64,000 nt of DNA from Agarophyton chilense (Eukaryota > Rhodophyta > Florideophyceae > Gracilariales > Gracilariaceae), in contig JARGXX010000132.1 of assembly GCA_030374765.1 (NCBI GenBank), positions 332,501 through 396,500 on the forward strand, in the 5' to 3' direction. This document shows positions 1 through 64,000 of this stretch, one piece after another; position 1 is the stretch's first letter, and each line of letters opens with the position of its first letter. A program made the position numbers and the translations under genes. Under the pieces are notes generated by a model that was given only the letters and a program-made list of their open reading frames with translations, did not search any database and was not told the DNA's origin.

Positions 1-814
1 GGGGGCTGCCTGGAACCAATCCATATCTGATGCATTTTGAGAGGGATACCCGACTTGAACTGAGAGGAGGCTTTGTACGCCTCGCAAGCTGTCTTCCATA
101 TGGGAGCATTCCCGACAGCAGACTCTCGTCGGTCCCATATATCAAACCTGTTAACGTCGACGAGGTAGAGGTCGTCAATGGTGAGGGAGCACGTCTCTGC
201 AGAACCCATGGCACAGAGAGAATACAATAGCTGAGGATGCGTCGCGTGGGGGGGTCGTACCTCTCTCGCCGATGAAAGAGCCAACTCAAGCAGGCCAGTT
301 CAGACGCAAAGAGTGGCGGGGTTAAGTATGATATCCTCACAAGCACAAAAGAGACCAGCAACATGGGCTGGTGACGACCCGAGATGAAACGTGTCGCGAG
401 AGGCAAGTCAAACCAGTGGCAGTGCGCAGAGCGATGCAAAACAATGGGGGCTCTGCATCCATGCGCGCGGGCACATGCGCGCGGACGCATGCGCGCCACA
501 CAAACGCTTCAGTTGTGCTGGAGCAAGTGTGCGGATTTCCGTTCACGAAGTGGCGGCGGAGCCTTCTCAGCTTGTCCGTCGCTTTCCCGCCCTCCCATTG
601 GTCGGGTCCATGTCTTTTCGATGGATATTTTCATTCCGTTCTTGTATTCATCACGCGCCGTGCTGGCCGATTGAGGTATAGTAGCCCAGGGGCTACTTGC
701 GTGGCCTGGAAGCCTGTGGCGTTCAACCGCGTGGTACTCGCTGTCGCAAACGGGGCATGGTTGCCACTACTGTGACCGAAATTAGAATAAAACACCCCTA
801 TGTTTTTCCATTTT
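1..814. other. Unassigned intergenic DNA
   Basis: I recognise no gene here. Short open frames occur on both strands (for example 371-775 plus), but they overlap one another, are rich in Arg, Ser and Cys, and match no family I know. A GC-rich stretch around 465-500 alternates gcgc and atgcgc. The left window edge may cut a longer feature. Confidence 0.4.
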
Positions 815-835
815 CTCGGTCAGTTTGGAGCTTGA

Positions 836-1010
836 TCCATTCATATTTAGCACCAAACTCCCAGTCACTATAAAACAGCCCGGAACCAAAGAACTCTTTC
901 TTTGTCCGACAACTATCAAACAGCAACTTACAGCTTCACTATCCACATGTTTAGCCTGCATCATTATTTTTGTCTCCACAGTTCTTAAACAATCACTTTC
1001 CAACTACATC
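836..1010. repeat. Dispersed repeat, copy 1 (partner at 32310-32490)
   Basis: About 145 bp of this block aligns by eye with 32338-32486 at roughly three quarters identity. Landmarks present in both are gtccgacaact and agcctgcatcattat. Both copies keep a short minus-strand frame reading T-K-I-M-M-Q-A followed by a G-S-L-V segment, so the repeat may derive from coding DNA. I do not recognise the parent gene. Confidence 0.6.
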
Positions 1011-1034
1011 TCCCTTATAATGATTGTCATCAGT

Positions 1035-1136
1035 ATGAGGGGGGGCCCCTTCGCGCCAAATCTCCCTACACGTCTGCCCCGTGGCATGAGGGGGGGCCCC
1101 TTCGCGCCAAATCTCCCTACACGTCTGACCCGTGGC
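1035..1136. repeat. 51-bp tandem duplication
   Basis: Two head-to-tail copies (1035-1085 and 1086-1136) are nearly identical. Each holds a G7CCCC run and ttcgcgccaaa, whose reverse strand reads TTTGGCGCGAA. That resembles the E2F/DP consensus TTTSGCGC, but no gene start is evident next to it. Confidence 0.75.
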
Positions 1137-1956
1137 ACGCAAATGCACTCCCACCCAATAATCATTACTAGATTGCCGTGCGCCGCCCAAGTGCCGACCA
1201 ATCAGAATACGTTATTACACCTCCGACCCTCAGGCTCCAAAACATATATGGTGCACTGATGAAAAACCGGGTCAGACAACTCGGCTCTTGACCCTAACCA
1301 CATAAAAACCTCCAAATTACAGGCATGGGCCACAGCACTCTATGATGACAAGAGACTGAGTGCTGTGATTCACAGCCCTGAAACCTAGGCAAGGCCGAGC
1401 TCGTGTGCAGGCCTCTATCGTAGTAACCCACTGAGTACCACGGATCTGGGAAAAGTCATGTGCTGCGTGGTACACTGATCGTTTGACAACGATTCAGTCA
1501 GAAAGTCTTGAGAATTTTCCAGACCTTATACCAGCAGACCTTTCTGTGCAGGGTCTAGGGCTGGCCGCCGTGTCGTACCACTGAAGGCTGGAAAGCGCTT
1601 GCTCTACTGCGTGTCAGGGAGTATTGCCGTGAGTAATAGCAAACCCATCCCAACAACCGGACGCGGGTTAAACGGCATACGGCGTGAAAACCGGCTGGGC
1701 ACACTTTGTCCGTCACTTTTCAACAGAAGTGTGTCGAGAGTCCCTGTGCTGCGCATGAGTTGCATTGGGTAATAAATAAGTCTTGCAGCTTTTTTTTTAA
1801 TTAAGACAGCTGCATGCAACCAGCCCAGGTGGGTGCAAAGCAACAAACTGCAACCAAAGATCAAACATTTTTCTTCACACGGTTTAGTTGTGTTTGTTTT
1901 TTATATTACATAAACTTTGTCGTAGATTCGAAGAGCTAGCACAAGCTCAAAATAAA
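1137..1956. other. Unassigned stretch before the Helitron remnant
   Basis: I see no convincing coding region, RNA gene or repeat. A short T/A run lies near 1790-1800. The stretch may include the 5' part of the Helitron whose coding remnants follow, but I could not identify a terminus. Confidence 0.35.
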
Positions 1957-2316
1957 ATGAATAAAGAAGAAGAAGAGAAACAAAACTATAGAGGCGTGAG
2001 ATGGAGACGAAGAGGCGCGACAATCGCAGGAGTGGAAGGATCCGAAAGAGTAACGGTTACTGTCGAAGATGCTCCAGATGAAGTACAAGTAAACGAAACT
2101 GGTCAGCATGTGCAAGATCCAGTCGTCGTCGCGGATTTGAACGAAGATGAAATCATTACAGCTCCAATCATCGGTGGATCACTTCCAAGTACCACGAGAA
2201 CCACTGAAAACCATCCTCGGGCTAATGTCGAAGAAGAGATGCCTGCTCCGATGGAAGTTGAAGAAGATGAAATCACTCCAGCTCCCGCACCATCCGCTGA
2301 GTCAGAGCTTCAGTAG
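1957..2316 (+). pseudogene. Acidic N-terminal frame of a Helitron-like element
   Basis: A 119-codon frame starting at MNKEEEEKQ (an in-frame upstream extension to 1888 looks spurious). The protein is basic first (YRGVRWRRRG) and then strongly acidic. It contains two related segments, DEIITAPI and DEITPAPA, which is a small internal duplication. It lies 71 bp upstream of a frame with Helitron zinc-finger features, so I infer it belongs to the same element. No domain is recognisable. It could also be a short independent frame with no function. Confidence 0.4.
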
Positions 2317-2387
2317 GTTCCTACTTTTGCTATTCATTCATTCATTCAGAAGAACAACAATCGCTCCAAGGGCTTGATTCGACCGTC

Positions 2388-2993
2388 ATGCTGTTTGCCG
2401 GACGTCCAGATCGTGGATTGTATCGCGTTTACTACGCATGGGATTCCGATGCTGCTCAAGCATGGATTGATCCAGCCACTCGTGCAAACATTCCTGAGTT
2501 TGAGACGTTTTCCACCGTAGGAACCCGCAGATGCAGAAGATGCGGTGAGTTTTCACACACCTATGGTTCGTGTCCGTACGAAGACTGGACGTTACGAATT
2601 CATAGTTGCAAGTGGTGTGGGTGTGTGCTTTTAGAAAAAGAGGTACATGGAGTCTGTTGTGGCATGAAACGAAATTCAGGATGGGGGGTCACATTTCCTA
2701 GACGCCATACCAATGAAGAAATACAAAGCATATACCGTTCAAGAGCATTCCACTCGAACTCCTTAAACTTGAATACGCTTTTTGCCACCACTCAAGCGTT
2801 TATGGACATGTCCTATGTCACAGGATGTGGCCCTTCGTTTTTCAGACTAGAAGGAACTGCAGCACTCGCTCTCCCGGCACACAGACAGAGCAGCACGCGG
2901 TATAGTTTTGTTTGGGGCGCAGGGCCTCCTTCTCTGAATCCTGCTCACTATACACGAGCAAGTAATCGAGTCACAAGTGCTGCATCGCATTGA
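2388..2993 (+). pseudogene. Helitron Rep/helicase, N-terminal fragment
   Basis: The 201-residue frame has Cys-rich clusters typical of the N-terminus of Helitron replication proteins: a CRRCG pair near residue 49, then CKWCGCVLLEKE...CC near residues 75-93, matching the C-x2-C-A-L-x3-E...CC-G pattern of the family. Further on, GPSFFRLEGT resembles the F-x-[I/L]-x-G segment that precedes the Rep domain. The HUH rolling-circle nuclease and most of the SF1 helicase are absent, and the next fragment (2977-3309) is already the extreme helicase C-terminus, so a large internal deletion has removed the catalytic core. This is a non-autonomous remnant. Confidence 0.65.
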
Positions 2994-3309
2994 TTTTGAG
3001 TTTTCCTTTGCAGACATTCCTATGATTCGAAGACAGTTCCCCATTCGACTTGCATTTGCAGCAACAGTTCACAAAGGACAGGGCAAAACTCTGAACGGTT
3101 TAGTTGTTGATGTGCGATCAAATTTCTTCTGTGCAGGTCAGCTGTATGTGACGCTGTCACGAGTGCGAAGGAACGAGCATGTGTTGTTACTGCACGACTC
3201 TAGCCTTACGCCTGACTATCCACAGACGATACATCCGATGCCAGTTCCACTAATCAATCCAGTGCTTCCTAAGGCTATAGAGTTTTGCAATCCTCACCCC
3301 ACTACGTAG
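2977..3309 (+). pseudogene. Helitron (PIF1-type) helicase, C-terminal fragment
   Basis: The fragment carries the last SF1 helicase motifs as seen in Helitron and Pif1 proteins: FPIRLAFAATVHKGQGKTL (motif V-like, with HKGQG where Q-G-x-T-L is usual) and GQLYVTLSRVRR (motif VI, Y-V-x-L-S-R-V). The frame overlaps the end of the upstream Rep fragment by 17 bp in another phase, as expected after an internal deletion. No Walker A or B motif remains, so it cannot be an active helicase. The family call is firm; assignment to Helitron rather than a host Pif1 rests on the neighbouring zinc-finger fragment. Confidence 0.75.
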
Positions 3310-3501
3310 ATATGCATCAGTGCTCAAACACTCAGCCAAAAAAAATGTTATGCTTTTCTATTTGTTTGCGTGTAAACCTGTTTTGATCTTCAAACTTTTT
3401 CCCATTCCGGATTAGAGACGCACGGAGCCATAAAAAGCCAAATCACCAAGATAGTTTGAACCCAATGCATTCTGGTGCTACAAAGAGATATCCGGCGCCA
3501 C

Positions 3502-3741
3502 TGTGCGTGCCGCGGCCGCTGCTCAGGCGCGCAGCGCCTCTAGCGGCTGTCAAGTTGCAAAGTCCGTCACTTGAAATCTACACTGCAAGTTATAGTATTG
3601 GCGGCAGTTCAAACGGAAATATGTGCGTGCCGCGGCCGCTGCTAAGGCGCGCAGCGCCGCTAGCGGCAGTCAAGTTGCTAAGTCCGTGCCTGTACGTCGA
3701 CACTGCAAGTTACAGTTTCGGAGGCAGTTTGAACGGCATAA
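3502..3741. repeat. 120-bp tandem duplication with GC-rich hairpins
   Basis: Two copies (3502-3621 and 3622-3741) start with gtgcgtgccgcggccgctgct. Each contains a perfect short hairpin with loop GCA (AGGCGC-GCA-GCGCCT at 3525-3539, and its counterpart near 3645-3659). They follow the Helitron helicase remnant, where Helitron 3' ends with subterminal hairpins are expected. I did not find an unambiguous CTRR terminus. Confidence 0.7.
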
Positions 3742-4051
3742 TATGCTACAACTGCCCCATTGCTTTTAAAATAAAATGTCCTTAACCAAGCTCAGCATAC
3801 ATTTCAGAGCTTTTTTCACGATATATCTTTAATATATCGTGCAACAGCTAATGCTAAACGGCACAGTGCTCCTAGTAGCCGATAACCTGCTATGATCCAT
3901 CACTGTACGTCGACACTGTCAATAATAGAATCTTCAGCGAGTTTGGCCTTATATCTCTGCAAAAGGCTACGCTTAGAGCTACAAACTCTACTAAAAGCTC
4001 AAGCATAGTATAATAAGCTTCATAGAAACGAAATAGTCGAGCAGAACGACC

Positions 4052-4085
4052 GCGGCGCGCAGCGCCGCCTGCGGCCGAAGGCCGC
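4052..4085. repeat. Pair of perfect GC hairpins
   Basis: Hairpin 1 is GCGGCGC-GCA-GCGCCGC at 4052-4068; hairpin 2 is GCGGCC-GAA-GGCCGC at 4071-4085, followed by TTTTT. The first uses the same GCA loop and core as the two hairpins in the tandem repeat at 3502-3741. Possible roles are a Helitron 3' terminus or a transcription terminator; neither is proven. Confidence 0.65.
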
Positions 4086-4094
4086 TTTTTCTTG

Positions 4095-4195
4095 TCAGCC
4101 ATCATAATCATTATCAACACTGATTCAAATACCGTTTTCATTGTCAATCGATTTATCAACTATTTGTTCACAATATCATCTATCAAATTTGCTCA
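4095..4195. repeat. Dispersed repeat, copy 1 (partner at 32530-32630)
   Basis: The block reading through cgatttatcaacta aligns with 32530-32630 over about 95 bp, with scattered mismatches. In the second copy it follows an (ATC)n microsatellite; here the same position reads catcataatcattatcaac, a degenerate version. The element type is unknown. Confidence 0.6.
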
Positions 4196-4800
4196 TAATT
4201 CCGGAATTTATGTGTTCGGTTTGAAGAAGGTTTTTATAAGAAGTGTTTTGGAATTTATTGAGACGTTTTTTTTCATTTCCATTCTTTCGATTTAGGATAG
4301 CCGAGAAGTGGTTTTGAAGTTTGTCAAGTGGAATATTTACTGGGCTTTTCGTTTCTGGTAATGTTCTGTCGATCACCTTTGGCTACTTCGTTTCGGTCAT
4401 TGCTCGTAGTCGGAGATGACACAGATGATACCTTTCAAAAGTTCATAAAGGAAAGAGTGGCGCAGTAATAAGTAAGTTTTTACAACAACATGTTGGTATT
4501 TTGTATAACATGTTCTAACCAATTTGTTCTTACATACACCAGAAAGGTCGCAATCATTTTCCGAATACTGATCTGTTTTTGAAGCCGAGCACGTACTAGA
4601 TACCAAATGCGATAGAAATATCGATCGGGATATCAATTACATGCGCGTGCCGAGCGTTATCGAACACGAAGCAATTAAAACTGACGAAAGCTTAAGCAAA
4701 GAAAGCACGCAACGCATCAAAAGCACCGGAGGTCTTTTAATTATTATGAATACGCCTTTCATTTCTCGTTTTCCCTCCAAAGAAGTTTTCTCCGAGCGAC
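4196..4800. other. AT-rich unassigned stretch left of Gyp-A
   Basis: No gene is recognisable. An open frame from 4641 (MRVPSVIEHE) runs up to the Gyp-A insertion point, but joining it across the element in frame gives no recognisable protein. Confidence 0.35.
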
Positions 4801-4805
4801 GTGTA
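4801..4805. repeat. Target-site duplication GTGTA (left) of Gyp-A
   Basis: GTGTA directly precedes the TGTCGT start of the left LTR and is repeated at 16111-16115 directly after the ACGACA end of the right LTR. A 5-bp duplication is typical of Ty3/Gypsy integrases. Confidence 0.9.
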
Positions 4806-5413
4806 TGTCGTACAATCACCTCTGAGGTATGCTACTGTCTTGTCTCGGGAGCGTGGTGACGCTCAACTTTAGAAGGTAGACGTAATAAACCTCGATCGTA
4901 ATAAGGCACCGTGAAAACCGGAAGGGGCAAACGGCGGGGCAACTAGCCTATACCGTGTAGGTGAACGATGGTAGGCGTCGACGCGCGGGAAACCTATGTG
5001 GTAGTTGAGAAACGATGAACCAAAAGGTATAGTCGTGACCCAAGTGGTGCCTGCCTTTATCAGATTAGGATGGGGGAGGTGCAGTTCCCTATATGCAGAG
5101 GACTGCACTCTCCAGATCACCCGAGATGTGCCAGCAAGGCACGGTCTCTGACCTTGTGTCAGAGACCTGGCCAGCACTGGCTACAGTACCAGGTGGCCAC
5201 TCCACTACTGTACTAAAATAATTATAATTACAATTACAATTAATAACAATTACTCAACCAGAAGGTACATGTCAACACTACACGTGGCTAACAACACCTA
5301 GATGGTAGCTCGCCCAGGGCTGCATGGCCGATGATCCCTCGCATCTATCACCTATAAGGTCAGTGTAGTATATCGACAACCTCAAAGGTCAGCCCTTCTG
5401 CCACTATACGACA
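4806..5413 (-). repeat. Gyp-A 3' LTR
   Basis: 608 bp, starting TGTCGTACAATCACC and ending ACTATACGACA. It matches 15503-16110 along its whole length. Relative to pol this is the downstream LTR. It contains three ACC-N5-GGT motifs (5296-5306, 5350-5360, 5379-5389). Confidence 0.93.
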
Positions 5414-5429
5414 GACCCCCTTCCTCCCC
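5414..5429 (-). other. Gyp-A polypurine tract
   Basis: On the minus strand GGGGAGGAAGGGGGTC lies immediately 5' of the TGTCGT LTR start, the position of the plus-strand DNA synthesis primer in LTR-retrotransposons. Confidence 0.8.
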
Positions 5430-6509
5430 GTGTGAGACGCCCCGCCCCGTCTCTCCTTTCATCAAACCATAGAGGCGTAGGGAGCGACAGCGGCGCGGGC
5501 ATCGGAGTGGTGTCTGTCGGCGGCTGCTCACGGTGCGCGACGCGCGATCCCTTGAGGTTCAGAACTCGGCGCCAGTGTCGGTTGGGGAGGGCGAGCGACG
5601 AAGGCGTCGCACGAATTGAGCGACAACCATTCAGGTAGGGACTGTCATGAGGGCGATTCAGTGTCTATAGCGCGCTCGCGGACATCTTTTCGGTAGTGGC
5701 CCTGCTTGCTTGCGATTCTGCTTCCGCATGGCCCACTGTTTAACCACGTTGGTATCGCACCTTTCCCGGTTGCTCAAACTTCACTTCCCGCCTAGGTCCC
5801 TGCGCGCGTCGTACCGCCTGGTCGTTCCCACAGCTCGACAACCCTTCAGGTATTGCTGCCCTTAATTGGCGGCGTCGCGACCTTAATCGTGCTGTCCGGC
5901 TTTCCCTGAAGGTTTCCTGGCTTCTCGACCTTTCAGGTTTCGTCTACCTTTTGAGGATTGATTCGTGGCGCCTGTGGGGCCTGAGCCTGATTCGATACAA
6001 CCATTGAGGTGTTGGCCTGGGTCCGTGGTGGAAGCTTCCGGTTGTGAGACGTCATTGGTGTTGAGCGGCCCCGTCGGTAATTGCGCGACCTTTTTCCGGT
6101 TTTGCATTCCGGTTTACCTTCAAGGCGATGGCAGGATCGCGCCACCTCCACGCACGCGTTCGAACCCATTCGGTGCCACGTCGATGCACCTCGCGCCGCA
6201 TCGTCGATTCGTCACCGATACCTCGAAGGGGTGGGTCGTCCCCACGAGCAGCACCAGCGGTCGAGAGACGTGAGATGCCGTTGACCATTGAGGTTGAAGA
6301 AGTCGGAGATTCCGAGGGGATCGATATCCCTGCAGTTATGCCTTTAAGGTCCGATTGGACCCGCTCCTCGGTACCTCAAAGGTCTGGAACCGCTCGCGAC
6401 CGTACGCTGGCAACTGTTGCACCTGTAAGGTCAATGTCGGTACTACTGGAAAGGTTGGATACGTTGGCCGTCTCCTCAGAACGCACCGAGGAGGCGCCGC
6501 TTCAGAAGG
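5430..6509. other. Gyp-A leader between polypurine tract and antisense frame
   Basis: About 1.1 kb with no continuous frame; the sister elements Gyp-B and Gyp-C have only 25-80 bp here. It holds many copies of the inverted motif ACC-N5-GGT (5626-5636, 5841-5851, 5928-5938, 6000-6010, 6284-6294). The frame at 6128-6517 (129 codons, low complexity) is probably non-coding. Confidence 0.5.
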
Positions 6510-8609
6510 ATGAATAACCGCTGGTGTTCACCGTGGCGGTGGAGGTCGAATCATCACCTTGTTCGTCGGGTCGAGCTACAGCCTTCCCAACCATGTCAGG
6601 TAGCGGCCCATCGCGTGGCCGTGGACGCAGTGGTATTACCAAGAGTGACTCGCTCGACTTCTCCAACGCCTACCAACATTGGTTTTCGCAGCGTGCCTGT
6701 CCCTGCGACACAGTTCTCCCGTGGGACTCCGGCTGACCCATACCAACGCAGTGGTGGACTTCCTCCGATAACACAAACCAATTGGGCTCACAATCTCACG
6801 TTAGGTGCGGCGAACCGAACGACGAGTCAGTATGGACCTTTTGGTAATACCTTCGACTAGGTGACGCACAGTGACCTGTTGAAGCACGATTGGCCTGTGG
6901 CGGTAGGGATTTCGTCATTGCCGGCAGCTCTCACTAGACCACAATTGGATACCTACTTGGGTTTGTCCGGTTGGGACTGCGAGCGCCTTCGCTCCGTTCC
7001 ATTTCTCTTGAAGAAAAGGGACCAAGAGTCTCAACCTCGTCAGGGTCGAATGGAATGTTACCAGAGTCGGCAGCGTCATGCACCTTTGAGGTATTTCATC
7101 CCGCCGATGTATCTTAGCGACTTGCCGTATGTGTGCATCGAACCGGAGCTGGATTATTACCGTGGATTGGTGGTGCAAGTGTGCCAGTACCCGTCTATTC
7201 CGGAAACTTACCTTCCGGTTTCACCTGACTTGGTTTCCCTGAATCGGCCTTTCACCATTATCCATTGGGCTGACCGTAGTAGGTGGAGCGAGGATGCAGC
7301 GACGGAGAGTCGCGTTAGCACTCGCAACTCTTACACTCGCGTTATTCATATGTTTCATAACTTCGAGTACTTCTCACAACCTACGAAGGGTAGACGCGAT
7401 TGGTACGTGCTTCGAACAGAGTGGTGGGAGTTCTATGAGGTTCCGTTATCGCTGAGCGTGCCCACTCCGCCGGTTTTGGCGTACTTCGGGGGTCAGATTT
7501 CCAGGAACCTAGAGCGGTATTACCTGATTTGGTCGATTGCCCTCTCGGAGTAGACCGTGTTGGTTGCCATCCTGGCTCTGGAGGCCGCCTGCTACAGTAT
7601 CGATTGGGATTGTCGCAATCCCGACTCTGACATATACTGAGATCGTGTTCAACCTGTAGGTCGCATTTTCTTCATACCTCCGAGGGTTATCCAGGATATT
7701 TTCCGATTTGATTACTAGAACATCGTTGAGGGGACCGATAATATCGTGAAGGATTTGGACTCGTATCTCGAGCAGAGCAAGAATTACCATTGGGATTCCC
7801 ATCAAGGTTGAGAGGCTTTCGATCCCACAACTTGGGAGATTGTGCCTCGCCACGCCCAATATTATCCCGGGAAGCCTCCTGTTTATGGAGCTCCCACGAG
7901 CCACGAACCTTATCAGGGTAGTGTGGACACACCGGTTGGTCATTATGCTGGTCCCTTCCCGTCCGAGCCGTTACCTCAAGGTCGTAAGTTCCTTATCTCT
8001 ACGGGTGTGACTCCAACTCAACCGAGCTCCTCGCGGGTTGCTGGTCCGGTTCGACCTCTGTTCGCGGGTATTGCTCGTCCTCCGCCTCAACCTACGATGG
8101 ATTCTCCGGCCGTGGTCGGTTTGCTGGGTCGAATTCGCCAGGCTTGCGTCACCAACTTTCAGAGGGATGGGCCTACCTCCGTGTTTGCTGCATTAACGCT
8201 CCTTGAAGGTTTGCTGCCGCGCTATGCGCAATACATGAATGCGCTGAACCAACTTGTTGAGTTCCGGAATCAGTTCCAGTTGGAAATGTACCAACTGGCC
8301 ACCCGTCAGGATGCCAATCTGGCAATCGTTTCTGCTGCTGCACCATCTGATCCTTTAACGGATCCCCTTCTAGGTGCTAACTTGAACCCTGCGGTTTTGC
8401 AACCCGCTCCGGCGGTTCCTTTCGTTCATCCTCTTTTGGTTTCGACTCCTCTCCCCAGTGGCGGTGCTACCGCTCCTTTACTACCTCCTAGGTCGATGGC
8501 TCCTAGCATTTCTGCAAGTTTTCCTCCGTGGGTAGTCAATAACACGGGTCCTCCTGATCCCACTGCTCCAGAACCGACAGGTCCTTCTAATCCCGGATTC
8601 GGGGGCTAG
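6510..8609 (+). pseudogene. Gyp-A antisense ORF (aORF family), broken
   Basis: One frame spans 2.1 kb on the strand opposite to pol, broken by five stops (6858, 7551, 7638, 7716, 7809) but with no frameshift. Similarity to the aORFs of Gyp-B and Gyp-C can be followed along it: GFRSVPVP (GFRSVPLP in Gyp-B), a P-T-P-P-x3-Y-F-G stretch near 7465-7495 followed by R-Y-Y, then GRIFFIPPR near 7655 (FRIWYIPPM in Gyp-C) and a D-x2-N-x2-D-L segment. The C-terminal 255 residues are rich in Pro, Ala and Gln. No transmembrane segment, signal peptide or known domain is visible. The frame does not overlap gag-pol, so it is not a mirror image of a sense gene. Its function is unknown. Confidence 0.7.
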
Positions 8610-8844
8610 ACTTTCTGTCGCTTCACCTTTGATGTTCTTGTGGCGGCTGCCAGCCACCTGACTTCGTTTATGTTTCCTTTTTAAAGTAAATTGTTGTCTT
8701 TTCTTGTGTCTTCTACTGTTATATTCGGTTGTTCTTTCGTGTCCTTCCTTGTAGGTAATCTGACACGCATATGCGTCCACCTTCTGTGGAAGACGACGTA
8801 TTTTCTCCGCCTTGCTTAGGCCTGAGTACCACTAAGGTCTAAGG
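8610..8844. other. Gyp-A linker between convergent aORF and pol
   Basis: A pyrimidine-rich stretch on the plus strand (purine-rich in the pol sense) separates the two tail-to-tail coding blocks. The same position is purine-rich in Gyp-B and Gyp-C. Confidence 0.5.
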
Positions 8845-9423
8845 TTAGCCGTGTGCAGGCATCTGCTCCTTGCGAAGTCGCCAATACCTGATACGGAAGT
8901 GTGGGGGTATTGCGGCTGGGGGTTCGAGGGTGTCCCCTTCTGGCCCCTAGCCGTACCACCTTACGGTGTACTTCAGACCATTGTAGGCTCGCGTGTAACG
9001 CACCAGACGGTCAACGGGAAATTCCTCTGAGGTTTGGTCCTGATCATTCGGGGGAACACTACCTCGAGGGTTCATATGTTTTGATTTGGGAGCTTCGTGT
9101 GTGGGAGCCGGGTCGGGAGCTCCCGCTGTTACCGTTTGAGGTTCAATTTCCGTCCCTGTTAGAGGGTTGTAATCCAGATCATCCCGTTGAAGGTCATCGT
9201 TAACCTCAATTGGGGTGGGGTTCTCCAAGGGTCGAGTGCGCAGAGCTACCGCTCTGGGCTCTCGAGCTGAAGTGCCTGCCTCATTGCGATGGTGAACCAT
9301 TTCAGGTGCTACCGTAGTACGGTCAATTGATATCGTATTCGGTATTCCATCTTGTTCAACCGTAACGGTGTGGTCTGATGCGTTAAATACCTTATAAGGT
9401 CCCACTGATTTGGGTTGAAGCTT
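8845..9423 (-). pseudogene. Gyp-A pol C-terminus with chromodomain
   Basis: This continues the integrase frame after a stop at 9424. It begins with the G-P-Y-K-V barrel segment typical of integrase C-termini and reaches a chromodomain: FPVDRLVRYT...LKYTVRWYG, a TAG at 8947-8949, then GPEGDTLEP...IPPHF in the same frame. Chromodomains in this position bind modified histones and steer integration in chromoviruses. The stop falls inside the fold, so the copy is dead. Confidence 0.8.
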
Positions 9424-11337
9424 CTAATTGATATCTCTATCAGTAGCTTCATCGTCCGCTTCATCACCCGGTCGTGATCTTTTACCTGAAGGTGGGTTAT
9501 CTATGTAGACATATTGTCTCGAAGATACAGAGACCACTTTGGTTACCCTACGGTCGTAGTCGGCCTTGTACTGCTTCTGGGCTGCAGTGAGGCGGCTCTC
9601 TGCATGTTTGAAAGCCCTCCTAAATCTCACAAGGGTATTTCGCTTGACTTGGGCAGGGGTCAGTGCGCCAGCTGCAGTGCTGCTGGTATGATCTCCCTGC
9701 ACTACAATACCTGGGGAATGTCGCGAAAGAACCAAATCAAAGGGAGTTGTCTGCATTGACCGGTGTACCTGAAGGTTATAGAAGTAGGTGAGTGGTTGCA
9801 CCAGCTCATCCCACCCAGTTGGGTGCTCTTCCGTATAGTGTCGTAGCCTTGATACCAATGTGTTGTTAAAGCGCTCGACCTGTCCGTTTCTCTGCCAGTG
9901 GTAGGCATTTGTGAAATAGTGCCTGATACCCAAAAGGTTATAGAATGCTTCGAAGAACTTCGATGCCAGGTTTGAACCATTATCGGTGAGTAGGTACAGT
10001 GGAGCACCATACGGGTAGACCCAATCGTTGAGGAACGCGATCGCCAGCGTTGTTGACTTCGTATCCTTTAGATGTATCGCTCTCGTGAGCTTCGAGAACC
10101 TGTCAGTGATCACTAGAATATGCTGATACCCATTCTTGGTCTTGGGAAGTGGTCCTAGAAGCTTTATCGCAACAAACTCCAGCGGACCCGCTGCTGGACA
10201 CAGCTTGAGGTACTTTCTATGCTTTAGAAAACAACCGCGGGTACGAACATAGGATTCGCATTGACCTACAAAGGTATAGACATCATGGGCCATATGAGGC
10301 CAATAGAACTCTTGCCCCAAGGTGTAATACATCCTGGTGGCACCGAGGTGTGCCGATAGTCGCGAGTAGTGCACAAGATACAAGACTCTCGGGCGCAGCG
10401 CCTTCAAAACCACCTTTTGAAGGCTACCATCCACGGTCGGTCTTCTTACGATGTACCAATTGTAGTCCACATCGAACGGTGATCCTTCGAAACCAATTGG
10501 GTCAGCCAGCGTTCTGCAGTACGCATCTTGGGCCTGTTCTCGTAGAAACTCCTCTAGGGTTACGGGCATGACGTCTGTTTCCTCTAGAGTCAGTATCTGC
10601 GTTGCCATGTCGGTGTTCGGCAAGGCACCTTTTTCAGGTAAGTCCCAACATCCTTCTAGGTGTTCGCCGCTACCATTTTGGTATGATGACACCAAAAAGC
10701 AAGGGATATCATCGTCCACAGGTTCTGTCTCTAACCCTGAGGTATTTAAGCGTGACATAGCATCCGCTATGTTGTGCTTGATACCTGGACGGTACTGTAC
10801 GTCGTATTCAAACTCCGACAGTCTCAACCTCCAACGGGCAAGTCTACCAGACACATCTGCGAGTCCGAGGATCCATCTTAAGGCGTCGTGGTCCGTGCGC
10901 AACGTAAAGCACTCACCATAAAGATATGGATGGAGCATCAACATGCTCCACACTACTGCTAGACATTCTTTATCGGGTACCATGTAGTTCTGCTCCGCCT
11001 CATTCATAGCGCGGCTCCAGTACCCTATAGGTAATTTGTCTCCGTTGTGCTGCTCCTGCACGAGACAACAACCAATTTGGGCATGAGATGCATCTGTATC
11101 CAGCGTGTACGGTAGACCTGTTTTCGGTAACGCTAAGATTGGCGGCGACAACAGCGCTCGTTTCAATTCCTCAAAGGTATCCATTTCGTCGTTCGATAGA
11201 TTCTCCAACCGTTCAGGTTCACCTTTCTGGAGTTTCTTGTGGAGGGAAGCCGGTATTTTCGCGAATCCTTTTACGAAGCGACGATAAACGTTGCATAAAC
11301 CTTTAAAGGATCGAACGTCTGTCGGGGATCGTGGCAA
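9424..11337 (-). pseudogene. Gyp-A pol: RT end, RNase H, integrase
   Basis: 637 codons. RT thumb and connection (SFKGLCNVYRRFVKGFA), RNase H (TLDTDASHAQIGCCL, PDKECLAVVW, LRTDHDALRWIL) and integrase are clear. The integrase HHCC motif is damaged (the last pair reads C-E-S-Y). The first catalytic Asp of the DDE triad is replaced (VAIKLLGPLP where VAIDLLGPLP is usual), while LTDNGS and the QVERFN Glu remain. The protein would therefore not integrate. It is separated from the RT palm fragment (11347-11889, same frame) by an in-frame stop. Confidence 0.88.
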
Positions 11338-11346
11338 CTTGACCTC

Positions 11347-11889
11347 CTATACGGCTCTAATGTTGCTCGACGCAACCTCTAGGGTACCAGGGCCTGTGAT
11401 GTGGCCCAGGTATTCAACCGTTCTGGTAAAGAAGACGCATTTGCATAGCTTCAGCGTCATCCCCGCCTCAGCTAAAAGGGTTGGTACGGTGCATACGTGA
11501 GCAAAACGCTCTTTTACCGATCTGGAATAGATGATTACAACATCGATGTATACCAAGGCGGTTGTCCATTTAACCTTCGAAAGGATGATGTCCAGCGCCC
11601 TTTGAAAGGTGGCTGGAGCATTGTGCAACCCGAATGGCATCCGCGTGAAGCGAAACAAACCTGCATGGCACGTGAAAGTCGTTTTGTCTCGATCTTCCTC
11701 ACCTACGGGTACCTGCCAATAACCACAATTGGCATTCAACGTGGTAAATATCTGTGCATCTCCCAAGGAGTCGATGCACTCATCCATTCTAGGTACTGGG
11801 TACGAGTTTCTGACGGTCATGGTATTGAGCCTCCTATAGTCCACGCAGAACCTCAAACGTTTATCTTCTTTCTTCTGAACCACAACCAC
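11347..11889 (-). pseudogene. Gyp-A reverse transcriptase palm
   Basis: 180 codons covering RT motifs from RFCVDYRRLN to YLGHITGPG. Both key acidic sites are altered. Motif A reads TTLNANCGYWQ where L-D-A-N-S is usual, and the active-site box reads YIDVV where Y-L-D-D is expected. These changes predict no polymerase activity. MPFGLHNAPATFQ is intact. The fragment is in the same frame as the downstream RNase H/integrase part. Confidence 0.9.
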
Positions 11890-11960
11890 GGAACTAGCCC
11901 AATCTGAGTTGGCTGGTTCAATTACACCTTTTCAGAGCATTCGCTCCACTTCTTTGAGTT

Positions 11961-13133
11961 CTATTTCTCTCGCCTTCGGACCTGCACGGTATGGTTGCTG
12001 ATAAATCGGCTTCGAGTCAGGGAGGAGCTCGATGCGATGCTGTGTGGCCTTAATTTAGCCCAGATGGCCTGAGCACATGGTTTCGAACTCCTCCAGAAGG
12101 TTGAGAATACGGCCTGCAGTCCGCCGTCATTTTCACCGATCTGGACTGTATCTTGCCATTGTCTCTCAGGGTCAGGTTCCTTTTCTTTGTCTACCGATGC
12201 CTTATCGGTTAGCTTTGATTCCAAGTTGGTATTTATAGATGCCTTTGTGGTTGTGAACGCATTTGCGCACCCCGCTTCCTTATCGAAGGTGACATCGCCG
12301 AGATCAGTGTGAGCTACGGTGAAGACCCCTTGTGGAGCCGGTAGTGCGATGCCAACATTGGTATTTTTCGGCAACTTCACGTCATGACTGCTGAAGTGGC
12401 TGAGACACACCTTAAAGGGTTGATTTGGGATGCTGTCGACAATCCCGTTGGCCATCATGGTAAGGTGCCGATGTGCGCACCTCGGATGGTTTTGTAGTAT
12501 GACCAGCCCGGGTGTCGCACACGACACCGGTACCAATATTTGGTGCATTGGCGGGATAACAACCTGTTTGGTAATGCGCACTTTGTTGGAGACCGTTTCG
12601 GTGGATATCCTCTTCTTCGGTTTGACGAACCATCCCCGTTTGGTTTCCGTATTAACAAAAATGGCAACTGGTCCCCCGTGACGTAGGGTGACGGTACGGG
12701 AACCAGGAAGGATTGCTTTGACATGTCTGTCAATGATGTTCGTACCTAGTAGACAGTCAGTTGGTAAACGGTCGACAACAAAGAATTGCAGTCTTACCTT
12801 GAGGTGTCCGAGCTGCACCACAGTGGTGAGCATACCTCGAAGGTTTAATGGGCGCTCATTTGCATCCACCGGCGGGTTGTTGTCGGGAGGTCGGCTCAAG
12901 TTCCGAAGTACAGCCTCACGTATGACGCGGGAGTTGAGGACGTTTGGGTCGGCCCACGTCTCCAACACGCAGGTGACCGGAACCGCAAGGCTATCGAAGA
13001 AACAAATTGAAGCACGTACTTTATAGTTGTTGCACTTCATATGACAAACCGGACCTGGTTGTGACGTGTTCTCTTCCACATTCAAGGTTCTGGGTATCGA
13101 TTGGCCTTCCACTTGCAGGTTGGGTTCGGCCAT
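11961..13133 (-). pseudogene. Gyp-A pol N-terminus with protease
   Basis: 390 codons starting MAEPNLQVEGQ, in the -1 frame relative to gag and overlapping the gag 3' end by about 50 nt. The retropepsin active site reads LETWADPN, whereas Gyp-B and Gyp-C keep LDTGA, so the catalytic Asp and the flap-side Gly are gone. LLGTNIIDRH corresponds to the second retropepsin hallmark (I-L-G-x-x-F). A frameshift between 11889 and 11961 separates it from RT. Confidence 0.75.
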
Positions 13134-15427
13134 AACGCGAACCGTTCGGTGTTTTCGTCCTGTATGGAAGGGGCTGAGTCTAAATTTGGTGTTTCCTCGA
13201 TGGTATTGACCTGTACCGGTGTACGGGGTTGCAGCCTTTTTTGTCCTTTCGTTGAAGACCCATAGAGGTGTTGGTGATTCTGCATGCGAGTCTGCATCAA
13301 CTGGTCTCTCATCTCTGGAGCTAAGTTAGCGCAATTGTTTGCCAAATGGTCTGTCGCGATGCAGAACCAGCAAACGAGGCCTCCAGTTTGAGGGTCTCGC
13401 GGTACCATTGAGGAGGGCTTCGAAAACTGGTTGTAGGAGCAGTGGCGTAGGATGTGGGTGGCGAGTTATGGGAGCTCGCTCTGGGAGCTCGCTCCCTGCA
13501 TCCTATGCCAGCTCACCGCAATTGGCGGCGATTGTACCGAGTTTGGTGAACGCGTTGACGACCAATTTCCTACCGTCGAAGGATTCGAGAACCGCTCCTG
13601 GGTCGCTACCAAGTGGATAGCGGTCCCTGTAGGTACTTCGAGGTGCGAGCTACCCTCTGAGGTTGTGGTATCTTCAATTTCCAAGACCGACCTTTTCCGT
13701 TTTTCCTTCTAGGTTGGAGGCACGGCTGGTCTCTTTCCCAGCCGAAGGGTAGCTCTAAGGCCCTGAGAGTATCGAGCCATCCCATTGTAGTCTACCTTTC
13801 GGTTAGTGGCAAGGTAGTTGCGTACCTGGGAACGGATCGCTTTGTCGACATTATCGGCAAATAGCGACTTTAACCTAGAGGTAGTGAACACATTACCACA
13901 GCGGGTTGCCAGATTCCACAGCGCGAGCGGAAACTCCGATTCGGTTTGCCCAGACCTTTGATGGTAAGCGAGGACTTCCGAATAAGCCTCTTGGGTAACC
14001 TCATCGGTGGCGTATGTTTCCAAAAGAAAATTGACCACTTCTGGGTATGACTCCAACATCTCTGTGCCATCCTCATCCATCGCTAAGGTATTGCCGCGGA
14101 GCCTACACTGCAGCAAGTAATATGCTTGTCCTTCCAGGTAAAACTGAAATAGCCACATAGTAGCGCCCTCGGAAAACCCATTTTGGTCACATGCAAGCTT
14201 GAACTTCTGTAGAAACTCAATCACCGCATTAGGATCCGTACCATTGAAGATTGTGTCACCCATTTGGAAGCTGAGCTTCTTATGGTGCTTAGTAATCTTC
14301 TGAGCAACCTCTTGGGTGTATTCAGAAGACTTGTTGATTAACCGATAAGTCCTGTAATCAACCGCTTTGGTGAACATATCGTTCAACGCTTGGTGCACCT
14401 CCAGGTCCATTTCAGTGTCCGACTCAGAGTCGGGCGACTCATTGTATCGCTTTTCACCCTTTCGGTTCTTTTTCGACGACTTCTTCGTCGACCTGCTCGG
14501 TTTCTTCTTCTTCTTACCTTTACGGTCATCATCCGACGATGAACTCGTATCGGAACTGGAGTCTGACGAGTCGGGGTCTGAATCATCCTCTCGATTCTTT
14601 CCCCTCTTGGTCCTCCGCCTCGTCCCTTTTCGGTTTCTTCGTCGCTCATCCAACGAGTCAGACGGATCGTCCTTGGGACCACCCCCATGGGTATCCTTTT
14701 GAACGAAACCAGTAATTGGAGGCAGATAAATCCCTTGACGATCTACCTTCCCCGGGACCTCTTGACTCTGCTTTGGACCTTGTAGGTACTCGCTATCAGT
14801 AGGTAAGAGTTAGGAATGGGTGGAATGACCCATTTGGAACCCTTGTGGTATGCGCTTTGCGATGTTCACCTGTGTAGGTCGAGATTCTGCGAATACCTCG
14901 GAAACCCAAAGGTCCTGCACAGCGAGGTAAACATGCTCTCTAGCATCTGTAAAGAGAAACTGTTTCACCATTTCAGGTATCCTTTCCCACAGCTCTTGAG
15001 CTGCTCGGTCAACCACAATACGGGTAAATGGATCGACGTCCATTGAGGGCGGAACCATCCGGGTATCCGACTTCTGCTTTACGGTTACTGCCTCCTCGAC
15101 CGCGAGGGTGACGAGGGCATTCGCTCGCTCTTCGAGCTGAGGCCATAGCTCCTCCGCTACAACCTCAATTGGTAATTCCCTTTGAGTTTCCGTTACCATA
15201 GGCGGCGGACCATGTACCTTTACGGCTTGGTCACGAGGGTGCCGGAGCAGATCCTCGGGGTTTTCCAGAATCGGTTGAGCCGATGGGGCTCCTTTAAGAC
15301 CTTTGTGGCTTGGCGGGGCGCTCGCACCACGCGTATCTCTTTTAGGTCGTTCCATTTGTGACCAATAATGGTATCCTGTATTGCTTTGCGGGATTTCCTG
15401 AAACCAAATAGGTGTAAGAGCGTCCAA
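13082..15427 (-). pseudogene. Gyp-A gag with CCHC zinc knuckle, broken
   Basis: Three stretches in one frame: 14810-15427, 13709-14653 and 13082-13408. The middle part has an acidic Ser/Asp-rich linker followed by a Lys-rich block, and then a capsid-like helical domain (FNGTDPNAVIEFLQKF, LATRCGNVF) that aligns with Gyp-C gag. The last part holds a complete nucleocapsid knuckle, C-W-F-C-x4-H-x4-C. Stops between the parts make it a pseudogene. Confidence 0.82.
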
Positions 15428-15481
15428 TCCTTCTCAGAATCTCGTGTGAACCATGAAGGTACGACGAAACCTAAAAATACT

Positions 15482-15499
15482 TTCTAAGTCGGGAGACCA
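15482..15499 (-). other. Gyp-A primer-binding site
   Basis: On the minus strand TGGTCTCCCGACTTAGAA starts three bases after the 5' LTR. Its complement ends in CCA. Read as the last 18 nt of a tRNA, it puts a C at position 61, the partner of invariant G53. The same site occurs in Gyp-C (identical) and Gyp-B (two changes). The cognate tRNA is not in this window. Confidence 0.75.
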
Positions 15500-15502
15500 A
15501 AA

Positions 15503-16110
15503 TGTCGTTCAATCTCCTCTGGGGTATGCTACTGTCTTGTCTCGAGAGCGTGGTGACGCTCAACTTTAGAAGGTAGACGTAATAAACCTCGATGGTAACA
15601 GGGCACCGTGAAAACCGGCAGGGGCAAACGGCGGGGCAACTAGCCTATACCGCGTAGGTGAACGATGGTAGGCGTCGACGCGCAGGAAACCTATGTGGTA
15701 GTTGAGAAACAATGAACCGAAAGGTATAGTTGTGACCCAAGTGGTGCCTGTCTTTATCAGATCAGGATGGGGGAGGTGCAGTTCCCTATATGCAGGGGAC
15801 TGCACTCTCCAGATCACCCGAGAGGTGCCAGCAAGGCACGGTCTCTGACCTAGTGTCAGAGACCTGGCCAGCACTGGCTACAGTGCCAGGTGGCCACTCC
15901 ACTACTGTACTAAAATAATTATAATTACAATTACAATTAATAACAATTACTCAAACAGAAGGTACATGTCAACACTACACGTGGCTGACAACACCTAGAT
16001 GGTATCTTGCCTGGAGCTGCATGGCCGATGATCCCTCGCATACATCACCTACAAGGTCAGTGTAGTATATCGACAACCTCAAAGGTCAGCCCTTCTGCCA
16101 CTATACGACA
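15503..16110 (-). repeat. Gyp-A 5' LTR
   Basis: 608 bp with TGTCGT...ACGACA ends, the partner of 4806-5413. It would hold the promoter for gag-pol transcription running leftward. It is followed at 16111-16115 by the GTGTA target duplication. Confidence 0.93.
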
Positions 16111-16115
16111 GTGTA

Positions 16116-16961
16116 CGACAAATTCTCCTTTTCTGTACTCAAGCCGAGCGCCGTAAAAAGAAGACCCCTCCGCGGAAACCTACGCTTAGGCGCTGTACAG
16201 TTTTCAACATTTCATTTCGCAATATTCAGCAGCTTGATGCGCATCAGAGAGGCAAAATATATCAGCCCAATCTTCGCCGGGCCAACTTTTCGCGTATAGT
16301 TATTCACAGCAGCGTTTGCAACATTACGTATACTGAAGCTCACGACCTCAGGGTCCATGTTCAAAGTCGCCGTCATCGTTTTAATTTTAGAAAAAAGGAC
16401 AATCCAATTGAATAAAAATTGCTTTGTCATTCTTGTTACTTGTTTTATATAAAACTACTTTATCTTGAAAAGTATTTTATTTTTATAAGATAGTTAAAAC
16501 ACACTCAATGTAGATAGTATTCATTCAGATATATATTGTTAGTACTAGATCTCAAGCATCCACAAGCGACAAACCAAATACTTCTGGTGATTAACCATCT
16601 GCTTGAAATACACCATTCCAGACGCCAGCCAACAGTATGCTTCCGTTTCCATCTGCAGAATCCTCAATTTCTTCTCAAATACCAGTTGTTGATTTTGCAG
16701 CGTTTCCGACTGTTTGCAATATGCGCAGTAATGAAATTAATGTGTTTGGAAGTTTTCTGGTGATACGTCACTTATCTCAGAATAGTCAATTGAAAACTAT
16801 TCCTAGTTTCTTGACCGATTTACCCAAAATTACTGGTATTTAGCCTATAGATCTCATTAGAGGGAACTATTCGCCTTTTATATTTTAGAAATCACCAAGC
16901 TTCATCCATTCATGCTCTGTTCAGCTCAATTTGTCGTCTTCTACATAAACTGGGTGTCTCA
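16116..16961. other. AT-rich stretch upstream of copia gag
   Basis: No firm gene. A minus-strand frame at 16212-16430 (72 codons) looks protein-like but matches nothing I know. The stretch should contain the Cop-1 5' LTR or leader, but I found no partner sequence downstream of its RNase H that would define an LTR. Confidence 0.35.
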
Positions 16962-19135
16962 TTGGCTAACCATCCTTCAGGACGAACCACGAACCGTTTT
17001 GCACTCACCATCTTTGCCACGAACGAAAACCGTGCCATTTATGAGGAAATAATTCAGTCTTCAAGAGCGTCTTTGACCTCTGCCCCATTTTTCGAGCATA
17101 TACCTGTCTCTATAGTCAACCAGAAAGTTGAGGACCTTATTCCAACTGTGAATAATCACTCTGATATGCATTCGCAAACAATCAGAGTGAGTAATCACAA
17201 CGTAGTTCTTCCCAGATTCTTACACAATCTGGCAATGCGTTTCAAAGATAAAAAAGCTATGTTTTCCGGAGCTATTGGGGAATCTTGGATGGATTTGCAT
17301 AACGAATATCTCATTGCATTAGAAGATTACATAATATCTGGTTACAAATATGTTAAGCTTATGCATAATATTCTTAGGAATATTGAAAAGCGTTTCTTCA
17401 ATGATGACGTCGTTAAAAGGCATAATCTCTCGCTTATGCTATAATTCTTATTGAAGTACATTTTCATTCTACCTCTAGGCAGAATTGCATTTCAATTCGT
17501 TTGATGAAATTACGAATTGATATTTTCCAATCCGAGGAAAGTACGGCAACTCAGGCTAATGAGAAATTTGATTCAAAAAAATCGCAATCAGCTCCTCAAG
17601 GTCCACCGTATTGTCGTACTGAGACAAAAAAGATAATTTATCTGAGAAAAGCAGTTATTGCACATTCATGGGCTAGTAATCCACTTAGCCGATTGGACTC
17701 AGAAATAATTTCCTATGAATAATTTTACGCACAGCTAGAATGTGCTATTAAGCGCGAAAAGGAAGAGGATAGGGCACTAAAGTCCATTAGTGTATTCAAC
17801 TTCGGTAAGAATGCAAAGTCCGCAGATATTCTCTCTCAGTTTTCATGAAAACGCTATCTTCCTCCTGCTAGATATGGCCGTCACAAGAACAATAAAATGG
17901 ACAATATGAATGAGAGAACTTGTTTCAACTGTGGTGAAAAGCATTTCTTGCGAAATTGTGGGGATCCAAAGAGCTTAGCAGCCTCCGCCACGAGAAACGA
18001 TTAGATTTATTAGAAACCAAAGCAATAACCAAATCCAAACCGTGCTCTGAAGCAGATACTTTACGAACTATGCAAACAGGTTGAAGATGACTCAGAAACC
18101 GAAGACGTCGACACATTACTTAACGTCGAAGAAAGAACAGAAGACAAAAATGACGCAAGGTCACAATATTCAACCGATGACACTGTTGAAAACCTTTTTT
18201 ACCAGCATTTTTGCCGTGACTAAAACCCTGAGACTGAAATTTTTATGAGGAACTCTCCTATGCATGTATTTTTGAATAAAACTAGAGAATTTTCCAGTGG
18301 TTCAGAGTATAATATCCAAAAACAACTCAAACACAAGTCTTAACGTTTTAAAGTTATAAATGATGATACCGATTTTGAAAACACCAACGAATGCAATGGT
18401 GGATGTCTAGATACCTGCGCACAACGTCCTGTAATGAGAAAAGAGCATTACAAGGCTTCTGGCAAGCGGTATGGCTTCAATTTTAAGAAAAAGCATCGGA
18501 GATTCGTTTTCGACTTGGTAGTTTCAATTTCTGCAGTATTGGCCAGGTAACCATTCAAATCCGCGCCCCATATGGTAAAGTACTCAAGCTCACCGTGGAC
18601 ATGATCAACTGCAATGTTCCACTACTACTTGGACTTGAATTCTTTGAAAGAGAAAGAATCTATATTGACAATGTAGAGATCCTTCTCATCTGTAAGAAGA
18701 AATAGAAGGTGCCTATCATTTGGAAACTAGGTCATCCCTTTCGCGAGTGGAACAAATAAACAGCCACTTCAAAAAGGCAGAACTCCAAAAAATGCATCTA
18801 CAGTTTTATCATCCCTTGGTACAGAAGCTGTTTGACTTCCTAAAAAGAGCAAAACCCGAAAAAGCCAATGCCGACAAACGAAAGGTGCTGAAAATATTTT
18901 AGAGGCTTGCCAAACATGTCAACGTTTTACCCAAAAACCACAACGATTTCAGGTTTCCTTTCTTCGAGCAGTTGTTTTTATAAAGATCTCGCCATGGATT
19001 TACTTTTTATTGACAGAAAACCAGTGTTTCACGTTGTTGATGTACATACCCATTTTAAAGCCGCTCGCTTTTTAGATGGATAATCTATTGAAGATATCTG
19101 GAACACTTTCTTAGAATTTTTGGCAAACGTATAAG
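16962..19135 (+). pseudogene. Cop-1: Ty1/copia-like gag, protease and integrase N-half, decayed
   Basis: A gag-like frame (16962-17444, 160 codons) is followed, after stops, by a knuckle-like CFNCGEKHFLRNC near 17915 (spacing C-x2-C-x3-H-x4-C, one residue short). A retropepsin C-terminal region follows (MINCNVPLLLGLEFF near 18603). The integrase zinc-binding start reads AELQKMHLQFYHPLVQKLFDFLKRA near 18778 (listed here by position, key residues H and H), followed by the core start P-V-F-H-V-V-D (19021). It stops exactly at the Gyp-B insertion. Many in-frame stops make it a pseudogene. The order protease-integrase-RT identifies copia rather than gypsy. Confidence 0.75.
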
Positions 19136-19140
19136 TTGGG
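19136..19140. repeat. Target-site duplication TTGGG (left) of Gyp-B
   Basis: TTGGG precedes the TGTAGT start of the left LTR and recurs at 29812-29816 after the ACTACA end of the right LTR. It proves that Gyp-B is a nested insertion into the copia integrase. Confidence 0.92.
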
Positions 19141-19807
19141 TGTAGTATTCTACTATGTCGGGGAATCCGATAGGCTGATTTTTCGCGAAGTCGCAGTTGG
19201 AACTCATAAGTGAGTGATATCATCATACTTGTGATATGAAACGGCACACCACGTAGGATGCCAGGAGGCAGGGTACATTGTTGCAATACGTGGTATCACG
19301 AGTGGAGTGGCTTGCAACGGCGCATGTAGTGGCGATCCCCGTGGCTGGTTTTACTACCCTTTATAGCTAGACGTCCATTAGGGACCGTACCCATACAGTG
19401 GTTTGGCAAAGTGGCTGACCACTGGGTACTATTTATATGTTTATTTGGGCACTCACCCTGGTACACAGTATATAGTGTACCAGAGGTGAGCGCCGACTCC
19501 AAGTCAAGGGGACCACATGGACATCATGACTATTCTTTTCCTCGCTTAGGATTCCTTAACCGGAGATCCGGACAACCTTTAATAGATAGTCAGCCCCCAA
19601 CCACTTCACGAGCCGACTCGTACCTACGTTCCATCAAAAATCTACAGTTGCAATGTTCACCCTCGCTGGCGAGTAGTGGCCTTACACCCCACTTCCAGCT
19701 CGCTGGTATTGTAGCTCTACCACCCCTTTTCCTTCGCTGCAAGCGACCCATCGGCAGTCCGAACGCTGTCGACTGTGTCTGCTCTCTCCGTTAGAACGGA
19801 TACTACA
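19141..19807 (+). repeat. Gyp-B 5' LTR
   Basis: Starts TGTAGTATTCTACTATGTCGG and ends GGATACTACA. Its first 16 bases resemble part of the Gyp-A LTR (GTATGCTACTG), which agrees with a shared lineage. Confidence 0.93.
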
Positions 19808-19809
19808 AG

Positions 19810-19827
19810 TTGTCTTCCGACTTAGAA
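19810..19827 (+). other. Gyp-B primer-binding site
   Basis: TTGTCTTCCGACTTAGAA, two bases after the LTR, is the Gyp-A/Gyp-C site with two substitutions. Confidence 0.7.
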
Positions 19828-20022
19828 CCACTGTGGTCAGCTGCACTGAAGAATTCGTTCCTGGAACGTGGAATCGATATCGATACTTGGAAGAAGTGGA
19901 ATCACTACAGTTATTGTTTATCGAACCACCTCCGGCAATTGCGGAATTCATCGTGGTTGAACACGTGGTAGAGAAGTCGAAGACACCATTTGGTTTGCAC
20001 CTGGACTCAGGTTTGGTCTAGG

Positions 20023-22030
20023 ATGCCGAAGACCCGAAGCCAGTCGAGTACTGGTCGCCCGGCTCCTGCGGGACCACCCCCGAAACCGAGGCTCGCCTCA
20101 TCTGTTGAAGCCGGAGAGCGGCTGTATCGTCAAGCGATGTAGCTCTCACGCACGGTGAAGGATGAACGAGATCTGTCGGATGTACCGGCCCCTGTGGCAG
20201 CGGCAGTCACGCCCACCACAGAAGCTGTAGTTGACCCTGAGGTCGTCGGACCTCAAGAAGAGGATGATTTACACAGGGATGTGCGACGTCTCAAGTCTGA
20301 GTCAAGCGCTTCGCGTGTGGGCATGGTTGCGTTGGAATCGCAGATCGCTGCTCTTATCGCTGATGTCGAACAATTACGCAGTGCCCATCAAGCACTCGTT
20401 TGTCAAAACTATGGGAAGCAGGTCTCTGCATCAGTGAAAATACTACGTGAGGATTTGAACCATCTACTGGACAGGTACGGGAATACGCCCGATGCGCTAC
20501 CCGGCTTAGCCGTGGATGCAGAGGAAGACCTCATTCGAGTTAACCCTCTTTTAGAACGCCTGGAGGCGGCAGTTCATGCGCAGACTGCTGCTAAACCAGT
20601 CGTGCTGGAAGAGGAAGAAGCTCCTTTGGAGGAAGCTTGTTCGAAGAAGTCGAAGTCACGACGTAAGAAGCGGAAGTCCGCACGTGATTCGAGTGATGAA
20701 TCGTCAAGTACGGAGGGTTTAAGTTCCAGTACTGATGATTCTGATGATTCAGATACGTCAGATGACGACGACAGTGATGATGGTCATCGAAGGTCCCGAT
20801 CTCGGAAGAAGAACACGTCTTCGTGGTTAATAAAAAAAAAAGGCTCACCTTACAGAGGATTGAAGGTGCTCCCTTGTACGAATCCGCTTTATCGGAAGGT
20901 CCTGAATTACAAGTACTACCGTCTGAAGGTGAAGAGCAAGAAGCGCTCAGGACGCGAAACCGCAAAGGTGAAGGATCACATCAAACGATTGAAGATCGGC
21001 CTTAATGATTTAACATTTGATGGGAAACCCCCCATTCTCGTTATCGAGTTTCTCACTCTATCCGTTGCCGAAGCAGACACTCTAGAGATGAGTGAACCAC
21101 AGGCATTTGTGTCTTTACCACACTTCCTGAAGCGTTTTGCTTTAGAGCAATATCGTTCCGTATGCGGATCATTGACAGCCGATGAAGGCGGCGTTACCTC
21201 ATGGCAAGAGGCGGTGCAGTATTTGCAGTTACGCGACATCAAAAGCGATACGTCAGGCGATCCTGGACCTAAGGGATGTGACCCAAAATCCTGCGGAGGG
21301 CGAAGCTGAGTACAGCTCAAGGCTTAGCAAAGCTTCAGTCCGCTGTGGAAACGTCCACTCGACGGAGGACAAGACTACCTTGTACCTCGATGGGCTAGAC
21401 CAGAGCATCAAGTCGTTGGTAGCTCGATATCGAGAGAAGCATGGAAGAGTCTCCTTTTTGGAGTTAGTTCAGTTTGCAAAAGCTGAAGGAGACGCGGCCA
21501 GAGCGCGTGGTAGCCCCCGTCATTCAGTGGCTTTTGGAACCTCAATTGGTAAGGATAAGATCCCCGCCAGAGTTAATCAGCGCAGCAAACTGCTACTTCT
21601 GGAATCTCCAGTGCACTCACGAGATTTGTCGTTGGCACACATAGGGAGTGACTCGCATGAGGAGGCAGTTCATTTAATGTAATATACGGACTCTTCTGTA
21701 CCTACAGTGGATCTCCCACACTCGGAATCTCAGGACGAGGAAGCCCTAATGGCTATGGAGGGCCGTCGCCCTATGTACCGTCCCTACACGGTGTCTCCAA
21801 AAGGATGTTTTAAGAACGAGAAACCCGAATGGGTGGATACTCGCACGGCATACCGTTCACAAGTTATGTTGAACAACCGTCATGACGGTTTGATCTGTTA
21901 TTGATGTTATGGAAAACACCATTGGAGTGCAGAATGCACGCTTTCTGCGAAGGATTTGAGTCGTATTATGACGAATTATGAAGCATTCTCGGAAGAGGAA
22001 AGGAGCCGCGTACCGGCGGGCATATATTAG
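20023..22030 (+). pseudogene. Gyp-B gag, broken
   Basis: Starts MPKTRSQSSTG. It has a stop at codon 40 (TAG, 20140-20142), a frameshift near 21225, and a TGA inside the zinc knuckle (C-Y-stop-C-x4-H-x4-C near 21893-21940). The body has a coiled-coil region, an Asp/Ser-rich acidic stretch (DDSDDSDTSDDDDSDDG), a Lys/Arg-rich block and a capsid-like domain (VKDHIKRL, FLTLSVAEADTLEMSEPQA) parallel to Gyp-C gag. Downstream of the frameshift the frame continues to a TAG at 22028. Confidence 0.82.
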
Positions 22031-22395
22031 AAAGCCAAAAGTTGGTTTTCTCAGACACCAATGCGCCGGACGGACAAGGCGGTTGCTCAGAATGCTGAAG
22101 TGTTACAACCCGGAACCCGGGTAGGAAGAGGCTCCTTCGAGGCGAATAAGCCGGTGCAACCGGAAAGCTAAGTGAGGGAGCCCCTATGGGGTCGGCACTA
22201 GTCGATCCAGTAGTGCTGACCAGGGAGAGCGTGCCTCCCTACTCCCGCGCTTGGAAGCCAAAGATTCTCTTGAGGCCTCCCAAATTTCCGCCCTACTGAA
22301 TCAATCCGCCGGACGGAAAGCGAGTACAGTTTGACTGTGAGTTACATCTTCCTTGGAGACGTTATACTTGTCCGTCAAAACGGGAAAGTTACCTC

Positions 22396-25300
22396 ATGGT
22401 AATGTCTAAAAGAAACTATGAGGTCTATGCCGACATTGGCTCTGACAGGAATCTGTTATCTCGTCGATGGACTACCTTGGACACAGGTGCTGGTCCGAAC
22501 TTTATACGGGAATCGGAGCTCGCTCCTGCTGACTTAGAACGTATTCGATACGGTCCATTACCGGACATCCGGGATGCCAACAAATATCCTGTGAAGACAC
22601 TGGGAACAGTTCGACTCGTGGTGCGCTTGGGACGCTTTGTAGTCCTAGTCGACTTTATCGTCGGTAAGACGTTAGCTGCACCAGTGGTACTGGGATGTGA
22701 TTATTGCGACAAGTTTGTCGAAGCCATTCGCCTGCGCAGAAAACTAGTGGAACTAGATGATAGATCAATGGTACCAATTGTTCGCAAGCCAATGCTTCGT
22801 TGCTCTGAAGCACCTCCACTTCCACCATTTATGGAATACAGGAAATCTCGAGGATGTGTCTCGCCGAGGATTCGAGTAGCGGAGAGTGCCATGCTGAAGG
22901 CGCAAACCCAAACTTGGGTTCAAGTGAGAACAGAACGACGCGGACTCGTGGTAATTCAACCGAATACTCGGATGTACAAATCCCGTGGATTGCTAGTCGC
23001 TAACGGCATTGTTCAGGTTGATCCTGGTAGCCCCTTTTGGATAGTAGTGAGTAACTTCACCTATAACGATTATCAGATACCGAAGAATCAGGTTGTTGCA
23101 ACAGCTTTGCCTCGTCCCACAGTGGTGGTCCCTACTCATATTTCTACTGCAGAAGTATTGTGATTAACCCATGTCAGTGACACAGACGAAGAACTGTAAA
23201 CTCCGTCTGGAGATCAATTGCAAACGGCAAAGGATCCAGAGAGCCTGGTCGATGAGCTAGACTTAGCACTTGTGTCAGAACACTACAGAACGGAGATCAG
23301 GTCTATGCTGAAGAAGTATACATCCATGTGGAGTGGAAAACTAGGAGAGATCTCCGTTACGGAACACCACATTGATTTGGTCCCAGGGTCACGACCCATC
23401 TCCCAACCACCCTACAGAGCGGGACTGCGAACTCGCCAAATCGAGGAGGAGAATGACAGCAAAATGCTGGAAGAAGGAGTAATCGAAGCTGCTCAATCTG
23501 CTTGGGCCTCACCAGTGGTGCTGGTTCCAAAAACTGATGGTTCTTTACGATTCTGTATCGATTATGGAAAACTGAACGCAATTCCAGTTCGAGATACATA
23601 CCCGTTGCCTCGAATGGACGAATGTATTGACAGCTTAAGAGAAGCGAACGTGTTCACCACGTAGGACGCCAACTCTGGCTATTGGCAGGAGCCTGTAGCG
23701 GAAGTCGACCAAGATAAAACCGCATTTGCGTGTCACGCCGGTCTCTATCGTTTCAAAAGGATGCCCTTTGGCTTAATGAATGCACCGGCTACTTTCCAGC
23801 GTACTCTGGACATCTTGCTCTCAAGATACAAGTGGGAGACTTGTTCAGTCTATTTGGACGATGTGATCATCTTTTCCCAGGATGTGGAAAGCCATTTACG
23901 GCATGTCGAGGAGATCTGCAAAGCACTACAGAGCGCAGGTATCACCTTGAAGCTCAATAAATGCGAATGGTTCGCTGGCACCGTCCGGTACTTAGGACAT
24001 GTGATCAAGCCGGGACAGCTTCCCATTGAAGAGGCACAAACTGCGGCTCTCCGCGAAGTACAACCTCCGTCGACACAGAATCAATTGCGTTCTTTCCTTG
24101 CCTTGTGCAACGTCTACCGACGATTCGTGCCGCGATACGCGCATATAGCGGGACCGCTCAACGCAAAGCTGCGTAAAGGACAACCAGTACAGCTGGAACA
24201 ATTCAGACAAGCTGAAGCGAAAGCGCTCGACATGCTGAAGACAAAGATTATTACAGCCCCAGTCTTGGCGCTGCCCATCCCCAACCTGCCATACTCAGTG
24301 GATACCGACTCTAGCGAGTACCAAGTAGGGTGTGCCCTTTTTCAAACACACCCTGATAGTGAACGCAAACCCATTGGTTACTGGTCAAGATCGCTGAACG
24401 CAGCTGAGAAGAAGTATTCAGTTTCAGAAAAGGAATGCCTTGCAGTCGTTTGGGCTCTAACCACAATGCGACCGTATCTCCAAGGAGAACGTTTTACCGT
24501 CAACATGGAATCATTCGTCTCTACGATGGTTACTGTCCATTACAGACCCGTCTGGTCGTCTCACACGATGGCATTTACGCCTTTCTGAATTCGATTTCGA
24601 ATTGAAGTAAAAGAAGGGATTTGCCAATGTCCAAGCTGACGCGCTATCGCGACTCAAAACATTGGGCGAAACCCAAGGCGAAATCGATGAAGAGATACCT
24701 TGCTTCTACACGGAGACCCATTCACCATCTTTTGAAGAAGAGGAACAAGAGATCCTTGATGATTATTCGGATGCAGACCCGTTCCTTGCACTAGCAGACA
24801 CTGACCCTTCAGTTCAACTCGAGCGAATCTCGTGCACTGAGCTCCTCAACGAGCAACACGCCGATACGTTTTGTGCGTCGATACGCTCTCGTCTTAACGG
24901 GGGGAAGGAGCTCCCCTTTTCACTCGATTCACAAGGAATACTGTTAAGACATGTCGAAAAGCATGATCAAATCGTGATTCCACACGTCTTGAAGATTCGA
25001 GTACTCCATCTGTCACACTACATCAGGCTGTGTGGTCATCCAGGAGGAACGAAGTTGTTCATGACTCTAAGAAGAGATTTTTGCAGGCCTACTTTGGCAA
25101 TGGACTGGCATGCTACAGTGATGTTGTGTACAACATGTGCGAAGAATCGCGTGAAGCTTTACAGGAAGCGGAAACCGATAACGGTCTTCCAGGCGAAAGC
25201 GCCTTTACAATACGTCAGTATCGACATCCTAGGGGAATTGATTCGCTCAAGGAGAGCTTATCGCTCCCTATTGGTAATCACCGACGGCTTCTCGAAGCTA

Positions 25301-26992
25301 GTGCGGACTGTGCCGCTGCAGCGGATAACCGCAGCCGTAATCGCACAGGCGTTTATAAAACACTGGGTATTTATATACGGACCACCAGAAGTTGTGTTAT
25401 CAGATAATGGGAAGCAATTCGTTGCGAAGTTCTTTCAGAATGTTTGCCGCATTATGGGCATTCGAAACGCGTTTACCACGACCTATCATCCGCAGTGCAA
25501 CGGTCAGGTGGAACGTTTCAACTGCACGCTGATAGCAGCATTACGACACTACATCGCAGACCACCCGAAAGAATGGGACATGTTTACAGATACTCTGAGC
25601 TACGCGTACAATACGCAAGTGCATACCTCTACAAAGACGGTACTATTCAACCTGGTGCTCTCACGTAACCCTCCAGCTTTACCGGTTGCGCTCGACGACG
25701 AGACAGAATTGGACGCGCCGACCCCGGCTAAGTACCATCTGAAATAGAGGAATGACCTGCAGGCCAGAGCAGAAGAAGCCGCTAAGGAGTTATCAAAGAC
25801 GAAAGCTCGCTATAAGCGAAACTATGACGCCAGAAGGCGAAGAGGAAATCCGGCAATCCGAGTAGGAGGTCACGTCTTCGTGCGAGTCGAAAGACCGGAC
25901 AAACAGGAAGAATCTCGTCATAAGTTGTTGCCGATAGCGGCTAAACCCTTTAAAGTGGTGGACTTTGATGAAGACACAGTGGTCATCAAGACAGGTGAGG
26001 ACGTTGAACGTGTATCGCACGATCGCGTTGAAGTCGCGCCTGACCCGCAAGTGGAAGTCCAGGTATCTGGTATAACTAAGGAGGCAAGTGCGACGGAACG
26101 TCAAGGCAAAAGCCCAAGTGACTCTGGGGAGAGTGAACCGCCACCAATGGCTCGATCGGAGGAGAAAGCTCCTGATCTCACACCGCCAGCGGTTGCGTAC
26201 GCCAATCACGGACAGCTTCCGAAATATCGGGATATGCCCCGTGTCACGTGCACACCCGTAAGTACAGAAAGGGAACCTGAAAGCAAGAAAGATGTTTTGG
26301 ACTTTGGCCCCAAGGACTTGGAAACGAGTGCAAGCGAAAACGCGCCGTTGCCGCTTCAGGCTGAACCGTCAGGTGAAACGCCACTCGCTGTTCCGCCGAT
26401 ATCGGCTCCCATCCCTCGTGGGCAGGAAGAAGAAGAGGTATCGCGTCCTATCATGGTGCAAGCACCATCGTCCACCGAACAGCGGTCAGAATTGGATAAA
26501 CCGAAGGAAGTTCATCCACGAATGGAATTGAGAAAAAGCAAGAAGTACGCTTCTATGGAACCTGGAAAACAGGATAGCTCTTTATCTGAGAAATGTTCTC
26601 AAGGAATGAGTACACTGCCCCTGCAGGCAGAACGACAGTTAGTCGACGAGCGAACGCTTAGCGACGCTGAGACTGCTAACACAGATACGCTAGGGTCAGC
26701 CCTAAAGCATTTCAAACCTGTTAACAGGAGTCTCGCGCCAACAGCGAAAGCATTGGGAAACGCCCAGGAATATGTTATGGATCGCATATGTGAACATGGC
26801 GAGCATGAAGATACTAGAGAATTACTGTATCGAGTCCGTTGGTACGGTTTTCCTCCGGAAGCGGATACGTGGGAACCTATAGCTCATATCCCCCGTTGGC
26901 AACTCGTGCGATATCATCAACGCATGCGATTACCACTCCCCAGGGAGATCGACACCTCGATAGTCGGGCTCATGGGCACATCCCATTTCTAA
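22396..26992 (+). pseudogene. Gyp-B pol: protease, RT, RNase H, integrase, chromodomain
   Basis: Domains in order: protease with LDTGAGPNF (near 22477), RT with YLDDVIIFS (near 23853), RNase H with SVDTDSS and SEKECLAVVW, integrase with HHCC (C-T-T-C near 25131) and an intact DDE triad (VSIDILGE, LSDNGKQF, GQVERFN), and a chromodomain at the C-terminus (YVMDRICEHG...YRVRWYGFPPEADTWEP, near 26770-26900). Breaks: TGA at 23161, TAG at 23662 inside RT motif A, a frameshift near 24510 in RNase H, a stop near 24608 and TAG at 25745. The chromodomain is fused in frame to the integrase tail, unlike Gyp-C. The frame is -1 relative to the 3' part of gag. Confidence 0.88.
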
Positions 26993-27293
26993 GTATGGGC
27001 TACAAAGGTAGTAAAAACTCGAAAGGCGAGAAGAAAACAAGAAATCAAGAAGAGGAAACGTGAAGACACGCAAGCAAAGGACATTTACTGATTATCACCT
27101 AGGAAAAACTTGAGAAGCGAGAAGAAGAAGTTAAGAACTCGAGAAGCGAGAAGAAGGATTGAAGAACTCGAGAAGCGAGAAGAGATGAAGACTAGAAGAT
27201 AAGAAGGGAACGTGAAGACACGAAGTCACCGGAGTTTTATTGATATCAAGATACCACCGCAAGGGTGTTAACTAGGAGTCTTTTCTTGGATCA
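26993..27293 (+). repeat. Gyp-B purine-rich linker with degenerate repeats
   Basis: At least four imperfect copies of AACTCGAGAAGCGAGAAGAAG lie between pol and the convergent aORF (around 27015, 27105, 27135 and 27162). The purine-rich strand is the pol sense strand. Confidence 0.75.
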
Positions 27294-29120
27294 TCAAAGA
27301 GACGTGCGAGCACGCAGGTTCGCAAGAAGCTGTGCGCGATCACCCTCAACTTGGTCCACGGGAAAGCCCGCGTCTAAGAGGAACTGCCTCAGCGGATCCA
27401 AGCCGGGATCTTCGACCGGCACTGTACTCGGTAGTTGGGTAAACCCATGAGAGTACTCTTGAGAAACTCCCGCCGCTGCGGATTGCTCGACGGAAGTCGC
27501 TACGCCTGCCAGCTCTGGCTCGTCCTCGTAACCGAGTTCAGCCTCAGCTCCCGGCGCTTCCTCATACGGTTCCTCTCCGTTCTCCGATAAAGTAGCATCG
27601 TAAACGTATCCAGTAAGCTGGTTCGGTGGCATGTCACGCGGGTTCTCACGAAGAAAGCGAGTCTGCTCGGAGGTGATCAACTGGCGCGTCCAGGGGTCGT
27701 ACCACACGAAATCTCCAGCACTTGCTGTTCGTCCAGGAGAATGGTCGTGGTGTCTTGCACGGGTTCCGCGAGCGGATTGATCAGCTGGAACTCCAGACCA
27801 ATCGACAATGTAGATCAAATCCACAAGATGGAGGAAGTCGGCATGGTTCGCACGGGATCCCAGGACAAGGGAAAGATCGAGTTCTCTCGCATACTTTGGC
27901 GCTGTGGGCGACATGTACCAAACTCTAAAGGTATCGTAAGCGTCCCCCAGCAGGAAGACGGCCATCTTGGCGATAAACTCGGTATAAAACACCGTCCAAT
28001 ATCCCGAGAACGGGTCGTTAACCAACGCGGACCCGATGTAGGAGATCGCCGGTGGGAGCTCCACAGGGAAACCACGAGGACTCTCGATCGCCGCCCAATG
28101 CTCCGGAATACCGATGTAGCGCCCAAAGCGCGCGTTTCGCCGGATGCGGTCAATCTCTATCATTTGATACGGCACCAAATAGCCGAAACGTGATCGAGTA
28201 TGACGTTCCTAACGGAGATATTCCCAATAGTGAATGTCACGCTTTCGAAGGAAGCAGAACTCCGCACGGAGAAGAGGTTGCTGAAAGCAGAGAGCTGCAT
28301 CACGAACACTGCGTACACCGCGCCAACCGCTAACATCGACTTCAACGAGTGTCTCGATATACGAGTAACCTTCACCGTCGGTACGGGCTTTCCAGATATC
28401 TAGTTCCCAGTCCTGTGGGAGGAGAACCGTACTGATGAATCGGTGAAAACGCTGGTAAATCAGCTTGGTGAACCGCGTACGGGCTTCGGACAAGGTTTCC
28501 GTTGAATATCGCGCAATCGCGTTGTCTGGCAAAGCAATTTGGCTCGCCCAGTCTTCGCTATAAATCGCGTGTTCCGGAATACCGTCAGGTAAGTACCCAC
28601 CGTGTACATACTGTTGTATCAACGTGTCATCGCGGATAGCATCTGGATCAAACCAGGACGCTTGCGCGAAAAGCTCAACGTTGTCGAGAGGATCTCGTCC
28701 GTAGAAATCCGCAGGGTGCGGGTAGCTCCGCTGAGCACGACGAGAAGGAGCTCGAATCACACCCGCAGAGGCGACGTAAGCCGCGTTCGGCATCGGAGCC
28801 ACGGTTGGCTGAGGTAACGGTACCGACCGGAATCCGGTGTACGGTGTAGGGAACGAACGGTACGGACCGAGTTGAGCAGTAGGCTGCGACGCATAACCAG
28901 CAGTGTTGGACGGAGCCCCAGAAGACACATACTCAGAGGAGGGCTGGAACGGGTTGGACCCGGCGTTCGAATCCATCGCGAGAGATCGAGCTGAAGAGCG
29001 GTGACGAACAGAATGCTGTTGAGAACTGTAAGAGTTGGTCGGGCGGCGAGGAATTCGTGATGAAGATAAGTACCCGGAACACCGGTCCGACTGCGTATAA
29101 ACGCTTCTTGCGTCCCCCAT
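27294..29120 (-). pseudogene. Gyp-B antisense ORF (aORF family), one stop
   Basis: 609 codons on the strand opposite to pol, starting MGDARSVYTQ 25 bp inside the 3' LTR and interrupted only by a TAG at 28209-28211; the frame continues unchanged after it. It aligns with the Gyp-C aORF: A-S-W-F-D-P-x-A-I-R-D-D-x-L-I near 28640, R-S-R-F-G-Y-L-V-P-Y near 28180, E-L-P-P-A-I-S-Y-I-G near 28040, F-R-V-W-Y near 27920 and V-L-G-S near 27865. The N-terminus is Ser/Pro/Tyr-rich and the C-terminus acidic and Ala-rich. I see no transmembrane helix, so it is not env-like. No known domain is recognised. Confidence 0.82.
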
Positions 29121-29135
29121 AGTTCGCGCTTAACG

Positions 29136-29145
29136 AGGGGGGTAT
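29136..29145 (+). other. Gyp-B polypurine tract
   Basis: GAGGGGGGTA lies directly before the 3' LTR start TGTAG. Confidence 0.75.
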
Positions 29146-29811
29146 GTAGTATGCTACTTTGTCGGGGAATCCGATAGGCTGATTTTTCGCGAAGTCGCAG
29201 TTGGAACTCATAAGTGAGTGATATCATCAGACTTGTGATATGAAACGGCACAGCGCGTAGGATGCCAGGAGGCAGGGTTCATTGTTGGAATACGTGGTAT
29301 CACGAGTGGAGTGGCTTGCAACGGCGCATGTAGTGGCAATCCACGTGGCTGGTTTTACTACCCTTTATAGCTAGATGTCCATTAAGGACCGTACCCATAC
29401 AGTGGTTTGGTTAAGTGGCTGACCTCTGGGTATTATTTATATGTTTATTTGGGCACTCTCCTTAGTACACAGTATATAGTGTACCAGAGGTGAGCGCCGA
29501 CTCCAAGTCAAGGGGACAACATGGGCATCATGACTATTCTGTTCCTCGATTAGGATTCCTTAACCGGAGATCCGGACGAACTATAATAGATAGTCAGCCC
29601 CCAACCACTTCACGAGCCGACTCGTACCTACGTTCCATCAACGTTTTACAGTTGCACAGTTCACCCTCGCTGGCGAGTAGTGGCCTTACACCCCACTTCT
29701 AGCTCGCTGGTGTTGTAGCTCTACCACCCCTTTTCCTTCGCCGCAAGCGACCCATCGGCAGTCCGAAGGCTGTCGACGGTGTCTGCTCTCTCCGTTAGAG
29801 CGGATACTACA
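29146..29811 (+). repeat. Gyp-B 3' LTR
   Basis: 666 bp from TGTAGTATGCTACTTTG to GGATACTACA, the partner of 19141-19807. It is followed by TTGGG at 29812-29816. Confidence 0.93.
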
Positions 29812-30035
29812 TTGGGTACTGCTACTTTATCCATTGTAACCAAGGCTCATCGTTTACATCTTCTCTATGGAAAAAAATTATGAATAAATGTGTGATCGAA
29901 TGTTCTCTGTCTTGAGTGGAAAGTCATAACTCCATTGGTGCAGAGGAACGATAGCAAGATCCCCTAAGATGATTATACCACAAAAACAAGTTCAATGCCA
30001 ACATTTTAAACTAGAAATTAATCCTCGCCACAGCT

Positions 30036-32040
30036 GTGAAAGCTATGAATGAAACCATGAACCCAGAAGATCTGGTTCCATCCCTCCTAGTCTTCGGTAC
30101 TTTACCAAGACTTCTTGGCCTTCATAAAAAGTTACCTGATCAAAAGAATCGTATGCAAGCACTCTTCACTGCTCGTTCTGAGATGGAATTCATTGCCATT
30201 GTAATAAGACTGAAACGGGCCCTTGAATCACGTCTTCCCGAAGCCGCTCACCACGATTCCGAAGCAGGACCAAATTTTTTGATCTATCGAGAGATCGAGC
30301 TACCTGGATGGACTGAACCGTTTGAAGAAATCAGAGTTACGGGCAAACAGATTTTCATGAAAAAGAAAAATGGCCAGGAAGTACAATATAGTATTACGCA
30401 AACCCAGCCTTATATTTACGAAAATTCGGAAGTCAATTCTGAAATACCGATTCCTCATGGTTTCGAGAATATCTTTACCTACGTGTTAAATGAGGTTCTC
30501 AGACGGGAGTGAAGGAATCATGTGCAACGATGAAGAATCATTATATATTACTGAATCCCTTAAACCAAGTACTTCTCGCTGTAATTCTGCAAAGTTCTCA
30601 GAGGCCAAAAAGAAAGAAGTTGAAGGTTTAAAACGACGAAATACTTGGAAAGTTGTTACACGCAGAGAAGTTCCAAAAGATGCTAATATTATAGGATCTT
30701 GAGTTGTGTCAACAATAAAGAATCAAGGAACAGAGGAAGAAATAAACAAGGCAAAACTTGTGGCCAAAATATTTTCCGATAAGGAACAGAACTACTTAGT
30801 GCATAATGTCACTACCGTTCGCAATATTACATTTCGACTTATTATTACAATCTCTGCAATTTTCAACTAAAAAGTATGACGTCACGTGTTACCCAAGCCT
30901 ACATTCAGAGAAACCCAGATCTAACTCGAAAGATATACAGACGACTTCCCTAGGACATGGATGTACCAAAAGGTTGTCTCCTTCTCCTTATCAAGCCATT
31001 TTATGGTTTAGCAGATGCCTGTGGTTGTTGGAATTTGACGATTATGTCACATCTACGAGAGGACCTTGAAATGAGAGCAATGGAAGGTGACATTTTCTGT
31101 TTTTCAAGAAATATAAAGGTTATCTCTGTGAAATTATTTGATCATATGTAGACGAATCAGTCATTACTGGGGAAGATGAATTCAAGAAGTTCACAAACGG
31201 AACTCTAGAACGTTTCGAGAAACGAGACAGAGTTGTTGGATCTTTCAAATTTGGTAAAACTCAAGTTACGGCCAACCAAGAACAGTACGAAATTCATCAA
31301 AAGAATTTTAAGAATAAAAAGGTGCCAATGTAAAACAATGATGACTATGCAGAGTTTAGATCCAAAAGAGCTCAACTTTGGTGGCTTATGAACACAATTT
31401 CAAACATATCGCTATTCGTGAACTAAACTGCTCTAGTTACAGAGAAAATGTATACGAAATACAATGGACGAAGAAAAAAAAAATCATTAAAGAGATTCAA
31501 GAACAAAAGAATACTTTGAAGTTTGTGAAGCGAGATCCATACTCTCTCTATATCGGAGCATACAGTGATTCTTCATTTGCCAATAATAAAGACAGCACTT
31601 CCCAACTTGGTTTCCTCATTCTACTGGATGGTCCATTCAATCGTTGTAACACTATTCATAACATGAGATACAAGAGCCATCAATTTGTAAGGTATAGATT
31701 ATGAGGTGAAGTTTATGATTTGCAGATGAGTTTGATTTCGCTTAAACGCTTAAGTTTGACATGGAAACTGTACTCGACCAAATGATCCCCGTCGGAATGT
31801 TCACGGATTCCAAGAGCCATTTCGATGTTATCTCAAAAGATTCATCTACAGCTGAAAAACGACTGTTAATCGATATTTTGGCAGCCAGTAAAGCCAATGA
31901 AAAGAATGAATATCTGACATTGAATTCGTGAAATCTGAACACAATCCTGCCAACTTTTTTACCAAGCAAGCAATGATCGAAGCATACAGAACTATTTACG
32001 AAGAGAACCAGTGTGATCACGAAATTGAGCAATGAATGAT
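30036..32040 (+). pseudogene. Cop-1: integrase C-half, RT and RNase H, decayed
   Basis: The second half of the split copia element. 30036-30512 resembles the copia integrase C-terminal region (AVKAMNETMNPEDLVPSLLVFGTLPR). RT follows: FSEAKKKEVEGLKRRNTWKVV near 30595 (matching the E-x-x-x-L-x-x-x-x-W-x-V opening of copia RT) and IKPFYGLADACGCW near 30985 (L-Y-G-L-x-x-A-G motif). RNase H has YIGAYSDSSFANNKDSTSQLGF near 31553. Frames change repeatedly and stops are frequent. No 3' LTR could be delimited. Confidence 0.8.
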
Positions 32041-32309
32041 ACGTCAAAATGCTTGAACAATTGTTTCGCATAAAAGAAAAGTACTAATACTGAGGAAATC
32101 TGTAGAGGACAGTGCGGTGTAAGGTCGAAAATATTTCGCGAAAGGGAGGTAAATAATTGCAACGCGATCTGTTTTGGACAGTTTTGTTGGTTGCACTGCA
32201 ATTCGTGTTGAAAACCACATTAGTGAATGTTATCGTTAAATAGACACGAAAGAAGACCTTAAGTCATTTGATTTTGTAACCTAATCTGGGAGACGTAGCA
32301 GTAGAATGA

Positions 32310-32490
32310 CGCTTCTTACTTGGCGCGGTAGATACCCGCACCAAGCTCCCAGCCGCAATAATAGAGCTCGGACAAGAGAACTCCTTCTCGTGTCCGACAA
32401 CTAACGAAAAACAACCTCCAATTTTACCTTCCACATCTTCAGCCTGCATCATTATCTTCGTCTTCACCGTTCCTCAACCATCAATAATCA
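32310..32490. repeat. Dispersed repeat, copy 2 (partner at 836-1010)
   Basis: Aligns with 836-1010, including gtccgacaact and agcctgcatcattat. Its minus-strand frame (32264-32467) keeps the peptide T-K-I-M-M-Q-A also found in copy 1. Confidence 0.6.
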
Positions 32491-32505
32491 AATATATCAG
32501 CCATT

Positions 32506-32548
<43 letters not shown>
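32506..32548. repeat. (ATC)n microsatellite
   Basis: About 14 uninterrupted ATC units, followed by the 95-bp repeat shared with 4095-4195. Confidence 0.95.
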
Positions 32549-32621
32549 ACAATGATTCAACTACCGTTTCAATTATAAATCGATTTATCAACTTTTTGTT
32601 TACACTGTCAACTATCAACTT

Positions 32622-32763
32622 TGTATAACAGTGGAGAGTGTTGTATGCTCTCGTGAAGCGCGCGGGGGAACCGGGGAAGACAGAGCGGGCAAAGGGTCTC
32701 CCTCGCTTGTCCCCTCCGTCCCCAGTGTCTCGGGGTAGAGCAAGGGAGATAGTTAGTATCCAG
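32622..32763. repeat. Dispersed repeat R, copy 1 (split by Gyp-C)
   Basis: Aligns with 48330-48475: aagcgcgcgg, aaccgggga, gagcgggca, agggtctccctc and gtccccagtgt are shared. The alignment resumes on the far side of Gyp-C at 44512 (tactggctgcattgtgc...ggtgg), so Gyp-C inserted inside a pre-existing copy of R. The last five bases (TCCAG, 32759-32763) are the target duplication. Confidence 0.75.
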
Positions 32764-33677
32764 TGTGGAGCAAAACCCGGCGACGGGAAGTGCTCTCAAG
32801 GTGTTCGAAGCCTTGCTCCCTGGGGGAGGCAGACTCAGAGACAGAGCCCTTCGTTCCACCCGTAGTGTGGGGTGTAACTCCCACGGGGTATTCCGGCAGT
32901 ACCGACGGAGGTGAGGGGTAGAAACCTTTGGATCGGGAATGGGTATGGGTATCCCAAAGAATGGGGGAAAATCCGGCGAAGAGGAAAAACGGGGCGAGGG
33001 TCGGGCACTAACAGGCACCGGACCCGAGAACCAGAAAAGGGGCGAAACAACAAAAGAAACCCAATACAGGGGCGAAAACCTGTCCTCGAAAGGAAACACA
33101 AAAAGCACGCAACAAGTAAGCAGAACCCCCACAGGGTATCGTGCACGCAGGTCGTCTGAGCGGTCCCAAGGGGGTGGTTGCACGGAACCCAAACGTGGGC
33201 ACTCTCCAAGTGGAGTCGTGTCCCTACGCAGGCGTTGCTAACCAGAGCTCGTTCCGGGTTGTAAGGCCGAAACGATGGCGACGAAGAACCTCTAAAGGTA
33301 TCGAAGACCAACCTTGGTTGTCATTTACTCTGAGCTCGGACTGTCAGATCTCGCCTCCCTAAGTAGGGCCCACTAACTAAACTCTACAGTAGTGCACACC
33401 TGCTCAGGGCCATACACGTGGAGATCCCACTGCCAGGGCCCAAAAATCCAACGTTCTAACAAATATCCGAAAATCGGTGCCAAAATTAAGCCACGTGTAT
33501 CACGGGGCCAATCCAACCATGGGCCATCCGAATTTTCCCTTATAGGCGAAATATAACCAGAAAACAGTGCCACCTCAGCACACTATAGAGGGGATCATAA
33601 TCATAACCCTCGGAGGGTTCAATCCTCATTCTATGAGTTGCATCTTCAAGTATCCCCTGACTGGGCGTTGCTCTACA
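32764..33677 (-). repeat. Gyp-C 3' LTR
   Basis: Reads TGTGGAGCAAAACCC...GCTCTACA on the plus strand; the partner is 43593-44506. Open frames inside it (for example 32911-33159) recur identically in the other LTR and are not genes. Confidence 0.95.
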
Positions 33678-33690
33678 TCTCCCCCTCCTT
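33678..33690 (-). other. Gyp-C polypurine tract
   Basis: On the minus strand AAGGAGGGGGAGA directly precedes the LTR start TGTAGAGC. Confidence 0.8.
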
Positions 33691-33756
33691 AAGACGAGGA
33701 AGAACATTCCGAGCCGCGGGTGTCTAACTTTCCGATCACTATACATACTTCTCCCA

Positions 33757-35613
33757 ATGGGGTCCTTCACCACTTCTGAGGCTCGCCACAAAACCGGCAC
33801 ATCGGTACAACTTTCTTCTACTCCTCCGACTTTCGGCGATACGCAACTTCTCGCAGCAGCTGTTTCGACTAGCACTCTCAAGGGAATGAACCCATACGTC
33901 ATCAACCCACTCTCGGGGCCATCGGCCTCCGCGCCGGCGGACAACGAAGCTCCCCAGCAGGGTGGATATTTCTCCGGTTTGGATGCGGCTCCGTCAGGTA
34001 CCGAACCTTCCGCCTAAGCGGGCAACCGACATCCTCAGGAGGATTTGGACATCACCGCGGTGGCGTGGAACTCTGCTCTTGCGATGCCTTTGGTAGCAAA
34101 CTCCAGAGGTTGGATCTCAAACGAATCCTTTCGAAGGTGGAGTCCCCTTACCGATCCGGTGATATATTCCCGCGCTCCGTGGTTCCATTCAACAGCGGTT
34201 CGGGACGATGAGCTCATCGACTCCTACGTGGAGGACGGCTTATTGCCGGGTGGCCTACCTGTCGAGGTTGTACGTTCTCCCAATTGGAGGGCGCGGGTAG
34301 CCATAGAGCCTCAGTATCTATACCGCAGTCGCGGGGAGTCCCTGGACAAGGCACGCGCAGCGATGGCGGCTCTGGCCTACCAGCGATTGGAGAGGTCACG
34401 CTTTGACCATCTGGTTCCCCCGGGGTACGGGTTCGATGTCGCCTATTACCGCACGTACGGTGAGGTCTCCTACGGGGATAACCTGGCAGCCTTTACCGAA
34501 GCCGAGTTCCGCGGACCGGGTTTTCCTCTCCGAGAAGATATGCTCCAATGGAGTCGTCCCATCCTTCGGGCTGTATTCAGGTACCTTCAGCGGCAGTTTA
34601 CCCAGTATGGGTTCGATCGACGCGTGCGCTTCGAGCGCCGCTCGCGCTCCCGTTTCGGGTTCCTTGTCCCGTATCCTCAAGTGGAACTGGAGCGTATCCG
34701 TAACACGGCGAAGCTTGGGCGATTCGTGCCCCTTCCAGCTTTGTGGAGTAAGGTCGAAGTCCCCCGAGGGTGCTTTGCTGAACTGCCCCCATGTATCTAC
34801 TATATCGGGTCTCGTTTGATGCACGACCCGAACTCGGGATACTGGGCCCTCGTTGCAGCCGAGTGGGCAGCCCGCGTAGCGGCGCACCTCCTCTGGGATG
34901 CTCATGACCATTTCCGTATCTGGTATATTCCTCCGATGCTACGGACCATCATGCGTCAGATCGACCTTGTCCCAGTGTTGGGTTCTGCCAGCAACGTGCA
35001 GGACCTGTATCCAATCTTGGACGTGATCGACAACACCCAATGGGATCGAGTTCCAGTGGTAAATCAGCCCGCAGGGGAAGGATCCGCGCGAGACAAGTCT
35101 CCTGGCCGGTATGATCCGGGCTCCGGTAACTGGGTCTATTACAATCTCTTCGAAGGGGTTCGCATCAGCGCGGCGCAAGCACGGGCGCTGATTGACTGGC
35201 CTCGACCGATGCCGGTTGGACACCCGACGGGGTTCATTTATACCGACGATTACGAGTACGAGCCTCCAGTAGACCTGGACGATCCAGCGTTGGATAACGA
35301 AGTGCCAGCTCCTAGTGGAGTACTCCCTGTGGAGCCATCTGCACCCTTCCAACCAGTGGGAACGACCTCAGCTGCGGCGGCGAATGCATCCGGTGGCGGT
35401 CCATCTGCTCCCCCCGGGTGGGGTGTGAACACCCTTGCGCAGGCGCCGGTTGCCACTCCGCAAGCCGATAGTGTGCGACAAAACCTCGTGAACGCAGGCA
35501 TTCCGATTCCCCCGGGTATGACGGATGTGAGCCAGATGTTGGCTTTCGCCTCGGCGTACCATCAGGGTCAGAATCCCAACGGTGGGGCGGGTCCCTCCTC
35601 GGGCTTTCCGTAG
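33757..35613 (+). CDS. Gyp-C antisense ORF (aORF family), open except for one early stop
   Basis: The frame starts MGSFTTSEAR, 79 bp inside the 3' LTR on the strand opposite to pol. A TAA at 34015-34017 follows codon 86; after it the frame is open for more than 520 codons (next ATG at 34084). Landmarks shared with the Gyp-B copy: A-P-W-F-x3-A-V-R-D-D-E-L-I, R-S-R-F-G-F-L-V-P-Y, L-G-R-F-V, E-L-P-P-C-I-Y-Y-I-G (34780-34812), G-Y-W-A-L, F-R-I-W-Y-I-P-P and V-P-V-L-G-S. It is rich in Arg, Trp and Tyr centrally, with an acidic then Pro/Gly-rich tail. No signal peptide, membrane helix, zinc finger or other known domain is visible. The product is unknown; conservation in three elements argues it is a real accessory gene. 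Confidence 0.78.
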
Positions 35614-36012
35614 TTCCGCCTTCGGGCAATTGTGGAGTCCAAAGCTTGGCGACAATAGTAAACTTCTGATATTTGCATAACTTCCTTTCTTCTTCCTTCC
35701 TAGGATCTTAACTTCTACTTCTCTTCTTCTTCCTTCTTAGGATCTTCTTCATCTTCTTCTTCATCTTCTTCCCTTCCTAGGGTCCAATCTTCTTCTGAAT
35801 CTTCTTCTCCACTTCGTGGGTCTTCTTTTCCTTTTTCATTATAAACTGTCCCGATAACCGGTGTTGTGTTCCCCGATTAACGGCGCTAGGCCGAAAGCCA
35901 GTAGACATTCCCTCTCAATACGTGTTCTTCGGGATACTCTCCTCAATTCCTCTTCAGAGGTCCAACATCTTCCTCACTTCGAGGTCGCATCCACACCAGT
36001 TCCCGTGGTGGT
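35614..36012 (-). repeat. Gyp-C purine-rich linker
   Basis: On the plus strand 35685-35850 is almost pure C/T with repeated TTCCTAGGATCTT-like units and CTTCTT runs; the purine-rich strand is the pol sense strand. It separates the convergent aORF and chromodomain frame, as in Gyp-B. Confidence 0.75.
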
Positions 36013-36303
36013 TTACCCGACTTGGGCACGATCCAGATTTGGAGGCAAGGTTACCCGAGCGCTTCGGTAATAGGATAAAACCTTAGACCTCGGAAGGTGC
36101 TCAATGGGTTCCACTGTATCCTCCTCAGGCGAGAATCCGTACCATCGGACTTGGTAGCGAACTTCTCCCTCGGGGGTGTAGATGTGACGCACGATGCGAT
36201 CGATAACGAATTCCTGCGGGTACACTTTTCCCTGTTCGGGCTTCTCTTCCATCTTGGAACGCTCTAGTTCCCTTGAGGGTGTCAAGGTAGGGTCTAGACA
36301 CAC
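36013..36303 (-). CDS. Gyp-C chromodomain frame
   Basis: A short frame (open upstream to about 36376) encodes a clear chromodomain: FVIDRIVRHIYTPEGEVRY, then QVRWYGFSPEEDTVEP and the closing helix LPRSKVLSYYRS. Trp in the usual D-T-W-E-P is Val here. In Gyp-A and Gyp-B the same domain is fused in frame to the integrase tail; here it lies in a different frame, 500 bp downstream of the pol stop. Expression would need splicing, frameshifting or reinitiation, or the fusion has been lost by an insertion. Confidence 0.75.
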   Translation of the reverse strand: MCLDPTLTPSRELERSKMEEKPEQGKVYPQEFVIDRIVRHIYTPEGEVRYQVRWYGFSPEEDTVEPIEHLPRSKVLSYYRSARVTLPPNLDRAQVG

Positions 36304-36802
36304 CCCGGTGGGTTCTTTTCCGTGTTGCGAGCGGGTCTCAGCACTTCGTCCAAACGGCGCCGAGTGGCCTTTGGGCTACGTTGTAACTTCCGTCTACGGA
36401 GTCAAAACGGCCCATTTTTGGGTTCTTCTTAAAGCTGAGATCTTCCCGATAACAACGGTGTTCTTAGGTTCCGTGACGGTTGAGAAACCGCGACGCGGTA
36501 GCGTCTCCAGTCTCAGGGGGGTAAATCTTCAACGTCAACCCGAGCTACGGGGACGAAGGTTGCTCTTGTGCAACGCGCCGTGCGACGGAGGCAGTTTGCG
36601 CGACGGTTGGTCGTCAGAGCCTTTTGACTGGCTCGGTGCCATTCGACGTGGGCCACATAAATGCGCGGGCGCCGGTTGCCACTCCGCAAGCGGATATGAG
36701 GTGGCGCTTTAGGCACGCGCTAGCACTCTCCTAAGCTGTCCCCGACGGGTCTCACTCATTTCTTTCCCATTCCTGTGGGTTCCAGTGTCTCCATAGGAGT
36801 TC
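36304..36802. other. Non-coding gap between Gyp-C pol and chromodomain
   Basis: About 500 bp with stops in the pol frame directly after TAG at 36803. No homologous segment exists in Gyp-B, where pol and chromodomain are contiguous. It may be an intron-like or inserted stretch; I could not identify convincing splice sites. Confidence 0.4.
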
Positions 36803-39800
36803 CTATTCCCATTCCATAACGGAGAGCCAAATTTGGTCAACTTCGTCGTCGAGATCTTCCCCGTGCGGGTCCGCTGACACAGCTCGTTCCCGAGACAGCG
36901 GGGTTTGAGTGTGCGACACCTCAGTGTCTCTTCCGCGGCGGCGGGTGATCTTCGGCTCTATAGGCGTTCCGGGTGCGGAGTTCTCCACACGACTCTCCCT
37001 AGGCGGGTTTTCGTCATCTTTTCTGACGTCGTGCTCGGCTGGGTCGGCGGTGATGTCGCTACCCATACGCTGGGGTTGTGACTTCTCTGTTGCCGGCTCG
37101 GTCGGGCTCGCCGTCTCACTGTGAGAACTAGATTCCTTGTTAGGGCGACTGGCTGACGCCGAAACATCGTCCTGCGAAGGAACTAAGTCCTCCTCCCCCT
37201 CCTTAGGCGGAGAGCCAGGAGGCTTGACTACCTCCGGTGGGGGAGTAACTCTGTAAGAGTTCGTTGGCTGGGCCCTTGAGGGAGCGGGCCCAGGTTCGGG
37301 AGTATCCGAAGTTTCCGGTAGGTCGGTTAAACCACGTTCCGGGTGCGGAAGTATAACGGGGCGGGTGTTCGAATCTCCGCCTGACGGGTTAACTTCCGTT
37401 GAATCATCCCCTGTGGAGGGCGTTGGTGCCGACACCACTTCCACATTTGGGTTGGGCGCTCGTGTGATGCAGTCCCTGGAGATCCGTTCGTGGCGGTTAG
37501 CGATATCCAATACCACCGTGTCCGGGTCTACAGAAACCACCCGATAGGGTCCGTCCACAATTGGCGAAAGCTTGTGCCTACGTTCCTTTTCAGGATTGTA
37601 GTATTCCTTTCGAAGGAAGACGAAGTCGTCAGGCTCCACCTGAGGTAGAGGTTTACGAACCCGATTGTCAAAGTCCTTCTTGTAGGCGCGTTGAGCTTTG
37701 TCCATTGCTTTCCGGGCTATCGGCACCATCTTCGTAAGCCACTCCTTCCAGGCTTCTCGGTACAATCCCGGTGACGGGTACGTCGACAGCGTCGGTTGAG
37801 CCTCGATGGCGACCGGCGGCGGTGTCCTCGACAGTACCAATTCGAATGGGGATAAAGATGTAACCCGATGTACCTGGGTGTTGTATGCATACGTGATAGC
37901 GTATGTGTACAAGTCCCAATTTTTGGGGTGATCCGCAACATACGATCTCAAAGCGTTGAGTATCGTGCGGTTAAACCTCTCCACCTGGCCATTCCCCTGA
38001 GGGTGATACGTAGTAACAAATAAATTCCTTACATCAAGGATTCGACATACATCCTGAAAGAACTTTGATGCGAATTGCCCTCCGTTGTCGGATAACAACT
38101 GCACCGGCGGTCCATATACGAACACCCAATGGGTCACGAACGCTTGCGCGACGGTAGCGGCGGTGATCCGCTTCAGCGGCACAGTTCTCGTTAGCTTAGA
38201 GAATCTGTCAGAAATGACAAGCAGATACCGATGACCTCGGGGCGTTCTGATAAACTCCCCTAGGATGTCTATGGCCACGAATTCGAGTGGAGCCCGTGCC
38301 GGGAACAGCGTCAACTTCTTAGAGTGCTTCCGAAGTTTGACGTCATTCTTGGCGCAATTGGCGCAGGCCCTTCTAACGGCGTAACAATCGAATGCCATTG
38401 CCGGCCAGTAAAAGTCCCTTCTCAACGTGAGGTACAGTTTTCTTCCCCCGGGGTGGGCGCCAACCTTCAAATAGTGAGTGAGGTGTAATTCCCTCTGTTG
38501 TAGGGTGTGCGGCACCACTATCCTCGGGCGAGGTCCAACGGTCCTGATTAGGTAACCCTGATCGTCGTCCTCGAAAGGTAACTGAAATCCTCCGTTGAGG
38601 CGAGCCCGAATCCGTGTACAGAATGGGTCGAGCTGTTGCTCGCGTATCATCTCCTCTGGAGAGATAGGTATAAAAGAGCCGGTCGGCGAATCCAGACTCT
38701 CGTTGACGAGTATATCGTCACAAACATCATCCGTCAGCTGTTGAGCTCCTCCCTCGAGGTCCGATACCATAAAGCATGGGATGTCATCGTCCTCGTAGGG
38801 TTCCGTTTCCGCTGTGGTTCCCAAGCAGGATAGTGCATCAGCCTGAGTGTTCAGCTTCCCTTTCTTGTACAGGATCTCAAAGTCGAATTCCGACAGTCGG
38901 AGACGCCAGCGCATAAGGCGGCCCGAGGGTTCGGAGATCTCCAGGAGCCAACGCAAGCATGCGTGGTCCGTATGGACTTTGAAACGAGTACCCATCAGAT
39001 AGGGGCGAAGTGTAGCTAAGGCCCACACAACGGCTAAACATTCTTTCTCGGAGACCGAGTAGTTCCTTTCATGGACATTCAGGGAACGTGACCAGTACCC
39101 AATAGGGTGACGTTCACCATCCTCAGAGGATTGAAACAGTGCACATCCTACTTGGTTTGCACTAGCATCGGTGTCCACTTCGTAAGGGAGCCCAGGATTG
39201 GGTAGAGCCAAGATTGGCGGTGATGTTACGGCATTCACCAGTGCCGTGAAGGCAGACGCTTCCGCGTCGCCAAAAGGTTCCAGTTCAACTGGTTGTCCCT
39301 TCGTCAGGAGCCTGTTGAGGGGGGTGGCAATATCCGCAAAGTTCGGGACGAATCGGCGATACACGTTACACAGACCTAAGAAGGATCGCAACTCCTTTTG
39401 AGTTTTCGAGTGTTTTTCTTCCTTCAAGGATTTAACTCGTACTTCATCGATTGAAAGCTGTCCGGGACGGATGATATGACCCAGATACTTAACCGAATCG
39501 GTGAAAAACTCGCACTTCTTGAGTTTCAAGGTGATTCCCGCGTCGCGGAGTATCTTCATTACGTCCCTGACGTGTTCGAGGTGGTCATCCAGGTTGTTGG
39601 AGAAGACAATAATGTCGTCTAAATACACTAGACCCGTCCTCCACTTGAAGGGAGCCAACAGAATGTCTATCGCCCGTTGAAACGTTGCGGGGGCATTTGG
39701 CAACCCAAAAGGCATCCTCCGGAATCGGAAAAGTCCTTGATGACACACGAACGCCGTTTTGTCTCGATCTTCCTCCCTAATAGGGACTTGCCAGTAGCCC

Positions 39801-41428
39801 GAATTGGCGTCGAGGGTAGAGAAAACAGTAGCGCTCCCAAGGGAGTCGATGTATTCGTCCATCCGAGGGATCGGGTACACATCCTTAATGGTTACCTCGT
39901 TCAGGCGTCTGTAATCGATGCAGAAACGCCACGATCCATCCGGTTTCGGAACTAACACCACTGGTGAGGCCCAAGCGGACTGGGCAGGTTCAATTACGCC
40001 CGCTTTAAGCATCTTCTCCACCTGAGATTTCTCCTCTTCCCGAGCTTTCGATCCAGCCCTGTAAGGGTGTTGGGCAATAGGCCGAGTGTTCGGTAACAAG
40101 TCGATGCGGTGTTCTGTAATCCCAATAGTTCCAAGGGAACCATCCCACATGGGGGTAAATTCACGAAGCATGTGCCTCAGCTTCTCCCGATGAGATGCGG
40201 GTACATGGTTGAGATCCCATTTTTCCAATTCCTGAACAGGATCCGTCTGGTCTGCTCCTGTGATAGGGGCCGTAACCTTCTGAGGTTTAAATTGTTCAGC
40301 GTGTGGAGCTGCAGTCGTATGCTCACCGTCTTCCGCGATTTCGGCAGTGTCCTCCCCCTCCTTAGGGTCCGCCACACCAAGGACCTCTGCGATAGAGATC
40401 TTTGTAGGTACGACCGCATGCGGGTGTGGAAGAACAGAACCCAGGATCTGGTGTTTGACCAAATGCTGCGTTGTCTTTCCAAAGTTGGCTACCAAAACCT
40501 TGAAAGGTTTATCCGGTTCCACGGAGACAACCCCATTCGCAAGGGCGAGTTGACGCCGCGTATACAGAGACGGGTTCGGTTGTACCACATGCACACCAAT
40601 TTGCTTGGTAACAACTGTGACCCAAACCTGGGTTTCTGGCGGGATAGCCACTGACTTCGCAACCTTTACCCGTGTAGACACCGGGTCCTTCTTCACAGAT
40701 TCCTGCGCGACAGGGAGAGGAACGCGTGTTCGCGCTGCTCCCTGTAAGGTTTTACGAACGATTGGGATCGTAGACCCGTCTTCGAGTTCCACAGTTCTAT
40801 TCCGAGGACGGATGGCTTCCACGAAGCGGTCGCAAAAGTAACAACCCAGTATGACTGGTGCTGCAAGTGACTTGCATACAATAAACTCCAGTTGAACGAG
40901 ATAGGAGCCTAACCTCACCATGAGGGAAATTGTACCCAGTGTCCGTAGCGGGTTGTTGTTCGCATCGGCGATATCCAAACGTGGACCGGTACGAACTTGG
41001 ACCCGGAGCGGCGGGGGTAACAATTCAACATGAATTAAGTTAGGAGCGGCTCCTGTATCCAGGACAGATATTTGACGAACCATAAACTGGTTGGACATGC
41101 CGAAGTCGGCGAATACCTTATAATTCCGCTTGGCCATTACCATAACTCGATCCGGAATACGGAGATTACGGGACCGTATCCACGGGCGACGGAGGATACT
41201 AAAGTATCCCGAGTTAACGTCGGTGTCAGCCGTTTTCCTTGAAAGGATTGTCACAGCTGGGGAGCGAAGCTGGAGCGCCTCGGGCGTCTTAAACTCCGGC
41301 TTAGACGCCCCTCCCGCAGGGGAGACTCCCAAGTTTAGTTTTTCGAAGCGGACCCCACCGAACTCGGTGCAGCTGCCTCGAAGGGGACCGGTTGTTCCCC
41401 GTTCGCGGGTACAAGTTCTGTATCCCTG
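36803..41428 (-). CDS. Gyp-C pol: protease, RT, RNase H, integrase
   Basis: The frame is open from 41428, lies -1 relative to gag, has no ATG near its start and ends at TAG 36803. Counting from the TTG at 41332: protease D92-T-G-A; RT with LDANSGYWQ (motif A) and YLDD at 570-573; RNase H with TDAS (Asp722), the EKECLAVVW Glu and HTDH (Asp789); integrase HHCC at H953, H960, C990, C993 and DDE at D1022, D1082, E1118 (the last two 36 apart). A long Pro/Ser/Glu-rich linker forms the C-terminus. Every catalytic residue I can check is present, so this polyprotein could be functional. Confidence 0.93.
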   Translation of the reverse strand, partial: QGYRTCTRERGTTGPLRGSCTEFGGVRFEKLNLGVSPAGGASKPEFKTPEALQLRSPAVTILSRKTADTDVNSGYFSILRRPWIRSRNLRIPDRVMVMAKRNYKVFADFGMSNQFMVRQISVLDTGAAPNLIHVELLPPPLRVQVRTGPRLDIADANNNPLRTLGTISLMVRLGSYLVQLEFIVCKSLAAPVILGCYFCDRFVEAIRPRNRTVELEDGSTIPIVRKTLQGAARTRVPLPVAQESVKKDPVSTRVKVAKSVAIPPETQVWVTVVTKQIGVHVVQPNPSLYTRRQLALANGVVSVEPDKPFKVLVANFGKTTQHLVKHQILGSVLPHPHAVVPTKISIAEVLGVADPKEGEDTAEIAEDGEHTTAAPHAEQFKPQKVTAPITGADQTDPVQELEKWDLNHVPASHREKLRHMLREFTPMWDGSLGTIGITEHRIDLLPNTRPIAQHPYRAGSKAREEEKSQVEKMLKAGVIEPAQSAWASPVVLVPKPDGSWRFCIDYRRLNEVTIKDVYPIPRMDEYIDSLGSATVFSTLDANSGYWQVPIREEDRDKTAFVCHQGLFRFRRMPFGLPNAPATFQRAIDILLAPFKWRTGLVYLDDIIVFSNNLDDHLEHVRDVMKILRDAGITLKLKKCEFFTDSVKYLGHIIRPGQLSIDEVRVKSLKEEKHSKTQKELRSFLGLCNVYRRFVPNFADIATPLNRLLTKGQPVELEPFGDAEASAFTALVNAVTSPPILALPNPGLPYEVDTDASANQVGCALFQSSEDGERHPIGYWSRSLNVHERNYSVSEKECLAVVWALATLRPYLMGTRFKVHTDHACLRWLLEISEPSGRLMRWRLRLSEFDFEILYKKGKLNTQADALSCLGTTAETEPYEDDDIPCFMVSDLEGGAQQLTDDVCDDILVNESLDSPTGSFIPISPEEMIREQQLDPFCTRIRARLNGGFQLPFEDDDQGYLIRTVGPRPRIVVPHTLQQRELHLTHYLKVGAHPGGRKLYLTLRRDFYWPAMAFDCYAVRRACANCAKNDVKLRKHSKKLTLFPARAPLEFVAIDILGEFIRTPRGHRYLLVISDRFSKLTRTVPLKRITAATVAQAFVTHWVFVYGPPVQLLSDNGGQFASKFFQDVCRILDVRNLFVTTYHPQGNGQVERFNRTILNALRSYVADHPKNWDLYTYAITYAYNTQVHRVTSLSPFELVLSRTPPPVAIEAQPTLSTYPSPGLYREAWKEWLTKMVPIARKAMDKAQRAYKKDFDNRVRKPLPQVEPDDFVFLRKEYYNPEKERRHKLSPIVDGPYRVVSVDPDTVVLDIANRHERISRDCITRAPNPNVEVVSAPTPSTGDDSTEVNPSGGDSNTRPVILPHPERGLTDLPETSDTPEPGPAPSRAQPTNSYRVTPPPEVVKPPGSPPKEGEEDLVPSQDDVSASASRPNKESSSHSETASPTEPATEKSQPQRMGSDITADPAEHDVRKDDENPPRESRVENSAPGTPIEPKITRRRGRDTEVSHTQTPLSRERAVSADPHGEDLDDEVDQIWLSVMEWE

Positions 41429-41481
41429 TCAGCAAGGTGAGCTCGGAGTATCCTTTGTTCTTCATAGGACCTACTCGGGAC

Positions 41482-43365
41482 TCAAGCTTTCTCCTCAGGG
41501 GTCAGAGCCTCGTACTGAGCGATAATTCGTGAACCCTCCCGCAGGGGAAATGTGCAGTCTGGTGCTTTGTGACCACGGAGGTAACACAAATAGTAAATCA
41601 GCTCTGCCGGATTCGGTTGTGGACGTGAATCCACGCGACGTGGTGCTGTATCCCTCCATCCGGGGCGAGAGAACCGAGCAGCGGTATTCGCAAAAGGTAG
41701 CGATGCGGCTGGCACCCTCCGTCCGTGGGTATAGAGCGCAGGGTCTTCATCCGTAGTCGGAGCGGATGTCGACGGCAACTCAGACGTACCCATAGATTCG
41801 GGGTTACTTCCCATGAATTGAATGTTATCATTGACCCCCACAGGGGCAGGGCCTCCTGCGAGTGACAAAGACGAGTTACCTCCATCGGCGAAAAGTGCAC
41901 GTGTCGGCCGACTCTTTCGGTTCTGCCGGGCACGGAGAGTATCCCCCTCAGCCTGGGCGTACTGAACCAGTTCCAAGTAGGCCAGCTTGCGCTTCTCTTC
42001 CCGATGTCGGGCAACCAATGCCCTTATCGAGGGGTCCAAACCATCCACAAACATGGTGCATCTCTCGTAGGCGGGGAATACATTCCCGCATCGGTGAAAC
42101 GCTTTATTCAAGCGAGTTGAATACACCGTTTCGGTTTCCATCGGCTTCTGCCGCGTATCCCTTAATGCAAGGATTGCTTCCTGAATCGCATTTCCAGTAG
42201 CGTATGACCTCAAGAGGTACTGCACCGCTTCGGGCCAGCACGTGACTCCCCCTTCCGAGGCTCGGGATGATCCACGGACGGAGTTGAACTGGTCTTCAGC
42301 CATCCCCTTTAAGAAATAGGGTAATGCAAGATACGCTTGCGCTTCACTCATACCGAGGATGTCAGCCTCCTGGACGAACCTCGCAAGGAAATCGAGCACC
42401 AGAATTGGGTCTGTTCCTGTGAACTCCCTCTTCTGTAGGGTGATGCTCAGCCTTTTGATGTAGTCCTTGACCTTACCCGTTCCGCAGGATGTTCGATCTC
42501 CCGAAGGCTTATCCAACCGGTAATAGCGGTACGATAGCAGCTTCCGATAGAGAGGATTCGTCGGCTTCAGCTCCCTTAATCCAAGGTGTTTCCTACCCTT
42601 CTTCCGGGTACGGCTTGCCCCTTGAGAGGTGTAAGTAGCCTTCGACCGAGTCGCCCGGGATGACCGGCGTCCATCTTCACTATCCGAAGATTCGGAGGAC
42701 GAACTCGATGACGAGCGATTGGGATCGGAATCCGATAAATCCTCTTGGAGGTAAACCCTCTTCTTGGACTTGCGGCGGTCCCGTTTAGCGGAGCGGTGTT
42801 CTTCGTCTTCCGAAACGTCGGGTTTATCCTTCGAGGCTTCTGCGTTTCCGTCCATACGGATAATGGCCTCGAGGGTGTCCAGCTGAGCTCGGAAGCGTTC
42901 CGCTTGCACGCGGTGTTCCTCCACGAGGCTCCGGTAATCCTGGATAAAGACCCCAGGGGTACCAAAGCTTTCCAAAAAAGAGTTCACATCCCTCCTCAGG
43001 GTACGAAGGTCATCGGCGACTCCCCGCACCGGGGCGTCCTCCATCTTGAGGCGGAGGGTAGTAACCTCCTGAAGGAGCTCGATGTGAGCCGCGTTGGTGA
43101 TATCAATTCGAGTCTCCAGGCGCTGTAATTCAGGGTCGGCCCGACTTCGGGGTGCTGCTGAGGGGGTCCCCACCACTGGAGCTGGGCCCACAGCCACGAC
43201 CTCTCGAGGACCTGAAACCACTGAGGGTGCTCTCCGAGTGTCCGGATCGATACCGGAATCGTTCCGACCTTCGGGAATAGAGCTCCTCGACCTAGGCGGG
43301 GCCGGGGGCACTGAATCCGCTTGACGGTTCGATCCAGTCCTGGAACCACGGGTAGGCCGCGACAT
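41482..43365 (-). CDS. Gyp-C gag
   Basis: 627 codons from a true ATG. N-terminal Arg/Pro/Ser-rich part; predicted coiled coil (L-E-T-R-I-D-I-T...L-L-Q-E-V-T-T-L-R-L); an acidic poly-Ser block; then a capsid-like domain (KVKDYIKRLSITL, MSEAQAYLALPYFLKG, CGNVF, MFVDGLDPSIRALVARHREE). The nucleocapsid knuckle is incomplete: Y591-x2-C594-x4-H599-x4-C604, with Tyr (TAC) where Gyp-A and Gyp-B have the first Cys. The terminal TGA aligns with an Arg codon (CGC) in Gyp-B, and the frame stays open 48 codons beyond it to a TAA at 41335, overlapping pol. Confidence 0.9.
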   Translation of the reverse strand: MSRPTRGSRTGSNRQADSVPPAPPRSRSSIPEGRNDSGIDPDTRRAPSVVSGPREVVAVGPAPVVGTPSAAPRSRADPELQRLETRIDITNAAHIELLQEVTTLRLKMEDAPVRGVADDLRTLRRDVNSFLESFGTPGVFIQDYRSLVEEHRVQAERFRAQLDTLEAIIRMDGNAEASKDKPDVSEDEEHRSAKRDRRKSKKRVYLQEDLSDSDPNRSSSSSSSESSDSEDGRRSSRATRSKATYTSQGASRTRKKGRKHLGLRELKPTNPLYRKLLSYRYYRLDKPSGDRTSCGTGKVKDYIKRLSITLQKREFTGTDPILVLDFLARFVQEADILGMSEAQAYLALPYFLKGMAEDQFNSVRGSSRASEGGVTCWPEAVQYLLRSYATGNAIQEAILALRDTRQKPMETETVYSTRLNKAFHRCGNVFPAYERCTMFVDGLDPSIRALVARHREEKRKLAYLELVQYAQAEGDTLRARQNRKSRPTRALFADGGNSSLSLAGGPAPVGVNDNIQFMGSNPESMGTSELPSTSAPTTDEDPALYTHGRRVPAASLPFANTAARFSRPGWRDTAPRRVDSRPQPNPAELIYYLCYLRGHKAPDCTFPLREGSRIIAQYEALTPEEKA

Positions 43366-43572
43366 GCTGCAGACACGACACCGACGATTCGGGGTAACGA
43401 TGAAATTCGATCACGAGATTCCCGGAGAACGGATGACGTAACACAAAACAAAAATAAAAACCAATTCCACCCTTTCCAAAGGAAACCACTACAACAAATC
43501 TTCACGACGGTGCTTCCTCTTCCAAGAGATATTCCAACACGTGGATAACCAACCCAAAAGTCCGAGAACGGA

Positions 43573-43590
43573 TTCTAAGTCGGGAGACCA
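43573..43590 (-). other. Gyp-C primer-binding site
   Basis: On the minus strand TGGTCTCCCGACTTAGAA lies two bases inside the 5' LTR and is identical to Gyp-A. Confidence 0.78.
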
Positions 43591-43592
43591 CT

Positions 43593-44506
43593 TGTGGAGC
43601 AAAACCCGGCGACGGGAAGTGCTCTCAAGGTGTTCGAAGCCTTGCTCCCTGGGGGAGGCAGACTCAGAGACAGAGCCCTCCGTTCCACCCGTAGTGTGGG
43701 GTGTGACTCCCACGGGGTATTCCGGCAGTACCGACGGAGGTGAGGGGTAGAAACCGTTGGATCGGGAATGGGTATGGGTATCCCAAAGAATGGGGGAAAA
43801 TCCGGCGAAGAGGAAAAACGGGGCGAGGGTCGGGCACTAACAGGCACCGGACCCGAGAACCAGAAAAGGGGCGAAACAACAAAAGAAACCCAATACAGGG
43901 GCGAAAACCTGTCCTCGAAAGGAAACACAAAAAGCACGCAACAAGTAAGCAGAACCCCCACAGGGTATCGTGCACGCAGGTCGTCTGAGCGGTCCCAAGG
44001 GGGTGGTTGCACGGAACCCAAACGTGGGCACTCTCCAAGTGGAGTCGTGTCCCTACGCAGGCGTTGCTAACCAGAGCCCGTTCCGGGTTGTAAGGCCGAA
44101 ACGATGGCGACGAAGAACCTCTAAACGTATCGAAGACCAACCTTGGTTCCCATTTACTCTGAGCTCGGACTGTCAGATCTCGCCTCCCTAAGTAGGGCCC
44201 ACTAACTAAACTCTACAGTAGTGCACACCTGCTCAGGGCCATACACGTGGAGATCCCACTGCCAGGGCCCAAAAGTCCAACGTTCTACAAATATCCGAAA
44301 ATCGGTGCCAAAATTAAGCCACGTGTATCACGGGGCCAATCCAACCATGGGCCATCCGAATGTTTCCCTTATAGGCGAAATATAACCAGAAAACAGTGCC
44401 ACCTCAGCACACCTTAGAGGGGATCATAATCATAACCCTCGGAGGGTTCAATCCTCATTCTATGAGTTGCATCTTCAAGTATCCCCTGACTGGGCGTTGC
44501 TCTACA
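43593..44506 (-). repeat. Gyp-C 5' LTR
   Basis: 914 bp, near-identical to 32764-33677; would drive gag-pol leftward. Followed by TCCAG at 44507-44511. Confidence 0.95.
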
Positions 44507-44511
44507 TCCAG

Positions 44512-46547
44512 TACTGGCTGCATTGTGCGAGGTGGAAAACGTTAATTGCACTCCCCCCGCCTTGACGCGACAAAATAAAATTAGATTTTTCGGACTGACG
44601 CCAAACGCACACCAACCCTTCTCCTGACCCTGAGCGCGTAGTACTTTCGCACATCTTTCTCGAGGGACAGTTTCCTAAGCGAACCCTCTCTGCGCGCCTT
44701 CTTCGTTTTGCGTCCTACCCCTTGTTGCCTTCCGAGCACCAGAAATGCGTTAAAACACTACATTTGTGACGTCACTGCTTCAATCTAAAAAGGTGAAACC
44801 TTGACTCGGAACTCGACGTCTCACCTCTCCTCAGATATCGTGGACAACGTCAGCTCAGGCGAATCCTTCGATGGCTCTTACTAAGGAGACGGCCACCAAT
44901 TCTATTGACTAACAAACTCCACGAAGCTAGCTCACGGGTAACGCGGCAAGGGATCAAAGCAAAAATGTTTTGCCCAATATCTCAACAAAAATTTTGTCAA
45001 TCTCATTTGTTCCAAACAACAGTGCAATGTGCCGGAGATTTCCACAATTCTGTTCGAAGACATCGACAACTTTGCACGCCTTAGCAAAGGAGAAGCCATA
45101 ATTTTGCTCGGGCGAAGGATAGCGCATTTCGTTCGTCAGTTTCGTAGCACACAGTTTGGAGAATTAATGATATTCCCATGAGTCCTTTTAAAGGCCTCGG
45201 ATGAAGAAGAAGATCACGATAAGAGGATTAAGGAAAGCGATTGTATGATCAAGAAGGTATGGTTGTCGACAGGAGATCATGGTGTGATTCAATACCAATT
45301 TTATGTCCTGAAGCATGGCACAAAGGCAGTAAGCCGCATAGATATGCCTACCTCCCGCAATAAGTGCAATCAGCCAGTACAAGGTGGTGCTTCGAGAAGT
45401 AGGGTGACGCATGGTGCGGAAGAAACAAAAAGAGTTTTTAATTGGGGAGGCAAGGGACAATATGAAGCAATCAAGAGCATACTGGCTACTTACAGCGCCA
45501 AGACTTGTCAAAGACTCACTGGGCATCAAGACGAAGCGCGCACGCTGTCGTCTCGTGTCCGAACTTTCGATCTCCGCCATACCTCTGTACAGTTTCACGA
45601 CGATGCGTTCTTGTGACTTGAAGTATCGTTGAGTAATGCGTTGGCTCTCACCATTGGGTCCGAGAGAGCTGTTGAATGTTGAGCTTATCTCTTCGATCGC
45701 GTTAGGAGGAACGAGGACGTAACGAGATGTACTTCAACGCCGTTGAAGGTCTTGGATTTGGTGAAGTGAGTGAGCTTGAACATTGCCACCGGGAGGCGCG
45801 AAGGCAAATCCGAGAAAAGTTCCGGAGCCTCAACAATATGCAGCCGTTTGTGAGGGAAAAGCCCGTTTTTCTAGCCTCGATTACCTTCGCAATAAGATTG
45901 GACACCGAGAAGAAAACTTCGATTCGGATAAATTTGTCGAAAGCAAAAAAGTCTCCCTTTCCACTCTTTCGGAGATTGATAGATACATTCATGCCATTTT
46001 CATAGATGGGGAGCTCAAGAAGGTAATTGATCCAGTGGAGAAGTATAACATCGATCTCACGCAGGTTGGCTTCCAGTACTGTGTTGGATTAGACCGTTCT
46101 TTCAGTCACATTATGAACCTTCCGTAGGGCGCTTGCTCCCAGAGAGGAAGGATGGAAAGCGAGCTGGTCGCTGGAAGACACCTAGCCACCAAGATGGTTC
46201 CTTAAGCAGAGTTTGAACGCTTTGCCTTATTAGATCCTAAACCGTAGGATTCCGTGATTTAAGATGGTGGCCCGTGGTAGGTACGATACCTTTGATGAGT
46301 ATACCTTAGACCAAAAATTGGTTCAATTGAGCAAATGAATGATGATTGCCCTTTTTCAACCCGTCAACTAAGTTCAGAAGTCCTGCTATCCAACGCATGG
46401 AGGATATGTACCCAGGTTAAAAGGAGTCGCGGACACCTTTGCGTCTCCGACTTGCTCCTCGCAAATTCAGTTCTTCGCGAGATCAAGAGTTTATCGCCTA
46501 TTACCCTATAAGTTCGACCACCGCTAACCCCATCTCACCCGCGGTAC
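44512..46547. other. Rest of repeat R, then unassigned decayed DNA
   Basis: The first 35-40 bp continue repeat R. Beyond that I recognise no gene. Frames at 45245-45616 (plus) and 45727-46127 (plus) are protein-like in composition and precede a copia RNase H, so they may be badly decayed copia coding DNA, but no RT or integrase motif is readable. Confidence 0.4.
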
Positions 46548-47072
46548 TTGGCTTTCTCGGATGCCAGCCAAGGAAAGGGCTCGTATGGTCAGACAGGTTA
46601 CATCTCTGGAGTTTACTTACCGGCGGGGGGTGCGACAATCTACCACGTTATAGATTGGAGTAGCTCCAAGCAATCCCGAGCATCGTTTAGTGCCATCGGC
46701 GCAGAGGTCCTCGCTGCAGCGATGTCTACAGATAGAGGTTCACTGATGTCCTCAAGGGTACAAGCTGTATAAGGATCCGATGAACCACTCCCGTTCGTCT
46801 TCCCGGTGGATTCAAACGGCTTGTTCTCCACCATCACTACGCTTCATGAAGGCCGAGACTACCGTTGGAGGCCTATCGTTTCCAGGCTCCGTGATTCCTT
46901 TGAAACAGGTGAAATCTCGGTGTTGCAGTGGATCCTTGGTACTCAAAACCTGGCCGATGCTCTAACCAAGCGTAATGTAATAATGTATCGCAAGTTGAAC
47001 GAAATCATGAAGACGGGATTTATTTCAGACGACGTCCTGCAGAATGCCAAGCGTGGTTCTGAGCTAGAATGA
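46548..47072 (+). pseudogene. Cop-2: copia-type RNase H, 3' end of a remnant
   Basis: The Ty1/copia RNase H is clear: FSDASQGKGSYGQTGYISG, then DWSSSKQSRASFSAIGAEVLAA, a TAA at about 46770, and in the same frame PVDSNGLFSTITTLHEGRDY and the C-terminal DALTKRN with MYRKLNE. The catalytic acidic residues (Asp of FSDAS, Glu of GAEV, Asp of PVDS) are present. This is a different copia lineage from Cop-1, in which the corresponding motif reads YSDSSFANN. Upstream RT is unrecognisable. Confidence 0.8.
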
Positions 47073-48329
47073 GTTTATTCGCCCGTAGAACGTCTTCTCT
47101 TCTTTGTTTTAGTACTGCTCCGCTTTCGCCCCTTCTTTTCATTATATATCCCGAAGAACACAAGCGCGGTGAATGCCGATGACGCTTGGGGTAGCTTCTA
47201 TTCGCGCAGTAACGCGCCACATCGCCATGTGGTTGGGCACTAACATCTTTGCTTACCACTCTTGGGCTCGCGAGAACTCTTCTAACATTTTCGGATACCC
47301 TTTCTGTACCAACCGGTGCGCCGAAGTCACCGAGCATTCCTGCACACGGTTGCCCCGCAGTGCGGGAGGCCAGACGGCGCTTGATCAGCATGTGCGTTTG
47401 CTCCGCGAGACACGTGACAATCGCGTGGTAATTTCGTCGCCGATCCACATTGATCACCTCTTCCCAACGATTAATGCGGATGAACTCACTTCGCTGGGGT
47501 AGGAGACAGCGCCGCTTTGTCGGAATAACTGAGCTAAGCTCCACTTCTCGCTGTCCTCCACTTTGGTCCCCAAGCGCAGTGGGTTTCCCTGGCGATTGCA
47601 CCCTCGGCACCTGCATCGAGCAGGTGCCCACCCACCAAACACGCGTTTTGTGTGTGCATAGAGAGAATGAAACCAAAGGCTTGATCGTGACACGTTCTAC
47701 CTCTTTGCTGGCGGGTGGTGCTTGCCCTGCGTTCATAGATTTCTTTCGCGCCGCGATGGTTGTAGCTCGTTCGCCTATGTTTTTTGTTGGTTGTCAGTGC
47801 AACAAACGATTTGGAAACGATCGGCGCCGCCGCCGGCATCTACTTATTTTCAGCTACGGTCTACCTTGGCAAACTTCACAAACGTTTGTTACGATCTACG
47901 CGCCGTGCTGACACAGATGATCAAATCCTTACTTCTGTTTGATCTCTGTTCGGAAGGCTACATTAGACTACCGCTACGTTTTGCTCTGCGATGCAGGCAA
48001 ACAGGGGGTTTGTCAGAGACTCAGCTATAAATTCCCGGTTTTACGCGACACTGGCGCTGCTTGCGTCGCTCGCGCAGCTCGTGAGCACCTCGGCTCGGAG
48101 CGACCGGGGACTTATGAATAAACGTAGAGCTGGTCGGTCCTTCCTTCACTGGACCGACCAGAGGAGACTTCAGTATCTATTGTGTTTCCCGGGAGAGCAG
48201 AATCTTCTACGCGACGGTGCAACGCGCTCTGCTCTACCTCCTGGTCAAACCGCGTACGACAGAAAAACATTAAGTATTCTGTGGTTAGACTCAAAACTGT
48301 TGTAGGCAGTCATATGCAGAGCAGGAGGG
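47073..48329 (+). other. Possible 3' LTR of Cop-2 and flanking DNA
   Basis: No gene is seen. A TATA box (TATAAA, 48026-48031), a polyadenylation-type AATAAA about 90 bp later (48117-48122) and a perfect 11-bp inverted repeat with a 10-nt loop (CTGGTCGGTCC 48130-48140, GGACCGACCAG 48151-48161) lie downstream of the copia RNase H, the arrangement expected in the U3-R part of an LTR. No second LTR is in the window, so boundaries are unknown. Confidence 0.45.
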
Positions 48330-48510
48330 CTGTTAGTAGAGAGTGTAGTTTGCGCTCGTAAAGCGCGCGGTGCAACCGGGGAAAATGGAGCGGGCACAGG
48401 GTCTCCCTCCTTTGTCCCCTTCGTCCCCAGTGTCCGGCGGTGGAGCATGGGAGAGGTTTAGTATGCGGCGCCGGCGGCACTGTGCCAGGTGGCAATCGTG
48501 TATTGCTCAG
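48330..48510. repeat. Dispersed repeat R, copy 2, abutting VPS54
   Basis: Aligns with 32622-32763 plus 44512-44545: gcgcgcgg, aaccgggga, gagcgggca, agggtctccctcc, gtccccagtgtc and further gcactgtgc.aggtgg. Similarity fades at about 48505-48510, which is where recognisable VPS54 coding sequence starts. Confidence 0.72.
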
Positions 48511-50753
48511 CCACATTTGCAGAAGAGGTAAGATCTCTGGAGCAGCTTGCAGAAGAGCTTGAAAACATGTTTTTCGTTGAAAAGAAGCGTAGTGCATTGC
48601 GAGCTAAGATATCTGAGAAACAAGTTGCATTCTTAGGAGCCTTTCACAAAGCGCATGTTGATACGCTCACAAGAACGATACGATCGGACCGATGGCAGGA
48701 GGTTCGGGCTACAGATGCTACCACGTTTTTGTTGAATGCAGTTGTTGGCCCCCCTGCGGAGGTTGACCCTGAGGACGAAAGCGATTCAACAGCTTCAAAG
48801 ACAGCACAGCCAAATGCTGCTGAAGGATCGATCACCATCCTCGACGAGGTATTTAAAACGGTTGCAACTGGTGTGCGGTATGTCCGCTCCATGTGCGCAT
48901 ATTCATTATTGACTGAAAAGTCACCGGCTCTGGGGTCCGAGTTTGGGAGACGCGGTAATGACTATTGTCGTCTCTTTAATTCGCTTGTCGGAAAAGCAAT
49001 ACTTGGCGCGGCTGCATTGCAATGGTCTGCTTTGCGGTCAATAACAGCAAGGCATCTATCTCTTGCTTCCCGTACAATCGCCCTCGCAGCTGCTTTGGCC
49101 AAACATGTCAATAGTCCATTGGAAAAAGCGCTAACTGGAACCCAAGTCAAGCTCATTCTGCCTCTAGTCAAGAGATCTGAGAAAGACCTTCGAGATCACC
49201 ATGCACAGCTACTGGCAAAGATTTTGGCAATCATGATGGATCGTCTTGAGGCTCATGAGAAGACCATGAAATCCTTGCCATGGAGCAAGCAGCAGGAAAT
49301 GGAGCGATTCGAAATGCCAAGCATGTATGCAGTTACCTTGGCTAAAGAAGCATCTGTTTTACATCGGATTCTGTGGTCTGTGTTACCGAAGAGGGAAGTC
49401 TTCGATATCTTTCAGCGTGTTTGTGCTGCGTATGGAACACATCTAACTGAGGCGTATGGGTCCCTAGATGGTGGCGAGGAATGGATAAGAGTACGAGTTG
49501 CAAAGGACGTTGCATGTCTTCACAACCGGCTAAAAGCCTTGGATGTCTTCACTGCTAATCCGGATTCGTTTAAGCCCTTGTCCAGACTGTATATTCGCTT
49601 TGCAAAAGATTTCTTCGAGACGGGAATCAAGAGTCCGCTCCCACCTAAGCCGAAAGAGGATCGCAGGTCGGGAACTCCGCCGTCTCCAAACGAAAATTCG
49701 AAGAAATCGGTTGCTGTCGGTGACTCGAAATCTTCTGAGTCGAAGAGTGGAAAACCGGGTGAACCGAAAGAGGGTCCCAATTCTGAAGCCCCGACGTCTC
49801 CTAATGGGAATTCTCAGAAATCAGTCGCTACCGTTGACTTCAAATCTTCCGAGTCGAAGAGTGGCGGTCCGGCTAAACCGAAAGAGGCAACGACGCCGGA
49901 GAATAAACCGAGCTCACTGTCGACTACAAAAAGTTTGTCTTCTGAGAATAATTCAAGATCAGCGAACTCAACAGATCATGATAACCCATTGGATTCCGCC
50001 GATGAACACTCGTCTGGAAAGAAGCCCGTGCCCAGTTCATCTACAGATTTAAAGACCATTCAAAGCGCTGATGCAAACATCCAGAATCCACTAACCGGAA
50101 AAGGGCTATTGTCTGAGGCGCCGTCATTATCAAAACAAGGTAAGTCTGGGAGAGAACAGCATATTGAAGTTGAAAGCAACCCATCAGTCCAGGGTTTAGC
50201 GAATGTGAACAAGCTTGTGAACGAAGGAAGTGTTGACTTTAAGCCCTTAAGCAACCAGGCTGAGGAAGAGCCACCGACATATTCATCGGTGGTGTTGGCT
50301 ACACCTGGACATTTGCACGAGACAACTACGCTCGACGGCCCGAAAGATGGTCTGCCCTCCTCCAATGCAAATGAGCATGCGGACTCTCCAGAGAGACTAT
50401 CAGGAGAAGAGCATATAGATCCTGGGAATGACGAGAAGACCAGCCATGATTCTCAAAACCTTTCTGGTCCGGATCCAAGTCAATTTGAGCCACAAAAGAG
50501 TGATGGCTTGGTAGCCAAGCGAACCTCGGACACTGAACACGATGAAAAGCTGGAAGAGAATCCGTTGCCTGACGTAACAAAAGAAGAATCTGTTGAATGC
50601 AAAGTGACCTCTAACCTAGAAAGCAACTGCAATGAAGACGCGCAGGGTAGATCAGAAAGGATGCTTGATATCGCGGAGAAGCTCGAGACTAACGAAACAC
50701 AGGACCCAGCGCAGGAAGCATTTCCGAAAGACTCTTCCGTCGAATCTCCTTAG
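48489..50753 (+). CDS. VPS54: VPS54, C-terminal half (5'-truncated GARP subunit)
   Basis: VPS54 is a subunit of the GARP tethering complex, which receives retrograde vesicles at the trans-Golgi. The first about 340 residues match the VPS54 C-terminal domain: AFLGAFHKAHVDTL and SDRWQEV, then ILGAAALQWSALRSITARHLSLASR, LRDHHAQLLAKILAIMMDR and LHRILWSVLP. The usual N-terminal half (coiled coil and DUF2450-type region, some 500 residues) is absent. The frame opens at 48489 without an ATG (first ATG 48567), directly at the end of repeat R. Residues from about 385 form a long Ser/Lys/Glu-rich tail not typical of the family, with a 42-residue tandem duplication. Either the gene is decapitated by repeat insertion or an upstream exon lies beyond the repeats. 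Confidence 0.8.
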   Translation: MAIVYCSATFAEEVRSLEQLAEELENMFFVEKKRSALRAKISEKQVAFLGAFHKAHVDTLTRTIRSDRWQEVRATDATTFLLNAVVGPPAEVDPEDESDSTASKTAQPNAAEGSITILDEVFKTVATGVRYVRSMCAYSLLTEKSPALGSEFGRRGNDYCRLFNSLVGKAILGAAALQWSALRSITARHLSLASRTIALAAALAKHVNSPLEKALTGTQVKLILPLVKRSEKDLRDHHAQLLAKILAIMMDRLEAHEKTMKSLPWSKQQEMERFEMPSMYAVTLAKEASVLHRILWSVLPKREVFDIFQRVCAAYGTHLTEAYGSLDGGEEWIRVRVAKDVACLHNRLKALDVFTANPDSFKPLSRLYIRFAKDFFETGIKSPLPPKPKEDRRSGTPPSPNENSKKSVAVGDSKSSESKSGKPGEPKEGPNSEAPTSPNGNSQKSVATVDFKSSESKSGGPAKPKEATTPENKPSSLSTTKSLSSENNSRSANSTDHDNPLDSADEHSSGKKPVPSSSTDLKTIQSADANIQNPLTGKGLLSEAPSLSKQGKSGREQHIEVESNPSVQGLANVNKLVNEGSVDFKPLSNQAEEEPPTYSSVVLATPGHLHETTTLDGPKDGLPSSNANEHADSPERLSGEEHIDPGNDEKTSHDSQNLSGPDPSQFEPQKSDGLVAKRTSDTEHDEKLEENPLPDVTKEESVECKVTSNLESNCNEDAQGRSERMLDIAEKLETNETQDPAQEAFPKDSSVESP

Positions 50754-51758
50754 TTTCAAGCCATCGATCTCTGTTTTGAAGGATCTAGCTCAGGCTAAAA
50801 CTTGATCCACATTGCTTCCGTTTCTAAGTTTTGACAGGGATGTTGTCATTTGAGCACATTGAAAACGGCGGTAAGGCCTGATGGGCATTGCAGGTTCGCT
50901 TATCTTCTGAATGCAATGCAGAGTGGAAGGCCTTATTTACTCAATAGCGAATAAAGGAACAGTTAGGCGAGGCGCCATCTATTTGCCGCGTTCCCTGGCT
51001 CCTGTGGCAAGTCAGAAGCGTTGGGCATGAACCGGGAGAGAAGGAGAGGAATGCGCTGGTGTGTTTCGCGGATTTCATTGGCTTTCTTTGAGGTGTCTTC
51101 ACGATCTGAGTTACGCAGGCTCATTGGAATTGGTGCTGCTGCACGAGCATGCGTGTGATATGTGCGTACCCTCCTATGCGGAGAAATGGGACGGGAACGT
51201 TGGTGAATAGTTGACCGACCTTGATGTCGAATGTATCTGAAGATTATTGTAAACGCTGACACCGAGCAGACCTAACTCTAAATAGCCAATGAGAACCTTA
51301 TGTGGCAGTCTTTTCGTTCCGACCGCAGTTGGAGCAGTGGGTACCCGATTGCGTAGATTTCCTGCAACTTAGCCGAAATTGGATTGAAGCCATCTACAAC
51401 AAATGTTGCGGAAAAGGTACCGATGCTCCTCGTTGTCGTTTTCAAAGGTGTGTCGAAGCGGCCCTGAAACTTAGTTAGAGGACGGCATCAAAGCTAATAC
51501 CTAATGCATGCTTCGGGACAAAATGTTGAATTGTAGCCAACTACGCACACTTTGCGGTTCTACAGGTCATTAACTCTGAGTTGAACAGCAACAAACTCTT
51601 TTGCTGTGTCGGTGTAGAGAAAAAATTAGGCGAAAGCATTGGGGTGTGCGATTCGGTGTATCGTCGTAATTGTTGACAGTTGACAAATACCTCCCAAGAG
51701 ACAGTTTTGTTTTTCTCTTATGAGGTTTTGCCTGATAAGATAAAGGAATAAAGGAATC
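50754..51758. other. Intergenic region between convergent VPS54 and PA/RING genes
   Basis: It holds both 3' ends. A 99-codon minus-strand frame (50963-51262) has no recognisable similarity and is probably chance. I see no RNA gene. Confidence 0.45.
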
Positions 51759-53285
51759 TTAGGATATGAGCATTGATCCGTAATGTAACTGCGTTGGAGG
51801 GGGTGGTAGGTTCGGAATTTCTCTTTTGCATAAAGGACAGCTGTTTGAACTTGCTTGTAGCCATGGGTCGATACACGTCCTGTGGTACAGGTGAGAACAA
51901 GCCAGTTGACGCACTTGTTGTCCGGATTCAAACTCTTCGAGGCAAACGGCACAAATAGGCTCTTCGTCGTCGCTTCCCGCTTCGTCATGAGGTGCCGTCG
52001 ATGCGGAAGACGGGGCAGATATTGGCGGGGGAGCTGATGAAGAACCGGCTTGTGACTCGGAATGCACAAGACTAAATCGCTCCGCATGATGATCCATCAC
52101 AGATGAAGAAGGTGCAGGCGAGGTAACAGCTTTGTTTGTAGCAGGTGGTATTGTTGATGTATCGACTTGAGATGTATCCGTAAGTAATGATGTAGTTTCG
52201 TCTTGTGCGAAGGAGTGGTCATGATTTGCAGTTCGATGGTAAGTCTCTACAGGTAAGGCGGCTATCGCATCGGCACGGGCGCGATACTCAGAAACACGGC
52301 GTTTGTAGCGCACAACGTTGACGCCGCATTGGCACAAAATCCACAAGGCCATTCCCCTCATCATTGCCCAGTTGAGCGCATCATGTCCGTAGTCGCCCTG
52401 AGCCTCTCCCTCCGACGTGAATATGACCTTCGTTTCATTCCAACATGGGGCGATTCTAGCCCAGTCGCGATAGCGTATCATAACAGCTGGGATAGAAATC
52501 TCAGGGTTCTTTTTAGTAGTGTTAAGTTTCATGTTTGCAAGATGGTCACCTTCATCTTTGAAGTTGACAACAATAACGCCGAGCGCTCCCGCGTCTTGCA
52601 TGAAATGAATTTTCTGCGCAAAGTCACAAACACCGCGAGCTACGACGGCGATGGTGCCCTTAACGGCATGCTGATCGGCTGGCACCGACAGCTGAAAGCA
52701 GGAGTCAAACAAGGCAAATGCAGAGGGTTCGACTGAGGGCGACAAACGAGCATATGCGAGAGGGCGTTCGTGCGAGGTGGAAGCAACAAGTTCATACGAC
52801 GGCACACTGTGATGCGTATGATGCGGGTGATGCGAGTGATGCGGGTGAGAGGACGGAACAGGTGCTTGAGTGGGACCCGCGGTAGGTACAGGAGCCTGTG
52901 GGTCAGACTTCCACGCATCCGGGGTGTTCTGTGCGGGAATGGTGACGGAAGGCGCGTCGATAAGCGGAATCTGCGGCGGAAGGTCGGAAGGCAGCTCGCC
53001 GTCGGGAGCGCGAGCGAACAGCATGCCGAGAAAGAGTGACTTTGCGGCCGAGCGCAGCGTGTGCACGTGCTGACGACCGACGCGAGACACGAGACGTAAG
53101 TAAACGCCATCGCGCTGCGCGCGTGGCGGAAACAAAGGAACATTGCTATTGGCGACGGCAGACTCATCGGCAGTGGGTCCGAAGAAGGCGGTGGAATGTC
53201 TGACGACGCGCGAGCCGCCGCATGCCTCGGGCGCGGTGATGATGATGGCGGTGGCGACCGGGACGATGAGCAGCAGAAGTAGCAT
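51759..53285 (-). CDS. PA-domain RING-H2 E3 ubiquitin ligase (RNF13/GRAIL-like)
   Basis: A predicted membrane-associated ubiquitin ligase of the PA-TM-RING family. I chose ATG 53283-53285 because it opens with a hydrophobic signal sequence (MLLLLLIVPVATAIIIT); the frame is open 106 codons further upstream without protein-like character. In the 508-residue product: His-rich linker HPHHSHHPHHTHH (147-159); protease-associated domain about 190-290 (KGTIAVVARGVCDFAQKI, GALGVIVVNF); weakly hydrophobic segment 304-325 as the likely transmembrane helix; RING-H2 at the C-terminus with C445, C448, C463, H465, H468, C471, C483, C486. The Pro after the zinc pair (C-P-L-C) is standard for E2 binding. It is likely endosomal or secretory-pathway located, with RING facing the cytosol. 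Confidence 0.9.
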   Translation of the reverse strand: MLLLLLIVPVATAIIITAPEACGGSRVVRHSTAFFGPTADESAVANSNVPLFPPRAQRDGVYLRLVSRVGRQHVHTLRSAAKSLFLGMLFARAPDGELPSDLPPQIPLIDAPSVTIPAQNTPDAWKSDPQAPVPTAGPTQAPVPSSHPHHSHHPHHTHHSVPSYELVASTSHERPLAYARLSPSVEPSAFALFDSCFQLSVPADQHAVKGTIAVVARGVCDFAQKIHFMQDAGALGVIVVNFKDEGDHLANMKLNTTKKNPEISIPAVMIRYRDWARIAPCWNETKVIFTSEGEAQGDYGHDALNWAMMRGMALWILCQCGVNVVRYKRRVSEYRARADAIAALPVETYHRTANHDHSFAQDETTSLLTDTSQVDTSTIPPATNKAVTSPAPSSSVMDHHAERFSLVHSESQAGSSSAPPPISAPSSASTAPHDEAGSDDEEPICAVCLEEFESGQQVRQLACSHLYHRTCIDPWLQASSNSCPLCKREIPNLPPPPTQLHYGSMLIS

Positions 53286-55822
53286 TGCGGGGGCGACGGG
53301 GGACGGGGGGAGGGCTGGGGGGGAGTGGGAATGAAGGAGGGAGAAGAACAGCAGACGGATGGAGACAGCGCAGCTCGCGACAAGCGAGGCAGACTGCGCG
53401 GATGTGACGAAGTGGCCTGGGCAAGCCTGCGACGGTTGCGTTTGGGGAGTCTGAAGCTGATGCATCGTTGCCGCGTGTCGCTGCGTGCGCCAATCGATGG
53501 CCGCTAATTGAAACTGGCGCCGAGTAATGCAGTACGCAGGGTGGCGCTTTTGAGCCATCAATCGCTTCGGCGCTTGCGACTTGCGCTTGCGCGTCTTGCA
53601 CATTGCCGACGATTACCAAGAATCACTGGCTAGCGAGGGTGGCAGTTGGTGTGGATACCGTTGGTAGATGTCGCTATCTTCGTGTCCCAGGTGCGAGCTT
53701 GACGTGTGTCGCATGGCTGCTCGCGTTTGCTGACAAATGCCCAGTTGCGCCTAAAGGAGCGACAACGCTCCGAAAACCCCCGCAAGGGTAACAGGGTTAG
53801 CGAGCATAACAGCTCATTCCTCACCTTCCTAGATTTGTGACATTGCCTTGGTCGATCTGTGCTGTCCACCCACGCCGAAAACGCGCGTTACGGTGTGTGA
53901 ACGCACAGTACGACCTCACCCACCCACCTGCACTCGTCCACTACGTATCCTACGGCAGCTTCCCGTGCCACACGCGCCGTTTCACATCGAATTATTGTCA
54001 AAGATCGAAGACGAGAAAAGCAATCACCTCCTTTGTATCAGAAGTGGAACACCACGACAACGTTTTTTCGTCGGCCGAGCCGCCATGTTGCATGCATGCT
54101 GCAAAAGTCTTGTAACATGGCCGCAGTACTCGTCAAGCAAGCTGATTCGTTCAAATGCCTTTCATCCTTTCTTTCTTCCTCACTTTCGGAAGCGCCAGCC
54201 TACAGCTCACAGTCCATGTAGCCTCTGTTAGGATTGCAAATCGTTCCAACTGCGTTGTACCTCTTTCTTACGAACTTTTTCCGGGGTCGTAGAGGTGCTC
54301 CGTACAAAACTGGTGCAGCGATCCCCCTGCGTTCTTCTTTACACCACTCGCCGATTCGTACTCGATATCTACTACGACTCACTCCATTGCATCTGCTTTT
54401 CGCTTTGAACTCCGCACATGGTTGCAAACTTTGTCCTCCAAGGAAGAAATAATTATGTCCCGCAGCAATTGTCTATCATAAACGGGAGTCGGGTCTGCAT
54501 TACATCATTGAAGTATCCAGGCTTGCCACAGTCAAGCAGTGCAGTGCGCTATGGCGCTGTAACGGAATGTAGACTGTTCACTATAGGCACACCTAATCCG
54601 CGGTTTGCGCGCGTTGCCATTTTCTACGAAGGGTTAAGAGGGTTGCCAAGATTGTTACCCCTTGTCATGCAGACGCGTAGAATAGTACAATCGTTTTGCA
54701 AACATGGTAAAGGGCTGAGCATATCCTTGTGTCCCTCGTGGGAGGGAGTACAGATTATCCCTGCATCCTTGTTTCTATTTGACAAGCCCAGGTCAATTCA
54801 CCTATAATTCTCATCGTGGTTGTTGCACCGTCTCATGATACAGCGCATACTTGTTGCAGTTCTACCTAGCTGCGTAAAGAAAACCCGTTTTCAGAGTAAG
54901 AGGGTTAGCTACCCTGCACCAGTGAGCACATAGAAAATGCCAACTTTTCAAAGTCACACCACTCGTCAGCATGAGAATTTGGACTCGAGTCAACCACCGT
55001 TCTGCCTGTCATCGAGCCATCAGTGCCAAAACATTTCCCATTTATCATTCACACTTTGGCAGGTGTATGGATTTGCCCTTTGTAGCGGACAGGCATCATG
55101 AAATCTCGAGACGGGGGGTAAGGGCCTACTTGGCAAGAGTCTCAGCCAGTGATTTTTGTTGCTGACACAAACGCCAGGGCTCACCAACGCAGTTTGGTGA
55201 GCGGCGACGCTTGCAACAGGCATATGCAGTTGCGATCAGATAAATACAGACTTCGCCGTTTTATAGTTCTCGGGGTTTCGTCTCATGATCCTTGAGCGGA
55301 GCGAGTTTGCTCTACAGTAGGAATCAGGATAAGGGTTAGGATTGCTACCTCCGCCTAGGCTCGAGTCAGGCTCTCAAGCCAATGGTGCTGTGGCTCCGCT
55401 GTACATTGTAAAACAGTCCGAAAAAAGATGCGTTGGGGAAGAGCAATATCGTAGAAAACATGTAGTATGTACCGTACTAGAAACGCTCGTCTTCTTCTGA
55501 TTGTTGTATTTTTTAAGATTGTATTGTTTCCCTCTTACTAGCAATTACATTTGGTACAGTAAGGATACCGCACATAGTCAATGCCTCAGTAAGGTTACGA
55601 CACTAAACAGTATGTGCAGCGCATGGTTGACATAATGCCACCAATGGAAAACAGACACTCCGATATTCTATTCTGATGTCTGGTGGTGTGGGTAGGCAAG
55701 GTTAGCGATGAAGCCGATTATCATAAGCGTGGTTAAAGATTTGTCCGTACTGATGCGTAGAAAAAGAAGCATTGCCATCAGATTAAAGAGCACACTAACT
55801 CCAGACCTCCCAGAGTTGTTTG
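53286..55822. other. Intergenic region between PA/RING and LOX genes
   Basis: About 2.5 kb that should hold both 5' regions. No further gene is recognisable. There is a perfect 8-bp hairpin CTCACCAA-6-TTGGTGAG at 55180-55201, and TAGGATTGCTACC at 55337-55349, whose reverse complement recurs in the hairpin downstream of LOX. Short frames (54418-54807, 54971-55165) look non-coding. Confidence 0.45.
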
Positions 55823-55829
55823 TATATAA
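55823..55829 (+). promoter_or_regulatory. TATA box overlapping the longest possible LOX start
   Basis: TATATAA ends at the base before the ATG at 55830. If it is the core promoter, transcription would start about 30 bp downstream, which excludes that ATG and favours 55929. Confidence 0.45.
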
Positions 55830-55928
55830 ATGAATTTGAAAGCCTATGACTTTCAATCGTCTTCGTTTGGATGCCCATTGGTTTTACCTTTCTTGTCTAT
55901 AACGGGAACGAGAAAAAGCGGGCGTAAA

Positions 55929-58040
55929 ATGAATACTATGGACACAACTAATTCTTTCACTGCTCCAATTTCGTCACCCGTTGTAAACAAAAGCATGGAG
56001 AACAATGAAAGTGACAAAAAGGTGGCTGCAGAACCAGACAGAAAAACGGCTGCCACTCATGCAATCCACAATCAAAGTCTTCAAGATGATACATTGAATG
56101 GTACTCAGGATAGGCTCCAAGTGATTTCCACTGTGTCACGCAACATGCCAGTGGATGTCATCCTCACAATGAAGATGTTCACCAAAGCAATAGAAGATAT
56201 TGGAATGCAGCTACTGCGACTAGCAGTCGAATGGGACAAGGGTATATATGCTCGACAATACCAATATGCCAAATATCAGCAACCCATTGAACTGCCCCGT
56301 CGGATTGTGTCTCTTCCAGAAGATGAGGCCTTTTCAAGCGGGAAGATTGGCGCGCTTGTAACGAGATCACACACATTCCTGAGAGCTCAGATGCCGCTTG
56401 TTGCTCGACTCGCCACTTCCCCCAATGAAGTACTGGCCAATCCAGCTCAGGACACTTTTCGAGCATTCTTCGGAAAGGAAGATTTATTCCCGATGCCAAA
56501 GGGCGTCATCAGTTCGGAGAAATCGTTTTGGAAGGAGGACAGTACTTTTTCCGCCCAGTTTCTGAACGGATGCAACCCGACAATCATCGAGAGAGTAACG
56601 TGCATGAACATTGTATACGAACGAATGCCGACTGAATTCTTAGGTCTCAGTGATCCGGAGGGACGGACTGTGCAGCAACTGGTTGAACAGAAGGCGTTGT
56701 ACTGGGCTGATTATGAGGTCCTGCACAGAGCAGCTCAACAGGGCGGGATTCAACTACATGAATCTGGCAGCTTCGTAAACCCTATAAACTTCGAAAAGAT
56801 CGGCATGTCCTCCAAGCCAATGCTGAAACATTTCTATGCCCCCTTTGTCGCGTTCTACGGCAAGTCTGATGGGCAACTCGGGGTACTCGGAATCATGCTC
56901 ACACGACACAAGGACGGGCGAAAGAACGAAGTGTACAACCAAAAGACCTGCATTGGGGCCCCGAACACATATATATTCGCCAAGATGCATGTCGCATGCG
57001 CGGATAACCAAATGCACCAATTCTACAGCCATCTCGGGCGCTGTCACCTCGTATTTGAACCATTTGGTGTTGCTGTTCGAAATGTATTCAAGTTCGGTAG
57101 CAGTGAAGCACAAAACCATATTGTTGGAAAGCTGTTAGATGCGCATTTTCGCGATCATATCGCTATCAACTGGCTAGCAAGAAACACTCTCGTAGCCCAT
57201 GGTGATGATGCTATTCCTTTCACAGATGCCGGGTTTGCACTAGGATCAAAGTGTGGGTTGCTTCTATTTGGGATGAAGTACTCTAAGTGGACTTTGTCAG
57301 ATCAAGCCTTTCCCCAACAACTCCGTAATCGAGGTTTTGACCCAGACCAAAAGGATAACCTTGAGTACTTTTATCGCGATGACGGGATCATGATATGGAA
57401 CGCCCTCAGTGAGTATGTTGAAAAAGCTATTAAGGTGTGGTACAACAAAAGCGGCGAATCACCACTGAACCAAGCAATTGCAGACGATGAAGTGCTCAAG
57501 CTTTGGTGTAGCGAAATGAGGGATCCAGGACGTGCAGCAGTTTCATCGTTTCCGAAGACTTTCATAGACTGGAAACAACTATGCGAGACTATCACAACGA
57601 TAATGTACAACGTATCGGCTGAACACTCAGCCGTGAACGCAAGTCAAGAGAGATATTTATCGTACGTCCCCAATCGGCCAAATTCGCTTTTCCAACCAGT
57701 ACGCTCGCCGTCTGAAGCAGACATGGATTTAGATGAGGAAATTCTGATGTTGCACCGGGCAAGAGGAGATGACGACGACATTGGTTGTTCCATGCCGCTG
57801 GCGTTTGCAGTATTTCAAGTTCAGTTCGCACAGCTACTGACTTCTCAACCGATGCATACAATGCTGGAAATTGAGGGTGAAGGTGTTCCAACAGAAGCTG
57901 TTACATTGTTGAAAAGCAGACTTCAACATGCTCACGAGGTAATCCGGAGCAGAAACGAGCGTCTTGAAGGCGAGAGGCCGGATATGGCTCCATATGAATT
58001 TCTTGATCCGGCTCTAGTAGCCCAAAGCATTGAAATCTAG
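55929..58040 (+). CDS. LOX: Lipoxygenase
   Basis: Lipoxygenases add O2 to polyunsaturated fatty acids, starting oxylipin synthesis. Starting at the ATG at 55929 (703 residues; the frame is open from 55830), the iron ligands are all present: H363 and H368 in MHQFYSHLGRCHLVFEPF, H566 and N570 in VSAEHSAVN, and the C-terminal Ile (QSIEI). Other signatures: QFLNGCNPTIIERV (usual F-x-G-x-N-P), the LKHFYAPFVAFY and IFAKMHVACADN strands. No PLAT/C2 domain is recognisable in the 100-residue Ser/Asn/Lys-rich N-terminus, and no clear plastid transit peptide. A charged acidic insertion (MDLDEEILMLHRARGDDDD) sits between the third His region and the C-terminus. Regiospecificity cannot be read from sequence here. 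Confidence 0.92.
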   Translation: MNTMDTTNSFTAPISSPVVNKSMENNESDKKVAAEPDRKTAATHAIHNQSLQDDTLNGTQDRLQVISTVSRNMPVDVILTMKMFTKAIEDIGMQLLRLAVEWDKGIYARQYQYAKYQQPIELPRRIVSLPEDEAFSSGKIGALVTRSHTFLRAQMPLVARLATSPNEVLANPAQDTFRAFFGKEDLFPMPKGVISSEKSFWKEDSTFSAQFLNGCNPTIIERVTCMNIVYERMPTEFLGLSDPEGRTVQQLVEQKALYWADYEVLHRAAQQGGIQLHESGSFVNPINFEKIGMSSKPMLKHFYAPFVAFYGKSDGQLGVLGIMLTRHKDGRKNEVYNQKTCIGAPNTYIFAKMHVACADNQMHQFYSHLGRCHLVFEPFGVAVRNVFKFGSSEAQNHIVGKLLDAHFRDHIAINWLARNTLVAHGDDAIPFTDAGFALGSKCGLLLFGMKYSKWTLSDQAFPQQLRNRGFDPDQKDNLEYFYRDDGIMIWNALSEYVEKAIKVWYNKSGESPLNQAIADDEVLKLWCSEMRDPGRAAVSSFPKTFIDWKQLCETITTIMYNVSAEHSAVNASQERYLSYVPNRPNSLFQPVRSPSEADMDLDEEILMLHRARGDDDDIGCSMPLAFAVFQVQFAQLLTSQPMHTMLEIEGEGVPTEAVTLLKSRLQHAHEVIRSRNERLEGERPDMAPYEFLDPALVAQSIEI

Positions 58041-58594
58041 GCTGGTTTTGCTATTGCCAATTGAAAGAAGCTCAGGCGTGAGGGGTGAAAGGACTGGACG
58101 GTTTTAGGTCTGCCTAACGGGTGATCGATCATCATTGATGAAAACCCTGTCCCCTTCGTAATATGCACACGATTAGTTTGTTTTTGGTTTGAAGGTAAAA
58201 AAAAGGTAGCAATCCTACCGTTGGTTTCAACGGTAATTGCTACCGTCGTACCAACCATACATTCTACGTTCCGGAACAGGTCATCGTTTATGGGGGGCAT
58301 GGCGGCGCAAAATACTGTACGAGAGCAGTGGAGAATTGTCACTGCACGTAGGTTACGACATGACATGCTGCTACAAGGAATAAAACGAACTCTTCAAAAC
58401 CATTCGAGTCACACGCGATTCTGAAACGTCTGTTGCTCCGTCTCTCTCATAAAAACTAAATCCTAACCTACAACGGAGCTCACCAACCTTGTTGCATGCT
58501 CGCCACCCATGCGTATCCGCCCACCTCGAACTACCACACAAAGGTAATATAAACGACTATCAACATCCAACCCCAAGCGCATCCCCACCAACAG
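58041..58594. other. LOX downstream region
   Basis: Contains the 40-nt hairpin listed separately and the probable LOX 3' UTR. No gene is recognised. Confidence 0.4.
58205..58244 (+). other. Long hairpin downstream of LOX
   Basis: Arms GGTAGCAAT-cc-TACCGTTG and CAACGGTA-ATTGCTACC pair over 17 bp with one 2-nt bulge and loop GTTT, preceded by A8. It could be a 3' UTR structure, a terminator, or a small-RNA precursor. Confidence 0.7.
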
Positions 58595-58603
58595 TATATA
58601 TAG
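58595..58603 (+). promoter_or_regulatory. TATA box (TATATATAG)
   Basis: A canonical TATA element 79 bp upstream of the ATG of the hypothetical frame at 58682. Confidence 0.45.
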
Positions 58604-58681
58604 ATAAAGAGCTGGCAGGCTTGAAACCGCCAACATCACACGCTCCGCGGCGCGCCAGCTTGCACCGCAGCCAGTTTGCGC

Positions 58682-59173
58682 ATGGGCGCTTGCAGCCGGC
58701 TCAACCGCGCGTCTTCCTCACCCACGCGCCCACCGCTACCCAAGAGCTCACCTCCAACGCTCGTCGCGTCGAGCCATACTGAAAAGGCGAATACAACCGA
58801 AAGCCTCAAGATTCCCATCCACGCTCATCGCCATGCGCACCCAGCACCACGCTTTCTACTCTCCTTCGCCGTAACAATGCTGTCTGGTCTGCGTCTCGCA
58901 CTGCCGTCATCAACGCTAATGCAATTTCACGACTCCGCGCTTTCGCGGCGTTCTCGCGCACGTGTTCTCTCTGCCTCGCGCGGTTTTGGACGAGTTTCTC
59001 GCTTTCCACACCAATTAACTACTGAAGCAGGAACGATCGCCTTGCTTTTCGGCGTGTCCCGATCGGAAAGCGAGCCACTCTTCAACTTCGGCCATCTACA
59101 ACGGTTTCCATTGTACTGTCTTGCCACAGCGCTAATCCGTCACTCGCAAGATATGTTGAGGCGCTGTTCCTAG
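58682..59173 (+). CDS. Hypothetical protein, uncertain
   Basis: 163 codons from ATG 58682, downstream of a TATA box. The N-terminus is rich in Ser, Arg, Pro and Ala, with a later segment MLSGLRLALPSSTLMQFHDSALSRRSRARV that has the look of an organelle-targeting peptide (position about 58877). No similarity is recognised. The frame is convergent with the MAP kinase gene (163 bp between stops). It may be a 5' exon or simply chance. Confidence 0.3.
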   Translation: MGACSRLNRASSSPTRPPLPKSSPPTLVASSHTEKANTTESLKIPIHAHRHAHPAPRFLLSFAVTMLSGLRLALPSSTLMQFHDSALSRRSRARVLSASRGFGRVSRFPHQLTTEAGTIALLFGVSRSESEPLFNFGHLQRFPLYCLATALIRHSQDMLRRCS

Positions 59174-59336
59174 CGCTCTTGAACGGTGCGAACGAGAAAA
59201 TGACGCCCATTTCTCGGTAACCGACAAGGATGCTTCTCAGCTTCCCAAATACACCGTACATCACATGCAAGGCGAATGAGGGCTTCGCCCACCACTCCGC
59301 AAGTGACCCTCTTTGTCTACAACCTAAAACATTCTC

Positions 59337-60566
59337 TCAAGTGAGGGCCATTGGATCCAACTGCGCTTCCCGGTCTTCTGCCTCTCTCCGCGCCCTATAC
59401 AACTCGGACTCACGCCAGATCATCTGCGCCAGGTGAGGGAGCGCAAAACTGTCTAGATTACCGCTAAACTTCCTCTCACAAATGGGTTCATCAGCCACAT
59501 CATGCAGCGCAAGCAGGTACGGGTGCTGAAATGCTTGTAACACAGTAATTCGCTTGCGCGGATCATACTCCAGCATCAGCGCCAATATGTCGCGCAACGC
59601 GTCCGGCGCATGAGGAAACAAGTCCCTTACGTTTCGAGTGGGCAAGTGTCTGAGGTACTTGTCGACGAATACTTGTGCAGGTCGCGTGCACAAGTCGAGC
59701 ACCATGCTCTGCGGCGGAGGGCCGATGGTGTGTGCCACAGTGATCATTTGCTGGTGACAGGTAGTTCCTGGGAAAAGCGGTCTCCGCAGCACGATTTCAG
59801 CTAGGATACATCCCACGCTCCATACGTCGACGGCCTCCGAATAACGACCGCCGAGCAGGATTTCCGGGGCGCGGTACCAGCGAGTGGCGACGTATGCGGT
59901 CATTTGATCTTGCATGGCTTCGTTACGCGGGGCATCGCGCGCCAGTCCAAAGTCGCAGATTTTTAGCTGACACCTTTGGTCGAGCAGAATATTAGACGGT
60001 TTGAGGTCACGGTGTAACACGCCGGCGGAATGGATATATTTGAGCCCTTGAAGCAGTTGGTAGGCGAGGTACTTGGTGTGATCAGCGCTAATGGGCTGGT
60101 TGCTGGTTATGAGTTGATGCAGATCGAATTCCATAAGGTCTGTGACAAAGTAGACCTCCTGGAAGTTGGGGAGGTCTCTTGTGGGGAGGTAGACATCCTT
60201 GAGGGTTACGATGTGCTCATCGCCGAAGTGGCGGAGCAGAAGCATCTCGCGCAGGGTGCGTTTGCAGTCGGTGACGTCATGCGTGACGCCGTTAATCCTC
60301 TTGATTGCGACCATCTCCCTACGCACGTGATCGATGGCGGCGCAGACCATTCCGTAGGCACCGCGGCCGATGACGCGGTCAACGGTGTAGCGTTGCGGGC
60401 ATTCAAACTCGAAGCCGGCAATGTAGTAGAGTCTGAGGGGGGCCGGCATGCCGGGGGCGGCCGGGTGCAGTGGCGCCTGCTGGATGACGCCTTCATTGGC
60501 GGGCAGTTGGTGCTGCGGTTGCGCATGATGGGGTTCGGCGGGTTCTAAGTCTGCGTCAACTTGCAT
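59337..60566 (-). CDS. MAP kinase (ERK-type) with TAY activation motif
   Basis: 409 residues from the ATG at 60564-60566; the upstream extension to 60914 is a low-complexity Pro/Ser/Leu translation of the polypyrimidine leader. The kinase domain starts near residue 60: Gly loop G67-R-G-A-Y-G72, Lys89 in VAIKR, HRD at 185-187 (HRDLKPSN), DFG at 205-207. The activation segment reads M-T223-A-Y225-VATRWYRAPE: the context is exactly that of MAP kinases, but Ala (GCA) replaces the middle Glu/Asp/Gly of TEY, TDY or TGY. The C-terminal MAPK extension (DEPICERKF...FALPHLAQMIWRES) is present. It acts in phosphorylation cascades downstream of a MAPK kinase. Confidence 0.94.
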   Translation of the reverse strand: MQVDADLEPAEPHHAQPQHQLPANEGVIQQAPLHPAAPGMPAPLRLYYIAGFEFECPQRYTVDRVIGRGAYGMVCAAIDHVRREMVAIKRINGVTHDVTDCKRTLREMLLLRHFGDEHIVTLKDVYLPTRDLPNFQEVYFVTDLMEFDLHQLITSNQPISADHTKYLAYQLLQGLKYIHSAGVLHRDLKPSNILLDQRCQLKICDFGLARDAPRNEAMQDQMTAYVATRWYRAPEILLGGRYSEAVDVWSVGCILAEIVLRRPLFPGTTCHQQMITVAHTIGPPPQSMVLDLCTRPAQVFVDKYLRHLPTRNVRDLFPHAPDALRDILALMLEYDPRKRITVLQAFQHPYLLALHDVADEPICERKFSGNLDSFALPHLAQMIWRESELYRARREAEDREAQLDPMALT

Positions 60567-61204
60567 CTGGGGGCGAGGAGGGGCGAGGAGTGGCGAGGAG
60601 GGGAGAGGAGGGGAGAGGAGGGGGGGGGGGATGGGGGAGGATGGGGGAGGAGAGGGGAGGGGGAGAAGGAGAAGAGGTGGCTGATAGAAGAGCGGGCGGG
60701 ATACACGGTGGAGAAAGAGAAAAAGCGCTGGGCTGGCGGAGAAAGGGGGGGGGTGAGACACGATGAGGGAGAGGCGATGCATATGGTGGCGCTGATGCGC
60801 AGCGGGGCAGGTGTGCGGCCACGCTGTGGCACGGGCGCACGTGGCACGGGCGCACGTTGCCAATTTTTTGAAAACGACGTCGCTCATATGCGCGCGCGTC
60901 ACCTGCGTGCGCAAGCACTAAGTGAAATGCTGTGCTTCAGCTTCACGCACGCCGCGCCGCGTCCCGCACCCACTTGGCGCCCACCGCACCGCTCTCCCTC
61001 TGCGTCTCGTCTTGCTCCGCAGCTTCTCCGATTCCTCGCGCCCGCTGCCGCGTTGCTGCGCTGTGCTCGTGCGGTTGGCGCGCCTTCTTCGTGCGCTTGC
61101 GGTACTTCTGCTGTTGTTGTTGTTGTTGTTGTTGTTGCTGGTGCGCTGGTGCTGCTGCGGCTTGCTCCCGGCGCCTCGCGTATGTCAGCTGCTTGCGCGT
61201 GCTC
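60567..61204. promoter_or_regulatory. Shared intergenic promoter region of MAPK and PP4R3
   Basis: A 638-bp gap between two divergent starts. It has a strand-asymmetric G-rich tract (about 60568-60665, many runs of 3-11 G separated by A or GA, capable of G-quadruplex formation), and a (TTG)n microsatellite (about 61112-61138) in the probable PP4R3 5' UTR. No TATA box is obvious. A 360-codon frame across this region (60561-61643 plus) is rejected as low-complexity. Confidence 0.5.
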
Positions 61205-64000
61205 ATGGTCACCCCTGCGGCCGCCGGGACCAGGCGCGTCAAGCTGTACGTGCTCACCGATGACGGCAAGTGGGACGACCGTGGAACTGGCTCTCTCACC
61301 TGCCACCCCGACCCGGCCACAAAGCACTTTACCGTGCGTGTTACGGCCGAGGGAAACGGCTCCTTGTTGCTCTCCTCGCAGCTGCGTCCCGCCGTCGATG
61401 CGTACTACCGTCGTCCAGAGCACAACATCATCTCGTGGAACGAGCGCCCTTCGCCCGACTCCAACTCCCCAACAGAGGTTGCTCTTTCCTTCGCCGACGC
61501 CGAGGCCTGCGCTGACTTGTGGCGCAACATTCTCATGGTTGACAACAATTCACACCTCACCCATTCCATGCTCCGTGACGCGCAACACCACTCTTCAACC
61601 GACGTCGCTACTCTGTCTACCAATGCTCACCAGTCGTCACTGATCCAACCCATGCACTCGTTGGACGCGCGCCCCTCTCCGCCACCTCAACCGCTTGTTG
61701 TTGCGTCGAGCAACAGCGATGCCGATGCACGGGATCGCTATCGTGCCCCTGCGCCGTCGCCTCGCCTGTTTGACGACAACGTCCCCAACCCCGCCTGGAA
61801 TCACGACGCGGTTGAGGACGTTCTGTTTCAGGACGGTGACAACTACATGATGCTCCCTGCTGCACACATTCCTGTCCGCTTGTCTCCGACCGTCACCACA
61901 AACCTTACTGCTGTGGAGCAGCTCATTCTGGCCATGTCAACCCCCGATCGCGACGGGCTCATGACGCTGGTGCATCTTGTCATGCAGCCCAAAGTTATGG
62001 ACAACCAAAACATTCGCCAGGCGTTTGTGCGACTGGTCTCGTCGTCCCAGTTCATTGATTCGCTGTGTAACGCCTTTGGCGACGCCGAAACTAGTGGAGA
62101 CGCTGAGCTGTTAGGCGCACTAAACATTCTTGTCCGCTCTTTGTTTCGATTGGGTGCAAATAACGTCCTGGAAGTGTTTCTCAGCGAAAAATACCTCACA
62201 CACGTTATTGGATGTCTGGAATACGATGAGCAAAACCTTACGCGCTTCGCCAAGGCCTTGCATGAATTGAAGCGAAAGCGAAGTCTCCGGGATGAGAAAA
62301 AGCTCTGTGCTTCTGGACAGCAACAAGTTGCAAATGCATCTGGCAGTTCTCACGTCGGCGTTGAGCAGCAGCACAATGTGCTCGCACGAAATGCACCTGG
62401 TGCACCTCATGCAAAGGCCGCGTCGATCGAGTGTCAGTCAGACTCTCTCTCGGCCAATGACAAGCCTCCCGCAAAACACAAGTCGGTGCTTCGAGCTCTT
62501 CCTGACGGTGACGTGACAGAAGCATCCTCTGAGCATCTTGCGTCCCGGGAGGAACGCCCCAAGTCTGCAGACGGTCTGGAGACAACAAGGGATGATGGAA
62601 ACCCACACAAGGACAGAGACGAAAAAAGGGTTTGTTTTAATAGCGAGACAAAGCAGGAGGGCACGCTTCACACACCGTCCTCCAAGAACAACGACGAGGA
62701 AACCACATCATCTGGAAACATGGCAACTCAGGATTTGGATAAACCGTTGGTCTTGCGTCGCCATCGCGATTTTCTCGAAAGGACAGTGTTGTTCAAATCG
62801 GTGATTCCTATAACTGATGCATCTGTAATGGCCAAGATTCATCAGAACTACCGAATAACATACATCCGGGATGTTATTCTCTCACGGGCCAATGACGAAA
62901 CCAGCGCAAATTCATTATCGAACTTGATTATGTTCAACAATGTTGACATTATCATGTATTTTATCAGTGGCAACATTGCGTTGCGCGAGGTGTTTGAACG
63001 ACTCAACAGCGCACTGGATCAAAGAAGGAAGCTAAGAATTGGCAGTATTAGCTCCAACGATCAGAAGCCGTGCTCTGCTCAAAACGACTCGCAAGTCAGA
63101 GAGGCGCAGTCCAAGGATGAGAAGAATGGTGATTGCGGGACCAATGTCGAGAGAAACTCCTCGTCGAAACGTAGAACCCGTGAGGAAGCAACAACCGACG
63201 AGAAAAAGAAAGGTGAACATGCTGCTCAAGCAACGGAAAGTGCGAACAGTAGTCGAAGCAGGGCGACTCAGGCTGTGAGCGACACTATTATGACGTCGTC
63301 GAGGGAGGTGTCCACCACTACACGAGCCCACCGCAATAGAGACAGAAAATATGGAAAGAAAGCGGCCTATGATTCCGGGACCTGCGACGTCAAGTCCTCC
63401 GAAAGAAGTGTAGACACTCGGCGCGAGTTGATGAGTACACTAGGGTTCCTGAAAGAGCTGTGCGGGATCGTCCGAGGGCAGCAGTTGGGGCTGAAGGACA
63501 GATTCTATTCGTTGCTCTTCGAGCTTGGGGTACTTGATGCAGTTTTGATTCTTTTGGAGGAAGAAGACAACAGTTTGCGGACGCTCGCCTGTGACATTTT
63601 ATCGGCTACGATAATCCACAACCCAGCTGAGGTTAGGAATCGCATACTGAAAAACGTCACGCATCAGGATTCATCGGCTCCGCGCGTGCAAGAAGCGAAC
63701 AAGAATTCGGCAAGCGTGGAGCGCAAGATCGTAGTGACTGAGGTGGTGGATGAGAAGTCATCGGTGCGAGAAGGCACGGTGGATGCGTTGTGGGGCGTGG
63801 AAGGCGAAAGGCGCCATGACGGCGGCAGAGACGAGCACGAAGAAGGACATGCAAATGCATGGGGGGACATGGGGGTGGAAGTGCACTTGAGCGGGTGCGA
63901 TGTGGAGGAGGAGTGCAGTAAGAGCGAGGGGGACGGGGCGCAATTTGGCGAAACGAGTCCGGTGATGGGAGAAGAAGAAGACACAGACAAGGAAAACGAT
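61205..64000 (+). CDS. PP4R3: PP4 regulatory subunit 3 (SMEK/PSY2), cut by window end
   Basis: 932 codons are open to the last base, so the 3' end lies outside. PP4R3 recruits substrates to protein phosphatase 4. The N-terminal EVH1-like domain (about 1-110) is diagnostic: RRVKLYVLTDDGKWDDRGTG at residues 10-29 and WRNI at its end. The SMK-1/DUF625 armadillo part begins near residue 210 (AVEQLILAMSTPDRDG...LMTLVHLV, FLSEKYLTHVIGCLEYDE). Two large hydrophilic inserts interrupt it: about residues 350-513, between CLEYDE and HRDFLERTVLFKSVIPI, and about 610-737, between REVFERLNS and TRRELMSTLGFLKELCG. The acidic Glu/Asp-rich C-terminus fits the family. The start ATG is chosen because homology begins nine residues later. 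Confidence 0.92.
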   Translation, partial: MVTPAAAGTRRVKLYVLTDDGKWDDRGTGSLTCHPDPATKHFTVRVTAEGNGSLLLSSQLRPAVDAYYRRPEHNIISWNERPSPDSNSPTEVALSFADAEACADLWRNILMVDNNSHLTHSMLRDAQHHSSTDVATLSTNAHQSSLIQPMHSLDARPSPPPQPLVVASSNSDADARDRYRAPAPSPRLFDDNVPNPAWNHDAVEDVLFQDGDNYMMLPAAHIPVRLSPTVTTNLTAVEQLILAMSTPDRDGLMTLVHLVMQPKVMDNQNIRQAFVRLVSSSQFIDSLCNAFGDAETSGDAELLGALNILVRSLFRLGANNVLEVFLSEKYLTHVIGCLEYDEQNLTRFAKALHELKRKRSLRDEKKLCASGQQQVANASGSSHVGVEQQHNVLARNAPGAPHAKAASIECQSDSLSANDKPPAKHKSVLRALPDGDVTEASSEHLASREERPKSADGLETTRDDGNPHKDRDEKRVCFNSETKQEGTLHTPSSKNNDEETTSSGNMATQDLDKPLVLRRHRDFLERTVLFKSVIPITDASVMAKIHQNYRITYIRDVILSRANDETSANSLSNLIMFNNVDIIMYFISGNIALREVFERLNSALDQRRKLRIGSISSNDQKPCSAQNDSQVREAQSKDEKNGDCGTNVERNSSSKRRTREEATTDEKKKGEHAAQATESANSSRSRATQAVSDTIMTSSREVSTTTRAHRNRDRKYGKKAAYDSGTCDVKSSERSVDTRRELMSTLGFLKELCGIVRGQQLGLKDRFYSLLFELGVLDAVLILLEEEDNSLRTLACDILSATIIHNPAEVRNRILKNVTHQDSSAPRVQEANKNSASVERKIVVTEVVDEKSSVREGTVDALWGVEGERRHDGGRDEHEEGHANAWGDMGVEVHLSGCDVEEECSKSEGDGAQFGETSPVMGEEEDTDKEND

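Follow-up and report, generated by a model that had tools for sequence, protein, structure and literature searches.

Antisense genes between pol and the 3′ LTR are described in the plant retrotransposons Grande, RIRE2, Retand and PvRetro13 and in the fungal element Boty (PMC7264820). The function of the plant frames (Grande gene23 and the antisense open reading frames, aORFs, of RIRE2 and Retand) is reported as unknown (PMC7264820, PMC11963269); Grande GENE23 is described as nuclear and as transcribed in antisense (PMC7264820), and Retand is assigned to a non-chromovirus lineage (PMC11963269). Outside plants, the Gypsy element Boty (BcGypsy1) of Botrytis cinerea is reported to carry an additional gene in antisense, brtn (PMC7264820, PMC8365987). 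HBZ and other retroviral antisense genes have their promoter in the 3′ LTR (PMC7264820, PMC11963269). More generally, additional frames are reported from most lineages of elements, in plants, fungi and animals (PMC12786077). Gypsy elements are also documented in the red alga Gracilariopsis lemaneiformis, in passages that name no extra genes (PMC5970526), and none of the literature matches listed describes a red-algal antisense accessory gene.

Here we describe three such frames in a 64,000-nucleotide window (the whole stretch of DNA analysed) from a contig of the red alga Agarophyton chilense. We read them, with a probability of about 0.78, as a genuine coding accessory gene that is under selection and shared by three families of elements. 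Judged by sequence, what is new appears to be a different protein family in a known slot, carried by chromodomain elements in a new host lineage, a red alga. The likeness to brtn of Boty, which is also an extra antisense gene of a Gypsy element outside plants, is one of description.

Self-comparison of the window revealed three LTR retrotransposons, A, B and C, each with TG...CA ends and a 5-base target duplication. The gag-pol strand is minus in A, plus in B and minus in C. Element A has its 5′ LTR at 15503–16110 and its 3′ LTR at 4806–5413 (both minus strand; 579 of 608 positions identical), between copies of GTGTA at 4801–4805 and 16111–16115. The LTRs of B lie at 19141–19807 (5′) and 29145–29811 (3′) on the plus strand, share 630 of 667 positions and are flanked by TTGGG at 19136–19140 and 29812–29816. 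Those of C, at 43593–44506 (5′) and 32764–33677 (3′) on the minus strand, are the most alike (903 of 913), and TCCAG flanks the element at 32759–32763 and 44507–44511. A purine tract adjoins each 3′ LTR (5414–5431, minus, in A; 29131–29144, plus, in B; 33678–33693, minus, in C), and its position points to a role as PPT. In C, the pol frame (36803–41428, minus) carries RVT_1, RNase H and integrase matches in Pfam, and the frame at 41482–43410 (minus) is placed as gag by position, without a Pfam gag match. Translated comparison of the elements gave the order gag, pol, aORF in both B and C.

Pfam detected the chromodomain that marks chromoviruses, at the C end of pol, in B and C; in A it was recognised by eye only. 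In B it lies at 26768–26923 (plus; PF00385, E 1.6e-7), within a frame (25748–26992) that follows the integrase frame. In C it lies at 36061–36213 (minus; PF00385, E 5.3e-8), in a frame different from that of pol; a doubt over the chromovirus label, raised when the C pol frame proved to be without a chromodomain, was dropped once this match was found. The chromodomain-like motif of A (8875–9021, minus) is interrupted by a stop, and the half before the stop has no Pfam match.

In all three elements a long frame lies between the chromodomain and the 3′ LTR, opposite to gag-pol. This had been proposed by a sequence-only reading of the window, and is borne out by the coordinates and by open copies elsewhere in the genome. 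The aORF of C (33757–35613, plus) starts with an ATG at 33757 and spans 618 codons in open genomic copies; the window copy is broken by a TAA at 34015–34017. That of B (27294–29120, minus; ATG at 29120) spans 608 codons in open genomic copies and is broken in the window by a TAG at 28209–28211. The aORF of A (about 6275–8609, plus) spans 772 codons in open genomic copies and is interrupted in the window by a frame change and several stops. For A, the earlier reading had given 6510–8609 on the plus strand; the strand and the end were right, and the start has to be moved upstream, to the equivalent of the first Met at 6275.

The 79.8-Mb genome that we searched holds at least 81 copies of the C aORF, at least 129 of the B aORF and at least 150 of the A aORF, these lower bounds being the matches scored among 1788, 1366 and 562 first-look candidates, respectively. 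Among the 81 matched stretches of C, 43 are stop-free. When 30 loci of C were cut out, 14 proved open over the full 618 codons from a common ATG; 3 of 30 loci of B are open from the ATG (604, 608 and 608 codons). Six of the 150 scored copies of A were fetched, chosen for long stop-free frames, and three of these are open for 772 codons and three for 740–752. The open aORFs are far longer than expected by chance: in 2000 first-order Markov sequences per family, the longest open frame in any of the six frames was at most 408 (C), 375 (B) and 344 (A) codons, compared with 618, 608 and 772 in the open copies. Long antisense frames do occur opposite coding DNA, and the aORFs could be taken for mirror or chance frames of this kind. 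However, in three open copies the gag-pol strand opposite the aORF has 9–39 stops per frame, and so no long open frame, and the aORFs sit past pol and the chromodomain, which agrees with the earlier claim that they are not mirror ORFs. The simulations and the homology of the B and C proteins contradict a chance origin as well, which makes this explanation hardly credible.

Homology between the aORFs of B and C extends over most of the protein (BLASTP E 3e-83; 37% over 477 columns). The A protein is more remote, with BLASTP E values of 1e-5 to C and 4e-4 to B as single sequences; against a profile of C, B and two database relatives, P0003 and P0004, hhalign gave a probability of 96.4 (E 1.4e-9, 318 columns), with the best region around the block W-E-[VS]-P ... 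P-P-x3-Y-[IF]-G-S. In a control, this profile compared with the element's own gag gave a probability of 0.1. By these comparisons the A aORF is a distant homologue of the other two, and the proposal of one homologous antisense family in A, B and C stood. One shared motif named for it, GFRSVP, stood in part: it is present in the window copies of A and B, but it is GFRSMP in open copies of A, and less strictly kept among the relatives.

The nearest proteins to the C aORF piece are record P0003 (49% identity over 99%) and P0004 of Gracilariopsis chorda (42% identity over 90%); P0005 of Agarophyton chilense is an A-type relative (75% over 39%). Both named species are Gracilariaceae, and these two species and record P0003 make up all the protein relatives found; a deeper profile search returned P0003 alone. 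The sequence-only reading had named a lack of homologues at the same place in other elements as one of the outcomes that would speak against a gene, and on this point the result went the other way. Searching the A. chilense genome with the G. chorda protein revealed no closer family among the best 77 of 1823 candidates scored (41–44% identity).

The aORF could have begun as a host gene, or as the remnant of a nested element, and be carried as a passenger without a role in the element cycle. A single capture in a common ancestor is compatible with the data as far as origin is concerned. However, the frame has been kept in three divergent families, in the same place and orientation and under selection, and no single-copy host relative appeared among the best 77–150 copies scored per query, a depth at which a host gene could escape notice. 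We regard a mere passenger as very improbable.

Selection on the aORF was measured as dN/dS (Nei-Gojobori, over all pairs). The earlier reading had held that values near 1 would speak against a gene; we obtained 0.43 (30 copies) and 0.46 (11 copies) for C, 0.66 (30 copies) for B and 0.55 (6 copies) for A. All these copies had been chosen for resembling the aORF protein, a choice that lowers dN. In the same 11 copies of C, the reverse transcriptase (RT) had a dN/dS of 0.32 versus 0.46 for the aORF. Shifted frames gave 0.82–1.14 for the aORFs, and 0.98 and 1.07 for RT. Variation at codon positions 1, 2 and 3 was 0.019, 0.020 and 0.035 in C and 0.068, 0.054 and 0.074 in B, highest at the third position in both.

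We also split substitutions into those shared by at least three copies, taken as made during family activity, and singletons, omitting those found in exactly two copies. Shared changes in C had a ratio of non-synonymous to synonymous changes, relative to expectation, of 0.34 (25 synonymous, 20 non-synonymous, no stops; p 0.0003), versus 0.71 for singletons (18 stops; p 0.0007). The corresponding ratios in B were 0.60 (38 synonymous, 60 non-synonymous, 1 stop; p 0.011) and 0.96 (44 stops; p 0.29). In both families, then, constraint is tighter on shared substitutions than on singletons, and stops are almost absent among the shared ones (Fisher test of shared versus singleton changes: p 0.024 for C, 0.036 for B). 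One antisense frame of C, in which third positions coincide and stops are present, gave a shared-change ratio of 0.37 versus 0.34 for the aORF. Since three other frames of B gave 0.69–0.80 versus 0.60 for the aORF, the shared-change test in B is weak when taken alone. The aORF is under purifying selection, clearly in C and more weakly in B.

These results bear on the possibility that the antisense transcript, and not the protein, does the work, by pairing with gag-pol RNA or as a brake on copy number, the open frame being incidental. Non-coding antisense transcripts are reported for other elements (PMC7264820, PMC12786077). Constraint on the amino acids, together with protein homology across families and species, disfavours a role of the transcript only and leaves this explanation quite improbable; both roles could coexist.

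The protein has low-complexity ends and, between them, a conserved core predicted to be helical in part. Its end blocks in B, C, P0003 and P0004 consist of 25–59% Pro, Ser, Gly and Ala (46–52% in the first 100 residues), and all four proteins have a short basic ERR-x-RSR-type stretch. The A protein lacks this stretch, and its ends are less regular (33% of these residues N-terminally and 48% C-terminally). A predicted model of the core was of moderate quality, mostly helical in its best part, and no fold match to it was found. Five aORF pieces of A, B and C matched no Pfam family at E up to 1, among them TRP28 (PF04195), which is in the library; nor did the aORF have a match in PHROGs, PDB sequences or viral contigs. 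Unlike Retand, whose aORF carries TRP28, the elements described here have chromodomains, an antisense protein without TRP28 and a red algal host. Within the limits of the Pfam comparison, this supports the earlier claim that the frames are not the aORF of plant Tat/Ogre-type elements. No classical domain backing nucleic-acid binding by the protein was seen in Pfam.

The slot between pol and the 3′ LTR is also the position of env, and the aORF might encode a structural or envelope-like protein that joins the particle or aids passage from cell to cell. The A protein has one strongly hydrophobic stretch that would fit (maximal 19-residue hydropathy of 2.04). However, no such stretch is present in C (0.93), B (1.24), P0003 (1.33) or P0004 (1.26), the frames run opposite to gag-pol, and neither a viral relative nor a matching fold was found. 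Thus, of the two features expected of an env-like third gene, gag-pol orientation is seen in none of the aORFs, and a candidate transmembrane segment only in A, all other hydropathy maxima being below 1.4. An envelope-like role is, on balance, unlikely.

Under our preferred reading of the aORF as a selected, coding accessory gene, it would have been inherited from the common ancestor of three chromodomain Ty3/Gypsy families, running tail-to-tail with gag-pol and kept by purifying selection while the families spread. The likeliest role for the protein, by analogy with nuclear GENE23 of Grande and with retroviral antisense genes, would be that of an element-specific regulator acting in trans. 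Such a regulator may keep gag-pol expressed, or adjust its level, by binding nucleic acid of the element or a host factor for silencing or transcription. We put forward a regulatory rather than a structural role only tentatively, and counter-silencing in particular is somewhat doubtful. If the aORF does counter silencing, the VANC proteins, anti-silencing proteins encoded by the VANDAL DNA transposons of Arabidopsis, would be an analogue, likened by role only, in a different class of elements. Equally tentative is the fuller scenario, in which the ancestor of Gracilariaceae chromoviruses gained, by birth or capture and only once, a lineage-specific family with an unmatched core that is expressed in antisense from the 3′ LTR and shields or regulates its elements. 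Three divergent element families that retain an unrelated gene, in many copies of which some are open, would suggest convergence; if the fuller scenario holds, independent origins in plants, fungi and red algae would point to a common need that gag-pol alone does not meet. Recent and intact copies would give a comparison system for the role of such antisense genes.

In B and C, the aORF mRNA would most likely originate from a promoter of antisense direction within the 3′ LTR. The distance between the first ATG and the inner LTR edge is 24 nt (B) and 79 nt (C), and the purine tract falls inside this leader. An mRNA that is to be translated from this ATG must therefore begin in the LTR or immediately next to it. 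Because of this closeness, the 3′ LTRs of B and C are candidate sites of an antisense promoter, and we consider the putative promoter and antisense mRNA probable. Judged by their leaders, B and C may share the layout of HBZ, a likeness of arrangement between different classes of element. The start of P0003, however, aligns with the second Met of the aORF (Met 44 in C, Met 49 in B); if this is the true start, the leader is longer and the argument for an LTR promoter weaker. The model fits A poorly, because the first Met of its aORF is 861 nt from the 3′ LTR; in this element transcription may start from an internal promoter, or the mRNA may have a leader exon. No TATA[AT]A motif is present in the LTR of A or C. 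Only in the B LTR does the antisense strand carry TATA-like motifs; these are conserved no better than the sequence around them and were rejected as proof of an antisense promoter: TATAAATA is found in 25 of 30 B copies, within surrounding LTR sequence that is itself about 97% conserved.

The aORF, the long frame antisense to gag-pol in each of the three chromodomain Ty3/Gypsy elements, may begin at its second Met in C and B, since P0003, a C-like relative of the protein, starts at the matching internal Met. Residue 1 of P0003 opens Met-Asn-Pro, and the Met aligned with it is codon 44 in the genomic copy L005 (C, MNP) and codon 49 in L058 (B, MDP). We also found an A-type aORF copy on another contig of the same genome (G000:C113:553176-553859), 54% identical to the A of the window and interrupted by 10 stops; this copy is a trace of an older A-like family.

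Between the end of pol/chromodomain and the aORF stop lies a spacer that, on the gag-pol strand, is rich in purines of the GAAGAA type in all three elements, the purine fraction being 0.67 in C (35614-36015), 0.69 in B (26993-27293) and 0.60 in A (8610-8950). The most purine-rich 150-nt windows of C (0.81) and B (0.75) fall within the spacer; that of the A spacer reaches 0.69, which is equalled by a stretch near 14502. Conceivably, the spacer serves as a terminator or internal primer site.

In C, the chromodomain (within 36016-36375, minus strand) is in a different reading frame from the 1541-codon pol (36803-41428, minus strand). In our genome search, 12 of the 150 scored reverse transcriptase matches, counted from the match table, likewise had a pol frame 1540-1542 codons long, indicating that the pol stop of C is a family feature. 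The C chromodomain may be joined to pol by frameshifting or splicing, or else may be decaying.

The primer-binding-like sequence is almost identical across the elements: TGGTCTCCCGACTTAGA in A (15483-15502, minus) and C (43574-43592, minus) versus TTGTCTTCCGACTTAGA in B (19808-19828, plus). No tRNA gene was found within the 64-kb window.

Adjoining the elements are four apparent host genes, assigned by Pfam: Vps54-like (48462-50753, plus), PA domain with RING finger (51759-53612, minus), lipoxygenase (55830-58040, plus) and protein kinase (59337-60917, minus). Outside the elements, 3502-3745 holds a tandem duplication of 120 bases with copies 83-85% alike, and a 92-base repeat is common to 4100-4191 and 32532-32623.
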